Below, piece by piece: positions 1-64,000 of a DNA stretch of 64,000 bases (position 1 is its first letter; every line of letters begins with the position of its first letter). Made by a program: the position numbers and the translations under genes. Under the pieces are notes generated by a model. The model was not told where the DNA came from. It did no database searches and worked only from the letters and a program-made list of their open reading frames with translations. Source of the DNA: Hericium rajendrae (taxonomy: Eukaryota > Basidiomycota > Agaricomycetes > Russulales > Hericiaceae); the NCBI GenBank assembly GCA_033439255.1, contig CM065882.1:62001-126000 (forward strand), written 5' to 3'.

Positions 1-2627
1 TCACCAGGACGCTTTTCAGAGTGTCCAGCCATCCCCTTGGAATCCGAGGGTATCAAGGACGCTTCCTGGTGCGCTAAGATGGCCATAGCGTGGCGCTCAT
101 GCTAGCTATGACCAAACGGACTTTTGGCCCGAGTCCGCATTGCAAATACGCTTCGAACGAGCCCTCATACGTCCAGATCCGACCACCGGTTCTCATTATG
201 CTCGAGGGGCTACTCACCCTGCTGCCCCTCCTGAGTGCCAGCTGGTATCTCCCTTAATACTGGACCGATTTCGAAGCGGTCTTTTGCACTCGACTCGCAT
301 TATTGACCCGGTACTGGAACACCAAAACGATTTGAGGGACGTCCAGCCGTTCCTCCGGAATTGTGTCCATAGTCCAGGGGATTCCCCAGGCAGCCCCAGC
401 TCCATATCTCCGTGACCAGGGGTGCTATCAACAAGCGGTTTCTTGTCATCTATTCCTTTATTTCACCATATTCATTTGTCTTAAGACCAGGAGGCTGGGG
501 GGGCTGCCAATGGCCGGACTTGGGCGACCCTGGGCGATGTAGTGGCACTTGGATGAAGCTCTGTGGTATCCACTGGAGCTTCATTCCTCCTGTTCTTCCT
601 ACATTCAGCCTACCCTTTGCAAACGCTTTTCAACAAGCCCAAGATCGTGCTGATTGGTCCAGCCGTTCTCAAGATCGAATCATCTCCTCTTCCTCCTCCC
701 TCTGGGGCGAATTTTCCTTGTATCTTCTTCAATTCTCCTCCAATTCTTTCGAAACCTTTCTCGGTGGAATCCACTGAGAATTCGCTTTCATATTCCTGCA
801 TTTGTTCTGCCCTGAGAGGCTCCCTTCTTCACCATCTCTCTGGCCCTGCCTGTTCTTCAGGCCAGACTTATCTCTACACCCAAGGCCGAATATCTGGCGG
901 ATTGTCAAACGGTTTGAACGCCCAAGTTTGCGTTTTTAACGCGATTCCAACAAGCCCTCATACGACCTGATACGACCAGCCCTTCCCATTTCACCTATGG
1001 GGCCACAGCCTCCAGGAAGGGCCCAGACTGCATATCCATATCTCTGCCATCCGTGGACCAATTCCTAAGCGGATTTTTGCACCTGGACCGCAATAATCGT
1101 CGTATTCTGGGGCACCCAAAACATTTCTACGAACGCCATCCCATTCCGTTGGATTCCAATGGAACTGATGGCGCTCTTGGGTGCCTTAGAAGGCTTGTAG
1201 CGCTCGATCCACATGTGCTATTGCTGCAAACTCTTCTGGCCCTTAACACGTTCAAAAAAGGGATTCAAACAAGCCCTCACCCATTGTCATCCACCCAGCC
1301 GTTCCCATTCGACCTTCGCCTGGCTTTTGCAGCTAGCCATCCTCCCTATCCTGCCACATCTCCTTCGTTTCTGGACCGATTTGGATGCGGATTTTTGCGC
1401 TCTGCTCGCATACTCGAACGCTTTTGAATCCCTATACAAGCTCTGGGGTATTCTATGGCTCGGGTAGTCATCCAGCAAGTCACTTGGCGATTTAGGCCTC
1501 TTTTGGCTCAGCCATATCTCGGCATCCAGACCACAAATCAACAAGCGGATTTTTGCATCTCCTCCGCATTGTTCACACCTCCAAAACGCGCCCTCACACG
1601 TCCTAATCCGACACGACCTTGCTCCGCAAATCCCTTCTCTCCATCCTTATCTCCTTCAACATCCTAGGGATGGCATCCATCCCTTTCTGCTTATCTGCAA
1701 CCCTCGCTGCTCTTATGCTCTGTGATCCTCATTCAATCCTGTCTACTCTCAACTCAAATCTCCTGCACCAGTCTGGGGGGCTCGCACGCCTCACTCATCG
1801 TCCGTCCTCGACCCCACCATCCACCCATATTTTGGACTTCCATCTAGTTTCTGATGCGGAGTCTGGGGGGGCTTGTGTGACTAGGGCCTGAGGCACAGTT
1901 TTCAGGATTTTGGGACCTTAGAGGTATGGAGGTTTCGCTCCCCCTGTCCATCTACTGGGAGTACCTGCACAGAGCTAGCGATGGGGGGCTATAGGGATGT
2001 ATAGGAGGGAGGCTGGAGCCTTGCAGAGCACTGGATCCAGCATTCCTTTGGAGTCAGATCCTTAGGGCTGAGAGCAGCTGGGAGCTGCATAGGAGCTTGT
2101 GAGATCCTGCCTTCTTGCTGTGAGCAGACTGGAGGAGTGGCTAGATGCCTCAGGCCTCAGCCATCCTGAGACCAGCTTGGAGACCTAGGAGCTGAAGAGA
2201 TCCTGTCTCTTTGCTGAGAGCAGTCTGGAGTCTGGGTGGCTGAGATAGCCTGTGGCCTTGGCTTAGCATCTTTCATCCTTCTCTTTTGGATGTGAAGTGC
2301 TGCAGCTGGAGGACTTGTAGCTTGGCTAGGGTTGGAGGCTGCTCTGTTAAGAGAGCTTGGTGCAGTTAAGTCTGGAGCTGCAGAGCTTCACATGCAGATT
2401 TTCTCTTCAATTTTCTTCTCTAATTTTTCACTCTAATTTTTCACTCTAATTTTTCACTTTTATCTTGTTTCTACTTTCTTCTCTAGATTTTTCTCTGATT
2501 TTTCTACTTTAACCCTTTTTCTTCTTTTCTAATTTTGTCTTGTTCCCTTTCTGCTTTGTTCATTCTCAGCTTTGCACTACTCACTTTGTGTTCAGGAGTC
2601 TCAAAGACCAAGAAAGTGGGGGGGCTC
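1..2627 (+). other. 3' internal part of an LTR element, no coding domain recognised
   Basis: This stretch holds no reading frame I can assign. From about 100 to 1600 a degenerate motif recurs (core GCGGATTTTTGCAC, followed by a CTCGCAT-like half) at roughly 115, 273, 1068, 1395 and 1533, and a second motif (AACAAGCCCTCA) recurs at about 950 and 1268. From 1900 to 2400 it is rich in GGAG and CTG, then a pyrimidine tract (2400-2540) carries repeats of CTCTAATTTTTCA. A G-rich run at 2618-2624 lies just before the LTR and is placed like a polypurine tract. I infer that this is the 3' internal part of the retroelement whose LTR follows; the rest lies outside the window. Confidence 0.4.
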
Positions 2628-3114
2628 TGTAACGGATGGTTTATAAGTTACTACTATAGTCTTCTACTTTCTTACTCTTTTCTACCTGGCTTACTTTTCG
2701 AGTTTTGCAGAGTTTCCTTATTAGGATAGCTGAGTTTGAATCATGTACTTAGAGCGGATTTCCTTATTGGGAATAAGCATCTATCTTGCCAACTCACCAC
2801 CATCTGTCTGCTTTTGTCTCAGTCTCTGCTTGTTCTCCTCATATCTGAAAGGTTCTCTTGGGATCCAACCCTCAAAGGAAGGTGTGTGGCCCCCAATACC
2901 CTCATCAGGAGGTCTATATCTGCTGCTGGCCCTCAGAGGAGGTGCCAGCTCATCACTCATCTGCTTGGCTGCAGGACTGAGGCATCCTCGGTTCTGTTAG
3001 CTCTAGCTCGTGGACTCTCTCTAGGAGGTCTACGACACCTTTATACCCTCCTCACTCGCTCGCCTACCTTGGACTTCCCGGACAGTAGCGGCTCGACCTC
3101 TATCATCCGTTACA
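2628..3114 (+). mobile_element. 3' LTR (or solo LTR) of an LTR retrotransposon
   Basis: The segment starts TGTAACGGATG and ends CATCCGTTACA, so it has the TG...CA ends and an 11-bp terminal inverted repeat typical of a long terminal repeat. It is 487 bp long and is preceded by a G-rich polypurine-like tract. No 5' LTR, gag or pol is present in the window, so the superfamily (Ty1/copia or Ty3/gypsy) cannot be decided. It looks like a broken, incomplete fossil copy; age cannot be estimated without the partner LTR. Confidence 0.6.
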
Positions 3115-3307
3115 CAACCAGTGGTTTGTCTTTTCGTCGTGCTTATGTGTTACGGACGATATCAGGACGAAGATGAGCAGGTATAGTCAACCTTATATTG
3201 TCCTGAACAGGTCCTCGTTGCCTTTGCTTCTTACGGCATTTCAATATTGGACCCGAGTCCAGCTCATGGTGGTCGCTAGTGCTCATCATGTTGGAATCTC
3301 CTGAACT

Positions 3308-4987
3308 ATGACTAAAAAAAATATCATTGACGCTCTGAAGGAGCATTTTTGCACAGCTGTCTGCCATCATACTCGTTATATTTTCCAAGTTTTGGCGAAT
3401 GAAAGGAGAGGTAAAAGTCTTGTATCACCGAAGCGACAGACAGAAACCTCTGTACCACGCGCCACATTAATCAGCCAACTGTCATTGGACGCGGCGTCTG
3501 GCAGTCATGGTATATTTTCGGCGTCAAATATGGAAGACGGAGATGACGCATTCCCAGAAATTTGCTCAGACGAAATACGGGAAAAGATTATCCATGAATT
3601 TCAAACCTTTATGCGCCGAGAGAATCGAGAAGAGCATGCGTGTGCAGTATGTGGAGTTGGTTACATGACAGAAGATTTGCAGCGTGTTAATGGGAGTGAT
3701 TTGCAGCTGCACTTACTCCGAAATGAAGATATTGACGGAGATCTATGTCCGTCCGACTATGCTTTTGAAAAATATGACCGTGCGTTTCTTGATCCAAGCG
3801 CTCTACAAAATACACAGGACATAGGCGACCTTGATGTCTGTGGTAGTTGCGCTCGCTCTCTTGATAGAGGTATTCAGCCAGTTGAAGCTATCGCAAATTA
3901 TAACTATTATGCTTACGATAAATTACCTCCTGGCATCGCGAAAGACTTTAAGGATGCAACGCTACACGAATTGCAGTTAATTTCAGCTTGTCGTGTTTCC
4001 CGAATCTCTTACGTGTATTCTGCCGCACAAGGAGGTATTCCGGGAGCTCCGCAACGATACAGCAGGGGAAATACAGCAATTATCCCTCAAGATGTTGGGC
4101 AATTATGTCGTCTGCTCCCGGCTTCCCCTACAGACAGTGAATTTGCCATTTGTGTCTTGTTTGTTGGTGGTAAGAAAGCTGTGAACAAGCTAAATATGAA
4201 AGAACTCGCACCCGTATTGGTTTCGAAGTCGCGTGTGAAACGGTTATTGCAATTTCTGACGGAACACAATGCGTTTTACCGTCAAGAAGGGATTGCCTTC
4301 AGTCCATCAAATTTGGAAGAGATTTGCTGTGGCGAGGATTTTAATGGAGACATCGGGATTACTAAAGCCGTCCAAATAACTCACTTACCTTCCGAACAAC
4401 CTGCAGCGAATGCACCAAACTCGGGATACTCTGTGGATGATAGGGATAAGTTTACATCGGAAGATGACATTTTAATGGAAGTTGTTGGTTTCCCGACTTC
4501 GGACTCGACGTCCGCACAGCATTCCGCTGCGAAAGCGAGTGCATTGTCATGGTGCTTGAAAGGTGGTAATTTTTTCGCAGTACAGGGTGGTTCAGGCTTA
4601 CTCCCGGATCGCGATCCGCGCTTGTTGAGTCTAGCGTTTTGTTGGTTAGACCCTTACGGGGTAGGCGGCTTCAACAATCCTTTGCGTGACGCTGAGGGAA
4701 AGATGACTATGTCTCATCAGCTCAAACTTATGATGAAACGACAAAACTGTCCTTTTGATCGTGATACAATTTTTCCCTTCGTTGGGTGGAATATTTTACA
4801 GAAAATGGAAGTGACAGAGAGTGTGCGTTTCCGTGTGAAGGAGGTGCAGTATCAATCTTTATGTAATGATATAATGGAGTCCGCACCTGTGTTGGACGGG
4901 ATGTCCAAAAAATGGGCAAAAAATGTACATGCTTCGGCATCGAACAATGAGGCGATTCAGTTGGACGTAGTAGACATGTCAGTCTAA
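3308..4987 (+). mobile_element. Helitron protein fragment (DUF6570-like region, start of helicase-like N domain)
   Basis: One uninterrupted frame of 559 codons. From about residue 115 it carries a zinc-finger-like stretch (CAVCGVGYM, later CGSCARSLDRGI). The middle part matches my memory of the DUF6570 region found in Helitron replicase-helicase proteins of mushrooms. Near the end comes the landmark YGVGGFNNPLRD followed by FVGWNILQKMEV, which in full-length relatives opens the Helitron helicase-like N domain. The Rep nickase (HUH) motifs and the PIF1-type helicase should follow but are missing; the frame ends in a short unrelated tail. It is therefore a 3'-truncated copy and cannot be autonomous. 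The true start may lie upstream, because relatives carry extra N-terminal exons. It sits directly downstream of the LTR. Confidence 0.72.
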
Positions 4988-5143
4988 TAGACACGATACG
5001 AGTATACTTGTCAAGTCTATAGACTGTGGCCTACTTCCGGCCCCAGTAAAGACATACGACTTTATCCGTACGACGAATACAGGTAAAGTTGTCATCTATA
5101 CGGATCTAATCGTACTATGACCCTTCGGGCCGCGTAAAATAAA

Positions 5144-5227
5144 GACTTTTCGCGGAGTCGAACCAAAGACCAAAGGGATCAAGAGTACTGGTGTCCAAGG
5201 AGCGTGAACCACTCGGCCATACTGACT
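5144..5227 (-). pseudogene. tRNA-like relic (Ser/Leu type A and B boxes) or SINE head
   Basis: On the minus strand an A box (TGGCCGAGTGG) and a B box (GGTTCGACTCC) both match the tRNA promoter consensus, and their spacing fits a long-variable-arm tRNA (Ser or Leu). The acceptor stem pairs at only about three of seven positions and the T stem is poor, so this is unlikely to be a working tRNA. It may be a decayed tRNA gene or the head of a tRNA-derived SINE. Confidence 0.4.
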
Positions 5228-5351
5228 GATATTAGTGAGTCAGTTGTAGATTTCATAAACAGCAGCAAGGTCTTCCAGGAGCACTGATCCATTGGTGGAT
5301 CTGTACGGATCTTTGTGTCCTTTGCTGCATACGAGTAGGTACTGTCGCGCA

Positions 5352-5565
5352 GCGTCTATCCATACAGATACATCGGTACATACGAATGTATCGGTATATA
5401 CGACTACATAAATATACACGAATATATCAGTGCTACATTTGTACATACCAATATAGCGGTATACGACTACATCGGTATACACGAATACATCAGTACTACA
5501 TACAGACTTACTTGTACATACGGCGTTACCTGTACAGACCGCTTCATCTGTACGACACTCAGAGT
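5352..5565. repeat. degenerate A/T-rich repeat of a CGGTATACACGAATAC-like motif
   Basis: About 210 bp built from variants of ATCGGTATA-TACGACTAC-ACGAATA. Two longer units of about 60-65 bp start near 5393 and 5455 and both end in TTGTACATAC. Similar words (TACGACTTTATC, CGTACGACGAATAC) already occur at 5050-5090 in the 3' flank of the Helitron fragment, so the repeat may belong to that region's history. No gene is seen between 4988 and 5822. Confidence 0.5.
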
Positions 5566-5822
5566 ACGGCTTTATCGGTATTGCGTGTGTTACCGATCCC
5601 CCCGTACCAGCGCCGTGCTGTGGTTGCCTTGTGCATCTCATTGATCACTTGTTGAGAAGCACTCAGTATCCGAACATGCGAACGAGATGCCCATATACAA
5701 TGCACTACAAGAAAGCGGCATAGCATTGCAAAGTACCGACGAAAGCCTGATGAAAACAAAACAAGAACCTGCATTTATATGTAATGCACCTGCTGGGTGT
5801 CCTGATTGTCATCGCGGCCCCC

Positions 5823-6380
5823 TTACCCTTCAACCTCCTCCACTTCCTCGATAACCTGGAGGCCCCATGGCGTCGTCAAAATCAGCGCACCGGGGTTCTC
5901 AGCCCTGATGTTGTCAACATGCAATCCGGTCGTTAATGTATGGCACTCACCCTTCGTCGACGCTGTCGTCGATGCTGTCCTCGCTGCTGTCCTCACCGTC
6001 GTCCTCACCGCCATCCTCGCCCTCACCGTCGTCCTCGCCGTCGTCCATACCGCCATCCTTGTCGTCCTTGTCGCCCTCGCCGCCTTCACTGCCGTCCTCG
6101 CCGCCTTCACCGTCGCCCTCCCTGCCCTCGCTGCCGTCCTCCTCGTTGCCCTCGTGGACCTCCTCGACGACCTCCAGACCCCATGGTGTCATCGTGATCG
6201 GGACCCTATGAAAATTAGCGTGCGCCTGCGCCAAACGTCAATGGGAACTCACATTGGTCCCAAATTTAACGGGGCATTGGAGCTGCTGCCCGTTTCTCCG
6301 TACTTACGGTCTCGGCGAGAAAACATCGAGCAAAGACGACACATGAGGGCGAGGATGGAAAAAGGTACTTGTAAGCACAT
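5823..6380 (-). CDS. small acidic Glu/Asp/Gly-rich protein, three exons
   Basis: I do not recognise the family. Three minus-strand exons join in frame: about 6380-6253, 6205-5951 and 5914-5823, with two introns that begin GTGAGT and end TAG or CAG. The middle exon encodes a run of Glu, Asp, Gly and Ser (for example GEDDGEGEDGGEDDGEDS). Each of the last two exons carries the same motif: TPWGLEVVEEVHEG near the start of the middle exon and TPWGLQVIEEVEEVEG at the C-terminus, suggesting exon duplication. The start is uncertain; ATG codons at 6380 and 6344 are both in frame. The plus-strand frames over the acidic run are mirror images of the biased codons and are not genes. Confidence 0.5.
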
Positions 6381-7049
6381 TGCTGGGAGTGGTTGTGGTT
6401 GCTGGTGGAAGGGAATGGTTGTCGCAGGCGCCGGAAACGGGCTTTTCAATACGACTCAGCAAACGAATACAAACGAAGTCTTAGAAGGACGCTCACCAAT
6501 TTGCTGGCTCCCGCGGCCCACTGAGAACAACTTGTCTCCCTACTACATATTCATTGTAGTCTTCATCTTGTCTTTATCGACCGTTATAGTTGATGGGCGT
6601 GCTCGGAGCAATCGACCTCGACCTTCCCGTTTCTTTCATGTCGTGTGGGACTCTCAAGCTGCTTTCCGCCCTGGGCATTCGTAGTCCTCACCCTCGTTCT
6701 AGCCTTTTCGCATTGTAGCCTTTCCGCTGCCATTGCGCATACCATTCCTCACACTCTGCCTCCGGCATCGCTCCCCAATTACGCCCACCTTCAGCTTGAC
6801 CCGGCCCTGCGTCCGCGCCGCACCATCCCTTCCCCCAGCACTACCAAATTAATCCGGTCCATATCCTCGTCGCGCATGATCGTGCCATGTCCGTGGCTGA
6901 TGCGCCACGCATAGGCGAACACAGCGTACCAGGCAGCGCGCGACCTGGACAGTCTTGCGGTACTCGGTCGCATAGCCATCGTCGAGATTTTGCGTGGGAT
7001 AGGTGTCACGAGCGACGCCCAGGGCAGCATCATTAACTCCAGCTATCGG
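6381..7049. other. intergenic, one possible minus-strand exon
   Basis: Mostly unassigned sequence. On the minus strand at about 7030-6935 one frame reads as a plausible exon (containing RDTYPTQNLDDGYATEY) that could end at a GTACGC donor near 6930. It has no recognised domain, and neither a start nor a continuation could be fixed. Confidence 0.25.
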
Positions 7050-9960
7050 TGGCGCGTTTACTTTATGTTATCCCTTTCACACGAGACGCGGATGCATCAC
7101 TGAGTGTGTTGATAAGTCATACCTTTTATCTAACAGGCTTTTGTACTTACACCCTCTCCCACGATACTGCTACTTCGCGAAGAGTTGCATTCGTGCAGCT
7201 ACTTTACAACTTCGGCCAAAGTTTCAGAATCCAGAGGCCCGCGCCGACAGCCTTCCGGTTTGTAGCACAATGCCTGCGAGATGAGCGTCGCTCTGACGCT
7301 CACGTCCCGCTTGGCGGAAGGCGGGCGAAGCCCGCCGGACACCTTCGCGCGTGCATGGTGTGAGTTCTAAAGGCACCAGCAGTGGATTCTGCCTGCTGGT
7401 AAGTCAATCTGAGTTGTACTTATGCGAGAAAACTTAAAACTTACTTGACCTCCCGGAACACCGCTTTTTGCACCCAAAATTTCCAGATTCAGTGGCCCGC
7501 GCTGAGCGGCCTACTGGCCCTTAGGACAAGTCCTACAGAGGGCACGTCAGCAGGGCTCCGCTGACGTTGGCTGCGAGCGCGGGGTGCAGCACCGCATGAT
7601 GCCTGTGCTGAAGGTCAGTATCTTATCTAATGAGAGATTCGCTGTATCGATTTCATACTTACCGGCCCTCTGAATTGCAGACATTTTGTACCAAATTCTC
7701 AAACCTTTCGAGGCCCGTGCCAAGCGGCATGCGTGCTTGAACGTCAAGTTATCGAAATATGTATTTGCGAGCTTCCGTTGATGTGGCCAAGGCGGGGATG
7801 AGCGCTGGGCGCAGCACAATGCGTGCTCTTTCCTGTTAGAAGCGGAAATGGGTGAATTGCTACTCATTTAGCCGAGTCAAATTGATCCTCAGTTGGGCTT
7901 TCGAATTCCAGACCTTTGTCGCCCAACATTCTGAGCCAGGGGCCCCCGCGGCGAGCGGAATACTCAAATGTTCGTGGTCGACGTCAGCGCGCTTCCGCTG
8001 ACGTCGACGGGCGAGCGCCAGGCGCAGCCCGGTGTGCGCTTTGCATGCTGAACTCTGTATGTTATCGCTAAGTTCGCCGAGTCGAAACTCTACTTACCTT
8101 GATACATAGGTTGGCCGGCTTCTGTCCCCCAGAGTGTTGGGATTTCGGCCCCGCGGCGAGCGAGGATCCATTGTCGAGCACCAACTTGTCGAAGTCAATG
8201 GGCTTCCGCTGACAGTCCGATCCTGGCGTTGGAGATCTGCGGCTGAACGCAAAGAGCGTCATCGTCAAGTTACCTCGCACGGGTGCCGGCGACCTGTCTC
8301 CGAGCTGAAAACACTTGGTTTATGCTCCAGGTCGGTAGCTGATTCTCGAGTACGAGCAGATACTTACTCTACTGTGGAGCATTACACTTGTACAGTCTAT
8401 GCTTTTGCTGCTCCAGCGCCGTCCCCACATTGCACTCTCGGCACGTTAAGTTACGCGGCGTAGATCGCCCGCCATCTTCGAGTCGGACATTCCCTGTGCT
8501 GTCCACTTCCCGACATCGTGCTCGCGTGATATCCGAGGGCGTCATCGTCAAGTTTTTTCATGCGGGACCGCATGGTCGGTTCTCAGTTTGGCCCGCCGAT
8601 TCTGCACCATTCCGAGGCACTTGCGTGATGCGCGAAGGGCGTCATCGTCAAGTTACACGATGCAGGCAAGGATGCGTCTGCTTCGCACCGTCTTCATGTC
8701 AGACAACCCGCCCGTTGACGTCGCGCTGTCGTGACTACAATAGGCATCATCGTCAAGTTATGGCGTGCTTAATTCCATGCGGCATCCGCATAGCCATTGG
8801 CATGCATTTCTGCGATCTAGAGTTGTCTTGGCTAGATTCTAGAGGTCAGTGATTTATTGCTCGAACACGGACAACTGTTGACCTTACGATTGCAGCGAGT
8901 CACTAAGGACGCCGTTTCCCGCTGGTCCCGTCGCCGCCTCCCAACTTCGCGTCGGACATCACCGGGGGGGGAGGTATTCGAAGCTTCTCGACACTGGGCC
9001 CGCACGAGACGCTGAGGTCGTCATCATCAAGTTACACGGCATGGACAAGAACGCGCTATATGCCCGGCATGGTCATCGCGTCGGACACCCCGCCTGAAGC
9101 CGTCGCAACCTAGCTATCGGGCTTGCGCGACCGCCGAGAGCATCATCATCAACTTATCTCACGCGGGACGGCACCATCGGGTCTTGGCCTCGCCCGCTGA
9201 CTCTGCACTCTCCTGAGACGCTAGCATGATGCGCCAAGGGCGTCATCGTCCAGTTATACGGCGCAGGCAAGGACGCGGGTGTTTCGCGCCATCCTCATTC
9301 AGACCGGCTGTTCGTGGACATCGCGCATGCGTGGTTATTTGTGGGCGTCATCGTCAAGTTACGGCGCACGGGGAGCACGGAGTCAGCGTGGTCGTTGGTG
9401 GTCGTTTCTGCCATCTTCAGCTCTCCTGGGTAGATCCTCGAGGTCAGTAATTACCGTTCGAACATAGACAGCTACTGACATGATCATAGTAGCGAGCCGT
9501 GTCCGAAATCGAACTGGCAAACTTCATTTTTCTCTCTGCCGCTACCGTCCTCGCCAACTTCTTGCCATCCCGACAAGACGACAAGGGTATCATCGTCAAC
9601 TACGTGGCGTAGGCGCATCTGCGAATGAGATATCGCGTGCGCACGGCTCGACATTGCGGTCATGCGATACGCTCCGGAAGTCATCGTCGAGTTCGACGAG
9701 GTGGCGATCTTGCGTCGTCAGAGGCCGGTGCATCGCTCGCGGGTGCGACACGGCATTCTTTTGGGTTGGGCTGGATGCACTGTGAATAGTGAGTTTTCCG
9801 ATGTTCGTCTGGCGCGGGGGGACATAACTTACGTGTGTCCATACCGCAGCTACCTTTCTTGCCGCACTGATCCTGGAGATGTTTTCGACATCGATCTTGA
9901 GGCGCAAACTCGCCTTCCTGATCATCTCGCGCGGCTCCCTTGTGCCGTTCACCATCGCTC
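7050..9960 (-). pseudogene. decayed tandem array of exon-intron cassettes (array L)
   Basis: Two linked repeat blocks. In 7050-8250 a unit of about 220 bp recurs, marked by variants of GGCCCCGCGGCGAGCG near 7238, 7496, 7712, 7926 and 8148. On the minus strand each unit contains an intron-like segment (GTAAGT...CTGAC or TTAG...CAG, 43-55 nt), so the unit looks like one exon plus one intron. In 8250-9700 the word GTCATCGTCAAGTT recurs near 8260, 8543, 8643, 8747, 9018, 9143, 9240, 9347 and 9587; read on the minus strand it gives the peptide LDDDAL. The set 8543/8643/8747 repeats about 600 bp later at 9143/9240/9347, a higher-order duplication. Frames are broken in most units. I read it as the relic of an internally repetitive gene; a non-coding satellite is the alternative. 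A related array lies at 53,950-56,090. Confidence 0.55.
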
Positions 9961-11871
9961 CCCTTGCTCACGATCTTTGCACTTTCTGTCTTCGGCAACT
10001 TAGGGCTGACTCCGCTTCCCCAGTATTTTGTTGTTCTCGCCGTAGCTGGGTCTCACGGATCGCTCCTTGGCTGGAAGTCTGCCTTGTCGATGCGGTCTTG
10101 ACATTGTCGCTGGGTTGCATGGCCCATCTCCCACGACGTCGCCTTGCGCCGTTCACGGCGGTGACGTTTTCAACGCGTTTTCGCTGACTTTGCATTGAAT
10201 CCACATGTTCGGGATTTCCAGCGACTCGCTCGAGCCCTCCCATATCGCCGCGATGCTGCAGATAGCACGATGAGGTGTGTCTGCGCCGTATGGGTTCCGC
10301 GCCGTCAATGGCGCTGAGCTTGACGATTTCGAGTCAGGCAGAAAAGAGCCGGAAGACCTTAAAAAAAGCAGCCGATCTAGCTATGCGAGAACTGAACGGC
10401 TCACAAGCAACTTACGCAGACATATTACAGCCTCGCGCAGACCCGCAAGACCCACGCCGTTCAAAGTGACGCATCCCGACCCATGATGGATCACGCTCGA
10501 AGCCTTGATGCAGATCTCGGTGATGCTGTGGCCTATGCCAAGTTCAGCAGCGCAGGTTTCCGACCCTATGCGCTATGACCATCACCGTTGAGGGGACAAT
10601 TCTACTGTAAGCGTTTGATGTCATGGTCGTTGGACGCGTGAAGACAATCACATCATTCTTGCAGTTGGCGTCGTACTTGACCCGTCACCGTCATAGAGCA
10701 CTGGTCTTCATGATTTTGACTGGCACAAGGCTGTTCTCGGTCACCTTGGGGTCGACCTCCCCTCATTCACATGGGGCGTTTTCGTCGCGGCATTCATCAT
10801 CCGATCTGTACTAGTCCTCTTCGTGGAATAAACAAGCAAGGGATTCACGCGACATACACGCCCTCGCATGATGTTCATCTCGACCTCATTGGACGTCGGG
10901 CTATCCCTTGGTCCCCACTGCTTTGAGATTTTGAAACTTCCTTATTTAAGGTGTGCTGACGTCCAGGCAGGCTTCATGTTGCGATAACATCTGCTGGTCA
11001 GCCCCGTTCTGCCCATTACAGACCAATAAGCCATCAAGACACCCGCCGATAAGCAAATGACGTTCACCTTGCTGCGTACCGCGCACGGTCTTCAGCATGC
11101 AGGGCCTTGTCTCTCCTATCTCCCAGGTAGGCTTCAAACTCCCCCCCCTCCTTCCCCCACAAGACAGCTTGATTCATTCGCGCGCCGACTTCAAGACAGC
11201 ATATGGCAAGTGCACCGCCTCTAGCACACGTCACGGCATCCCTGCCGCCCAACGGGCAGCAGGTAATGCGTGCGTCGACCCGCCAAAAGGCAGGTCATAG
11301 CCGCTCCGGCGAGGCTCGCCAGAGGGGAAAGGCATGAGGGGATAAGGGCAGCGAGCGGGAGCGACACCTTCTGTGAAAATAAGTGCCGCCTATCTTTTAG
11401 TGGTCCTTCAATTCTGATAACCCGTATGCGTACCTTTATGCCTACTAGTACTCTGCGCTTGTCGCCATTCTCATTTGGTTCGATGCGTGCTATCGCATCG
11501 ACTACCACCTTGCGTTGACGGACGGTCACGGTGACGGGCGTTGGGGATTGCCATTTCCCACGGGGCCCATAGGCCCAGCCACTCCTTCCCCGGCGTCCCC
11601 GAGCCGACCACGATCGATCGTATGTTCTCGTAGTGTTCTCGTAGGTCCCTTGTCTTCGCAAATCTCTCGTGGCATATCCTTAATATTACAATCCAATGTA
11701 AGGTTCATTAATTGCAAGCAAAAAAAAATGTGGTGCCCCTCGCGCAATCCATCCCACAATGCCCAAATGTAGACTACCATCTATAGATCATGTAAAAAAT
11801 TCTTTCGTCCACCCTGATATGCCAATCACACTGCTCAGACTAGCTGTTTATGAAGGGATAGGCATGGTGGC
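9961..11871. other. no confident gene; one weak minus-strand exon
   Basis: I see no gene with recognisable domains here. The best candidate is a minus-strand stretch at about 11,520-11,375 whose frame is rich in Lys, Arg, Val and Ile (contains VVVDAIARIEPNENGDKRR) and could end at a GTGTCG donor. It may be a single leftover exon. The rest is unassigned. Confidence 0.25.
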
Positions 11872-14682
11872 TCACAGATGTCCCTCGAAGATCAAAAGCC
11901 TCGCCTGCAATGCATGCTCGTAAGCATCTCCACCCCGCTGCAGTAGCTCGAGCTCTTGATGGAGCCCAGCGATGAGCCGTTTCTGCCTGTGCAGAAAAGC
12001 GCTCTCGTTCGCCATGATGCCCAGTGCTCGCATATCCCGCAAGAAGATGTGGGTGTTGTGGAGAGTAGTCATCACCAGTAGCGTGAGCTCACGACGATAT
12101 GCAAGATACCATTCATTCGGACACTTGGACTGCAGCCATGACATTCTGGCTCGCAGCGCGGTCCGACGACTGCGTTCGAGCTCCTGCATGACCGCCGAAA
12201 CCAGTGGATCTGGGCCCATCCATGAAGGTTCCGCTATGGAAACTTTGGCCAAGCTGGACAAATCGGCCCCATTAGTAACCGCTGACTCGTGTCGCCTCCT
12301 GGGAAGTCTGACTTACTAGTCGATAAGAAAGGCGTCCGCACTGTCCTGACTCGACGAATTTTCCATGTTTAATTCTTACGAGGGTCAGCTGGGTATTGCT
12401 ATCGAAGAATGGATGTCTTACTTACCTTGTCCTTAGCCTGTAGCCCGACGCGTGGTTGTGCAGTACGCGCTGGAGGAATATGGTATCGGAGAAAATGACG
12501 CACGATGCGGTGACATAAGCAATTCATGGTCAGCATCTTGGAACCAATCTTGCACATCCGCGCCGAGGCGTTTCTCGCACCAGCATCAGTCCCATGTCGA
12601 ATTCAGGTGAAGCTCGGAATAAGTAACACATAAATGTGTTTTTTGGCGTGATACATGCAAGATCCATGGTATTTTAAAGTGACATCCTTACGTTGTCTTT
12701 ACGGGTCGATATCAGTCACGATCCGCCCCTCATCGTCAACCATGGCCGTAGGCAAGCCGTTATGTTCTAGCCAAGAACCCTCTCTCTCTCGAAATCCATC
12801 GCGCAACCTGTCGAGCCGGTCAATTTCTATCCCCAGATTCTTGCAATGCAAAGCACCTTCAAGGAAATTGCCCCTGAGGCTGACGATGTGGACGCGCCCG
12901 AGCACTATGTTCGTTGCGAACGGAATATGGACGTCGTCGTGGATCGAGCGGCCGTGGATCCACGTTTGGTCCATTGCGTCCCAAAAGTCATACTTAGTGT
13001 TGTTGTCGAGTCCCATTTTCTCGCATACGACCAGATGCGTCAACGGCCATACGTTGTTGGGCCATTGATACAGGCGGACCTTCAGACTTACTGGAAAGGA
13101 CCCATGCTGAGTTCCCGAAGGGGTTAGAATAGAACGCGATCGAAGGGCGGCTGCACTCACTTCTGTCCAAAGGGTAATGCGCGTCCAGCAAGTGTCATAG
13201 TTGATGAGCGGCCGGAACACCTGTCCCGAGCTGCCACTGCCATTCCCCTTCTTATCCCCATCGTCCCCGTTGTCCTTGTTGTCCCCGTGGTCTTCGCCAT
13301 CCGTAGGCCGCTTCCAGTTCTGTTAGACAAACCTGTCATTAGAGAAAGCCAGACGGAGCGCAGCTCACTCACTGCCAACGAGAGACCAGCTGGGTGCACC
13401 TTAATGTTGTTTGCGCTCCTACTCGGCTGCTGTATCCTGAACTGAACAAAGTCTGGTAGCACGGGTAACCAGAACACTCACCTCCCTTACGCTATGTCCC
13501 GCACGGTCGCTGAGACCTTTGGCAGGATCACTGTTGCATGCAGGCCTGTTGTTGGACCCTCCCGTGCCATTGCCAGTGGACTGAGTCACAGCAGTCTGTG
13601 TAATGAAGGTTCAGCAGGGATGGCGCACACACAAAACCAGCCGTACACTGGGTCCTTTGTCCCGTCCCGAGCTTGCACTGTTGATCCCTTCCTTGACGCT
13701 TCGCTCGGCCTCGTCACCGGTGTCGTCGCACCGCTCATCGTCCGAAGGCGACCTCCAAAACTAACAGATCACGCGTCAGTGCCAGTCATGCTTTCCCAAA
13801 GGTAACTCACCAGCAAGGCGAGCCCTTTTTCGGTTGCCGTGATCTTGCGTCCGCTCCGTCTGGGCTGCTGGTTTGTCAGCGATCATCCGTCGCAGCAACG
13901 GAAACAAGGGTACTCACTTCGTTCATGCCAGGCACCGCGCAGTCGCTACCGCAGGGCGTCGCAGTGTTATTCCCGCCTCCAACACTTTCGTTCAACGCTT
14001 CCACGTCATTACCACCGCCTCGCAGTTTCTTTCCAGAGCTCTGTTTAAGTCAGAATCCATGTCGCCTACGAAGGTTACGAGACCACTTCACCTCGGCACT
14101 AGAAGCTGCACCCTTGTCGCTCACGCGGCGGCCCCTCTTCCCAGCTCCCTACGGAGGACAGTCAACGCAGTGCCTAGGTGAAAAGGGGAGCACGTACTCT
14201 CGTCCCGCCCGGGACCGAGTTCCGTTTGGCTCCTCGACTCTTTTTCCCCTGACGGCGTAGTGCCTTCTCCACCCGTTTTTTCTCCCTTTCAGCTTCGAAA
14301 TCGTGTTGATCCGCCGCTCGCACCGCTTCGATGCATGCAATCTCCGCAGCCGTCAACGGGAGCTGCGGCTGCACAAAGGTCTTGTGACATGCCTTACACT
14401 GACAGGGTCAGTCAATAGTGCCCATCGCCTTGCAAACAGTTTGCTTACTATCGTTCTCCAAATTCCAGCGATGCCGGGGCCGTATGCTAGTTGAAATTTG
14501 GTGTTTTCGACCTTATGACATGTCGGGCATGGTTTAAGTTGTCCGGGGAAACGGTCCCTCGCGACTTCGAAGCATATTGCTCTGAGATCATCCGAGAAGG
14601 GAGCAGCTGGAGTAGAGGCAGATGGAATGGGAGTGGACAAGGGAGGTGAAAGAGCGGGCTCGGAAAGAGAAAAGCGAGCCAT
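11872..14682 (-). CDS. multi-exon protein of unknown function with N-terminal zinc ribbon
   Basis: About ten exons on the minus strand join in frame. Exon 1 (14,682-14,449) opens MARFSLSEPAL and carries CPTC; exon 2 starts at 14,398 with CKACHK, so the two CxxC pairs form a zinc-ribbon-like pair across the first intron. A charged linker follows with PRRSGRK (a basic, DNA- or nucleus-targeting-like motif) and an acidic Gly/Asn/Asp run. The middle part (about 13,220-12,700) contains WPNNVWPLTHLVVCEK and WIHGRSIHDDVHIPF and reads like a folded domain, but I do not know it. The last exon (12,252-11,872) is helical and Arg/Leu-rich. Introns are 45-65 nt with GTAAGT or GTGAGT donors. Position beside KDZ module 1 suggests it may be transposon cargo; that is inference. 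Confidence 0.65.
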
Positions 14683-14734
14683 GGTAGGAATTCAGAGCAA
14701 GTGGCCGCCTTTGATGGGGCTGCGAGTGGTTCAT

Positions 14735-14743
14735 CTTTTATAG
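14735..14743 (-). promoter_or_regulatory. TATA box of the zinc-ribbon gene
   Basis: CTATAAAAG on the minus strand lies 53 bp upstream of the ATG at 14,682, a usual place for a fungal TATA element. Nothing else is seen between 14,683 and 14,998. Confidence 0.4.
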
Positions 14744-14998
14744 GGCAGTCTTCCGCGCACGGCCCTGTTTATCTGATCGCGCCACTGGCCATCCTGCTCG
14801 ATCCCAGTCTGCGAGTTCGAATCTGACACTCCGACAAGTTGCATCATAGGCGCACTGTAGCCACCGGTGAACACCTGCCTGGCAATCTACCTGTGACTGC
14901 CATGCGAGAATGGGGCACTGAGTGGTCGACGATTCATGTATCTTATTTTTTTTGGGACAAAACTGTTTATGCTACGTTTGAACTGGGTCATAGCGCCA

Positions 14999-17247
14999 TC
15001 ACGGACCCTCTCCAGCCGCACGCGTGGTCATGATCCTATCTCGGTTTGAATGGTGAACTGTCATGCCCGCCTCTGCTGTGGTGCTACCAGATGGTCCTGC
15101 CGTGGCCGCGGGGGCAGGGGCCACTTTTCTGGCATGTCGCTGGACTGCTCCTCCGCCCTCGCCGCCTTTGACTGTCGCGTGACCCTCCCCTTCCACGCCT
15201 GGGACCACACCTCGTCCGCGTCCGTTTCCGCACCCATTTCCGTGCGCGTTTCCGTGTCCGTGTCCGCGTCCGCGACCACGACCACGCCTTCCGGCAGGCA
15301 TACTTTCCTCCCCCTCGCTCGGGCCCGCCTTGGAATTCGTCCCTTCAGCTGCCTTCGTTCGCCCACCACCGCGTCCAAGAACCCGCCCGCGACGGCCACC
15401 ACGGCCACCCCTTCCTGCCGGCAAAGCCTCGTCTCCCTCTGTCGAAGGGAGGATGGCATTCGCGCCTTGAGCCGTCTTTGGTTCGTTGCCGCCATGCGCG
15501 CATGCGCCCCCATAGCTAACGCCATCAGCATCGCCAGCTTCCGAAGATTGTTTATCAACCAGCTCATCTGTCCCGGCGCGAGAGCCCTCCTCTTCAGCGG
15601 CCTTCCCATCAACCCACGCCGTTTCGGGTATCTTGCCCTTGCCCTTGTCCTTTTTACCCGTGGGGTCCTGACCGCTCTGCGCCTCCTCCACAGGTGCTGA
15701 GCGCATCGCTTCTTCTGGCTCACTACCTTCTATCGGGCGAGACTGGCTCAATGAGTTGGGGAGAGTTCGAGAGCGCTTGTCGCCGGATATGTGTTCGACT
15801 CGGCTCGGCCCCGTGATCATGGTTGGCGGTGTGGAGGGACGGCCTTCGTCAGACGCCGGGGGAGGCCGTAACGTTTCGTCGTCGCGGGAAGAGCCGCCAG
15901 AACCCTCCGCATCTTTCATGGCTGACACGTTGGTCAGTGCGTCCCGCGCTGTTTCTACGAAGTCGTTGGCGAATGTAATGAGTTCATCATCACACTGGGC
16001 AACTCGATTCCCCGTCACCCACTTGACCTTGGGGGCCGGAGGAGAGCCTGTCTCTGCACAACGAGGTCAGAGCGACGTCTAACAGCGCACTGCCCCACGC
16101 ACCTGCTTCCTGAGTTGCGTCCTCGGAGCGTTTGGGGGTGGCAGGTGACTCCACTGCGCACGACTGTCAGTCTGGTTACCATAAACAAACGATACTCGCA
16201 CGTACCCTCGAATGCAGTGCCCAAGTATCGGCTAATGTGATTGCGCCAACGTATCTGCGAGATCGCCTGGGTGTCGCAAACCCATTTTTCGAAATCCTCC
16301 CCATCATTGTTGACTCCGATGCTTGCGCTATGGGCGTAGGTCAATATCGAAGGAGGTGCAGTATAGCCGCCGAACGTACATGTGCGCATTGAGGCCTCCA
16401 TCGCTTCCGCCCCCGCCCATCCAGATCCAACCCACCCACCCGGTGAACTTATGCCAATGTTTGAGGTACTGTTCAATGGTCTCCGGTAAGTTGGCGGCAT
16501 TCCTGCGATGAGGGTCAGCCAAGTCACGGGGGCCGAGAGAAAAAAGTCGTTTACCTGCGATGCACCGTCTCCGGGATGGGAGAGCCACCTTCTTCGCTGT
16601 CCAGAGAATCTTCCTCATTCGAAGGGCCCATTTCTAACCGCTTCCGTTCCTCATTGCGCATGGCAGCCTCATCTTGGAGCTCCTTCAGCGCGTCTGGATC
16701 ATGGGCACTCAGGCTACGAAATGCTTCCGATACCATCCTCGAGTGAGGCCCTATTCCCATGTCCCCCCGTGTCAGGCATAGATGGTGGTGCCAGAACATG
16801 TCCCGGGCTGTGTACGAGCGAGCGCGGTGTGGTGATGGGATAGCCGGAAGAACCTGGGGAACTGGCAACTTGTTAGAGTTTTTGGCCCAGTTGAAGACTC
16901 ACTAAGAACAAGTCTCAGCGCCAGCGAATGGACAAAACTATAATCCTTACTTTATGCAACCCTGCCAGGCGGGCCTTATGGTCTTCATCCGTTTCTGCAC
17001 ATTTTCGCTCCAGCTTGCTTCTGCATCCCTTATTGGTGTCTCGCATCTTGCGGTCGTGAAATTGTGCGTCGGTCTCCTTTGGGAAAGGTTTGTCAAACTC
17101 TGCAAGATACGCCTTCTCGAGCTCGTTCGCCACCGCTTTGGATTTCCCCTTCAGAGTCTTTGAGTGTAGCATTTCCTGGATGGGCCCGGAATGCCATGCC
17201 TCGGTCAGGACATCGACCTCGGCCTTACTGAAGCAGATGATACTCAT
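14999..17247 (-). CDS. KDZ-companion-like protein with Gly/Arg-rich tail
   Basis: Exon 1 (from the ATG at 17,247) encodes a charged helical stretch ending DHKARLAGLHK. After an intron comes FWHHHLCLTRGDMGIG and an acidic segment, then an exon with YLKHWHKFTGWVGWIWMGGG. From memory, a TGW...GG core like this recurs in proteins encoded beside KDZ transposases in mushrooms. The frame changes by one base near 16,380-16,395, between GGLNAHM and CTFGGYTAPP, so this copy may be damaged or have an unusual splice. Two short exons follow, then a long last exon (16,018-14,999) that is acidic at first and ends in Gly/Arg repeats (GRGGRGGRRGRVLGRGGGR), a nucleic-acid-binding type of tail. The opposite-strand frame of 216 codons over this GC-rich tail is a shadow. 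Confidence 0.55.
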
Positions 17248-17576
17248 GACATGGAAGATGAATGGTGATGTTGAGCGATGGATGGATGGGAGGAGCCACG
17301 GATGCAGCGTAAGAGACGAGGGACACCGACAGAAAAAGACTGGATCAAATGCTCAAATGCGTCAGTTCGGTTGATGGCACACAGGCGAGCAGACTTAACT
17401 TCCGAACTGGCTATCCACCATTTTTGACCTGAGAAAACGGACTGGTATGGGGCGAACACGCGGCACGAGACACTTGAATACCAGGGTGCGTGCCGTGCCA
17501 TTACGCTTTAGACAGGAGAGTCGTCAAAAAATCATGTATAAAAATGCTACGGTACATTAAGAGATTCGCGGCAGGC

Positions 17577-19966
17577 CTACAGCTGGGTGACGCCTGCTGG
17601 CGTCATCAAGGGCATGGTCGGGAGCCACCCAAAAATACGATGGAATGCTTCACAGTATGCTTTGCCCACGTCGACCATGAAGGCGTCCAGGTCAATCATA
17701 AGGTGATCCCCCTTCAACACGCGGGCGGTTGTGGAACTCGGGGGCAAACCCTTGGCCACGCCTGGCCAATTTGCGACAATCTCTGATAGACGCGCAAAAG
17801 CTTGCACGCGTGCTAGAGGCGAACATGGCGTCGGGATCTCGCGGCTGTTGGCTGCGCCCCACCGTGGACGGATCGACCCGTGCGCATCCCACACACAACG
17901 TAGCGCATCCTCCCGTTGCAAGACCTTGAAGCCCAAGTCCTCTTGTTCATATAGGCCGGGGACAATGTGGCGGTCGGCTAGAAAAAGGTCTACACGACAA
18001 TTCAACAGGGATAGTTCCCAGATCACCACCTTGCCGAACTCCGAGGGGTCGCGGGCAATCTGACTGTAGTCGATGGACCGAGACTCCCAACGAACTACGT
18101 CGGCACGATCGTACGGAGGGATCCGGCCCTTCACCCCGAACCGAACATTGATGTCGACACGATTCGCGGTGCGCCGGATGGCGCGTCGATCAGGTCGCTT
18201 GTTGCGACGCTGCTTTGGCGCCACATCTCTCGGATCGGAGGATGCCGTTTGGCTTTTCACTGGTTTGGGAAGAGATGACAGTGCAGGGGGCAGCAGAGCT
18301 ATTTCTGCGCGCTGAGAGTCTGGGCGGATGTCTGTGCCCTGCGCATCGAAAGGCACTTGATGAAAATTGCCCTCCAGCGCAGTGCGCCATCCTGTTGTGG
18401 TGAGGAGGATGCGACGGTCATCACTGAGAGTGTCGAACACTTGATTGATGCAAAAGAGGCGGATCCGTAGCCAGTTATGTATTCTATGGCTCAGCGTCTC
18501 CCCCGAGCCATAGAACAGCGAGAGGGGAGGAAAAGCGTATAGAATGGGCTGAGATGGGTGGTTCGGGACCAAATCGGGGACTGCCCGGACCACATCCGCC
18601 CAATGTTTGTCCATTTCGGGAAACCATCCGGGCCGTTCCACTACTGGTGGAGGTATCACGGGTTTTTTGCTGGGGAAGTCGGACAACTTAGCCCTTTTCG
18701 TCGGCGGCCCCGCATCCGCATCTGGTTGCCCTGACGAAACGGTCAAATGGGATTGGGCAATGGCAAATGACTGCACATACCTGCTCTCGCGGCGGCGGTT
18801 ACCGAGACCCCGACCCCTCTGATCTGCGGCAGTTCTTCGCGATCATCTGCCAACAAAGAAACGGCTTTGCCTATGCTCGACCGACTGCTCAAGGAAAATT
18901 GGCGCATGTGGTCGGCAAACCCGCGCATGCTATTATCAACTATGGGGGTATCTACCCAGAGTGGGGCGGGTATTGTGCGCGTGCCGCATTGCGAGATCTT
19001 CTCACCCGACAAGCATACTGTCGACGGGACCTGATCACAAACTTGGACGATCCGCATGGCCGAGGAGAGTGATGTCGCCGGATGCACCCACCACACGGGA
19101 ACCCCGATGCAAAACATAGTATCCGCCACGATCGCTTTGCTGGTGATGACACCACGCAAGGGCAGCACGTGCCCGGGGTCAGAGTACAATGGGTCGTTGA
19201 TCCGCGGCTTGATGATGGCTTGGTAGATGACCCATCCCTGCAGTTCGATGGTAAGTCACTGCACTTCTCTGAACCACAGGATGACGTCGTATTTTGCCAT
19301 GGGGATGTCCTCAAGCTGGGCCAAGGCCCACTGGAGGCGCAAGACCGTGCGCCACATGAACATACGGTGCTCCGCCCGCCAGTGTTTGTCCTCCGCATTG
19401 ACAGAATTCTCGTCGGCAAACAGACGCTGCACCAAGACAATCCCCTGTTCCCGAGTGATCACCGTGGCCGCTTTCATGCGCGACACAACTTCCGAGGCCA
19501 GAAAACCAATATCTGCCTGATAATCCTTTGATATGGCACAGAACCAGGCGGTGTCGAAGTGCATCCATAGCACAGATGGATCGTCTCCGAAAGAGGGCAA
19601 GACACCTTGCGTGTCAGCGATAGGTCGTGGATTCCACTGAGGATTCGTGATGAGATGGGGATTCATGGGCGCCGCGCCAGCGTGGGGCTCTAAGTCATCG
19701 TAAAACTGAGGCCATTTGTAGAGCTCCAAAGCTCCTAGCATTCCGTCCGCATGGAAAGACGGGGGGGACCCACGTTTGAGAATGGGGACCTCGGGTACGA
19801 ACGTCATATTGGGCGATGAAACCCAATAGTCGAAGTCCTTGCCCTCAAGAGGTGCCAGGCTAAGTGCATCACTGCATTTCAATGTCTCGCCGCGGTTTAA
19901 CGGCTGCTGAGCACTCTTGATCTCAGACTTGGACCCGTATAGCCGGGGACGTCCTCCAGACTCCAT
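17577..19966 (-). CDS. long conserved-looking protein of unknown function
   Basis: Three exons on the minus strand, roughly 690 residues. Exon 1 starts MESGGRPRLYGSK at 19,966 and contains MFMWRTVLRLQWALAQLED and KYDVILWFREVQ. Exon 2 continues GWVIYQAIIKPR, then SDPGHVLPLRGVITSK. The long exon 3 (to 17,577) carries PPTKRAKL (a nuclear-localisation-like motif), LLTTTGWRTALEGNF and GLYEQEDLGFKVLQREDALR. I believe similar proteins are multi-copy in mushroom genomes, but I cannot name a domain. The join of exons 1 and 2 is odd: only about 21-27 nt separate REVQ from GWVIYQ, with an in-frame stop, so either a very short intron or a damaging insertion is present. It lies on the opposite strand upstream of KDZ transposase 1. 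Confidence 0.65.
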
Positions 19967-20264
19967 GGCTGATGTACAACCGGTCAGCATTATTGAAGAG
20001 GTTGCGAACGAAGACTCATGGCAGATTACATACCTCAGTGGGATGACGCGAAAGGTTGGCAGTCGGTGACGAGGTAGAAGTGATCCAGCTGGCAGAAGTA
20101 TTAATGGCTGCTGCACTGGGAGAACCCTGGTAAGGCTTGCCTTCGGCGAGAGGCAAGGCAAGGACGAAAGGAGGCTAGCCAAACCATCGCATCAGTGTGA
20201 ACATTCAGACAAATACTCAACGAACTTTGTACCAGGTGGGCGCGAGTGACGACGTGGGAAAAAA

Positions 20265-20580
20265 GATAGAATTGAGGTTTGTAGGGAAGTTCGCCCAGGT
20301 AAAGTCAAACCCTGAAATCCACCCGAAGGCAGAAATCGAGGAGTAACCGGCCGTCAAACAAGGACAGCGCTAGAACGGGTGGACCGTAGGGGACCCTCAG
20401 CATTAGAAGCGTGGCCGGGGAGGGATGGCGAAAAGAGAACGGAACTGAGGCGTCTGGGCGACGTGGCCTAGGTGATGTTGAACCGTGAAATCCGCACCAA
20501 TGCAGAGATCTAGGTCAACCCGCCGTCAAACAAGGACAGCGCAGCGGTGGATGATGGGAGGGGGCCCTGCAGCATTCGAA
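20265..20580. repeat. degenerate tandem duplication, period about 172 bp
   Basis: Two diverged copies. GCCGTCAAACAAGGACAGCGC-like sequence occurs near 20,350 and again near 20,521, with matching flanks (GAAATCC.C.C, then CAGCATT). No coding frame is apparent in 19,967-20,921 apart from this duplication. Confidence 0.5.
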
Positions 20581-20921
20581 AAGCAACACAAGGTGGACAG
20601 CACAGATGAGGAGACGAGGTGAGTCGCGGCGACCTACAACTTGATGGACGCTATAAGAGGTTCGCCTAATGGATCTATAAGCGGAAGCAGAATCTGGCGC
20701 ACGGAGGCAGTTAAATCTAATCGCCCGCGCATGTTGGTTGATCTAATCTGTAAGATTATCTAATCTAAAATATTATGTCATCCATTCGAGACGCTCCGTC
20801 GCGCCACGTCAGTACCTCGTGAACCGTACTCCTCAGTTCGGGGCGTCACTCCCGAGCCTCCACCCCCGACACGATGCTACAGTAAGTCTGGCGCTCCTGT
20901 AGACTGTACTGAATGTGACTA

Positions 20922-21242
20922 ATGCCTGGAGAGACGCAGAAACAGCGGCGTCATGCGAGGCCCACCCCGCGCAACGTTCTGGGCCTTATCTTGCAACGCG
21001 TTCGATGGATCGAGCCACCTCAACATATCAACGCGCTCTCTTCATGTATCCTGTCCGAACGGGAGGCCCTGACTTGGATAGCCGGGGTTATCATGAAATT
21101 GAGCAGTGCAAGCGCAGGCGAGACGACCTGGACCACTACCGCTACCACGCCCATAGGCGCGCTTGGTTGCGGTGGCCAAGCCATCGCGAACGCCTCATTG
21201 CTCTGTCAATGTATCCTGTCCGAACGGGAGGCCCTGACTTAG
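20922..21242 (+). pseudogene. short reading frame with an internal 55-residue repeat
   Basis: From the ATG at 20,922 a frame of 106 codons runs MPGETQKQRRHARP... into SEREALTWIAGVIMKLSSAS, and meets a stop early in a second copy of the same 55-residue segment. The codons beyond the stop still match the repeat (IARVIMKLSSANVGETTW). I do not recognise the protein. It may be a decayed gene or a fortuitous frame over a duplication. Confidence 0.3.
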
Positions 21243-21370
21243 ATAGCCAGGGTTATCATGAAATTGAGCAGCGCAAACGTAGGCGAGACAACCTGGACCA
21301 CTACCACTACCACGCCCATAGGCGCGCTTGGTTGCGGCGGCCAAGCCACCGCCAACGCCTCGTTAATTGG
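21045..21370. repeat. 165-bp tandem duplication, two copies
   Basis: TGTATCCTGTCCGAACGGGA begins at 21,045 and again at 21,210, and the following about 155 bp match at roughly 90 percent or better by eye. The period of 165 bp equals 55 codons, so the duplication preserves reading frame. Confidence 0.85.
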
Positions 21371-21765
21371 ACGGAGGGCGTTCGACCCACTATCCGAGCT
21401 GTGTCCTCGACGCTGACAGTCGTGCATCGGTGCGGGGTGGATGGAAGGTCATGCGTGATAGCAGATGATTGGAGGAGTCACTTCCGTTCTGTAGCAAATA
21501 TTAAACATTTTGGGTTTTTTAACCTGCTGGCTGCGAGGAACTCGACCCCGTTGCCTTGCACAAACTCCGACGACCTGGATTCTGACCCAAGAGCCATGGA
21601 TGTGCCAGTTTTGGCGAGGATGACGTCGACCGCAGGTTGCTGTTGAGTTATTTTTTTTTGCTCGGGCCATTGATCGGGTATTTTCCTCATGACGACATCG
21701 GTCGCAGTTTGCTGTACAGCGAAATTTTTTTGGGCTTCACTCAGTTTTATATCGGGGTCGTTTCG

Positions 21766-21773
21766 TATAAAAT
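21766..21773 (+). promoter_or_regulatory. TATA-like element upstream of KDZ transposase 1
   Basis: TATAAAAT lies 184 bp before the ATG at 21,950 in a locally AT-rich stretch. This is a plausible promoter element, with no other support. Confidence 0.3.
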
Positions 21774-21949
21774 GGCAGCACCACCCACCTCGCAGCTGAC
21801 ACTATAGAAAAAGCCCATTCGCACGTCGAACCCTCCAACCCTCCAACCCCACACCCGTGTTTCCCCCACGCCCACCAGACGGTGAGTAGAATTTCTTGAG
21901 ATGCTCAATCCACGAACACTTAATGGAGCTACCCACAGCTTCCCACAGC

Positions 21950-24900
21950 ATGTCGAAGCCCGGTCGTGGCGGCAAGAAAGCCAGAGGGTCGTCTTTCAAC
22001 GTGGGTGCTTTTGGTTCTGCCAAAACCCATGCCTCTTCTTCCCGAGAAGCCCGCCCTGGACTCCCTATCGATCCCTGGTCCGCCAAAATTACGGCGCCGG
22101 TGACAAACTCGCCTGAGCCCGTCGCTGGTCCGTCAGGCAGCGGCGGTCCATCGAACGCGGGCAGTTCATCCTGGCAGCCCTCGCCATCTATCTCTGCCAC
22201 GCTTCCATTTGTCCATGATCAACAGCCAGATGAACAGTGCGACACGCCAGGAACAGGCGATGGCCCTCCGTCCAAGAAAAAGGCGCGCGCGAACAATACG
22301 ATTGTGAGTGCGCCCGCGTCGGCTCGACCTGCGAACTCCTACTGATTACACCCGCAGCCTCCATCGGCGCACATGAAAGAATTCATGGAGGAATCAGAGA
22401 AAGCTTTCGCTGCGCTTCTGGAACGCGAAGTGGGTCCGACCTTACGGCCGCAGGACAGCAATACAAGCAATGTGCTGTGCCCGCGGTGTCAAGACCTAAA
22501 AGCCCCTGTGAACTTCCTTCGCTGCTATGATTGCTATCATCCTCCAACAATATGCAAGCAGTGTATCATCGACATGCATGCGCAGAACCCGTTCCATCGA
22601 GTGGAGAGCTGGCACACAACGGACGAATCGGGGAAGGGATTCTGGAAGCGCACCTCCGTCTGCGCGTTAACGAAGATTTTTCTAGGCCATGCGGGGCAGA
22701 AGTGTCCTAGGAATCATGGCACCGCGACCCCCATGACGATCGTCCACGAACATGGCATTGAAGTCACGAAGGTTTACTTCTGCGATTGTGGACAGAAAGA
22801 CACGCCCGAGCCTGTCCCATGCGCCTTCCAACTGATCCGATTCGGCCTGTATCCGGCGACCTGGAAGCAACCCTCCATGGCATTTACGATTCATGTGATG
22901 GAATCGTTTCATCTGCTCTCTCTCCAGACACAGGCAAATGCATGCGACTTCATGATCTATCTGCAACGGAGCAAGAACAATATTTTCCCGGGAGATGTGG
23001 AGGTGAGCGTGTTTATCTCAGTGAGAGTCGGCGTTGATGGACGATAACAGGACCGATACCGAGAGTTTATGACTGCCGTGCGCGGATTCGCATACCTGAC
23101 TGCGGTGAAGCGGGCGGGCGTGAAGCCAACGAGCAAGAAGGAGAATGCAGAGCTGGCCGTGTTGTGCCCGGCGTGTCCACAGCCTGGCATCAACATGGAC
23201 CCGAAGTGGAAGGAATGACCCGAAGAGGATGTGTGAGTGCAATGTTCTACCCAGCAATGTTGGCTCAACGAAGGGCAGGCGACAGGTACCTCGATGCTCT
23301 GTTTCACACAGTGGACGGCAACTTCCATTCCAATCAAAAGGTCAAGCGCCTTGACCAGCAAGACGAACCGCTCTCCATGGGTGCTGCGTATTTCGCCAAC
23401 GAGAGAGAATTCAAGGCGATCTACGATGTAAAGACTGCGGAGGGGCCCCCAGTGCAGGAGGTATGTGGCAGTCATCGACTACCCAGATCATGTGGCTGAC
23501 ATTTGGATGTGGACAGGCCTCCACATGCAATCAATTTGCGGCGATGGGCCTCAGCGGGTACACCAACAAGGTCTCTGGTACTGTGGGCTATTCCTGTGCA
23601 TGTCATATGTTTGTACTTCCCCTTGGCGGTGTGGACCTTCAGAAGGGAGAACGGTGAGTGCGATGGCTTCGTGCAAACATCATGAATGTGCTGAAGAGAC
23701 GTTTACAGTTACTTCAACGTCAATTTCATGACGCTATTTTGCTTCCAGCGCTGGATGATCCTCAAACTCTTTATATCTGGCTATGACATCAATTGCCAGT
23801 ATCGAATTAACTTTCTCAGTCGCATGGACTGGTTCTTCCGGAGGTGCGAACATATACCGTCGATCCTGCATTTCTGGTTCCCACGTACAATCGCCGGGAT
23901 TGGCAAGTTCCACCTACCCAGCCATAAGGGGACGTGCCGATATATGTATTCCTTCCATTACCTCCCGGGCATGGGGATGACCGATGGCAAAGCCCCGGAA
24001 TGTATCTGGTCCACCTTAAACACGATTGGCAACAGCACGCATGAAATGACCTCGGGGCACCGCCACGACACAATCAACGACTTCCATTCGGACCAGAATG
24101 TCAGACGTGTCCACAGCATCGGTAAGTGTCTTAGACGAGTCGTGGGCCAGCGCGAGCTGACAAGGCCACATAGCCAAGAAAACCCTGAAGAAGCACGTCC
24201 AGGCACTCCCGCAGATGGCAAGCGTGCAGGCGGAGTTGGACCGTGTGGAACGAGCCGTTGACGTGAACAGGCTCGAGGCCTGGCGGACCAAGGAGTGGGA
24301 ATTTGTAGAAAATGTGGCTGCTGCGCGGTATGACCGTCTGGAAAACATATACGAACCGAAAGCGGAGACAGGTGCGTGGCATGATGTGAGGGTCCAGTTG
24401 ATACTTATATATCCGGCAGTGGTCACCAAGAAGCAGGCTTTGGAAATTCTGAATCAGGAATCACGGCAACCGATGGCCACGACTTCGCGAGGGCTGGTGG
24501 GCATCATCGGGGAAGGGATAGACCTTGAGGAAATGAGGTACGTGGAACGGAGGCTTCCGAAGTGATGGGACTCACACGCAATGCACAGGGATGGCCTTTT
24601 ACGGAGATTGTCAAAGAAGGGTGCCAAGCCAGATGATTCGGCGGTCGAGGAAGCGTGCCAGCGGTTCTTCGCGCGCGTAGAACACTGGCGCACCTTGCAC
24701 GATCTTTATCTCAAGCCACTGCTGGGCGAGATCACCACGCAGGAGGCACAGATCGTTATTGATGCTACGCTCGACGAGGACGCGGAACAAGCATTGCTGG
24801 ACGGGCAAGCGACCGACGATGCGATAGAGAATGCATGTGCAGAAGAGGAAACGATGGAGGACGTAATGGAGAACACACGCGCAGAAGAGGAAATGAGCCA

Positions 24901-25881
24901 AGCAGGACCGGGACGGAAGAGAAAGCGCACCGTCGATCCCTCATTCGAAGAGGCGGGCGCATCCCAGAGCCCATCAGGAGCGGCGGGTGCAATCGATGAC
25001 CCATCGGACGAGGCGGGCTCGGACCTGTGGATGGAGGTGAAGGGCACCGTCCTCGAGCTGCCTTGTCAGTTCGAGGAGAGTGTTAGGTTGCACCCTGCAA
25101 TGACCCAGGCGGTCTGCATCGAGTACCAATTGAGGGAGGGGCAAGCGAGCGACGCGCTCGATGATTTACGCTCGTACCTCATGACGAGTTATCTGGTGAG
25201 GGGGGAGAGTAAAGAGGCATCTGGGCAAGTGAAGAAGATGCGAGCCTATGATGTGGTGAAGGTCAGAAACGAGGCCGTAGCCTCCGCAGCACGACGCTAT
25301 CGACAAGCGCGGTTGAGACTGATAGCGTTGGGCTTGTCGAGCAAGGACACAAGATTCCGATCGTTGAGCGCCGTCGACGTGCGACCGTTCAAAGTTTTCA
25401 CCACGCAAGAGACACTTGGTGATAGTAGGCTTCGACCGTCGTGGATATGGTCGACTTTCGAGTTTATTGAGGACTTGGAGAATCCAAAGTTCAAGGAGTT
25501 TTGCCATGAACATACGGCCCATTTTCTCTCGCTGATGAAATACTAATGAACGGATCTCGGACAGGCGTCAAGGTGCATTGGTTCCGATGCAGTGCCCTGA
25601 GGAACCATTGGCGGGAGGAGATCAACCTTTTGGAAGAGGAAATGGCACGTATTGTACGATACTTCCGTTACTTCATGAATCTTTGGCATGGGCGCGCCGA
25701 GGGTCACGATGAGGCAGGAGAAACAGCGTTGGCGGCGTATGCACGAAAGTGAGTATACATGCCATTGACGGTTGCGCTTCTAACTCGTGATGGGAAAAAC
25801 AGGCAGGCATGGCGCCATTGTCAACTCTACGATCAGAGCATCGGGCTATTCACGTCGGTAGTTGACGTGACGTCGTTATAG
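21950..25881 (+). mobile_element. KDZ transposase 1 (CxC2 cysteine cluster plus DDE-type core)
   Basis: About eleven exons: 21,950-22,303, 22,358-23,002, 23,051-about 23,232, about 23,274-23,460, 23,517-23,653, 23,709-24,121, 24,174-24,371, 24,420-24,537, 24,589-about 25,500, one exon from about 25,563, and 25,803-25,881. Exon 1 is a disordered Ser/Pro/Gly leader with KKKAR. Exon 2 has the CxC2 cluster (CPRCQ, CYDCY, CKQC, then NPFHRVESW). The core follows: CPACPQPGIN, HTVDGNFHSN (first Asp), STCNQFAAM, LQKGERYFNV, GYDINCQYR (second Asp) and KAPECIWSTLN (Glu), matching the KDZ order. The C-terminal third is helical and charged. One in-frame TGA sits at 23,216-23,218, where CGA would give Arg, so a CGA to TGA change is likely. 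Otherwise the frame is open, so the copy looks recently disabled. Confidence 0.88.
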
Positions 25882-26514
25882 ATGGGTGGTGGTGTGCGTT
25901 AGCGGGATACCGAGGTATTGTTTGCATAGGTGGGCTGGCCAATTTATGATTATCTCGCGCATGAAGAGCGTGCAAAAGTGCACTGACAAATGTTCCACCG
26001 CATGCGTCCGCCATCGAATTTGCCAAAGCTCCCTCCCTCGTGTCCCGCTCTCGCGCCACTCCTCCACGCGCTCCTGGCCGGCGTGTCAGCCACGCTGTGT
26101 CTCACTGTGCCAAGGGGAGCGAGTGACTCACAGTCTGTCCGCGCAGTGTCAGCGAAGAACACGCGACAGGCGAGGGCACACTAGACTTAGACCAAGCGGC
26201 ATGTATCGATGAGAAATTGCAGGAGATATCCCATATCGACGGAGGACCGTCTGCCCTGCACGCGGTCGGTCAACAATACAATGGAGAAGATATGGAGGAA
26301 GGCGAGCCCCAGAGCAAGCCTAGAAGATGGCGATGGTGTGCTTGATTTCTAGCAGCCATCCTCGGGCAGAAGGTGGCCGCCATCTTGCGGCACGTTGTCA
26401 CGCGAGGCAGGCCACACATGTCAGAGCAAGTCGGGAGCGACGGCAAGGATTTCGTGACGGGGCAAGGGCCATCTGTACCTGTCAGTCACGGTGTCCGTCT
26501 GAGCGGTCGGGCTC
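25882..26514. other. 3' flank of KDZ transposase 1, no gene
   Basis: No convincing gene. A plus-strand frame around 26,180-26,340 (containing DLDQAACIDEKLQEISHID) has ordinary amino-acid usage and could be a leftover exon, but has no start or partner exon. No transposon end for KDZ module 1 could be defined here; the inverted-repeat arm begins at 26,515. Confidence 0.3.
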
Positions 26515-27099
26515 ACCAGACCCTGTAGATCAGTTGCAACCTATACCAGTAGTAATAGGAGGGAGGGTTCCAACTGTACCAGTGACACTATAAGCAGTAT
26601 TTTCGAGCTAAATGCTATGTTTGGAACTTCACATGTTTTGCATAAAATATGTTTTGCATAGTAAAACATATCAAAAAACATGTTATATTCTTAAAAAAAC
26701 ATATCGGCCGAGATCTTAAGGATCTCGGCCACTATGACTACCTACGCTTGCCGACGCTTCTACATCCGCTCACCGGTGCTTATTTCGGTGCTTCCTCGCG
26801 CCCGCCGGCGCTTTCCCTCGCGCCCGCCGGCGCTCCACATGCACCCGCCGGCGCTTCACGCGCGCTCACCGGCGCTTCCGCGTGCGCTTTCCCTCCTGCT
26901 TATGGCGCCTACTACCTACTCCCACTCTCGCCCCGTGGCTACGCACGCGCTGCACGCAGGTTGCGCGCGCCATTCGCCGCACGCCCGCTGCAGAGCATGC
27001 ACGCCGTGGTCGGCACGCGCGCACGCGCCATCCCCTATGCTCGCCGCACCTCCGCCGATGGCTCCCGCGCGTGGAGTGCGCGGGCGGAATTCACGCGCG

Positions 27100-28010
27100 G
27101 ATGCCGGGGTGGAGCGGGCTCGCGGCTGGGATGCGCGGGGACGGCGCTGAAGCACGGGCTTGGGGCTGGTGCATGGGCGCGGGCTCGGCATTGAAGCGCA
27201 CCCGGCGCTGGGACCGTGGGCACGGGAACGGGGCTGGACGCGGGGTGGAGAGCGTGGGCACGGCGCTGCAGCGCACAGCCACGGTGCTGGGACGGCGCAG
27301 ATGGGGCTGGGGCCTGGGACGCGTGGAGCTGGGACGCATGCGGGCACTGCACTGGAACGGCGCGCGCGGGGATGGGTACGGTGCGCGCGGGGTGGAGACG
27401 GTGCGCACGGGGCTGGAGACGGCGCGCGCGGGGTTGGAGATGGCGCGGGGGACTGGAGATGGCGCGGGATGGCTGGAGACAGGCGCGCGGAGCTGGGAAC
27501 GGCGCGCGGAGCTGGAGATGGCGCGCACGGAGCTGGAGACGGCACACGCGGGGCTGGAGACGGCACACGCGGGGCTGTAGACAGCGCATGCGGGGTTGGA
27601 GACGGCGTGCAGGGCTGAAGACGGCGCGCAGGGGCTCGGGGACGCGCGCGGGAACTCAGGGATGGCGCGCGGGGACTGGAGGTGGGCGCGGGGACTGGAG
27701 GCTGGGACGCGGGGGGTTTGGACGCAGGGTCCCGGCGCCGGCGCTGGGGTGCACGGGCACGGGGCTGGGAGGTGTGGGGCTGGGACGCGCTGAGCTGGGA
27801 GGTGCAGGGCTGGAAGTGCGGGTGCGATGCTGGGGGGCGTGGCCACGGCGTTGGGACGGCGCGCGGGGCTGGGAGGCGTGCGGGGACTCGGGGCTGGGAC
27901 GCAGGGCTCGGGGCTAGGACGCAGGGCTCGGGGCTGGGACGCAGGGCTCGGGGCTGGGACGCAGGGCTCGGGGCTGGGACGCAGGGCGCGGGGCTGGGAC
28001 ACGCGGGTGA
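27100..28010 (+). repeat. ~20-bp GC-rich tandem repeats, outer block of left arm
   Basis: Variants of GGGCTGGAGACGGCGCGCGC recur about every 20 bp from 27,340 to 27,700, then near-perfect copies of GGGCTCGGGGCTGGGACGCA run at 27,890-27,990. All six frames stay open for long distances because of the bias, giving spurious proteins. Confidence 0.85.
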
Positions 28011-29619
28011 GTTTGACGGCGCGCGATTGCGAGCGTGGGGTCTTGTGTGCCGGCAAATGCCCCTTCATGGCGCGGGGAGGCGTCGCACGCGCGTTTGGAA
28101 GCGCGACGGAGGTGGGTAGTTGAGTGGCGGAGGCGTTGCGGTGCGTGGAGCGTGCCACGTCATCGCGTTATAAGGCTAAAGAAATCGAATTTCGTTATTA
28201 AAAATAGACATGGGGAGAGAAGAATAGAAAAACTTACGAACTATGAGGCTATTGAGCCTCGTACTGCTGCGCCCCGCTTGAGGGAGGGAGGGAACACAGA
28301 TAGCCTCGGCCAACGAGCTTGTGGCACGGTTCGGCAATTGCCGAATTAGGCGACCCGAGTCGTCGAAGACGGACTTTAAGAACAAATAAATTCACATAAA
28401 CCGTACAAATAATATGAGATGTGTAGATAGTCTGAATACAGTCGAATAAAAAGTTTTGTAAGGATAGAATGCAATGGAGGGAAGAAAATCCCGAGCCATT
28501 GATAAGAAAGTCTAAAACGCGCGTAAAGACTAAACGCGTCAAGCTCGAATCGAGGCCTCGGTCACGCCGGGCACAAGATTCGAGCTGCAATTGTGCAGTG
28601 CAACTTGCTCCCATCCTGTATCGGTTTATCACAGTGCACTAGGATATATATAATCAATGTATCTAGACTTTATTGTAATTTTAAGTGGTCTAGATCTTCA
28701 GGATCTGGTGATATACATGAATTTTCGGTTCCATGAGCTGTATTTTGTGTGTATCTCGGGCCTCAAGCTCTGGAATCGAGTCTAAAAAATTTCAAACTTC
28801 GTATGCACATTATTGATAGCATCAGAAATGATTTCGCGCAGCTAGATAGGTAAGAGATTCCGAAGTGAAGCCTCTGCTACATGAAATTCGAGTTAGGGTT
28901 ACTGTAGGGTTACAATAAGTCACTCATTGTGGCTCGAATTACTCTCTGAATCATTCAAGAATTTGTATGTACAATGTATTATATCATAGGTACATGAAAA
29001 CTGCTCCAATGAGGGAGAATACACTCCAGACGTCGTGCGGGGTAACACCCCTCCTGCAGCGTCGGGCACCTCGGTCTCAGCTGCCGATTCTCGGCAGTTT
29101 CCGAGCCGCGTCACAGCACGTACACGGCCCGTGCCCCTCGCGCCCCTCGGTACCCTCTCCGCTCCACTCCCCGTGCTCCCACCCATTCCCTGCCCTCCCA
29201 GACGCCTCTTCACGTCCTCCACGGCTTCCAGCAGCCGTCCGCCCTCTTCCACGCCCCTCGGACACGCATAGAAGCGCGTACAACGATCAGGATGCGCGTG
29301 AACACGCATGCAACAACACAGACGCGCGCCCGACACCCGCGGTCGTACACACGCAGCGCAGGAACTTACGGCCATGACAACACACCGCGCGCAGCCGCGC
29401 GGCCCCTAGACGTTGGGCATCGCGTCCTCGGTGCCTCTACATGCCGCGCGTCGCGTCCCCGCGGCTCTCAACACCCCTGCGCGCGACGCGCAGCACCCCG
29501 GCACCGGTACGTAGAGCTCTAGGATGCGGACGAGCACGCAAAGAACGCGCACGGCACGCAGAGGACGCGCACGGCCCATGGCCGACGAGCCACAACCCGC
29601 ACACCCCAGCAACGACCCG

Positions 29620-30090
29620 CGTCCCAGCAATGGCGCCGGGCTCCCAGCTTCTGCACCGCATGCCCAGCACCCGCGCCGCACGCCCAGCACCTCCACCGCA
29701 CGCTCAGCACCCGCGCCGCATGCTCAGCACCCGCGCCGGGCTCCCAGCTTCCGCACCGCACGCTCAGCACCGTGCCGCACGCCCAGCACTCGCGCCGCAC
29801 GCCCAGCACCTGCACCGCATGCCCAGCACCCACACCGCATGCCCAGCACCCCGCGCCGCACACCTGTTGCCTACGCGCAACACAACGGCGCGTGTGCCCC
29901 CTCGCTCAGCCCACCCAATGCCCGCGATGCACCCTCGCAATGCAGCAGCGGCGTCGTCAGCAGCGCCAACGGCGCTGATGACACGCGTCACGGCAGTAGT
30001 GCGGGGAGCAAGCGACGGCGGCGGGGAACGAGCGGCGTGCGGCGGGGAACGAGCGGCGTGCGGCGGGGAACGAGCGGCATGCGGCAGGTG
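29620..30090 (+). repeat. 20-21-bp GC-rich tandem repeats, inner block of left arm
   Basis: Copies of CCCAGCACCCGCGCCGCACG and variants fill 29,640-29,870. Three copies of a 21-bp unit with core GCGGCGGGGAACGAGCGGC follow at 30,020-30,085. The right arm has the same block but about four more copies of the 21-bp unit (34,290-34,430), so unit number differs between the arms. Confidence 0.85.
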
Positions 30091-30471
30091 CAGGCGCATG
30101 CGAGCGCGCGTGGTAGCCGAGATCGGGCGGGGCGGGCAGCGGCGCGCATTGACGAGGTCGGGCGAGGCGGGCAGCAGCGGGCGCGTAGCCGGGGTCGGGT
30201 GGGGCGGGTGGCGGCATGCGTGTAGCCGAGGCGGGAAGCGCGCAGGGCGGTGGACGGTGCCGAGGGAGCCTTTTGAGTAGGCGCGCTAAGCGCGCGTAGC
30301 GAGTAGTGTACGGCCCGAACTGTATTATATTTATAATGATTTTTTTCGGATTTGTAATCAGCAATTGAATGGTTCAGATTGGGTCCTGAACCCTCCCTTA
30401 TTATTGGTACAGTTTGCAACCCTCCCTCCTGTTATTACTGGTACAGGTTTAAAATGGGTTACAAGGACGCC

Positions 30472-31151
30472 TCAAGGACGGGGAAAGCCAAAGTCAGACC
30501 GCGGTCGCGGACGAGTCATCGCAACTTCGATCTGGGCGAATAACCCAGCGACTGAGAAAATGCTGGCCAGCTCCATCATCCAAATCATCTCGAGCACCCC
30601 ATCCCCTTCGTCCCCCTCATCTGGCCCCGTCTCTACGCCGAATCGCCATGCGTGAACGAGATGCGGTGTTACGGTATCATCGAGACCGGAAATGCCAGCC
30701 GGTGCGAGATGCGGATACGTTGTGTAGAGGTATAACCAATATTCCACGCGGTCTTGTGGTGGAAAGGATCGGGCGGACGGGGTTCCCGGAGGCATGTTGT
30801 GACGAGGGAGGTCTGGAGGGGGGTGGTTGAACATGGTAAGGGAAGGGAAATGCAGAGGAGAGACTGACCGGAATTCTGAGCTAGGCCATGACGTCGGTCA
30901 CGGATGAGAAGATGGAGGATGTCAATCCTGTCTTGCGCATCGTAGAAGTTGTGGATGACAGTGCCAAGGATTTCTTTCATTTCGTCACACTGTTCGCGAA
31001 GACGGTGTACTTGGCGAGAGGCGATGGCAACTGCTTGTTCCATCTGAGAAAGTTGCTCGCGCATCCGCTCGAATGAAGGTGAACGTCGGATCCCGGTGTG
31101 AGCAGTGTGGGCAGTTGCAGATGGCGAGGAAAAGGGAGAAAGAGAAGGCAT
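30472..31151 (-). CDS. coiled-coil protein truncated by the left element
   Basis: Two exons: 31,151 to about 30,870 and then to 30,472, joined over an intron GTCAGT...CTCCAG. Exon 1 is Ser/Pro-rich, then helical (MREQLSQMEQAVAIASRQ, RLREQCDEMKEILG), a likely coiled coil. Exon 2 contains VEYWLYLYTTYPHLAP and ends GFPRP. The stop codon (30,472-30,474) is formed across the boundary of the 4-kb element, so the natural C-terminus has been cut off or replaced. I do not recognise the family. Confidence 0.55.
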
Positions 31152-31426
31152 GATCAGCACGAAGAGCGAGTGGGTTGGGAGACGGGAAGCAGCGGGTGGA
31201 AGAGATAGCAGTGAAGAGAAAGAGGAGGAACAGGGACATATTTATACTACTCACGAGCAGGCGACTGCGAAATGACTTGAGGTCGACACCCGGAATGTCC
31301 GTCTGCAGCTTGCAGGAAGAAGGGTGCAAAGGTGTTGGAAATCCGCCCGGACCAACAGCCCAGACGGCAATGATCTTCAATGTGAAATGTCTACATGGGA
31401 CCAGTTGTCCTGAGCAAGAACACATG

Positions 31427-31590
31427 AACAGTTGTCGCCTACACATGGCGAACAAGCGCCACATAGAACAGTTGTCGCCTATACACGGCGAACAAGCGCC
31501 ACATAGAACAGTTGTCGCCTAAATGCACGGCGAACAAGCGCCACATAGACCAATTCTAGCCTATACACGGCGAATAAGCATGACGTAGAC
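31427..31590. repeat. 40-42-bp tandem repeat, about four copies
   Basis: Units beginning AACAGTTGTCGCCTA start at 31,427, 31,467 and 31,507, with a degraded fourth near 31,550. Each contains GGCGAACAAGCGCC. It lies between the coiled-coil gene and the LINE fragment. No gene is seen in 31,152-31,600. Confidence 0.85.
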
Positions 31591-31599
31591 GACACGAGG

Positions 31600-33035
31600 C
31601 AGACAACCTTGCTCGCATCTTTGGAGCATGTTCAGCATGCATTTTTTTGCCGCTTATTAGGTCTCTCCGCCCGGTCGACGCTCGCCTTCCTCTATACCGA
31701 GACAAGTTTGGAACCGCTGCGCTATCGCCGCGTGCAACTCCTCCTCCTCCCATTCGTTCACTACGCCTCGCTGCAGCCGCCGGACCGCCTCGTATGCCAT
31801 GCATTCCGCGCATTTCTCCACTTGGCGGCTGATGGCGTGCCCGGATGGGCTTCAGACGTTATTTATGTCCTGCACACTCTGCCTCTCCCGGTACACGTCA
31901 TGCTGTCCGTTATTGACAGCAAAGAAAATACCAGACATTCTCGCACGTGTTACCGCTTCCATGCGCACACATTGGTCTGCTGTCATCAACGCTTCCCCTC
32001 GTGCGACGCTTTTGAATGGACGGACGGAGATTGTACATCACGGTGAGTTGCCCAGCCAGCCGGTTTTCCATTTCAGGCCTTATCTCCAGGTCCGAATCCC
32101 ACCACACCGACTAGCCCTCACACGCCTCCTCTTCACCGACCACCATCTGGCTTGCAAGGACCTGCGCCGTCCTTCTGCACATCAGCCTCGCACGCCTTTG
32201 TCACTTCTGTAAAGCAGCTGTAGAATCCCCCGAACATGCCTTGTTGGAATGCTGTGCTCACCCGTCACTTTGCTCCCTCCGCACTTCCTTCCTCGAACGT
32301 GCCTCTCAGTTCCTGGGTCCAACGCGCTCTCGTACGCTGTTCGGGTCTCACGATACACGCTCGATCACAAAGAGCCTTGTGCACGAGCGGGGCATCCTCG
32401 ACATGCTTGCGAAGTTCACCTTCGATGTGCTCGAGGTCTTTGCTGCCTCGCCCGTGTTCATTCATCCTTCTGCACAAGTTTCGCATGTGGTATGTCTCTG
32501 TTTGCTCGTGCGCTGGCCGGTCCCTCACACTCTTGTCGTGTCTCTATGGGACGTTGTCTAGGATTGACCCGGTCTCATAGCCACGAGGTTCTCGCACGCA
32601 TGGGTTTACCCTCGTGGGAGGTTTTCCTGCCGCGGGCTCATCCCCGCTCGGTACTGACCCGGTTTTGCCATGGCGTCGGTTTTGGTCTCATCTGAGGTTT
32701 TCCTTTGCATGGATCTTTCATCGGGTCGTGATTCATGTGTCTTGTGGCGGCCTGGTTTACCCACACACAGGTTTTTCCCTCAAAAAGATATTTTCCTGGT
32801 GTGGGTTTTTCATCAGTTCACCCGCTACACTGCTCTCTCTGTTCAATTCTGTGTGTTTGTCTTTTCTACTTTGTCGTCTATGTGCGTCATCCTCGACAGC
32901 GATCGGAGTAGTTACATGACTTGAGTGTACATAGCGTAGTTTGTGCCTGACTATGTAGTATGAACACCGCTCTGTTCCGGAATGGGACCACTGCGGAATA
33001 AACCTTCCTTTCTTCCTTCCTTCATCACTCAAGCC
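31600..33035 (+). mobile_element. LINE (non-LTR retrotransposon) 3' fragment
   Basis: Plus-strand frames match my memory of the extreme C-terminus of fungal Tad-like LINE ORF2 proteins: FCRLLGLSARSTLAFLYTE with LEPLRYRRVQ in one frame, then PHRLALTRLLFTDHHLA, then the zinc knuckle CHFCKAAVESPEHALLEC in others. The needed frame changes several times, so the copy is decayed. The reverse transcriptase and endonuclease domains are absent, as expected for a 5'-truncated LINE. The end near 33,000-33,035 (AATAAACC then TTCCTTTCTTCCTTCCTTC) may be the 3' tail. Confidence 0.6.
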
Positions 33036-33297
33036 GCGGGCTGCGGCTTTGGTATGGCCATCGACCATCTCATTGTCATGAACACTGACATGTCCTGGAA
33101 CTCAGAGCAGAGTGATGTGGAGCAAGCGAATCAATACCAGTGCATTGTACTCTCATGACTGTGTTATTCGAAAGTACTCTAAGCCTATGCCGTAGGAACA
33201 AATAGCACATCATCGCAGACCGGTTGCCCATGCAGTTCACAGAAATGCAGCAGACATTGTCCAAGGGCACCAAAACCTGGCTCTTGGATCAGAAGGC

Positions 33298-36200
33298 TCA
33301 CCGACGTGCAGCAGCCTTCTTTTTCTCCGCAGTCTCCTGTCTCTTCTTGTAAGCAGCGGCATTCTTTTCCCGTTGGGCCGTCTGCTCTGGAATGATCCTA
33401 CGACAACAATGATTTTCGAATTTCCACCAGTCAATGACATGGCATACTCACATTGCCATCTTCTTAGTGGGCACCCGTGTGCGGCCGCTCCGCTTGCTGG
33501 GAGAGCCAAGCAGGGCTTCAGACAAGACGGCTGGAGGGGGTGCAGCCCGGGACGACTGATGCTGTGACTTTTGCTTCTCAGGTGCAGCTGGGGCATCCGA
33601 TGGTGATTGTATCTTTCCCCTCTTCTCGATCTGAGCCCGAGCAGGCAGAGCCTGTTTGCGAATTCTCTTGCTGGGACCAGCAGATGGTGCAGCTGCAGGC
33701 AACATATTCTTTCCAGTGGTTTCAGAGTATGCTGTGTAAGCATTCTCTAGATCCTCCTTCATGGTAATGCATTGCGGTTCAACATACTTTCCGAGGTAAC
33801 GGAACGGAATTGTAGAGTTCTGAACATAGTCCGGGACCCCTGCATCAGGCCGACTTTCATCATCAGAGTCCGATGCACCCATCTGTGCAGTTTCAAGGAG
33901 GCGTCCTTGTAACCCATTTTAAACCTGTACCAGTAATAACAGGAGGGAGGGTTGCAAACTGTACCAATAATAAGGGAGGGTTCAGGACCCAATCTGAACC
34001 ATTCAATTGCTGATTACAAATCCGAAAAATCATTATAAATATAATACAGTTCGGGCCGTACACTGCCGTACACTACTCGCTACGCGCGCTTAGCGCGCCT
34101 ACTCACCGTCCACCGCCCTGCGCGCTTCCCGCCTCGGCTACACGCGTGCCGCCACCCGCCCCGCCCGACCTCGGCTACGCGCCCGCTGCTGCCCGCCTCG
34201 CCCGACCTCGTCAATGCGCGCCGCTGCCCGCCCCGCCCGATCTCGGCTACCACGCGCGCTCGCATGCGCCTGCACCTGCCGCACGCCGCTCGTTCCCCGC
34301 CGCACGCCGCTCGTTCCCCGCCGCACGCCGCTCGTTCCCCGCCGCACGCCGCTCGTTCCCCGCCGCACGCCGCTCGTTTCCCGCCGCACATTGCTCGTTC
34401 CTCGCCACATGCCGCTCGTTCCCCGCCGCCGTCGCTTGCTCCCCGCACTACTGCCGTGACGCGTGTCATCAGCGCCGTTGGCGCTGCTGACGACGCCGCT
34501 GCTGCATCGCGAGGGTGCATCGCGGGCGTTGGGTGGGCTGAGCGAGGGGGCACGCGCGCCGTTGTGTTGCGCGTAGGCAACAGGTGTGCGGCGCGGGGTG
34601 CTGGGCGTGCGGTGTGGGTGCTGGGCATGCGGTGCAGGTGCTGGGCGTGCGGCGCGAGTGCTGGGCGTGCGGCACGGTGCTGAGCATGCGGTGCGGAAGC
34701 TGGGCGTGCGGCGCGGGTGCTGAGCGTGCGGTGGAGGTGCTGGGCGTGCGGCGCGGGTGCTGGGCGTGCGGTGCAGAAGCTGGGAGCCCAGCGCCATTGC
34801 TGGGACGCGGGTCGTTGCTGGGGTGTGCGGGTTGTGGCTCGTCGGCCATGGGCCGTGCGCGTCCTCTGCGTGCCGTGCGCGTTCTTTGCGTGCTCGTCCG
34901 CGTCCTAGAGCTCTACGTACCGGTGCCGGGGTGTTGCGCGTCGCGCACAGGGGTGTTGAGAGCTGCGGGGACGCGACGCGCGGCATGTAGAGGCACCGAG
35001 GATGCGATGCCCAACGTCTAGGGGCCGCGCGGCTGCGCGCGGTGTGTTGTCGTGGCCGTAAGTTCCTGCGCTGCGTGTGTACGACCGCGGGTGTCGGGCA
35101 CGCGTCTGTGTTGTTGCACGCATGTTCACGCGCATCCTGATCGTTGTACGCGCTTCTATGCGTGTCCGAGGGGCGTGGAAGAGGGCGGACGGCTGCTGGA
35201 AGCCGTGGAGGACGTGAAGAGGCGTCTGGGAGGGCGGGGAATGGGTGGGAGCATGGGGAGCGGAGCGGAGAGGGTACCGAGGGGCGCGAGGGGCACGGGC
35301 CGTGTACGTGCTGTGACGCGGCTCGGAAACTGCCGAGAATCGGCAGCTGAGACCGAGGTGCCCGACGCTGCAGGAGGGGTGTTACCCCGCACGACGTCTG
35401 GAGTGTATTCTCCCTCATTGGAGCAGTTTTCATGTACCTATGATATAATACATTGTACATACAAATTCTTGAATGATTCAGAGAGTAATTCGAGCCACAA
35501 TGAGTGACTTATTGTAACCCTACAGTAACCCTAACTCGAATTTCATGTAGCAGAGGCTTCACTTCGGAATCTCTTACCTATCTAGCTGCGCGAAATCATT
35601 TCTGATGCTATCAATAATGTGCATACGAAGTTTGAAATTTTTTAGACTCGATTCCAGAGCTTGAGGCCCGAGATACACACAAAATACAGCTCATGGAACC
35701 GAAAATTCATGTATATCACCAGATCCTGAAGATCTAGACCACTTAAAATTACAATAAAGTCTAGATACATTGATTATATATATCCTAGTGCACTGTGATA
35801 AACCGATACAGGATGGGAGCAAGTTGCACTGCACAATTGCAGCTCGAATCTTGTGCCCGGCGTGACCGAGGCCTCGATTCGAGCTTGACGCGTTTAGTCT
35901 TTACGCGCGTTTTAGACTTTCTTATCAATGGCTCGGGATTTTCTTCCCTCCATTGCATTCTATCCTTACAAAACTTTTTATTCGACTGTATTCAGACTAT
36001 CTACACATCTCATATTATTTGTACGGTTTATGTGAATTTATTTGTTCTTAAAGTCCGTCTTCGACGACTCGGGTCGCCTAATTCGGCAATTGCCGAACCG
36101 TGCCACAAGCTCGTTGGCCGAGGCTATCTGTGTTCCCTCCCTCCCTCAAGCGGGGCGCAGCAGTACGAGGCTCAATAGCCTCATAGTTCGTAAGTTTTTC

Positions 36201-39200
36201 TATTCTTCTCTCCCCATGTCTATTTTTAATAACGAAATTCGATTTCTTTAGCCTTATAACGCGATGACGTGGCACGCTCCACGCACCGCAACGCCTCCGC
36301 CACTCAACTACCCACCTCCGTCGCGCTTCCAAACGCGCGTGCGACGCCTCCCCGCGCCATGAAGGGGCATTTGCCGGCACACAAGACCCCGCGCTCGCAA
36401 TCGCGCGCCGTCAAACTCACCCGCGTGTCCCAGCCCCGCGCCCTGCGTCCCAGCCCCGAGCCCTGCATCCCAGCCCCGAGCCCTGCGTCCCAGCCCCGAG
36501 CCCTGCGTCCTAGCCCCGAGCCCTGCGTCCCAGCCCCGAGTCCCCGCACGCCTCCCAGCCCCGCGCGCCATCCCAACGCCATGGCCACGCCCCCCAGCAT
36601 CGCACCCGCACTTCCAGCCCTGCACCTCCCAGCTCAGCGCGTCCCAGCCCCACACCTCCCAGCCCCGTGCCCGTGCACCCCAGCGCCAGCGCCGGGACCC
36701 TGCGTCCAAACCCCCCGCGTCCCAGCCTCGAGTCCCCGCGCCCACCTCCAGTCCCCGCGCGCCATCCCTGAGTTCCCGCGCGTGTCCCCGAGCCCTGCGC
36801 GCCGTCTTCAGCCCTGCACGCCGTCTCCAACCCCGCATGCGCCGTCTACAGCCCCGCGTGTGCTGTCTCCAGCCCCGCGTGTGCCGTCTCCAGCTCCACG
36901 CGCGCCGTCTCCAGCTCCGCGCGCCGTTCCCAGCTCCGCGCGCCTGTCTCCAGCCATGCCGCGCCATCTCCAGTCCCCCGCGCCATCTCCAACCCTGCGC
37001 GCGCCGTCTCCAGCCCCGTGCGCACCGTCTCCACCCCGCGCGCACCGTACCCATCCCCGCGCGCGCCGTTCCAGTGCAGTGCCCGTGCGCGTCCCAGCTC
37101 CACGCGTCCCAGGCCCCAGCCCCATCTGCGCCGTCCCAGCACCGCGGCCGCGCGCTGCAGCGCCGTGCCCGCGCTCTCCACCCCGCGTCCAGCCCCGTTC
37201 CCGTGCCCACGGTCCCAGCGCCGGGTGCGCTTCAATGCCGAGCCCGCGCCCATGCACCAGCCCCAAGCCCGCGCTTCAGCGCCGTCCCCGCGCGTCCCAG
37301 CCGCGAGCCCGCTCCACCCCGGCATCCGCGCGTGAATTCCGCCCGCGCACTCCACGCGCGGGAGCCATCGGCGGAGGTGCGGCGAGCATAGGGGATGGCG
37401 CGTGCGCGCGTGCCGACCGCAGCGTGCATGCTCTGCAGCGGGCGTGCGGCGAATGGCACGCGCAACCTGCGTGCAGCGCGTGCGTAGCCACGGGGCGAGA
37501 GTGGGAGTAGGTAGTAGGCGCCGTAAGCAGGAGGAAAAGCGCACGCGGAAGCGCCGGCGAGCGCGCGTGAAGCGCCGGCGGGTGCATGTGGAGCGCCGGC
37601 GGGCGCGAGGGAAAGCGCCGGCGGGCGCGAGGAAGCACCGAAATAAGCACCGGCGAGCGGATGTAGAAGCGCCGGCAAGCGTAGGTAGTCATAGTGGCCG
37701 AGATCCTTAAGATCTCGGCCGATATGTTTTTTTAAGAATATAACATGTTTTTTGATATGTTTTACTATGCAAAACATATTTTATGCAAAACATGTGAAGT
37801 TCCAAACATAGCATTTAGCTCGAAAATACTGCTTATAGTGTCACTGGTACAGTTGGAACCCTCCCTCCTATTACTACTGGTATAGGTTGCAACTGATCTA
37901 CAGGGTCTGGTGTTTCAAGATCCCGGAGCAGTTGCCCATATGCCAAGGCCACCTCCATCAGTGCTGGTTTGCTCAAGATGTCTCCATCGCAATTACGCCA
38001 AGGCGTCTTGGGGTCCAATAGCCACTGTATCTCAGACTTGGGATTCACATTGGCATGAACACGGCGCGGCAACCATGGCCTTGGATAGTCAAATGTAGCC
38101 CAGTCAGGATGGTCTGGGTCTGCTGTAGTGCGATGTCCCTGCTGAAGGTATGATCAAATAACCAACATGACATATATTTTGGGACAGCGTACCCTGCACA
38201 ATGAGATCTCCAGCACGAGGTCTTGATACAACTGCAGTCCAGAAAGACCGCTGAGGAAGGCAAACTTGGCTTTTTCATTTTTTGCCGAGTTTCCTGGTGT
38301 TTTCAGCGGACTGCCATCTGAGTCCAGACCGACTTGTGGATCAATCCGAGCCTTGTTTTTGGACTTATTGTTCGAAGGCATGGTCCCCGCACGCCGTTCT
38401 CTAAGCTGTTGCAAAGCCTTAGCTTTCCCAGCATTTGTCACTCGTAGACTAGTTTCCAATGGCGTAACGTCTTCGACATCATCCACATCCTCCTCTTCAG
38501 ATCTGAAAGAGCCCAGGTCGAAAAACTCTCCATGTTCGTCGTAACCATTATGATCCTTTGTCCGAGCATTTTTGCGACCCGAGGGAATGCCAACCATCTC
38601 GACATCCTTCTCAGCTTCCGCGTCCGAGACATCCTGAGGGTTGGGCACATCCCGGTCTGCAAACCGCGCTTGAATTTCCTTCCGTCGACAAATCCGGACA
38701 GTCTTTCCTCCCCCGGTGTTGCCCTCGCTGTCAGATGGAATCTCCATCACAGGGGTCCACTCGCCCTTCACGACGACCGCCTTGAACTCTAATACAGTGA
38801 GGCCATCGGACTCCCGGTTCTGCCAGAATTCGATGATGGGTTTGAGTTCCTGCCTATTAATGCGTGATGGATCTTCCCAAACGTATCCCGTAGGAAGGTA
38901 CATCGGGTCAATGTAGTTCTCGAAGCCGTCAGCTTTTATCTTCGCCCAGGGAATTGCCGATGCCTTCAGATTGGCGCATGCTGATGAATTAATGCATTAG
39001 CCGGGCCAAGCATGTTCATCACAGAAAATACACACCGTAATGAAAGGTTAGAAACTCCCTTATCAGCGATATCAACAAATCTGGCGTGTATTCTTCGAAA
39101 TCCGCAGGTATTGTAACACCTCCGTCTGGATTGTAGATCAACTGTAGAGTTGGTTTCCTGGACTTCTTGACTGCGTGGCCCGGTTCATTGGAATCATCCC

Positions 39201-40153
39201 CGGGACCTTCTGGAGTCAGCACCGCAGACCAAAGCATGAAATTCTGCATACCATATAGAGCTTTGGCATAGGATGTCCAGGCCGACATCATTGGCTGCTC
39301 ATCCCAGTCCTTCACTGCTTCTGCGAGGGTTGGCCGTCCGAGATCACCGTTGTAATCGAACCTGGATTCATTCAATATCACTCGACTATGGAAAAGGTTA
39401 GATCATACTTCCGGACCACCGCCGTCCCCTCTTCGTCTAGCCATGTCCCCAGGACCACTACGGACATCCCAAGATGTGACCGCATTTGTGTGGCGAACGA
39501 CTTGGTGTACTCGCCAGCATGCTTAGATGCTTGTCTGCATAGAGACGACATGAGGACAGATACTGGACATACAGCAACAGTACGGACCTGGCCTGCACAT
39601 CAGGAGGAGCCTCCGTCTTTGTCCACAATGCAGCATACTCCTCATATTGGGTCATCTTGTCCGGAGTAAGGTTGTTCATCACCTGACTCACTGCCCGGGA
39701 GTAGATCGCAATGTGGGCTTTGCTTTCAGGCTGCGCACCACCAGATAGTACTTTGGCATGCTCCATGATGGCATCGCGTTCCATGTGCTGGACTACGGCC
39801 TTGAGTGTCCATGTTCGGACATACTTAAATGAGTCCGCCTTCTGAAGCCGGTGCCTGCCATGTTTTAGCAGCCACTCGTGTATCAACTATATAGCGAAAG
39901 TGAGTTAGCAGCGACAGCTCATCAACAGATGCAGGCATACCCGCTGGACCCTGGTCAACTCAAGACCCCTGTATGAAAAACGGCCAAAGAATTGACCACC
40001 AGGTGCCTTGAGGTCCGTAATGATACGACGTCGTCCAGCCTTCCCGGTCTCCTTAAAGGCCTTCAACTGTGTTTTGAGAAGGTCAATCTCGTCCTCCGAC
40101 AGATCAGTCTTGACAGACTTGGACTTTTTCTGTAGAAGGGGACCTCTCGGCAT
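33298..40153 (-). CDS. KDZ companion protein, interrupted by the right 4-kb element
   Basis: Starts MPRGPLLQKKSK at 40,153 and runs through about eight exons. Recognisable blocks are PGGQFFGRFSYRGLE, QYEEYAALWTKTEAPPDVQA, FATQMRSHLGMSVVVLGTW, VKDWDEQPMMSAWTSY, INRQELKPIIEFWQNR and WLLDPKTPWRNCDGD. Order and wording resemble a family I recall as encoded beside KDZ transposases in mushrooms; its role is unknown. After AYGQLLRDLE the gene is cut at 37,912 by the 4-kb element. The matching continuation lies beyond its far end, from 33,897 down to the stop at 33,298 (AQMGASDSDDESRPD, SKRSGRTRVPTKKMAM, a basic tail KKKAAARR). The basic motifs and acidic patches suggest a nuclear protein. The start is 173 bp from the divergent dioxygenase gene. 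Confidence 0.72.
33890..33897. repeat. 8-bp target site duplication, copy 1
   Basis: GTTTCAAG directly abuts the inner end of the right 4-kb element and recurs at 37,912-37,919 at its other end. Confidence 0.85.
33898..37911 (-). mobile_element. 4-kb non-coding element, right copy (arm of the giant inverted repeat)
   Basis: Inverse copy of 26,515-30,473, about 4.01 kb long. Differences are scattered substitutions plus repeat-number changes in the 21-bp block. It is flanked by perfect 8-bp direct repeats GTTTCAAG, as left by a cut-and-paste DNA transposon of a superfamily with 8-bp duplications (hAT does this; I recall the same for Zisupton). It lies inside a coding exon of the KDZ companion gene. 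It encodes no transposase, so it must have been moved by an enzyme from elsewhere. Confidence 0.9.
37912..37919. repeat. 8-bp target site duplication, copy 2
   Basis: Second GTTTCAAG, at the outer end of the right 4-kb element, within the Leu-Glu-Thr codons of the companion gene. Confidence 0.85.
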
Positions 40154-40325
40154 TAAATTGAAAGTAGGAGGGGCGAACTGAGGGAAGGGGCGGAAGAAGG
40201 CAAACTGATCAGCAAATGGATTATAGTGCAGCGGAACGACATGGACTGACTTTTTTTTTGTTTTTCATGTACGTCCTCAGACATACGGTCTTCAAAGGTA
40301 ACCAATATGATCCGATCTTTGTCCA
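40154..40325. promoter_or_regulatory. short divergent promoter region
   Basis: Only 172 bp separate the starts of the minus-strand companion gene and the plus-strand dioxygenase gene. The stretch is purine-rich near the companion side (GGAGGGGCGAACTGAGGGAAGG) and has a T9 run near 40,252. A shared, bidirectional promoter is inferred from the arrangement. Confidence 0.4.
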
Positions 40326-41924
40326 ATGCTGTACAGGCCGAATGAGGAATCCATCACCGGCAATCTCCTGCCGAAGCACATGTGGATAGCCGAATGCTTG
40401 GTGACAAACCTCTGCCACATCAAAGACTGTGACCAACCAGCCTTACTTTCCGCGCTGATCCTCATTTCCGCTCATTCCCCAAGTGAGATGTCCGAAGTCG
40501 AAGCAATCTCAATCTATCTGAAACACATGTTTCATTGCTATTTGGCTAACCACCAGAAGGTCGACTTTGCCAATCCTGCCCCGATCCCATACTGGATGCT
40601 GTCATCCAGCCTGCGCTGCGAGCTGGATTATATTGCCCGGGAGTTGGTTGCTGCTTTTCTAAACCGTAGTATGTGTATCAATTTGAAAATGAGATGATTG
40701 AAAACTGATGTAACTTCAGTCCGGATGACTTGGGATGCACAGCGTTACGCCAGCCGCATTCCGAAGAAATACACCGGACTCAACTCACCGACAGAAGCAT
40801 CCCTACACCGGCGTTACCCGGGCCTAACCTGGGGTACCAACAATATCTCGTGGCCTCTGATTGATGTCCCAATGACGGTCTCAGATACACACACCAATCA
40901 CCTGGTGTGGTACCTACCAGGTGTGCTGTCCCTGGAACGACAGGTGGCAACTCGCATTTGACATCACCCGTCATTGTGTTGATCAATTGCTTGTGCAGGC
41001 CATCATGTTCAATGCTGCAAAGATCCTCGAGCCCCTCTTCCAAAGGAGCTGGACTGAAATTTACAGAAAGAATGGGCCGACGAATCCAGGACCAGCAGGA
41101 TCGGGCATTGTCAAGTCCGCGAAGCAAGCAGCAGGCTCGAGGTCCAAGGGAACGAGGTCCGAAGCCATGAAGTCTCTGACTCGTCATGCTCAAAACCTTT
41201 ATCATAATCCGGTAGTCTGCACCTTGCATCCTGGCTTTGTAGATTTGTCCCCAGCATGGTTTGCACTCGGCCATGAGGTATGAGACCCTTCCTTCTATCG
41301 TCGATGTAGAATTCAGTGTGTACCTGGATTTCGCTGTAGGACACTCACTTTCCCCTCTACACGTCTGTCTCCCTCAAGACCCAGCGGGCAAAAGAATGGC
41401 TGCTAGCATTCCAGGAATCAGGCGCAATCATGAGTGCAATTCTTGGGGTCATATACCCAGAATTACACGAGGCTGGCATATGCACGTTGGAACGGCTCAG
41501 AGATATGCCGGAGTTTCGTGAAGTGATGTGCCACTGGACATCTGCATTTAGTGGTGTCTCGATCATCTCTAACCGGGCCACCATGCCGCATAGAGATATG
41601 GGAGGTCGCGCCGAATGGCCAGATCTCCTGGCGACGATCGGCACATATCCTGATGCAGAACTGCACCTCCAGAATCTCAACCTGAGGTTTGCATACAGGT
41701 CCGGGACACTAGCTGCGGTCTGCTCAAAAATGGTAATCCATGCAGTCCCAGAATGTGAACCGGACAGGGTGTGTTATGCATTTTGGATGAGAGATGCAGT
41801 GCACGAGCGCATGATCGTCAAAGCACCGGACTGGTGCAATGACAGTCAGTTCAACATCCCATCCGAACCCGACGTAACGGACGAGTCATCGCAGACTCAC
41901 GCATCATTACCTTTTTCATTGTAA
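40326..41924 (+). CDS. 2-oxoglutarate/Fe(II) dioxygenase, fungal TET/JBP-like class
   Basis: Likely oxidises 5-methylcytosine or a related DNA base in the nucleus. Exons: 40,326-40,668, 40,720-41,277 and 41,340-41,924. The N-terminal part is helical; the catalytic domain is in the last exon. The iron ligands are visible: His and Asp in TMPHRDMGGRAEW and the distal His in CSKMVIHAVPECEPDRV, followed by the 2-oxoglutarate-binding Arg in DRVCYAFWMRDAVHERM. This arrangement matches the mushroom TET/JBP-like dioxygenases known to be associated with KDZ transposons. Near 40,930-40,960 the frame shifts by one base between WYLPGVLSLERQ and WQLAFDITRHCVD, so a very short intron, a mutation or a misread base needs to be considered; it is upstream of the catalytic exon. 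It lies between the companion gene and KDZ transposase 2. Confidence 0.82.
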
Positions 41925-42080
41925 TAGCATATTCTTATCCCCGATGCTGTGAGATTCCTTGTGTCCCCACAATCCCCTTCCTCTGCTGTTCCTCCGTCTG
42001 CAGTTCTTCAGTACCATTTTCTTCAGTTGCTGGCCTGACTTTGCTCCCCCTTCCCAATATCCTCTTTACCGCTTTAATAG

Positions 42081-45000
42081 ATGCCACCCAGAGTGAAGAA
42101 AGGCCGTGGCATACGGATCGTCGTGCAAGAAGAACTTGAGACTGGGCGTGGAACATGGAAAGTCAGTCAGCCAGCGGCTCAACCCAAGCAAACCAAGGAG
42201 GCCGATGATGCCTCATCAGACCGGAATGGAAGCGGAAAGTGTGCCCGTGCTGACAGAAAGGGTGATTCGTCACGGACTACCCGCCAAGGATCTACAGCCA
42301 AGGCCGATGGAGCTGCACACGTCTCCCCAGAAGCTCCGGTCATGACCGAGCAAGACTGGGAGCTGTATCATGCCCAGTCACTTAAACCGCGGAAACTCCG
42401 TGTACGTCTCCAGCTTTGGAATTCATTTCTGTCCTAATATCATTCATGTAGACAGACCGAACATGGCTGACCAAATGGACAGACACCAAAGATGACTACA
42501 TTCACACGATTCTCCAGGGTGAGGCCCGAGAGGACACATGCGCCACAGTGCAATGCAAACGGAAACCCGAATGGCGGTGCAAGGACTGCTTCTCCAGTCC
42601 GCAATTCTGCACAAAGTGTTGTAAAAGGTGCCACAGTCATTTGCCATTCCACCGTGTTCAAAAATGGACCGGTACGCATTATGAGCCGGCTTGGCTCAGT
42701 GAACTCGGCGTTCTCATATATCTGGGACATGCTGGCTCACGCTGTCCGTCTATTGCTGGGAATGGCCATGATTCAGATAGCGCAGAATCCAGGACGACTG
42801 TTTCTTCCGGGATGACTCCTCGACCATCCAGCCATTCTATTCAAGACCCGAACCATTCATTCACAGCATTCCGTTCACCATCAAGTTCTTCCTCCCGAGG
42901 CCCTTCACCCCCTGCCACGAATGACATCCTATCAGGTTCAGAGGATGGGTACTCAAAGATCGGTAATTCAGAAGTTGTGTCACAGGCTGCTACGACTTGT
43001 CCGCCATCTCCAAGTGAATCGACTACCACCAGCAACACCAGCAGGTCACATATCCGGTCAGTCTTAGAGACCGTCCATGTTGGTAGAGGCCACCGGAAGG
43101 AGAAAGAAGGGACCATTTCTACTGTGACTTCCCAGGAACCCCACATTGATGACTCTGACACTGATACTCCAGCCACATCCATGCATTTACTCCCCAATCG
43201 TCGCATCACTAGTACTCATGGAGACACAGGGGATATTGGACGATCAGCCGGGCTGGTGTCCGATGTACTTTCAGAATCTGAGGCTGAGTCACTACCAGCT
43301 GCCTCCAAATCCATGCGCGGCCGCCTCATCACACGACCTCATCACAGCCGACAACCATCCCCATCACCACCCACACCCTTATCATCAACCCGAAGGATGA
43401 CTACACGCTCACATAATGGAGCTCAGTCCAACGACGACCACCAAGGACTGGGGCCCAATTGTAGGACACCAAGTCCGGTGCCTACCATCCACTTTGATGA
43501 GTTCCAACGTGCTTCTGCCTACATGGCGAAGACTGAACAGGAAGCCATAGAATGTGGTGTCTTCCAGAAGGACCGGCCATGTACGCTAGCTGCGAGCCTC
43601 CTTGATGACGATGATTATGTCCATGAGAATGATGGAGACACCGATTGGGAGCATGTCAACGAGGAAGATACCTTGGCGGAGGCTGAACGTCAGGCCCGGA
43701 GTCAGAGGCTCCATGCTAGCGAAGATACACCGGATCATATCCTGACCATTGTTGATCGGTCCGGAGTGCACGAATTAGGAGTGGTGAACTGCTATTGCTC
43801 TACTGATGAACCACTGCACCGTCAACTCCTTCGGAGCAATCTATTTCCAGCATCATTCCGTTGGCCCCAGACTGCGTTCACATTCCAGGTGTTAGAAGAC
43901 TGTCGTTTGGACAATCTTGAATGCAAAACCTCATTTTTCCAGTTCTTCGGAAAGCTCCATCGACTAACCAACCCTGCCTTTCCGGATTCGGTTCCTGTTG
44001 CGTTGCATGCCTTAACAGTTCTCTCATTGGCACTAACACATTCTCATAGGACCATTATCGGGAACTTATGTGGTCTCTGCGGGTATGGAGGCACCTGCAG
44101 TATATGCGATGGCATGGTTTCGGTCATCGCACTGACATGCCAGGAAATGGAGACTTGGCATTATTCTGTCCCACATGTCCTCAACCAGGAGAAAACATGC
44201 TGCCTGAAGACCGACTGTGAGTCCATTATTTCCCATCCAATTCTCTTCGTTGACTGCTGGTTTTCAGTGACCTCGATGCACGTATACAAATGCAGGATGG
44301 CAACTTTACTGCCCAGCTGGAGAAGATGAGAAGACCGGACAACGATTTTGCTTTGAGCGATGGCACCGGGTTCATGGTCGAGAGCAAAAGATACCATCAA
44401 CATCTCCGCAGCAATCGGGAGGTCAGGCAAGAGGTGCAACTAAGTAGCATATTGCATTATGTGGTCGGTAACCGTTTTGCCTGCAACAGCGATCCACATG
44501 CAATGACCACCGCGCGGTGAATCAAGCCAATGCCCGGAAGAGTAATTTATACTCATCCGGTTTGGGGTCCGCTGCCTGCATGCATGGGGCATTTATACCA
44601 CACACGACAGTGGACTTTCAAAAGGGTGAACGGTAGGTGTATCTCTCTGTCAGTCCACAAAGATAATGTTGTGCTGACAGATAGTCTGCAGTCAAGTCAA
44701 TATGGATTACTCCATCTGCCAAGGGTTGGGGTACAAGTCGCAAGGTCTGACTACAGCGAGACTCTTGTATGACATCGCTTGCCAGTGGTTTGTCAATTTC
44801 TACTCACGTGTGGACCGGAGCGAATTTTTGGAACTACCTTCGAACATGGAAATTATATCCGGTATTGGTCTTTTCCACATCCACGGTCACTGGCAAGAAT
44901 GCCTCGCTCGGTTTTCACCAACGTTCATTCCGGGCACATGCCAGGTGGATGGGGAGATATTGGAGACATTGTGGGCTCCTTTGAACGAGATCTCACGAAG

Positions 45001-46593
45001 TACGAGAGGGATGTCTATCTCTCACAGGAGGGAGATTTTGGATGATCACATGAATGACTCAAATTGGAAGAAGCTTGTACACAGCGGTATGCATGTTTCG
45101 ATCATTGTATGAGCTCCCTGACCAGTACTGAAAGTCGGGAGCAGTGAAGTCATTGTGCAAGAAGTGGAAGAAGTCAGCAACAGGTCTCGAGATTGCTGAG
45201 ACAGCATTCGCAGATTTTGATCACACAGTGCCTGACGACGTCCATGATGGATGGAAGAAGATAGAAGAGACTGCACAGAAGAACCGCTTACGGGATATAA
45301 AAGCAATGGACATATATGATTTGCAGATCGACGGACATATGCTCCCAGCCATCCTCAGCCTGGAGAACAATTGCTAATGTCATAGACAGTACCAGGAAAA
45401 GCGGAAATGGAAAACCGACTTGTGGCTGCAGTGGAGTCTGACAGGCTTCGTGGTTGCACTGCATGGATTCACTCGGGACTCAAGATAGAAGAGGCTCAGT
45501 GCGTTGTCCGATTTACCATTCCTTTATTCTGACGGAGCCAATGGTCATGCTAGGCTACAGCTGGCAGCATACGTCCGAAGCGTTGGTAAAACTGCTACAT
45601 TAAACCAGCAGAACACCATCGCAGAACGACGACGACGGCTGCAGACCCAAATTGATCAGTTTGAACGGCGGAGTCTGCCTTACATGTCCGAAGGTGAGGA
45701 TTGGATCCCCGGATTCACTATCGGACGGATGATCGATGACGGCGCCGAATACGATGAACTATGGGAGGACGTCCGCACTGAATATTCGAGACCTCTCATC
45801 GACGACGATGCAGCAATTCCGCCAGAGCGCGTTGCCCTTCCATTGCCCTCCACTGTGGGAAAGGCACTGGCCACTACTCATGGACTTCACGGCGTGTTGG
45901 AACAGGAAATTGACCTTCGGATCGGGCAAATGAACGATGCGCTTAGTCAGCTCTGTATAGCTCTCAGCGAGAAGGCATTCCAGTTCCGGACGAAGGTGCG
46001 GGCGGCCCGCAGATCACAACGAAAGCGGACAAGGGCTTGGGCAGATATTGAGACTACAGACAAGGTTGTCCAACAGCAGTGCCGTGTCTACAACCGAGCA
46101 CGATGTGCTCTAAACAGCCTTGGGCTTGCAGATTCTGACACATTGAAGACTTATAAGGTCTTGCACCGGTCGGACTTACGGGCGCAGACATTTGTCATTG
46201 ACTCAAGCATGCGGGGATCTCGTAATGAACCTCTTTCATGGTTCTGGAGACTGGGACGGAAAGGCGAGAATGACAGTAAATGGACAATGGAATGTGGGTC
46301 CGGTCTGCTGCATTCAACATGATCCCTGCCACTGATGGAGAATTGTAGTTTATCGTGTTCACTGGCTACGGTCTCGGGCCCAGATGAAGCAATGGCGTGC
46401 GGAGCGGGAAGCCCTTCCAAGGGAGATGGCACGAACGATCAATTACTTCACCAAGAGGGCAGAACGGTGGGGAAAATGGAAGGCCAACAACACAGATCCA
46501 GGGCACCAAAGCTATGCCTCCAGACAGATGGCACTCTGGATTAGCATGGCCAATCAGGCAGAGAGTGCATTTGCAGAGGCATTGGCACAATAG
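42081..46593 (+). mobile_element. KDZ transposase 2 (CxC2 cluster plus DDE-type core), largely open
   Basis: Ten exons: 42,081-42,401, 42,452-43,996, 44,050-44,216, 44,268-44,433, 44,490-44,632, 44,692-45,086, 45,145-45,336, 45,390-45,498, 45,554-46,293 and 46,349-46,593. Exon 2 carries the cysteine cluster (CKDCFSSPQFCTKCCKRCHS, then HLPFHRVQKW) and a long disordered Ser/Pro/Thr insert. The core follows in KDZ order: CPTCPQPGEN, QMQDGNFTAQ (first Asp), RSTCNDHRAV, DFQKGER, LYDIACQWF (second Asp) and VDGEILETLWAPLN (Glu). The C-terminus is helical (ARRSQRKRTRAW, VHWLRSRAQMKQWRAERE). No stop was found in the joined frame, but the seventh intron begins AT rather than GT (45,337) and may be a mutated donor. 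It ends 295 bp from the convergent Zn2Cys6-motif gene. Confidence 0.9.
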
Positions 46594-46888
46594 TACTTCA
46601 ACAATGTTCATGCCTTTTTGATTTGTGGTATCAAACCCGGAGACGAAGAATGTGCATTAAAAACATCACAAAAGAATGACTGTACAAGTAATATTATTCT
46701 CAGGCAGATGGCTGGACCAAAAATGGAGCACGCCTCACGGAAGGTCGGATTGAATCAGGAACAACACAGTATCTCAAGCCAGTCCCGGTCCTACTGTGTG
46801 TACGTTTAGTTGCAGCATGACTTCCCTTTTTTGCTGTCCTTGGGTACATCTCACTGCAGTTGCTGGTGCGCCTCCCCTCTACAAACTG

Positions 46889-48442
46889 TCACACAAATTC
46901 CAGGTCTGCTGAACTCGCCCGAGACATCTCCGCAAGTAGTGCTTGCAGATCAACCTCTGACGGGGTTTGGCGGCCTGAATGCGCCCTTGTGTGGGTTCTT
47001 TCAGGATCTCTACAAGCAATGTTAGAAGGAAGGGGAATGATATGTACACACATACCGACAATGACCTTGTTAGCCGCAGGCTTCCTGGGACGGGATGGGC
47101 CGGCAACGCTCGAGGAGCGGGAGGCAGCCGGATGCTGTGATTTGGATATGGATCCTGAATGCCTCCCCCGGTGTTGTGCTGCATTCCGGGCCCTACAATT
47201 CTGAGGTGTGTTGTGGCTGCAATGCTCCCGACGGATGTCACAACCGATACAGATATTTGGATGGCCCTCTTGGGTGGCACAGCGGTCACCGTGTTTCACG
47301 CAGCCATTGCATCGAAATGGCTATCCAGAACTCAACTGTCAGGAGGGGGGATCATCGGACAAGGAGATCCACCCACAAAAGGAATCTCGGTTAGGTACGG
47401 GTTGTACCAAGATTTCTTACTGGGCTGGCGCCACCCATTATACAGGCCAAATTTGGGCGGCAGAGACGGTTTTCAGAGTACTTCGCGTGGCCGAAGACCA
47501 GACCGCTGCATTGAATGACCCACCGTGACCGCCCTAGATGCGAATGTCGATGCAGATTGTGATGTGGGAACAACATCGGGATGCAGAACCTGACTTTCCG
47601 TGGAACTGGCCAATGAATGATAGGGCAGCTTGTGAACCATGCGTGACCGAGGAGGGCCAATCTTGGCACCGGGGGGGAGGCCTGACTGGCTTTCCTCGGT
47701 TTCCTCGCTCTCTTCACCTGAACAAGCACATCGTCAGTAGACTGATTATATGGGGAAACTGTAAGGGATACATGCGGGCAGGGAGCATACCCAGGTCGGA
47801 CAATGACTGCATTGCTGGAGCGTCACAGGCTGGTCTGGTGGGGGGAGTCATTCCCTGATTTGTCTCATCCCCATTGCTGCACCACGAATTGACAAACCAA
47901 TCGACGAGGGAGTCCGGAGTCGAATAGCGGACGGCATCCTGTGCAGGGACAAGTAATTCCGCTATCAGGGACAATGTCAGGCTACATCCTTGCAGATTAC
48001 AATAGCGAGCTTACGGTTCTCCCACCAGCGCAGGCCCAAATCCATATTTTGCGCCTTGACGTTCAAATTGCGATCCTGAGGATCAAGAAAGCTTGCGAGC
48101 TGGCGTAGATCGAATAAGCCCTCCGGGTCCGTCTGGCTCTGCAAGAAGTTGAGGTAGCGGGCTGTGTGGCGCATATACCCGGGGGTCAGCATCATCATTT
48201 CCCTGACACCTGCCTCCATGGCCGACTCCCTGATCCTCTTTGCTGAGACCTGAACATAGTTTAGCAACGTGGAGACCAGTGAATTGAAAAGAGCATACCA
48301 TTTCTTTTGTGAATTCTGTCTGCCAGGCACGCCGTGCATGCTCTGACAACCGAACAGGTGCTCTGCTAGCAGCATGAAGTGCGAGCCCAACACGCACCGA
48401 CAAGATCAAGTAGCTGGCATTCAGAACGTTGACACTGTCCAT
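46889..48442 (-). CDS. Zn2Cys6-motif protein of unknown function
   Basis: Starts MDSVNVLNASYLILSVRVG at 48,442. Exon 1 ends at 48,299; exon 2 contains YMRHTARYLNFLQSQTDPEG and DLGLRWWENR; exon 3 contains STPDSLVDWFVNSW; exon 4 is acidic then Ser/Pro-rich. Near 47,300-47,200 the frame reads CNGCVKHGDRC followed by CIGCDIRREHC. The spacing C-x2-C-x6-C-x9-C-x2-C-x6-C fits the fungal Zn2Cys6 binuclear cluster exactly, though here it is near the C-terminus rather than the N-terminus. The path between exon 4 and this motif (about 47,480-47,310) is uncertain and may contain a damaged or extra intron. It could be a DNA-binding partner of the neighbouring KDZ module; that is inference. Confidence 0.6.
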
Positions 48443-48930
48443 AGCAGCCAGAGGTAAGAAAGAATGAAAGTCTGAGAGAGAGAGAGTGACGCAGAAGGGG
48501 ATCAAGATGCACAATTGGACTGCCAACGTGTCACCCATGCAGTGATTGTCATGTGTTACGTCATCGCAGGCGTGGACCGCAAGAGGTTTGAAATTTTGTT
48601 TCAAGCCACCATTGATCAGATGACTGATGTTGCGTAGTCCGGTGGGTCTGGATCATTCGTGTTTGTGTTGTCATTTTCGGACCGGAACCCCATGCCCCTA
48701 ATCCGATCGGACCTACCTTGTGCATGCCCGTTACACGCGGTGTTAAGAGAGGTTCCGCATTATCACAGCTTCCATCTCCCCTTCCGCCCCTCGTCCTCAC
48801 GTCCTGCAGCCTACCGTCCTTTGCTCAACTCTGGTCGTGAGCTCCGGAAGTAATATGGGTATGCCGCATATTACATAGGTCTTTGTGTCTTTCTGACGAT
48901 TGTTGAATAAATCGTACAATCCTTGCGGTG
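48443..48930. other. divergent intergenic region
   Basis: No gene seen. A short GA-rich run (GAGAGAGAGAG near 48,475) lies just upstream of the minus-strand gene and could be promoter sequence. Confidence 0.35.
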
Positions 48931-49842
48931 ATGCCTATCAACACACATCGAGGATTTCAAGCTTTGGCGCATGACACAGAGCTTGTTGGTGAGAAGAATG
49001 TGGCCGGAGACATGAGTGGCCAGGATGCAGCGCCGAGCAGTGTGCCACCGCTTAGTCAGGAGTCGGACTGGCAGTTGAAGGAAGGCATGGTACGTGGGAT
49101 CACATTGGACATCAGCGAGAGGCAACTGACAATCTTCAGAACCTGATGATGGAGTTGGGTGATCAGTTCTCCGAAGTGGAGGGGAGCCAGGACAATTTAC
49201 CGTATGTAGATCAGGTTTTCGGTGTGACATTTGACGTTTGACCATATTGTAGTAAAACAGATGGCACCATCGATTCATTACCTCCAGTCCGCACCGAGTT
49301 AACTGACAGGGGAATGCCAGGGCATACTGACGGACGCCCCCTTGCCGACCTGGCCAATGCGGAGTCCAATGTCGGAGATGTGCCGCCCTCTCAAGAGCAG
49401 GTTCCGACGTCTCAGGATGTTGAAATGGAGGATGGCTTACGCACCCCGGTTCCACATTCTGCATCGGTGTTGGCGGCCCTCGGCCAGGTGAGTTGAGCCA
49501 GGTGAAGATTTGAGAGACATCTCGCTGATGTTCTTCGTAGGATCTTCCCGATAGCGAATTTCTACCCCCGCCTCCGAGAGCACCGGTCGATGAGAAATCC
49601 CGGATTATCTGGATCAAAGGTGCACTTCGTGGTATGGTTCTTTCTCACTTTTTTTCGGAACCATATTCATTTGCTATCTAGCTCATATCAGGTGGATAAC
49701 GGATCGGAGAGAGTCCCTGCTCCGGGAGTTGCGGGACTTGGAATCTCGGGCAGCTCAATTAGAGTTATTGAGTGCCTCATATACCATCCCTCCGGATGCC
49801 CAGGGTGAGAGAAACGCAAGCGAAGGCTCGTCAAATGTATGA
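48931..49842 (+). CDS. small acidic protein with C-terminal coiled coil
   Basis: Five exons with clean splice sites: 48,931-49,089, 49,140-49,201, 49,253-49,487, 49,541-49,619 and 49,682-49,842; total about 231 residues. The first four exons are polar and probably disordered (MELGDQFSEVEGSQ, SQDVEMEDGLRTPVP). The last exon is a strongly helical segment, ITDRRESLLRELRDLESRAA, likely a short coiled coil for dimerisation. I do not recognise the family. It is divergent to the Zn2Cys6-motif gene. Confidence 0.6.
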
Positions 49843-50853
49843 TAGCTTTGGTGCTGAGTTCAGCTAAGCGCCAATGATTGAATATCAGTATGGAAGTATG
49901 GATCTTAGAATAGGAACTAGGAAATTGTAAGAAATTTCCAATGGGGACACGAAGGTGAGACAAAGTTAGGTTCGCGGTAGGTCAATGGGACACAATGGGT
50001 TGGCGGGGGTACTGAGTAAAACCGTGTTCATACTCCGGCCTCATTCCCTCGATATAGTGCTGTCTTCTCAGATTATGATACCCAGGTATTCCCATGTATA
50101 TGCGAGCGTATCATGTCCACTTCCACAGAGCGCACCTGGTCCATACACGACCCTAACCTTGCAATTTAGAGAGAATGAAACTGAAAAGGCATGTGGAAAG
50201 AACCACCATCTCGATATCTCTCAGCGGGTACATGATGATGCCCACCATGGGACCTTCGCATTGGCTCTGTCTAGATATCCAGTGCGACATCCTTTCTAAC
50301 CAAGCCCACGACGATGCAGCGGATTTGCCAGAGACCCCCAACACTGTCGATGTCTTGTAAGGTTAAGCTATAGCCGCGCGTGCTCCACATCAGCTAGGTT
50401 AGAGTGAAGACAAATTGGCCCAAGCTTGCCGGAAGCTGGGTTACTGTCCGGACATGGGGGCCTGCAGGGTTCCCACCAAGGAGAAAAAATTGGGAGAAAA
50501 TCTGAATTTCAGCGGATCAGGTACACAATCCCGACGAAATTGTACAACATCAGGCTGGAACCAAAGCTTCATCGGCACGGATTCGGGGCCTTCCGACTGG
50601 GCTGTCCAGACACGGGCTTTAAAAAAATTGACCCCGGTTGTATACCAGTCCATACCAATTATACGGGGTCTTCTCATGCACCGCCGCATCATGCAACTGT
50701 CAATCTGGTCAAATGTAGTCATAACGCCACACACCTGTCACCCTGGCCAGCTGTTTATAAACTGCTCATCCATAGTCCACGTTTGTTAGTTTTTCTCTGC
50801 CTCGACGACTACCCTTACTTATTGTTGCTGTATCTGTCACCCGAAAATACATC
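49843..50853. other. 1-kb intergenic region, no gene
   Basis: No frame with convincing content and no clear repeats. It presumably contains the 3' end of the coiled-coil gene and the promoter of the F-box-like gene. Confidence 0.4.
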
Positions 50854-52835
50854 ATGTCAACCGGATCAAGTTTCCAGATCTTGAGGCAAGTCCGGCGGGA
50901 TCTTTCATCCATCAATGTTTGGATTACTGACTACTCGCATCCCCTTCCAGGATTCCTGTACACCCTGACCCAGTTGATATAGAACAGCAGCGAGCTGCCA
51001 TTGACGAGGAGCTAAACCAGCTACTCCTCCTCACCCTCGATGCTCGTGCCTGGCGAAACAGATTATCACCCCTGATCCGCATCCCCACCGAAGTGTGCAC
51101 GCGCATAGTCCATTTTCTCGCTGCCAACCAGCGGCCGGGTCCCAAAGACCTAGGGTGGGTCAATGTCACCCATGTCTGCCGCACTTTGAGATCCAGGGCA
51201 CTCGAGGATCCAAGCCTCTGGACTACCATCAGCGACGGACTCCGTACGCCATTGCGAAACGCAATGGTCATCCGGTCCCGGTCTCTGCCCCTCTCTTATT
51301 CTATCACCTACACCAGATGGAACCCCCCTACCTTGGATACTGTCGAGCTGCTCTCCAGAACAATCCATCGCATCCGCGACCTTTCCCTCCAAAACTTTTT
51401 CGTCAGCAGCATGCAAAACCTCTGGCCATCCATGGCCCATCCAGCCCCAATGATTGAATCGGTGATTTATGCGCTCCCTAGATGGTCCTCCTATCAAGGT
51501 ATCGATATGCTCCCCGCTGACCTCTTCGACAATCATGCTCCATTACGTAAGATGACGCTTCGTTGCGTCGTCCCGGTGTGGTCCGGGAGTATTCTACGTG
51601 GTCTCACCAATCTCCACATTAATAATAAATCCACCCGATCAGATCTGCTAAATATTGATCCTGACCACAAGATTATTTTCGACCATCCATCGGACTATGT
51701 AGCATCTGAAGAGGCACCTCCTGTTGCTCCACCCAGCGTCAACGCTTTTAGAGAGATGCTCGAAGCTCTCGGTCAGATGTCCAACCTTCAAATGCTGTTT
51801 CTCTCCCACTGCTTCCCTCCTCTCCCCTCCCCTCCTCCCGTCGTGCCTGTGGTCACATTCGGTTCTCTACAAAAATTCACATGTCAGGACAAATCATTCC
51901 TGCACATGGCACATGTCATCAAGCACATCACTGTACCTCCCTCTTGCAAGATCCTCATCCTCGGCGATCACCCTCAGGCCGGCGAATTTGCCCCACTCAC
52001 AACATTCATTGATAGCCACATCTCACCCCATCCCCTGAGCATGCGCATCGGTTTTATCTCTTATAACCTAGCCTGGGACATCTACTTATCAGGATATCCT
52101 CCCTTCTCCGATCACACCGGCCATCCCACCTTTGACCCAGATCTCCCGAACATCTCGGTTGTCATGTACGCCAATACCGATGGGTATGACGATGAGAGAC
52201 CTCCAGAGAGGCGCCCCATGATAGAGGACCTCAATCATGTCCCAAGCACAGAGACCAAACGTCAGATACGGCATCTTGTTCTGGACTTTGGAGAGGACCA
52301 CGGTTTGGAACACTGGGACAATTACATCATCGAGAAGATCACTTTTCGCGACTGGCTCTCTGGTTTCCATGCCTACACCGGCATTGAAACCATCGCGGTG
52401 AAGGGCGACAGTGGCCGTACGCTCTGTATGGCTTTAGCCGCACCCCGCTCCTTTATGCCCCCTCCTCCGGAGGAAGATGAAGTCGAGCCGATCACAATCC
52501 TGGACTCAGATGAAGTCGACGAGGTCCCAATGCCAGACTCGTTCCCGCACCTCTTCAGAAATCTATTACGTATCGAGTTCATGGAAGTCGATTTTAATAC
52601 AAGTTACCCCAGGCCTCGGGATAGTCCGTGGTCCATATATGAGGTTTCTCGTCCTTCCTATGCCATTGGCTACATTCTCAAGCAATCCCTGTCCCATCGC
52701 TATGCGGCATTTGGGACACGGCTCACTCTCATCATCAAGCATTGCACAATCATGATCAACCAGGTGGAGGAGCTGCGAAGCCTTGCAGATGTAGAATGGG
52801 ACTATCTGCAGTCTCCGTTGACAGGAGAGGATTGA
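50854..52835 (+). CDS. F-box-like protein
   Basis: Two exons: 50,854-50,885 (MSTGSSFQIL) and 50,951-52,835. The 65-nt intron has a GC donor (GCAAGT) and ends TTCCAG. After a helical lead (EELNQLLLLTLDARAW) comes the F-box-like core, IPTEVCTRIVHFLAAN, then GWVNVTHVCRTLRSRALEDP and SLWTTI, which fits the F-box-like domain expanded in mushrooms. F-box proteins bind Skp1 and bring substrates to SCF ubiquitin ligases. The remaining 500 residues have leucine-rich, LRR-like spacing without a regular repeat I can count, and an acidic loop near residue 470. Length about 638 residues is normal for the family. The frame is intact. Confidence 0.85.
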
Positions 52836-52936
52836 AGGGTGCGCGGAACCTGTGGGGGAGCCTGGCTCGAATTACGAAATTTGGTTACCACATGTATTTT
52901 TAATTCACACATCACCGAAAGGAACTCCCTTCTCAC

Positions 52937-53843
52937 TTATGATGTAAACATTGAGCATTCCTCCAAGTAAGAGCTCACCCCTGTTGCCTTGCCGGTGACC
53001 CCCGCATAGTGCCAGCGGGGTGACCAGTTCAATACATGAAAGTAAGTAATCAATCCTGGAGCGACGGGCAGCTTTGCGAGCCTTTCGCTTTGGTATACCA
53101 AACACCGGTGGCGGGGCTGGCCTCCGCAGGGTAGCATGAGGACGAAGGCCATCTCGGACCAATGTGTGGTCAACCGGTGTGCTGTCCCGTGCACGGTCAG
53201 AGACTCTGCACGGTATCGGGACAATGGGTGCAGGCCGAGGGTGTTACAGTCCAGGAGCAAGCAATAGCTCTGTGGTGCGAGGCATGGAATAGGGGGTGTC
53301 GAGTTGGTGCGGGGTGTCGAAGACATCATGAGATGCGGGAATGTGTCGATTGCAGGAGCTTCATCTGGGGCGCTGGTTGCGGTACTCGCCTCGCGTTTCG
53401 CGGCTTTGTATCCCTCCCGGTATGTGTCATTTCTGCCTTCTTTCCTCCCCATCGTTATCCCTGCTTCTAGTCCTTCCTCCCAGACCCCATACTCTGCCTC
53501 TTTGCATATGTGCATGAGGAAGTCAGTGTCAATCTCATCGATTGACATGGCGAGTGATGCGAGGGTGCTTACCTCAAGGCTACCCTGCTTAGTGCACTCG
53601 CTCGGACCCTCCTCATGACGCGCGCTCCATCCTGCCTTCGTGCTTCCCACCAACCCCTCACGCCCTCGCGAAACCTGACTTTCGCCCAGCCATCAGACCT
53701 GCCTCGTAGCCGTTCTGGATCGCAGTGGTGACGATGTCGTTGTGGAGCGTGCGATCGACGAAGTCCGGCTCAGACTCTGGTGATTCGTAAGTGGCAGCCA
53801 TATGGGGCTCACCCAGTTCGATGCCAGTCGTCGGCGGTTTCAC
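52937..53843 (-). pseudogene. GX3-motif protein sharing a tail with the gene at 56.5 kb, probably decayed
   Basis: The first part (53,843-53,658) starts MKPPTTGIELGEPHM and has NGYEAGLMAGRKSG. The next frame (to about 53,230) has EEGLEAGITMGRKEG and YREGYKAAKREAS. Both segments show glycine every fourth residue, like the deca-GX3 motif of Yae1-type proteins. The last segment (53,160-53,040) encodes RRPAPPPVFGIPKRKARKAA, nearly identical to the C-terminus of the gene at 56,462-57,566. The tail is in a different frame from the GX3 part, and the stop codon used by the paralogue has been lost. I infer a damaged gene, but an alternative intron is possible. Confidence 0.4.
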
Positions 53844-53949
53844 GTCATTGTGCGTGGGTGCAGGGCATTGTTAGATGCAGTCCAGGCCCCTACAGGGAGC
53901 GAGTTCTCGGGCTGGAGAGATGACCTTTCGAGGTCCGATTCAACAGGTG

Positions 53950-56090
53950 TCCGTTGATACCCCGAGCAGGGACGGCACATGCGAAGATTGACGCAGCCTA
54001 GCACCATTATGACGCTGTTCTGGTGAGTTTGTCGTGGTAATTAGCTGAGAGAAACTGAAACTCACAAGAAGCTCGCAACAAGCAGCTTTTTTCGGCCCAA
54101 AATTCGACGCCAGATTCCCCACGGCGAGCGGCGAGCACCGTCATTAGGCCAAATAGTCGGAGTCGATGTCCGTGAACGTCAACATTTACAGTCGCGCGAG
54201 CTCTGGGTGGAGCCCAGTGTGATCTGCGGTGTCATTCTCGTGAGTTCTTTTTCATTATTAGCCGAGGTGAATTGGAGCTCACCTTGAGGTCGCCAATAAC
54301 AGTTATTTTGGTTTCAAAAATCGGGCCCAGAGGCCCCGCGGCGAGCGGGGACCGCTATCATTAGAGCAAATGTTCGTATTCCGCAAAAGTTCACGTGCTG
54401 TCAGCAACGGCATGGGCGTGGGGCGCAGCCCTGCGCATGCTTGATGCTGGTGAGTGTTCCGAGCGCGCGGTTTTGACGACGTTTCAGTTATTGACTTGAT
54501 GTCTTCGTGGAAGGCGTTTGTCGCCTCGGAGTTTTGAGGTCCAGGCTCCCGAGGCTTGCGGCAGTTGGACGTGGTAGACGGAAGATATTCGTTGGCAATG
54601 CGAATGGACTTCCGTTCACACTGATCCGAGCGCTGGGCGTAGCCCAGCACGTGCACTGACTCGCTATGTGACGCGGTCAGTCTCTTTCATCGAAATGAAC
54701 CGAGGGGAAGGTGGACAGACCAGGAGCTCGAAAAACAAATTTTCGTTGCCCGGACATGTGGCTTTCAGGCCCCGCGGCGAGCAGCAGTCACACTCCGAAG
54801 ATGAAGTGCTCATCGTCGTGGTGAGCGGTGGCGACACTGGGCGTATGTTCGCACGCGCTCGCAGGGCACGTCATGGAGTTAGAAGTAAAGATTGGGGGGA
54901 GGAGGCCTTTGCGCACGGGGATAATGTGGTACTCACCTCGTATTCCCGCTCTGCCAGTCCCCTCTTGCACGGCACTTTCGAAATCCATACATCCGCTGTG
55001 CCGTCGCATTGCTGTCCGCCTGAGCACCTTGAGCTAGACATCTCGAGGGCATCATCGTCAAGTATGTGGAGGCGGGACGCGTCTTCGCTCATGGCGCCCG
55101 CTCTCCGCTGTTAGCGCGTGCACCAGAATGGCACCATTGTGGGCGCTCTGCGATGCCCGGGCGTGCTGAGTACGGGTCATGTCTGCGATTCGGGCGTCAC
55201 ACGCTCCAGCTGGACATCGAGCGCGATGTGGTTTCCCAGCATCCGTTGCATGCCCTGCACACTCTCGCATTCTTGAATCCTTCGACATCACGTTCTATCC
55301 TCTCGATGACGCTGCTCACGGTGTGCATGTGTTCGAATCGGACTGGAGAATGTGGTGAGTGCCGCGTGCTTCATTCTGAGAAGGCGGTCTTGTTTACCAT
55401 TTCCCCTTTGCGTACCCTACTGATCTCGCTCGCCTACAGACTCTGCGCCTGATCGCATACCCTTCTGCAGGACCAGTCTGGAGTGTCGTCTGCCAGTTCC
55501 AAACCGAAGGCGTCATCGTCAAGTTAGATGCGCGGATCTCATCTGGCATTCAGTTTCTGGCTGCTTTCGTCGCGCTTTTCGATCTCCCATGCGCTGACGC
55601 CTTTCCCGGATGAGCCGGTTCGGAGTTCGGCTGGATTCGACACCATGAGTGAGTTGTACTTTGCTTCGCGGAATGGGATCTTGCTTACCATTTCTCGTGC
55701 ACATAGCCTGCCGATCTCGCTCATCCACCGACTCTGCCCCTGCGCCCGCGTCCTCGAGCGCCGTCTGCCAGTCTCGCGCACAGCTCCATGGCATGCCAAG
55801 GGCGTCATCGTCAAGTTCGAGAGGCCGCGCCTTGCTTGCCATGCAACCGCCAGGCATCACGTCCTTTCCCACATGGGTGTTGGACGTGTTCGGGGGTCGT
55901 TTGTGTGCGCTCGCTCTCGCGGTTCAAAGCGGACTGAAGGGGGGAGACTGGCGAGCGCTGTCTTCGTGGGCACGCGATGCGTTTGCGGGGGTCCAAAACA
56001 CGCCGGTCTTCACCGGACCACCAGACTGGTGGGTAGAGTTGCGGGGACTTGCGAAGGGACGGGACTGGGGGCGTGGTGCTGATTAGCACT
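53950..56090 (-). pseudogene. decayed tandem array of exon-intron cassettes (array R)
   Basis: Same repeat family and orientation as 7050-9960. The GGCCCCGCGGCGAGCG-like marker recurs near 54,111, 54,332, 54,551 and 54,771 (period about 220 bp). The GTCATCGTCAAGTT marker recurs near 55,047, 55,515 and 55,805. Minus-strand intron-like segments separate the units, for example GTGAGC...CCGCAG near 54,280-54,225 and GTAAGC...ATCCAG near 55,692-55,635. Units translate to related peptides such as ELDDDALGMPWSCARDWQTA. Frames are broken in several units. The gene with the GPK tail motif lies on either side on the same strand. Confidence 0.55.
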
Positions 56091-56461
56091 GGTCATGTCA
56101 TCTGCGCGGACTCCACGGTGGTCCCCGGGCTCGTTGGCGGGCATATATGGGCGTGTGATGGGGCGGAGCGGGGCGGGCATGTTGTTCAATGTCTCGGCAT
56201 GCGTATGCGATGCAAGAGGGGTGGGGTGCTTACCCGAGGTACGTGTCCTCCCTGCATGTTGCTCGCGGTGTGCTCACCTCCGTACGTGGCCCAAGGCTGC
56301 TCTGCGACTCGTTCTCCACGGCGATGGGATATGTTGCATGACAGCATAATGTGCACGAGTCGTTGGGTCGGGGGAGAGGTTTTGGATGCGGGATAGGTCG
56401 TGCGGGGTGCAGGATATGGGTGAATTATGATAAATGCCTAGCTACTATTACATGCAAGAAA
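56091..56461. other. no gene seen
   Basis: Unassigned sequence between the cassette array and the downstream gene's stop codon; no repeats or domains recognised. Confidence 0.35.
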
Positions 56462-57566
56462 TTAATCAACCCTGGAGCGACCGGCGGCTTTGCGCATCGG
56501 CCGCTTCGGTATACCGAACACGGGGGGCGGGGCTGGCCTCCGCAGTGCAGCAAGCGGTCGAAGACCCTCTCGGACCAATGAGCGGTCGACCGGCGTGTTG
56601 TCCGGCGTGCGCGCGGAGACTCCGCGCGGTGCCGGAACAACGCGCAAAGGCTGGGGCAGCCGCCCTCCAGAACTCATCATTGCGGGTCGCTGCCGCCGTG
56701 CGGAGGCATGAGATTGATGTCCCATGTCGACATCCGGAGGCGTGCGACCCACAGCAGGCTGGTCCGGCTGGTCTGAGCGGTGCGATGTCAGTATAAAAGC
56801 AATGACAGAAGAGTTGAGGAGGGATACGTACTACTGGTAGCGCGATGCCCTTCATATTGCAGAGACTCCGGCGACTCTGCAAACAACCCGCGCCAGGCGT
56901 CAGCGTTGATGGGGCCTGCGAGTGTGAGCTCCGGAGGAGGGAGGGTATAGGCGGAGGGGGTGGGATCATATATTGGATAGACCAGGTCTTGTGGAAGGTG
57001 AAAGATGGGGAAAGATGTGTCAGAGATCTGTACTGTGATGGACATCAGCTGACGCATTTGTTCATGACAATCAGGAATGCACCATCCTCCCACCAGCGAT
57101 GACCACAGAACTGCTCCGACCTTGCCATCCAGTATGACGGACTGAGACCATCGATATACGCGTAATCGGAGAGCGCGTGGAGATCGACGTTCTCGGGCTG
57201 CATGGACGAGAGGACTCGCATGGTGTTGCGCATGAACGAGGGGACGGGGACTAGTGCGGTCTCCTCGGACACGTTGGCCGTGCTCGCTCGAATGGCGTCG
57301 GCATGCTTCTACAAAGCACTGAATAGAAGCGGAGATGGTAGCCGAGGGTGACACACCAAACACTGGATGAAGCCATGCACCCAGGCGACACGCATGCCCG
57401 GAGGCATCAACGGGGATGTTGCCCTTGCAGCAACAAGACCAAGACCGACTGAGTCACAAGCAGCGGAGTACGCTGCATTGAGGTCCGCAATGGAAGATAT
57501 GATAAAGCTAGGATGAGCGATGATTGAAAACAGAGACCGCAGGTTAATAGTGACTGAGGAAGGCAA
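56462..57566 (-). CDS. multi-exon protein of unknown function
   Basis: Four exons join in frame on the minus strand. They contain in order SIADLNAAYSAACDSVGLG and WVHGFIQCL; then KHADAIRASTANVSEETALV and SDYAYIDGLSPSYWMARSEQ; then VQISDTSFPIFHLPQDLVYP and NADAWRGLFAESPES; then a basic Pro-rich tail with PPPVFGIPKRPMRKAAGRSR and a TAA stop. Introns are 48-59 nt with good branch and acceptor sites (TACTGAC...CTCAG). The beginning is uncertain: no ATG opens the first exon, so an additional 5' exon is likely, perhaps starting MKRATRDKQSS near 57,640. No known domain is recognised. Confidence 0.55.
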
Positions 57567-57853
57567 TGATGTGGGGGGAGGGAAGGAGACCGAGCGCGGA
57601 CTTTGATGCTGCTTTGTTTGTCACGTGTTGCGCGTTTCATCGTCACAAAAATGATGTCACATCGTGCTGATGTAATCCGGTTCTGACCGTCCGGTCCTAG
57701 TCAAGTCGGTCCGGCCGGACCAGCCCGGTTACCTGGATCTTATGTCATCTAACCTTAACCTGACTCAAAACTGACTTTGTCTCAAACCCGAATCAAAGGG
57801 CAGGCATTCCGTGGCATGCGGCAACTCCCGGTCGGAGATGGAATGACTTTGCG

Positions 57854-59534
57854 ATGCATGGTCTGTCGTCTGTGAGTGTTAGGGAGGCCCATCGTGCGGA
57901 ATGTCCTTGTCCAATGCCCTGCCACACTACCGCTTCTCGCTCTTCCACAAGTGTAACGTTCAACTGGACGACTCTCCGGGCCACTGTTGAGAGTATGGAA
58001 TATTGGATTGGAAGAGATCTTGACGACGTGGCAGATGCGGGGATGGTAGACAGGCTGTGGTGCCTCGCTCGCATTTGCAGTGACGCAGTAAGTGTCTATG
58101 CTATCTTCCAGCTACGTACACCCTGACGCACATCGCAGGTCGTCATCGAAAAGGCGATTGCAGAAGTCAAGCGCCTCGAAGCTAGCACTCGGATTGACCG
58201 TCCCTCAGGTGGGAAATGCATCTTGGAGAGTTTCCCCCCTTTGCTCATCAAGGTTGCGGAGTGGTACAAGACTTGTTATGGTGGAGGCAGTGGGGTGATG
58301 CTTGCACCTGATGGAACCATTGTAGAGTCACTCCTACGGGCAGTGGAGAGGTTCCGGATGTCGAGGGGAGGGATCAGACCGACGACAATGTTGGAGGGAG
58401 GACAAGGTAATGACTTTGTTGTATGTTCCTTGTTCTGCACTGATTTCAGATTTAGGCCCTGCAGCTCCAGACAAGCGTCAGCATGGGGATAAGGAGGGCC
58501 TAATTGCAGTGGAGGATAAGCTGGGCAATGAGGATAATGGATCAACTCGCAAAGGTGTGTTGTCTCATAGTAATCTTGTATTGCACATTAACAGCTGTTG
58601 TGTAGGAAGTCTGCAGGTCATCGGGAGTGGAGACGTGTTAATGCCGACGATGCCTATAGTACCGGCAAAGAGGCGGAATTGTGAACCTGCACTCCAACGA
58701 CCGCCGCCGCCCAGTGCGATCACTGGCAGAGCATTCCACGGGCCAATTGTCCAGAGTCGTTATCTCTGGGCTAGCAGTCCGAGCTCTCTGCCACATGACA
58801 ACATCGATCCGAAGACCGCCCCGGGAAAAGGTTAGTTCATGTATCATTTCCGTTGCATGATCTCATCGGTTTCAGATGTACCTATGGTGTGGATCCAGGC
58901 CAAGGCCCAATCTTTAGTACAACTTCAGACGCGGACCGACAAAGACCAAACTGGTGCGGGTAGCCGAGCTTCTCAGGAGTGCCAGTCGGCACCTGGTCCA
59001 TCTAGCGTAGGGACGACCACTCCGGAGCTCAGCCGGTACGAAAGAGGCAACGTCGCAGCTTCTTATGGCCAAACCGGCTTGGTTAACATGAATATGCTGC
59101 ATGACATTGACCAGCACATCAAAGGGCTGCATAAGAATGTTGATCATGTGTCCATGCAATTGGAGAAAGGCCTTCAGCGGTATTCCCTAGCTGCAGAGCA
59201 GGGCAACGTCATCCTCAATCACATAGCTTCTCTGGAGCAGAGTGTGACGGTGATGAGACAGGAGCTGAAGGAGGGTATGAAGGATTTGGAGGACAAGCTC
59301 GACGATGTCTCTCGACAGGTTGCCGACTTAGAGTGTGAAGTCCCTGGTTTGTCCGATGCTCTCTCGACTCTTCGGCAGGACCATGATGACCTGTCTGAAG
59401 AGGTCCAACATCGGTTTGACACAGTCGCAGACCAATTCAGCTGGGTCAACACTCATATGCCCCTTCCTACTGACGAGTTTTCGACGGACTCAGAATTGGG
59501 AGAATCCTCTGATAGCAACGTTGGAGATAAGTAG
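57854..59534 (+). CDS. coiled-coil protein of unknown function
   Basis: Five exons: 57,854-58,087, 58,139-58,406, 58,450-58,554, 58,606-58,830 and 58,876-59,534; about 496 residues, frame intact. The N-terminal half has a compact helical part (MEYWIGRDLDDVADAGMVDR, KCILESFPPLLIKVAEWYK) then a polar linker. The last exon encodes a long heptad-like helix (QLEKGLQRYSLAAEQGNVIL, VMRQELKEGMKDLEDKLDDV, VADLECEVPGLSDALSTLRQ), a clear coiled coil, and an acidic C-terminus. No family recognised. An ATG in frame at 57,854 opens it, but an internal start near 57,914 is also possible. Confidence 0.72.
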
Positions 59535-59574
59535 TTCATATCATTGATCTGTGCATTCTTTTTGTGTCTGTCCA

Positions 59575-59830
59575 TGAGTCCGAATCTGCTGTATTCCAAA
59601 TTTCTGTACCAGTCCGAATCTATTTTTTCATTCCCAGTCCGGAAATTTGTCAAGAGCTGAAGCATTGGAATTTGAATCCGGTACTCCAATAATCCGATGT
59701 TTCAGCCCTCTGGTAGTCCGGTAGTCCGGATTACCGGTAATCCAGTCATCCGGTGAACTAAGAGTCCGGTAAAGTGAGAATCTGAGTCCGAATAATACAA
59801 GTCCGAATCCGAGTCCGAGTCCGAGTCCGA
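59575..59830. repeat. short interspersed repeats of AGTCCGRA/ATCCGGT words
   Basis: AGTCCGAATC, GTAGTCCGG and GAGTCCGAGTCC recur many times, ending in a pure GAGTCC run at about 59,795-59,825. Related words (GGTCCGGCCGGACC) appear upstream of the coiled-coil gene at 57,680-57,735. The arrangement resembles the subterminal repeats of DNA transposons, but no element ends were found. Confidence 0.5.
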
Positions 59831-59884
59831 ATGTGCATGCAGTGGTCCGAGACCGGGCTGGTGAATCCGGACAGGGACGAGGCC

Positions 59885-60105
59885 AGTTGAGCTGGGCCGT
59901 AGTTTGCGAGGCATTAAATATGGGTGACCGAGCTGCACCGTAGACTGCGGTACATATCTATGCAAGCCGACCCGTAACCTACGGTCTATTCCCAAATCCA
60001 GCTGGTTCGTGGCTTACGGACCAAAAACGGTGATTCCAGCTGGCTTTGACCAGCCCGTAACTTACGGCCTTAGGCCACTTTTGTCTGGCCCGTAGGTTGC
60101 GGCCA
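59885..60105. repeat. cluster of six imperfect CCGTA...TACGG palindromes
   Basis: GGCCGTAGTTTGCGAGG, ACCGTAGACTGCGGT, ACCCGTAACCTACGGTC, TTCGTGGCTTACGGAC, GCCCGTAACTTACGGCC and GCCCGTAGGTTGCGGCC lie within about 220 bp at spacings of roughly 32-49 bp. Each can pair its two halves around a short centre. The cluster sits about 0.9 kb upstream of the HAK gene. It may be a protein-binding array or the subterminal part of an element. Confidence 0.6.
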
Positions 60106-61019
60106 AAGTCACACCATTGACTGTCTTGTCCAACTGCAGCCTTTGAAGGGCAGTGGAATTGCAGTGGTAAAGCCAAGGGCTCGCAGTGACGCCAGTTCGT
60201 GAACTGGACGGCCCGGCCCGGCACGCAAAACTTGTCAATGGTCGGACTTCATGAAATCCTCCGTCACGCACTGACCTCCATATAACAATCTACTCGTCCA
60301 ACAACTCTAAGAGGTCCAAGCGAACCACCGTTAATTAATACGCACTCGATCGTGTTGTTTCCAAGGCTGGCCCCTGGGAACAGGCTCGATTCTGAGGAGG
60401 AACGGTTGTTTTGCCAGCGCCGAAGCATTGACCGCAATCCAATTGATGTTTGCAGATGGTCCTGCCGCTGCTGCTCGAAGCTCGTTTGTTCTTGAAGAAA
60501 AACATCTGCTCGTATAAATCGGTAGGCTATGGACAAAATGCGACTTCCGTCCTGTTGGGTGTTCTTCTAGATAATCTCGGTGAGTTCTGGTTGCCGATTC
60601 ACTCATTCTAACCCGACCTGTGTGCGCCACACTCACTCAATCCCTCAATCGTCCATGCTCGCGAACTTTCCCAACGATCCAGGGCCGCGGTGACGTCGGT
60701 TTTGATCCAGCGGCAACGTTAGAACCGCGCAGCTCCTGCGGCCAAATTCCCTCGTTCCGCGCAGAGGGATATTCGCTATGCCCTGACCAGAGGGAAATAT
60801 GCCATTCCTCTACCTGCGGTGACTTGCCTAGTCCATGGAAGAATTTTGACCCTCTTCTCCGGCATTTGGTAAAGCAGGCCCGTGCGTCAATAGTCTTAAA
60901 TATATGTCAGGTCCGCTCCGATGAGCAGCGCGCCTTCCTTCTTGTCTTCGTACTTCCTTCATCTTCGTATCCTGGCCTTCCGGGTACATGGTCGGAGATT
61001 CCAGTTTAAGGCTACTACT
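60106..61019 (+). promoter_or_regulatory. upstream region of the HAK transporter
   Basis: No convincing gene. It should hold the promoter and 5' leader of the transporter. A CT-rich stretch near 60,940-60,990 (CTTCCTTCATCTTCG) close to the start is typical of fungal promoters. No clear TATA box was found. Confidence 0.4.
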
Positions 61020-64000
61020 ATGTCGTCCTCTGTCGTTGAGAAAGGACTCAGACGTGTTCCGCTACGTGTTGGAGGGATTTCTCTGCTGGTCTTGAGCTTT
61101 CAGACGTTAGGTGCGGCCTTTCCTCATTGTTTCGGATAGCTTCATGACTAATTTTACTTTAGGGATTATATACTCTGATATTGGGACGTCTCCATTATAC
61201 GTGCTGAACGGTGTATTCAGCGCCGATGGACCGCCGCCGCCAAAAGACGACATCATCGGTGTCATAAGTGCCATCATCTGGTCTCTGACTATCATTCCCC
61301 TAACCAAATATGTGAAATTTTCGCACTGACATGTTATCCTTCAACCGCTAATGTTCAACCCAGGTATTCATTTGCTTGCGCTTTGGAACATACGAAGGCA
61401 AGTCCTTATAATGGGCCTCTAAGCGCCTGCTAATCACAGCCCCATTCAGGCGAAGGCGGAACTTTTGCCTTGTATCAAGGCCTCTATCCTCCCGCCGCCT
61501 TCGAGACGGCACCGACGCGCGACTCATTAGCGCGGCCTAAAAAGAATCTGAAGGCGCCTCGAAGACTGCGATGGCCTTTGCTGATATGGGTATACCTTTT
61601 ATCAGTATGCCTGTCACTCTTCCGATCCTGAGCACTTCTAGGCGCTCTTCGGCACGAGTTTGACGATGGCGGACGGTATCTTCACGGCCGCCGTATCGGT
61701 AACGAGTGCTGCTGGCGGCTTAGGTACGAGCTATTTTGAGTACGGAGCACGCCCAGTATTCACCGCCCGCCCAACGTAGCGGTTGCCAAACCCGAAATTG
61801 AGAACCATATAGTTCCCATCTCCATTGTCAGTCTTTTGTCCCTGCCTTACTCTCCAGAGCCCGCCTCACGAATATCCGCACCTCAGGCCTTTCTTCTCGT
61901 GCTGTTCCTTTCCCAGCCGTTCGGGACCGCTCGTCTTGCGTTTCTTTTCGCACCAGGTAAGGTTTCACGAACTTTCCCTTCTTGGGCCTATGTCCACTGC
62001 TGACTGCGCGGGCAGTCACGTCCGTCTGGTTGGCGCTCATCGCTATCACTGGTATTGTCAACATCACGAAGTATCCCGGTATATTCCGCGTCTTCGATCC
62101 GTCGAGGGCGATTATGTGTGCGTTTCTTTTCTCATCGAGCGATGCGCGTCTCATCTCGGTGACGCGTCATGCAGATTTCGTCCGAACCGGGAGATATGAC
62201 ACGCTTGCAGGCGTGCTGCTTGCCGTCACCGGTGTCGAGGCATTGTTCGCCAAGTGCGTGCCGCCCCGCATGCATGCGTGCTGTGCTGTGCTGTGCTGCG
62301 AAAGCTGATGTATTCTTCCCTTCTTCCCCGACCTACATAGTTTGGGACAATTTAACATGCTCTCTATACAGGTACGTTCACAGATAAATATCGCAGCGTG
62401 AACGGGTTGGCTAATCTTCCCGCCTTCTCTAGATCTCCTTCTCCTGCGTCGTCTATCCTTCCCTGCTGCTGGCATACCTAGGGCAAGGCTCAAGGCTAAT
62501 AGTTGACGGGGACACTGTCATCAGCAATATATTTTACAGAAGTATCCCGGGCCCCCATAATGGCCCGCTCTTCTGGTGGGTCCTTTTCTCATTGGTCTCG
62601 CATCGGGCTCACCACATTTGTAGGATTCTCTTCGTATTTGCAATCCTCGCCACCGTGAGTCGCAATACATCAGCTCTAAATGCCACATTGTTTAAGTTTG
62701 CATAACAGCTCATCGCCTCGCAGGCCATGATCAGCGCCGTGTTCAGTCTCGTGCAGCAGCTGGTGAACATGAAGGGCCTCCCTCCGTAAGTGCACAGCGG
62801 GAACACCACTGTACTATGCTAACAATGCGCATCCCCCAGCCTGCGGATGGTACACACATCCGACAAATACCAAGGACAAGTCTACATACCCGCCGTAAAT
62901 TGGATCCGTAGGCATTCCCGCTTCGCGATGCAAAGGCAGGATCTAACGATTACTCGGCAGTCATGATTGCTGTTATCGTCGTAGTCGCTGCTTTCACAAA
63001 CTTGACCCAGCTGACGAACGCCTACGGGTAATTCCTCGGGCCTCCGCTGCTCCCCGCTCCGCAGCTGATCGTCGTACTAGGTTCGCCGTCGCCACCGTGA
63101 TGTTCTCGACCACCTGTCTGGTGGCCTTCCAGACGCGATACGTCAAGCACCTCCCCATCATCGTCGGTTTGGCATTTTTCGGGTTCTTCGGGTTCGTTGA
63201 TGGTTAGTCGTCTGTGGATGCTATATTTGAGTCGATACACAAGTTGACACTTTCCGCTTCCAGGTCTTTTCTGGGGGGCATCGCTCAAGAAGATACCGGA
63301 AGGCGCATGGGTGCCGCTCATGATTGGTGGGATATTGTACGCACCTCGTGACCTTGTCTTCGTCCTCCGAATTGACCAAGATGCGCCTGCGAAGGTGGAT
63401 CCTGATGACGTTCTGGAACTGGGCGAAGGTGTGCAGGCTGGCCTTCTCGGCATTGGGAAGGCTCAGAGCGTTTTCCAGGGCCTTGAGGACAAGTTCGATA
63501 GGAATCACAAACAGTACCTCAGCCACTTCATTGTTGCACCGGACACGGCGCTTCCGGCGCCCGAGCAGCCGGGAGATCAAGAAGACGCTGACGGAAAGGC
63601 AAGTCCGCATGACGGAGAGCTGAGCGAGAAGATACCGGAGGCAGATGCGTCCGTGTACTGCGTCGTCCCCGCGCTGGCGGACAGCGCGGACTCAGGTATC
63701 GAGGAGAGGAAGAGACTTGGGCGGTTGTCGGTTCTGGCGATATTCCATCGAATGGGATATGAACATGGCGTGCCATACTCATTTACCAGTATGTTGACGC
63801 CGTCCAATATCGCTATGTCTGATTCGTTATGTCCAGGCTTTATTCGGCAATGGCCAGCCTTGCCTGAATTTGTTGTATGTGAATCGAGCATGGTCATGGT
63901 CTACGACGCTCATACCCATACCACGGCAGATCTTCCTATCCGTCCATGTGCTTCCTGTCGCCCACGTCACACTAGAGGATCGCTATGTGGTCGACAAAGC
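61020..64000 (+). CDS. HAK1: HAK/KUP-family high-affinity potassium transporter, 3' end outside the window
   Basis: Potassium uptake carrier of the plasma membrane, HAK/KUP/KT family. The start MSSSVVEKGLRRVPL leads into FQTLG and then IIYSDIGTSPLYVLNG, the family signature. Later landmarks are EGGTFALYQGLYPP, TMADGIFTAAVSVTSA, TGVEALFANLGQFNMLSIQ, LIASQAMISAVFSLVQQL, TSDKYQGQVYIPAVNWI, FTNLTQLTNAYGFAV and SLKKIPEGAWVPLMIGG, spanning the usual dozen membrane helices. Twenty-one exons are visible, several only about 30 nt (61,364-61,397; 62,341-62,371; 62,624-62,654), with introns near 50 nt. The intron after 61,397 has a GC donor (GCAAGT). The hydrophilic C-terminal region (63,479-63,788) includes YCVVPALADSAD. 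The last exon runs past the edge at GDRYVVDKA-like sequence. No defect seen. Confidence 0.96.

Follow-up and report, generated by a model that had tools for sequence, protein, structure and literature searches.

KDZ transposons occur commonly in mushroom genomes. Non-autonomous DNA transposons, MITEs among them, lack coding capacity and have ends in common with a coding partner. Among the described KDZ (Kyakuja-Dileera-Zisupton) elements, those of Kyakuja, known from Agaricomycetes, are reported in the part of the survey by Kojima (2025, PMC12730594) drawn on here to produce 7-bp target duplications and to have CA..TG ends without inverted repeats, while the same part of that survey gives 8-bp target duplications for Zisupton and for one Dileera family, and inverted repeats for Zisupton. 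The KDZ1-3 elements of Cryptococcus neoformans are, in the sections of the corresponding study used here (PMC12810828), autonomous, 9-11 kb long, bounded by inverted repeats of 139-241 bp and equipped with a KDZ transposase that bears a CxC domain; they have been shown to move, with target duplications of 8 bp (KDZ1) or 4-8 bp (KDZ2, KDZ3), and according to those sections no mobilisation of clearly non-autonomous KDZ copies was found. According to the portion of the Marasmius genome paper used here (PMC8290104), terminal motifs of KDZ and Plavaka elements are given in its supplement.

Here we describe a family of 4-kb units from Hericium rajendrae, two of which (arms A and B) face each other in the window, i.e. 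the whole 64,000-nucleotide stretch that was analysed (C5:62001-126000 of a 46.8-Mb genome in 19 contigs). From their ends, target sites and relatives, we consider the arms most probably to be non-autonomous transposons of the KDZ superfamily, which were moved in trans and came to lie close together in opposite orientation. Arm A occupies positions 26514-30473 of the + strand (3,960 bp, CACCAGACCC...GACGCCTC; its ends were set against other copies and by alignment with B), and arm B positions 33898-37912 of the - strand (4,015 bp, the same family in the opposite orientation; delimited by alignment with A, by its target duplication and by empty sites). These limits confirm those of an earlier note on this DNA, except that each arm is one base longer at its 5' end, because the 7-bp target duplications across copies set the element start at the C at 26514, one base before the start proposed there. 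Alignment identifies A and B as two copies of one 4-kb unit: BLAST reports two pieces (97.8% over 3,574 bases and 93.1% over 478 bases, E-value 0), and in the global alignment 55 of the 3,921 aligned positions carry substitutions, of which 53 are transitions and 48 lie in a CpG context, while gaps of 1-84 bases occur at six places.

The earlier note took each arm for a complete unit bounded by imperfect terminal inverted repeats, and this view is borne out: A has an inverted repeat of 45 columns (local score 63; none of 300 shuffles exceeded 22), whose core was located by the same comparison at 26538-26581 on the 5' side and 30405-30449 on the 3' side (+ strand). In the comparison of copies the ends of the family are near-constant (CACCAGA..TGTA...GACGCCTC). 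Three G+C-rich tandem arrays with units of 15-21 bp are found in the 5' half of A (27353-27700, 27760-27822 and 27861-28000, + strand), followed by a central core identical to that of B (28037-29165, + strand; element positions 1524-2652) and by the tandem arrays of the 3' part (29623-30085, + strand; 20- and 21-bp units), to which the arrays at 34586-34774 and 34278-34446 correspond in B. Tandem arrays with units of 15-37 bp account for 1,133 of the 3,960 bases of A.

A whole-genome search with the unit returned at least 121 matching pieces. The pattern of the inverted-repeat core matched 46 times (reversed control: 0), that of the 3' end 21 times (reversed control: 0), and that of the 5' end, which at two mismatches also matches unrelated sequence, 46 times (reversed control: 4). 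Further copies of the unit thus do exist, at least 19 copies in the genome having both ends; one of these (C17:154369-162192) was set aside as an inverted segmental duplicate with the same flanks as another C17 copy, leaving 18 distinct copies. A perfect 7/7 target duplication flanks 11 of them (B, L004, L005, L006, L007, L008/L025, L011, L016, L018, C1:564342 and C1:577704), a 6/7 match flanks two (L013 and L023), and the remaining five (A, L003, L014, L015 and L017) have none, which counts against the preferred reading. The length of the duplication is strictly 7 bp, not 8, in eight of the 11 perfect cases, at variance with the 8-bp duplications of Zisupton, and in the other three (B, L006, C1:564342) the next base permits either 7 or 8 bp. 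The termini are CA..TC in 17 of 18 copies and CA..TT in L017. Defined ends together with a duplication of constant length (perfect in 11/18) characterise the unit as a non-autonomous DNA transposon, and near-constant ends, 7-bp duplications and empty sites are hallmarks of cut-and-paste transposition.

The arms were described in the earlier note as non-coding, and this holds as far as tested: the unit has no recognisable gene. Ten ORFs of 129-456 aa taken from the arms, for the most part Ala/Arg/Pro/Gly-rich translations of the arrays, in several frames and on both strands, had no match in Pfam, Rfam detected nothing in 26000-38400, and among the KDZ matches listed (172 in the genome) none falls inside the 4-kb or 7.8-kb copies. 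A 129-aa ORF of the central core, intact in A and B, was considered as a potential gene and rejected, since stops interrupt it in each of the 12 further copies that were examined. With a length of ~4 kb and its long tandem arrays, the unit is far longer than a typical MITE.

The 3.4-kb spacer between the arms is not unique sequence and belongs to a multicopy transposon. Comparison of copies assigns it (30474-33897, + strand) to the interior of a TET/KDZ host element, as the same stretch is present elsewhere in the genome in 15 full-length copies at 97-99% and in one split copy. The host element extends to the right of B, with a TET/JBP dioxygenase, a CxC2 domain and a KDZ transposase domain in this order. 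The dioxygenase ORF (41340-41921 from stop to stop, + strand) contains a Pfam Tet_JBP match at 41394-41792 and has CcTet (7vpn, E-value 1e-18) as the nearest solved structure; the ORF with the CxC2 cysteine cluster spans 42452-44326 (+ strand), and the KDZ transposase match, with one TGA within it, 44630-45064 (+ strand). B is bounded by a target duplication, CTTGAAA on the - strand, at 33891-33897 (copy at the 3' end) and 37913-37919 (copy at the 5' end), and its site is empty in all seven host relatives fetched (L036-L042), where the sequence continues without a break across both this site and that of A's right end. Because these host copies are continuous through its site, B is, judging from the comparison of copies, a plain insertion into a TET/KDZ transposon. 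Another copy of the unit, L005, sits in the TET ORF of a further host copy on C3 (window-equivalent 41381-41388). The "giant inverted repeat" of the earlier note thus does not stand as an object in itself: with B having its own duplication and seven of seven empty sites, the palindrome is incidental to separate insertion events, by which two near-identical units would have come to lie 3.4 kb apart and in opposite orientation at one TET/KDZ copy.

When CpG sites are set aside, the two arms have diverged by 0.23% and the host copies by 0.19% on average, which suggests that the A/B pair is about as young as the burst of the host. At CpG sites the divergence is 5.1% between A and B (22 times the value outside them) and 3.1% among the host copies. 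The divergence of A and B thus consists mostly of CpG transitions (48 of the 55 changes are at CpG), the trace that cytosine methylation usually leaves, and would be in keeping with methylation of the repeats. The changes are not distributed evenly: the central 1,130 bases (element positions 1524-2652) contain no A/B differences, against 10.5 expected from site classes (P-value about 3e-5), and 5,000 simulations with an equal number of changes never left 1,130 bases in a row empty, the maximum being 982. This core contains 77 CpGs, and in each of the six pairs among L003-L006 it carries 6-20 CpG changes. The simplest reading of the difference-free core is a sign of conversion between the inverted arms, which may thus have been partly homogenised; gene conversion, named in the earlier note only as a possible effect of such a structure, therefore gains some support. 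It is a serious possibility, to which we give somewhat less than an even chance, that conversion accounts for a good part of the near-identity of A and B, in addition to a recent common origin, and this would be compatible with the transposon interpretation. Lower methylation of the core in both A and B, or chance among few changes, could produce the same pattern, and the similar non-CpG divergence of the host copies implies that recent origin explains the overall similarity.

The candidate for a coding partner of the unit is a 44-kb stretch on C14 (C14:1146628-1190709), which starts with CACCAGACCCTGTA at 1190709, ends with ACAAGGACGCCTC at 1146628 and is flanked on both sides by GATGAAG, a 7/7 duplication. 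At the 5' end it resembles A over 166 bases (77.7%, E-value 1.6e-26), and at the 3' end over 77 columns, with a score of 80 where the maximum for 300 shuffles was 36. A gene near the 3' end encodes KDZ (92.6 bits) and CxC2 (150.3 bits) domains; its last conserved ORF lies ~480 bp from the 3' terminus, and the coding strand points to that terminus. The 5' end was not found within ~11 kb of the 3' end, and a pattern search placed the match 44 kb away. About 17 kb of the 44 kb were read; the stretch holds a further TET/KDZ gene set (C14:1165143-1167986), to which eight Tet_JBP matches elsewhere are similar in score, and this second set suggests that the 44 kb are probably inflated by nested insertions. 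The ends and the duplication length of the unit are accordingly shared with one KDZ-coding element, probably with nested material in it.

C17 harbours a paralogous KDZ gene (L048) with 74% identity to the C14 protein along a stretch of 102 residues, and here, too, the gene is closely followed by a GGACGCCTC end. The similarity of this 3' end is marginal (score 34, shuffled maximum 28), and a matching 5' end or duplication was not found for L048. An oxygenase-like gene upstream of KDZ in L048 was rejected as a TET gene, with a Tet_JBP score of 12.9 bits, below the cut-off of 34.9, and no PDB match; genome-wide, Tet_JBP has 46 matches and KDZ 172. Plavaka (PF18759) was likewise considered as the mover; it has 132 matches, and among those listed none lies between a pair of the unit's ends.

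The KDZ interpretation would make each arm a 4-kb DNA transposon that retained the ends of larger relatives encoding a KDZ transposase, the C14 element being one such relative. The KDZ transposase of a C14-type element would act in trans to mobilise the 4-kb units, helped in its binding by their subterminal G+C-rich tandem arrays. It is unlikely that the units belong instead to another superfamily with 7-bp duplications, with the C14 KDZ gene as a passenger. The hAT7 elements, reported in rusts, also make 7-bp duplications according to the part of the survey cited above (PMC12730594), and nested material, probably present in the C14 stretch, could include the KDZ gene; however, both the orientation of the C14 KDZ-CxC2 gene towards the common 3' terminus, ~480 bp away, and the equivalent position of its C17 paralog upstream of the GGACGCCTC end speak for a gene that belongs to these ends.

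Compared with Kyakuja of Agaricomycetes, as characterised in the available part of the survey, the present system shares the 7-bp duplications, the CA start, a KDZ transposase with a CxC cluster in the coding relative and the many TET/JBP genes in the genome, but differs in the CA..TC ends, the imperfect 45-column inverted repeat and the absence of a recognisable gene from the unit. The CA..TG ends without inverted repeats given there for Kyakuja do not fit the unit, a further point against the KDZ reading. With Zisupton and Dileera, within the same excerpt, it shares the KDZ transposase and (Zisupton) the inverted repeats, whereas the duplication is 7 bp here and 8 bp there. The Cryptococcus KDZ1-3 elements, as far as the sections cited describe them, are likewise basidiomycete KDZ elements with CxC and inverted repeats, whereas the unit described here is gene-less, 4 kb long and associated with 7-bp duplications. 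On these published descriptions we would file the family under the KDZ superfamily, near Kyakuja by its duplication length but not as Kyakuja. The expression "apparently undescribed" used in the earlier note is therefore only partly appropriate: a description of the present family was not found in the literature searched (a similar Repbase entry may exist), yet there is a known superfamily to which the family can be assigned. The unit represents a new non-autonomous family within a known kind of transposon, and it has a good candidate for a partner.

The junctions of A are less regular than those of B. Its left 7 bp (TCGGGCT, 26507-26513, + strand) lie inside a repeat other than the host, and its right 7 bp (AAGGACG, 30474-30480, + strand), which differ from the left ones, inside the TET/KDZ host. 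The left-flank repeat (25310-26513, + strand) is also found on C8 (L032) and C4 (L033), and its last part, more distantly related, on C1 (L034); in all three it continues without the element. The lack of a duplication implies that the junctions of A stem from two insertion events, from one insertion followed by loss of the left flank, or from a misjoin. We propose that the left junction was exchanged with another repeat in a later rearrangement, most simply when two copies of the unit recombined and the sequence between them was lost; a reciprocal product of such an exchange was not seen among the copies fetched. A comparable case is L003, the left flank of which matches window positions 54266-55769 while the sequence past its right end matches 52035-52256; about 2 kb of the host would thus be missing, and the junction is probably rearranged, like that of A.

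The length and likeness of the arms, and the mismatched flanks of A without a duplication, are also what a misjoin at a repeat would give, and the earlier note had raised the concern that the palindrome might be an artefact of assembly, with one 4-kb copy duplicated or misjoined. We regard this as quite improbable, because 55 substitutions and six gaps separate the arms, whose flanks differ as well, and B is a clean insertion with empty sites in seven of seven fetched relatives. The concern is thereby weakened for the pair and persists for the mismatched flanks of A, where a misjoin could still have occurred; it would remove the odd junction of A but leave B in place. An origin of the pair by inverted segmental duplication instead of transposition is very improbable, since, despite A and B being by far each other's closest relatives (98.6%, whereas no other pair with either of them exceeds 87.7% among 13 aligned copies), the homology ends at both element termini, and B is flanked by a target duplication of its own.

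The preferred reading of the arms as KDZ transposons mobilised in trans also invites a broader and, in our opinion, doubtful speculation. There could be a giant KDZ lineage (one member of 44 kb with an intact 7-bp duplication) with cargo genes, accompanied by gene-less 4-kb satellites that are rich in CpG-dense arrays, share the ends of that lineage and insert repeatedly into TET-carrying KDZ elements (two hosts, with one copy inside the TET/JBP ORF). The arrays could then bind the transposase, or attract or absorb DNA methylation.

The literature found offers little on the ends of KDZ transposons or on their non-autonomous partners. The present family, with its defined ends, its measured duplication length, its empty sites and its candidate partner, makes trans-mobilisation by KDZ transposases testable. 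The locus also provides a case of rearranged junctions at such elements (A and probably L003), of a divergence lying mostly at CpG, and of a sign of conversion between inverted copies.

The TET/JBP, CxC2 and KDZ transposon that holds arm B, one of the paired 4-kb gene-less units, which belong to a candidate non-autonomous KDZ family, occupies window 30474-33897 and continues from 37913 to at least 46319. The part of this host element that forms the spacer between the arms has 15 other full copies (97-99% identical), and the search did not reveal where the host element itself ends: high-identity matches elsewhere in the genome extend as far as window 55769 or beyond. At window 21044-21361, a 165-bp unit is duplicated in direct tandem orientation, with 1.9 copies and 93% matches.

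The core of arm A (window 28037-29165) and its counterpart in arm B show no differences over 1,130 bases, although 77 CpGs are present. The core is likewise more similar between L003 and L005, two family copies on contig C3, than in other pairs. L005 (C3:2353790-2357587) has inserted into a different copy of the host element, within its TET/JBP ORF. At L003 and C3:2341674-2342918, a family copy adjoins a 3' fragment, which in turn abuts an opposite 5' fragment, and about 2 kb of host sequence is absent; this is a second rearranged site. Two 7.8-kb family copies on C17 (62315-70138 and 154369-162192) lie in opposite orientation with identical flanks, and are apparently part of an inverted segmental duplication on that contig.

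The candidate coding partner, C14:1146628-1190709 (L044, L047, L049, L052), spans 44 kb and exhibits the ends of the KDZ family with a perfect 7-bp duplication. A KDZ-CxC2 gene lies close to one of its ends, with a second TET/KDZ set in the interior, and it represents either a giant cargo-carrying transposon or an element enlarged by nested insertions. A stretch adjoining its KDZ gene is related (52% identical) to the gene upstream of the KDZ gene in the second coding relative (L048:1135-3132), whose similarity to Tet_JBP is weak and sub-threshold.

Three 5' ends are of the coding type: L045 (C9), L046 (C1, near the contig end) and C14:1190709. Behind each of them lies a long antisense ORF, of up to 475 aa in C14, for which a Pfam search with the L045 and L046 versions reported no match. 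The genome pattern search for the 5' end also revealed 10 matches to a related end, CACCAGACCTTGTAGGCAGTT (C1:489014, C1:490895, C3:172766, three on C4, two on C7, C10:1740648 and C18:191511). These may belong to another family, with ends resembling those of the 4-kb units.
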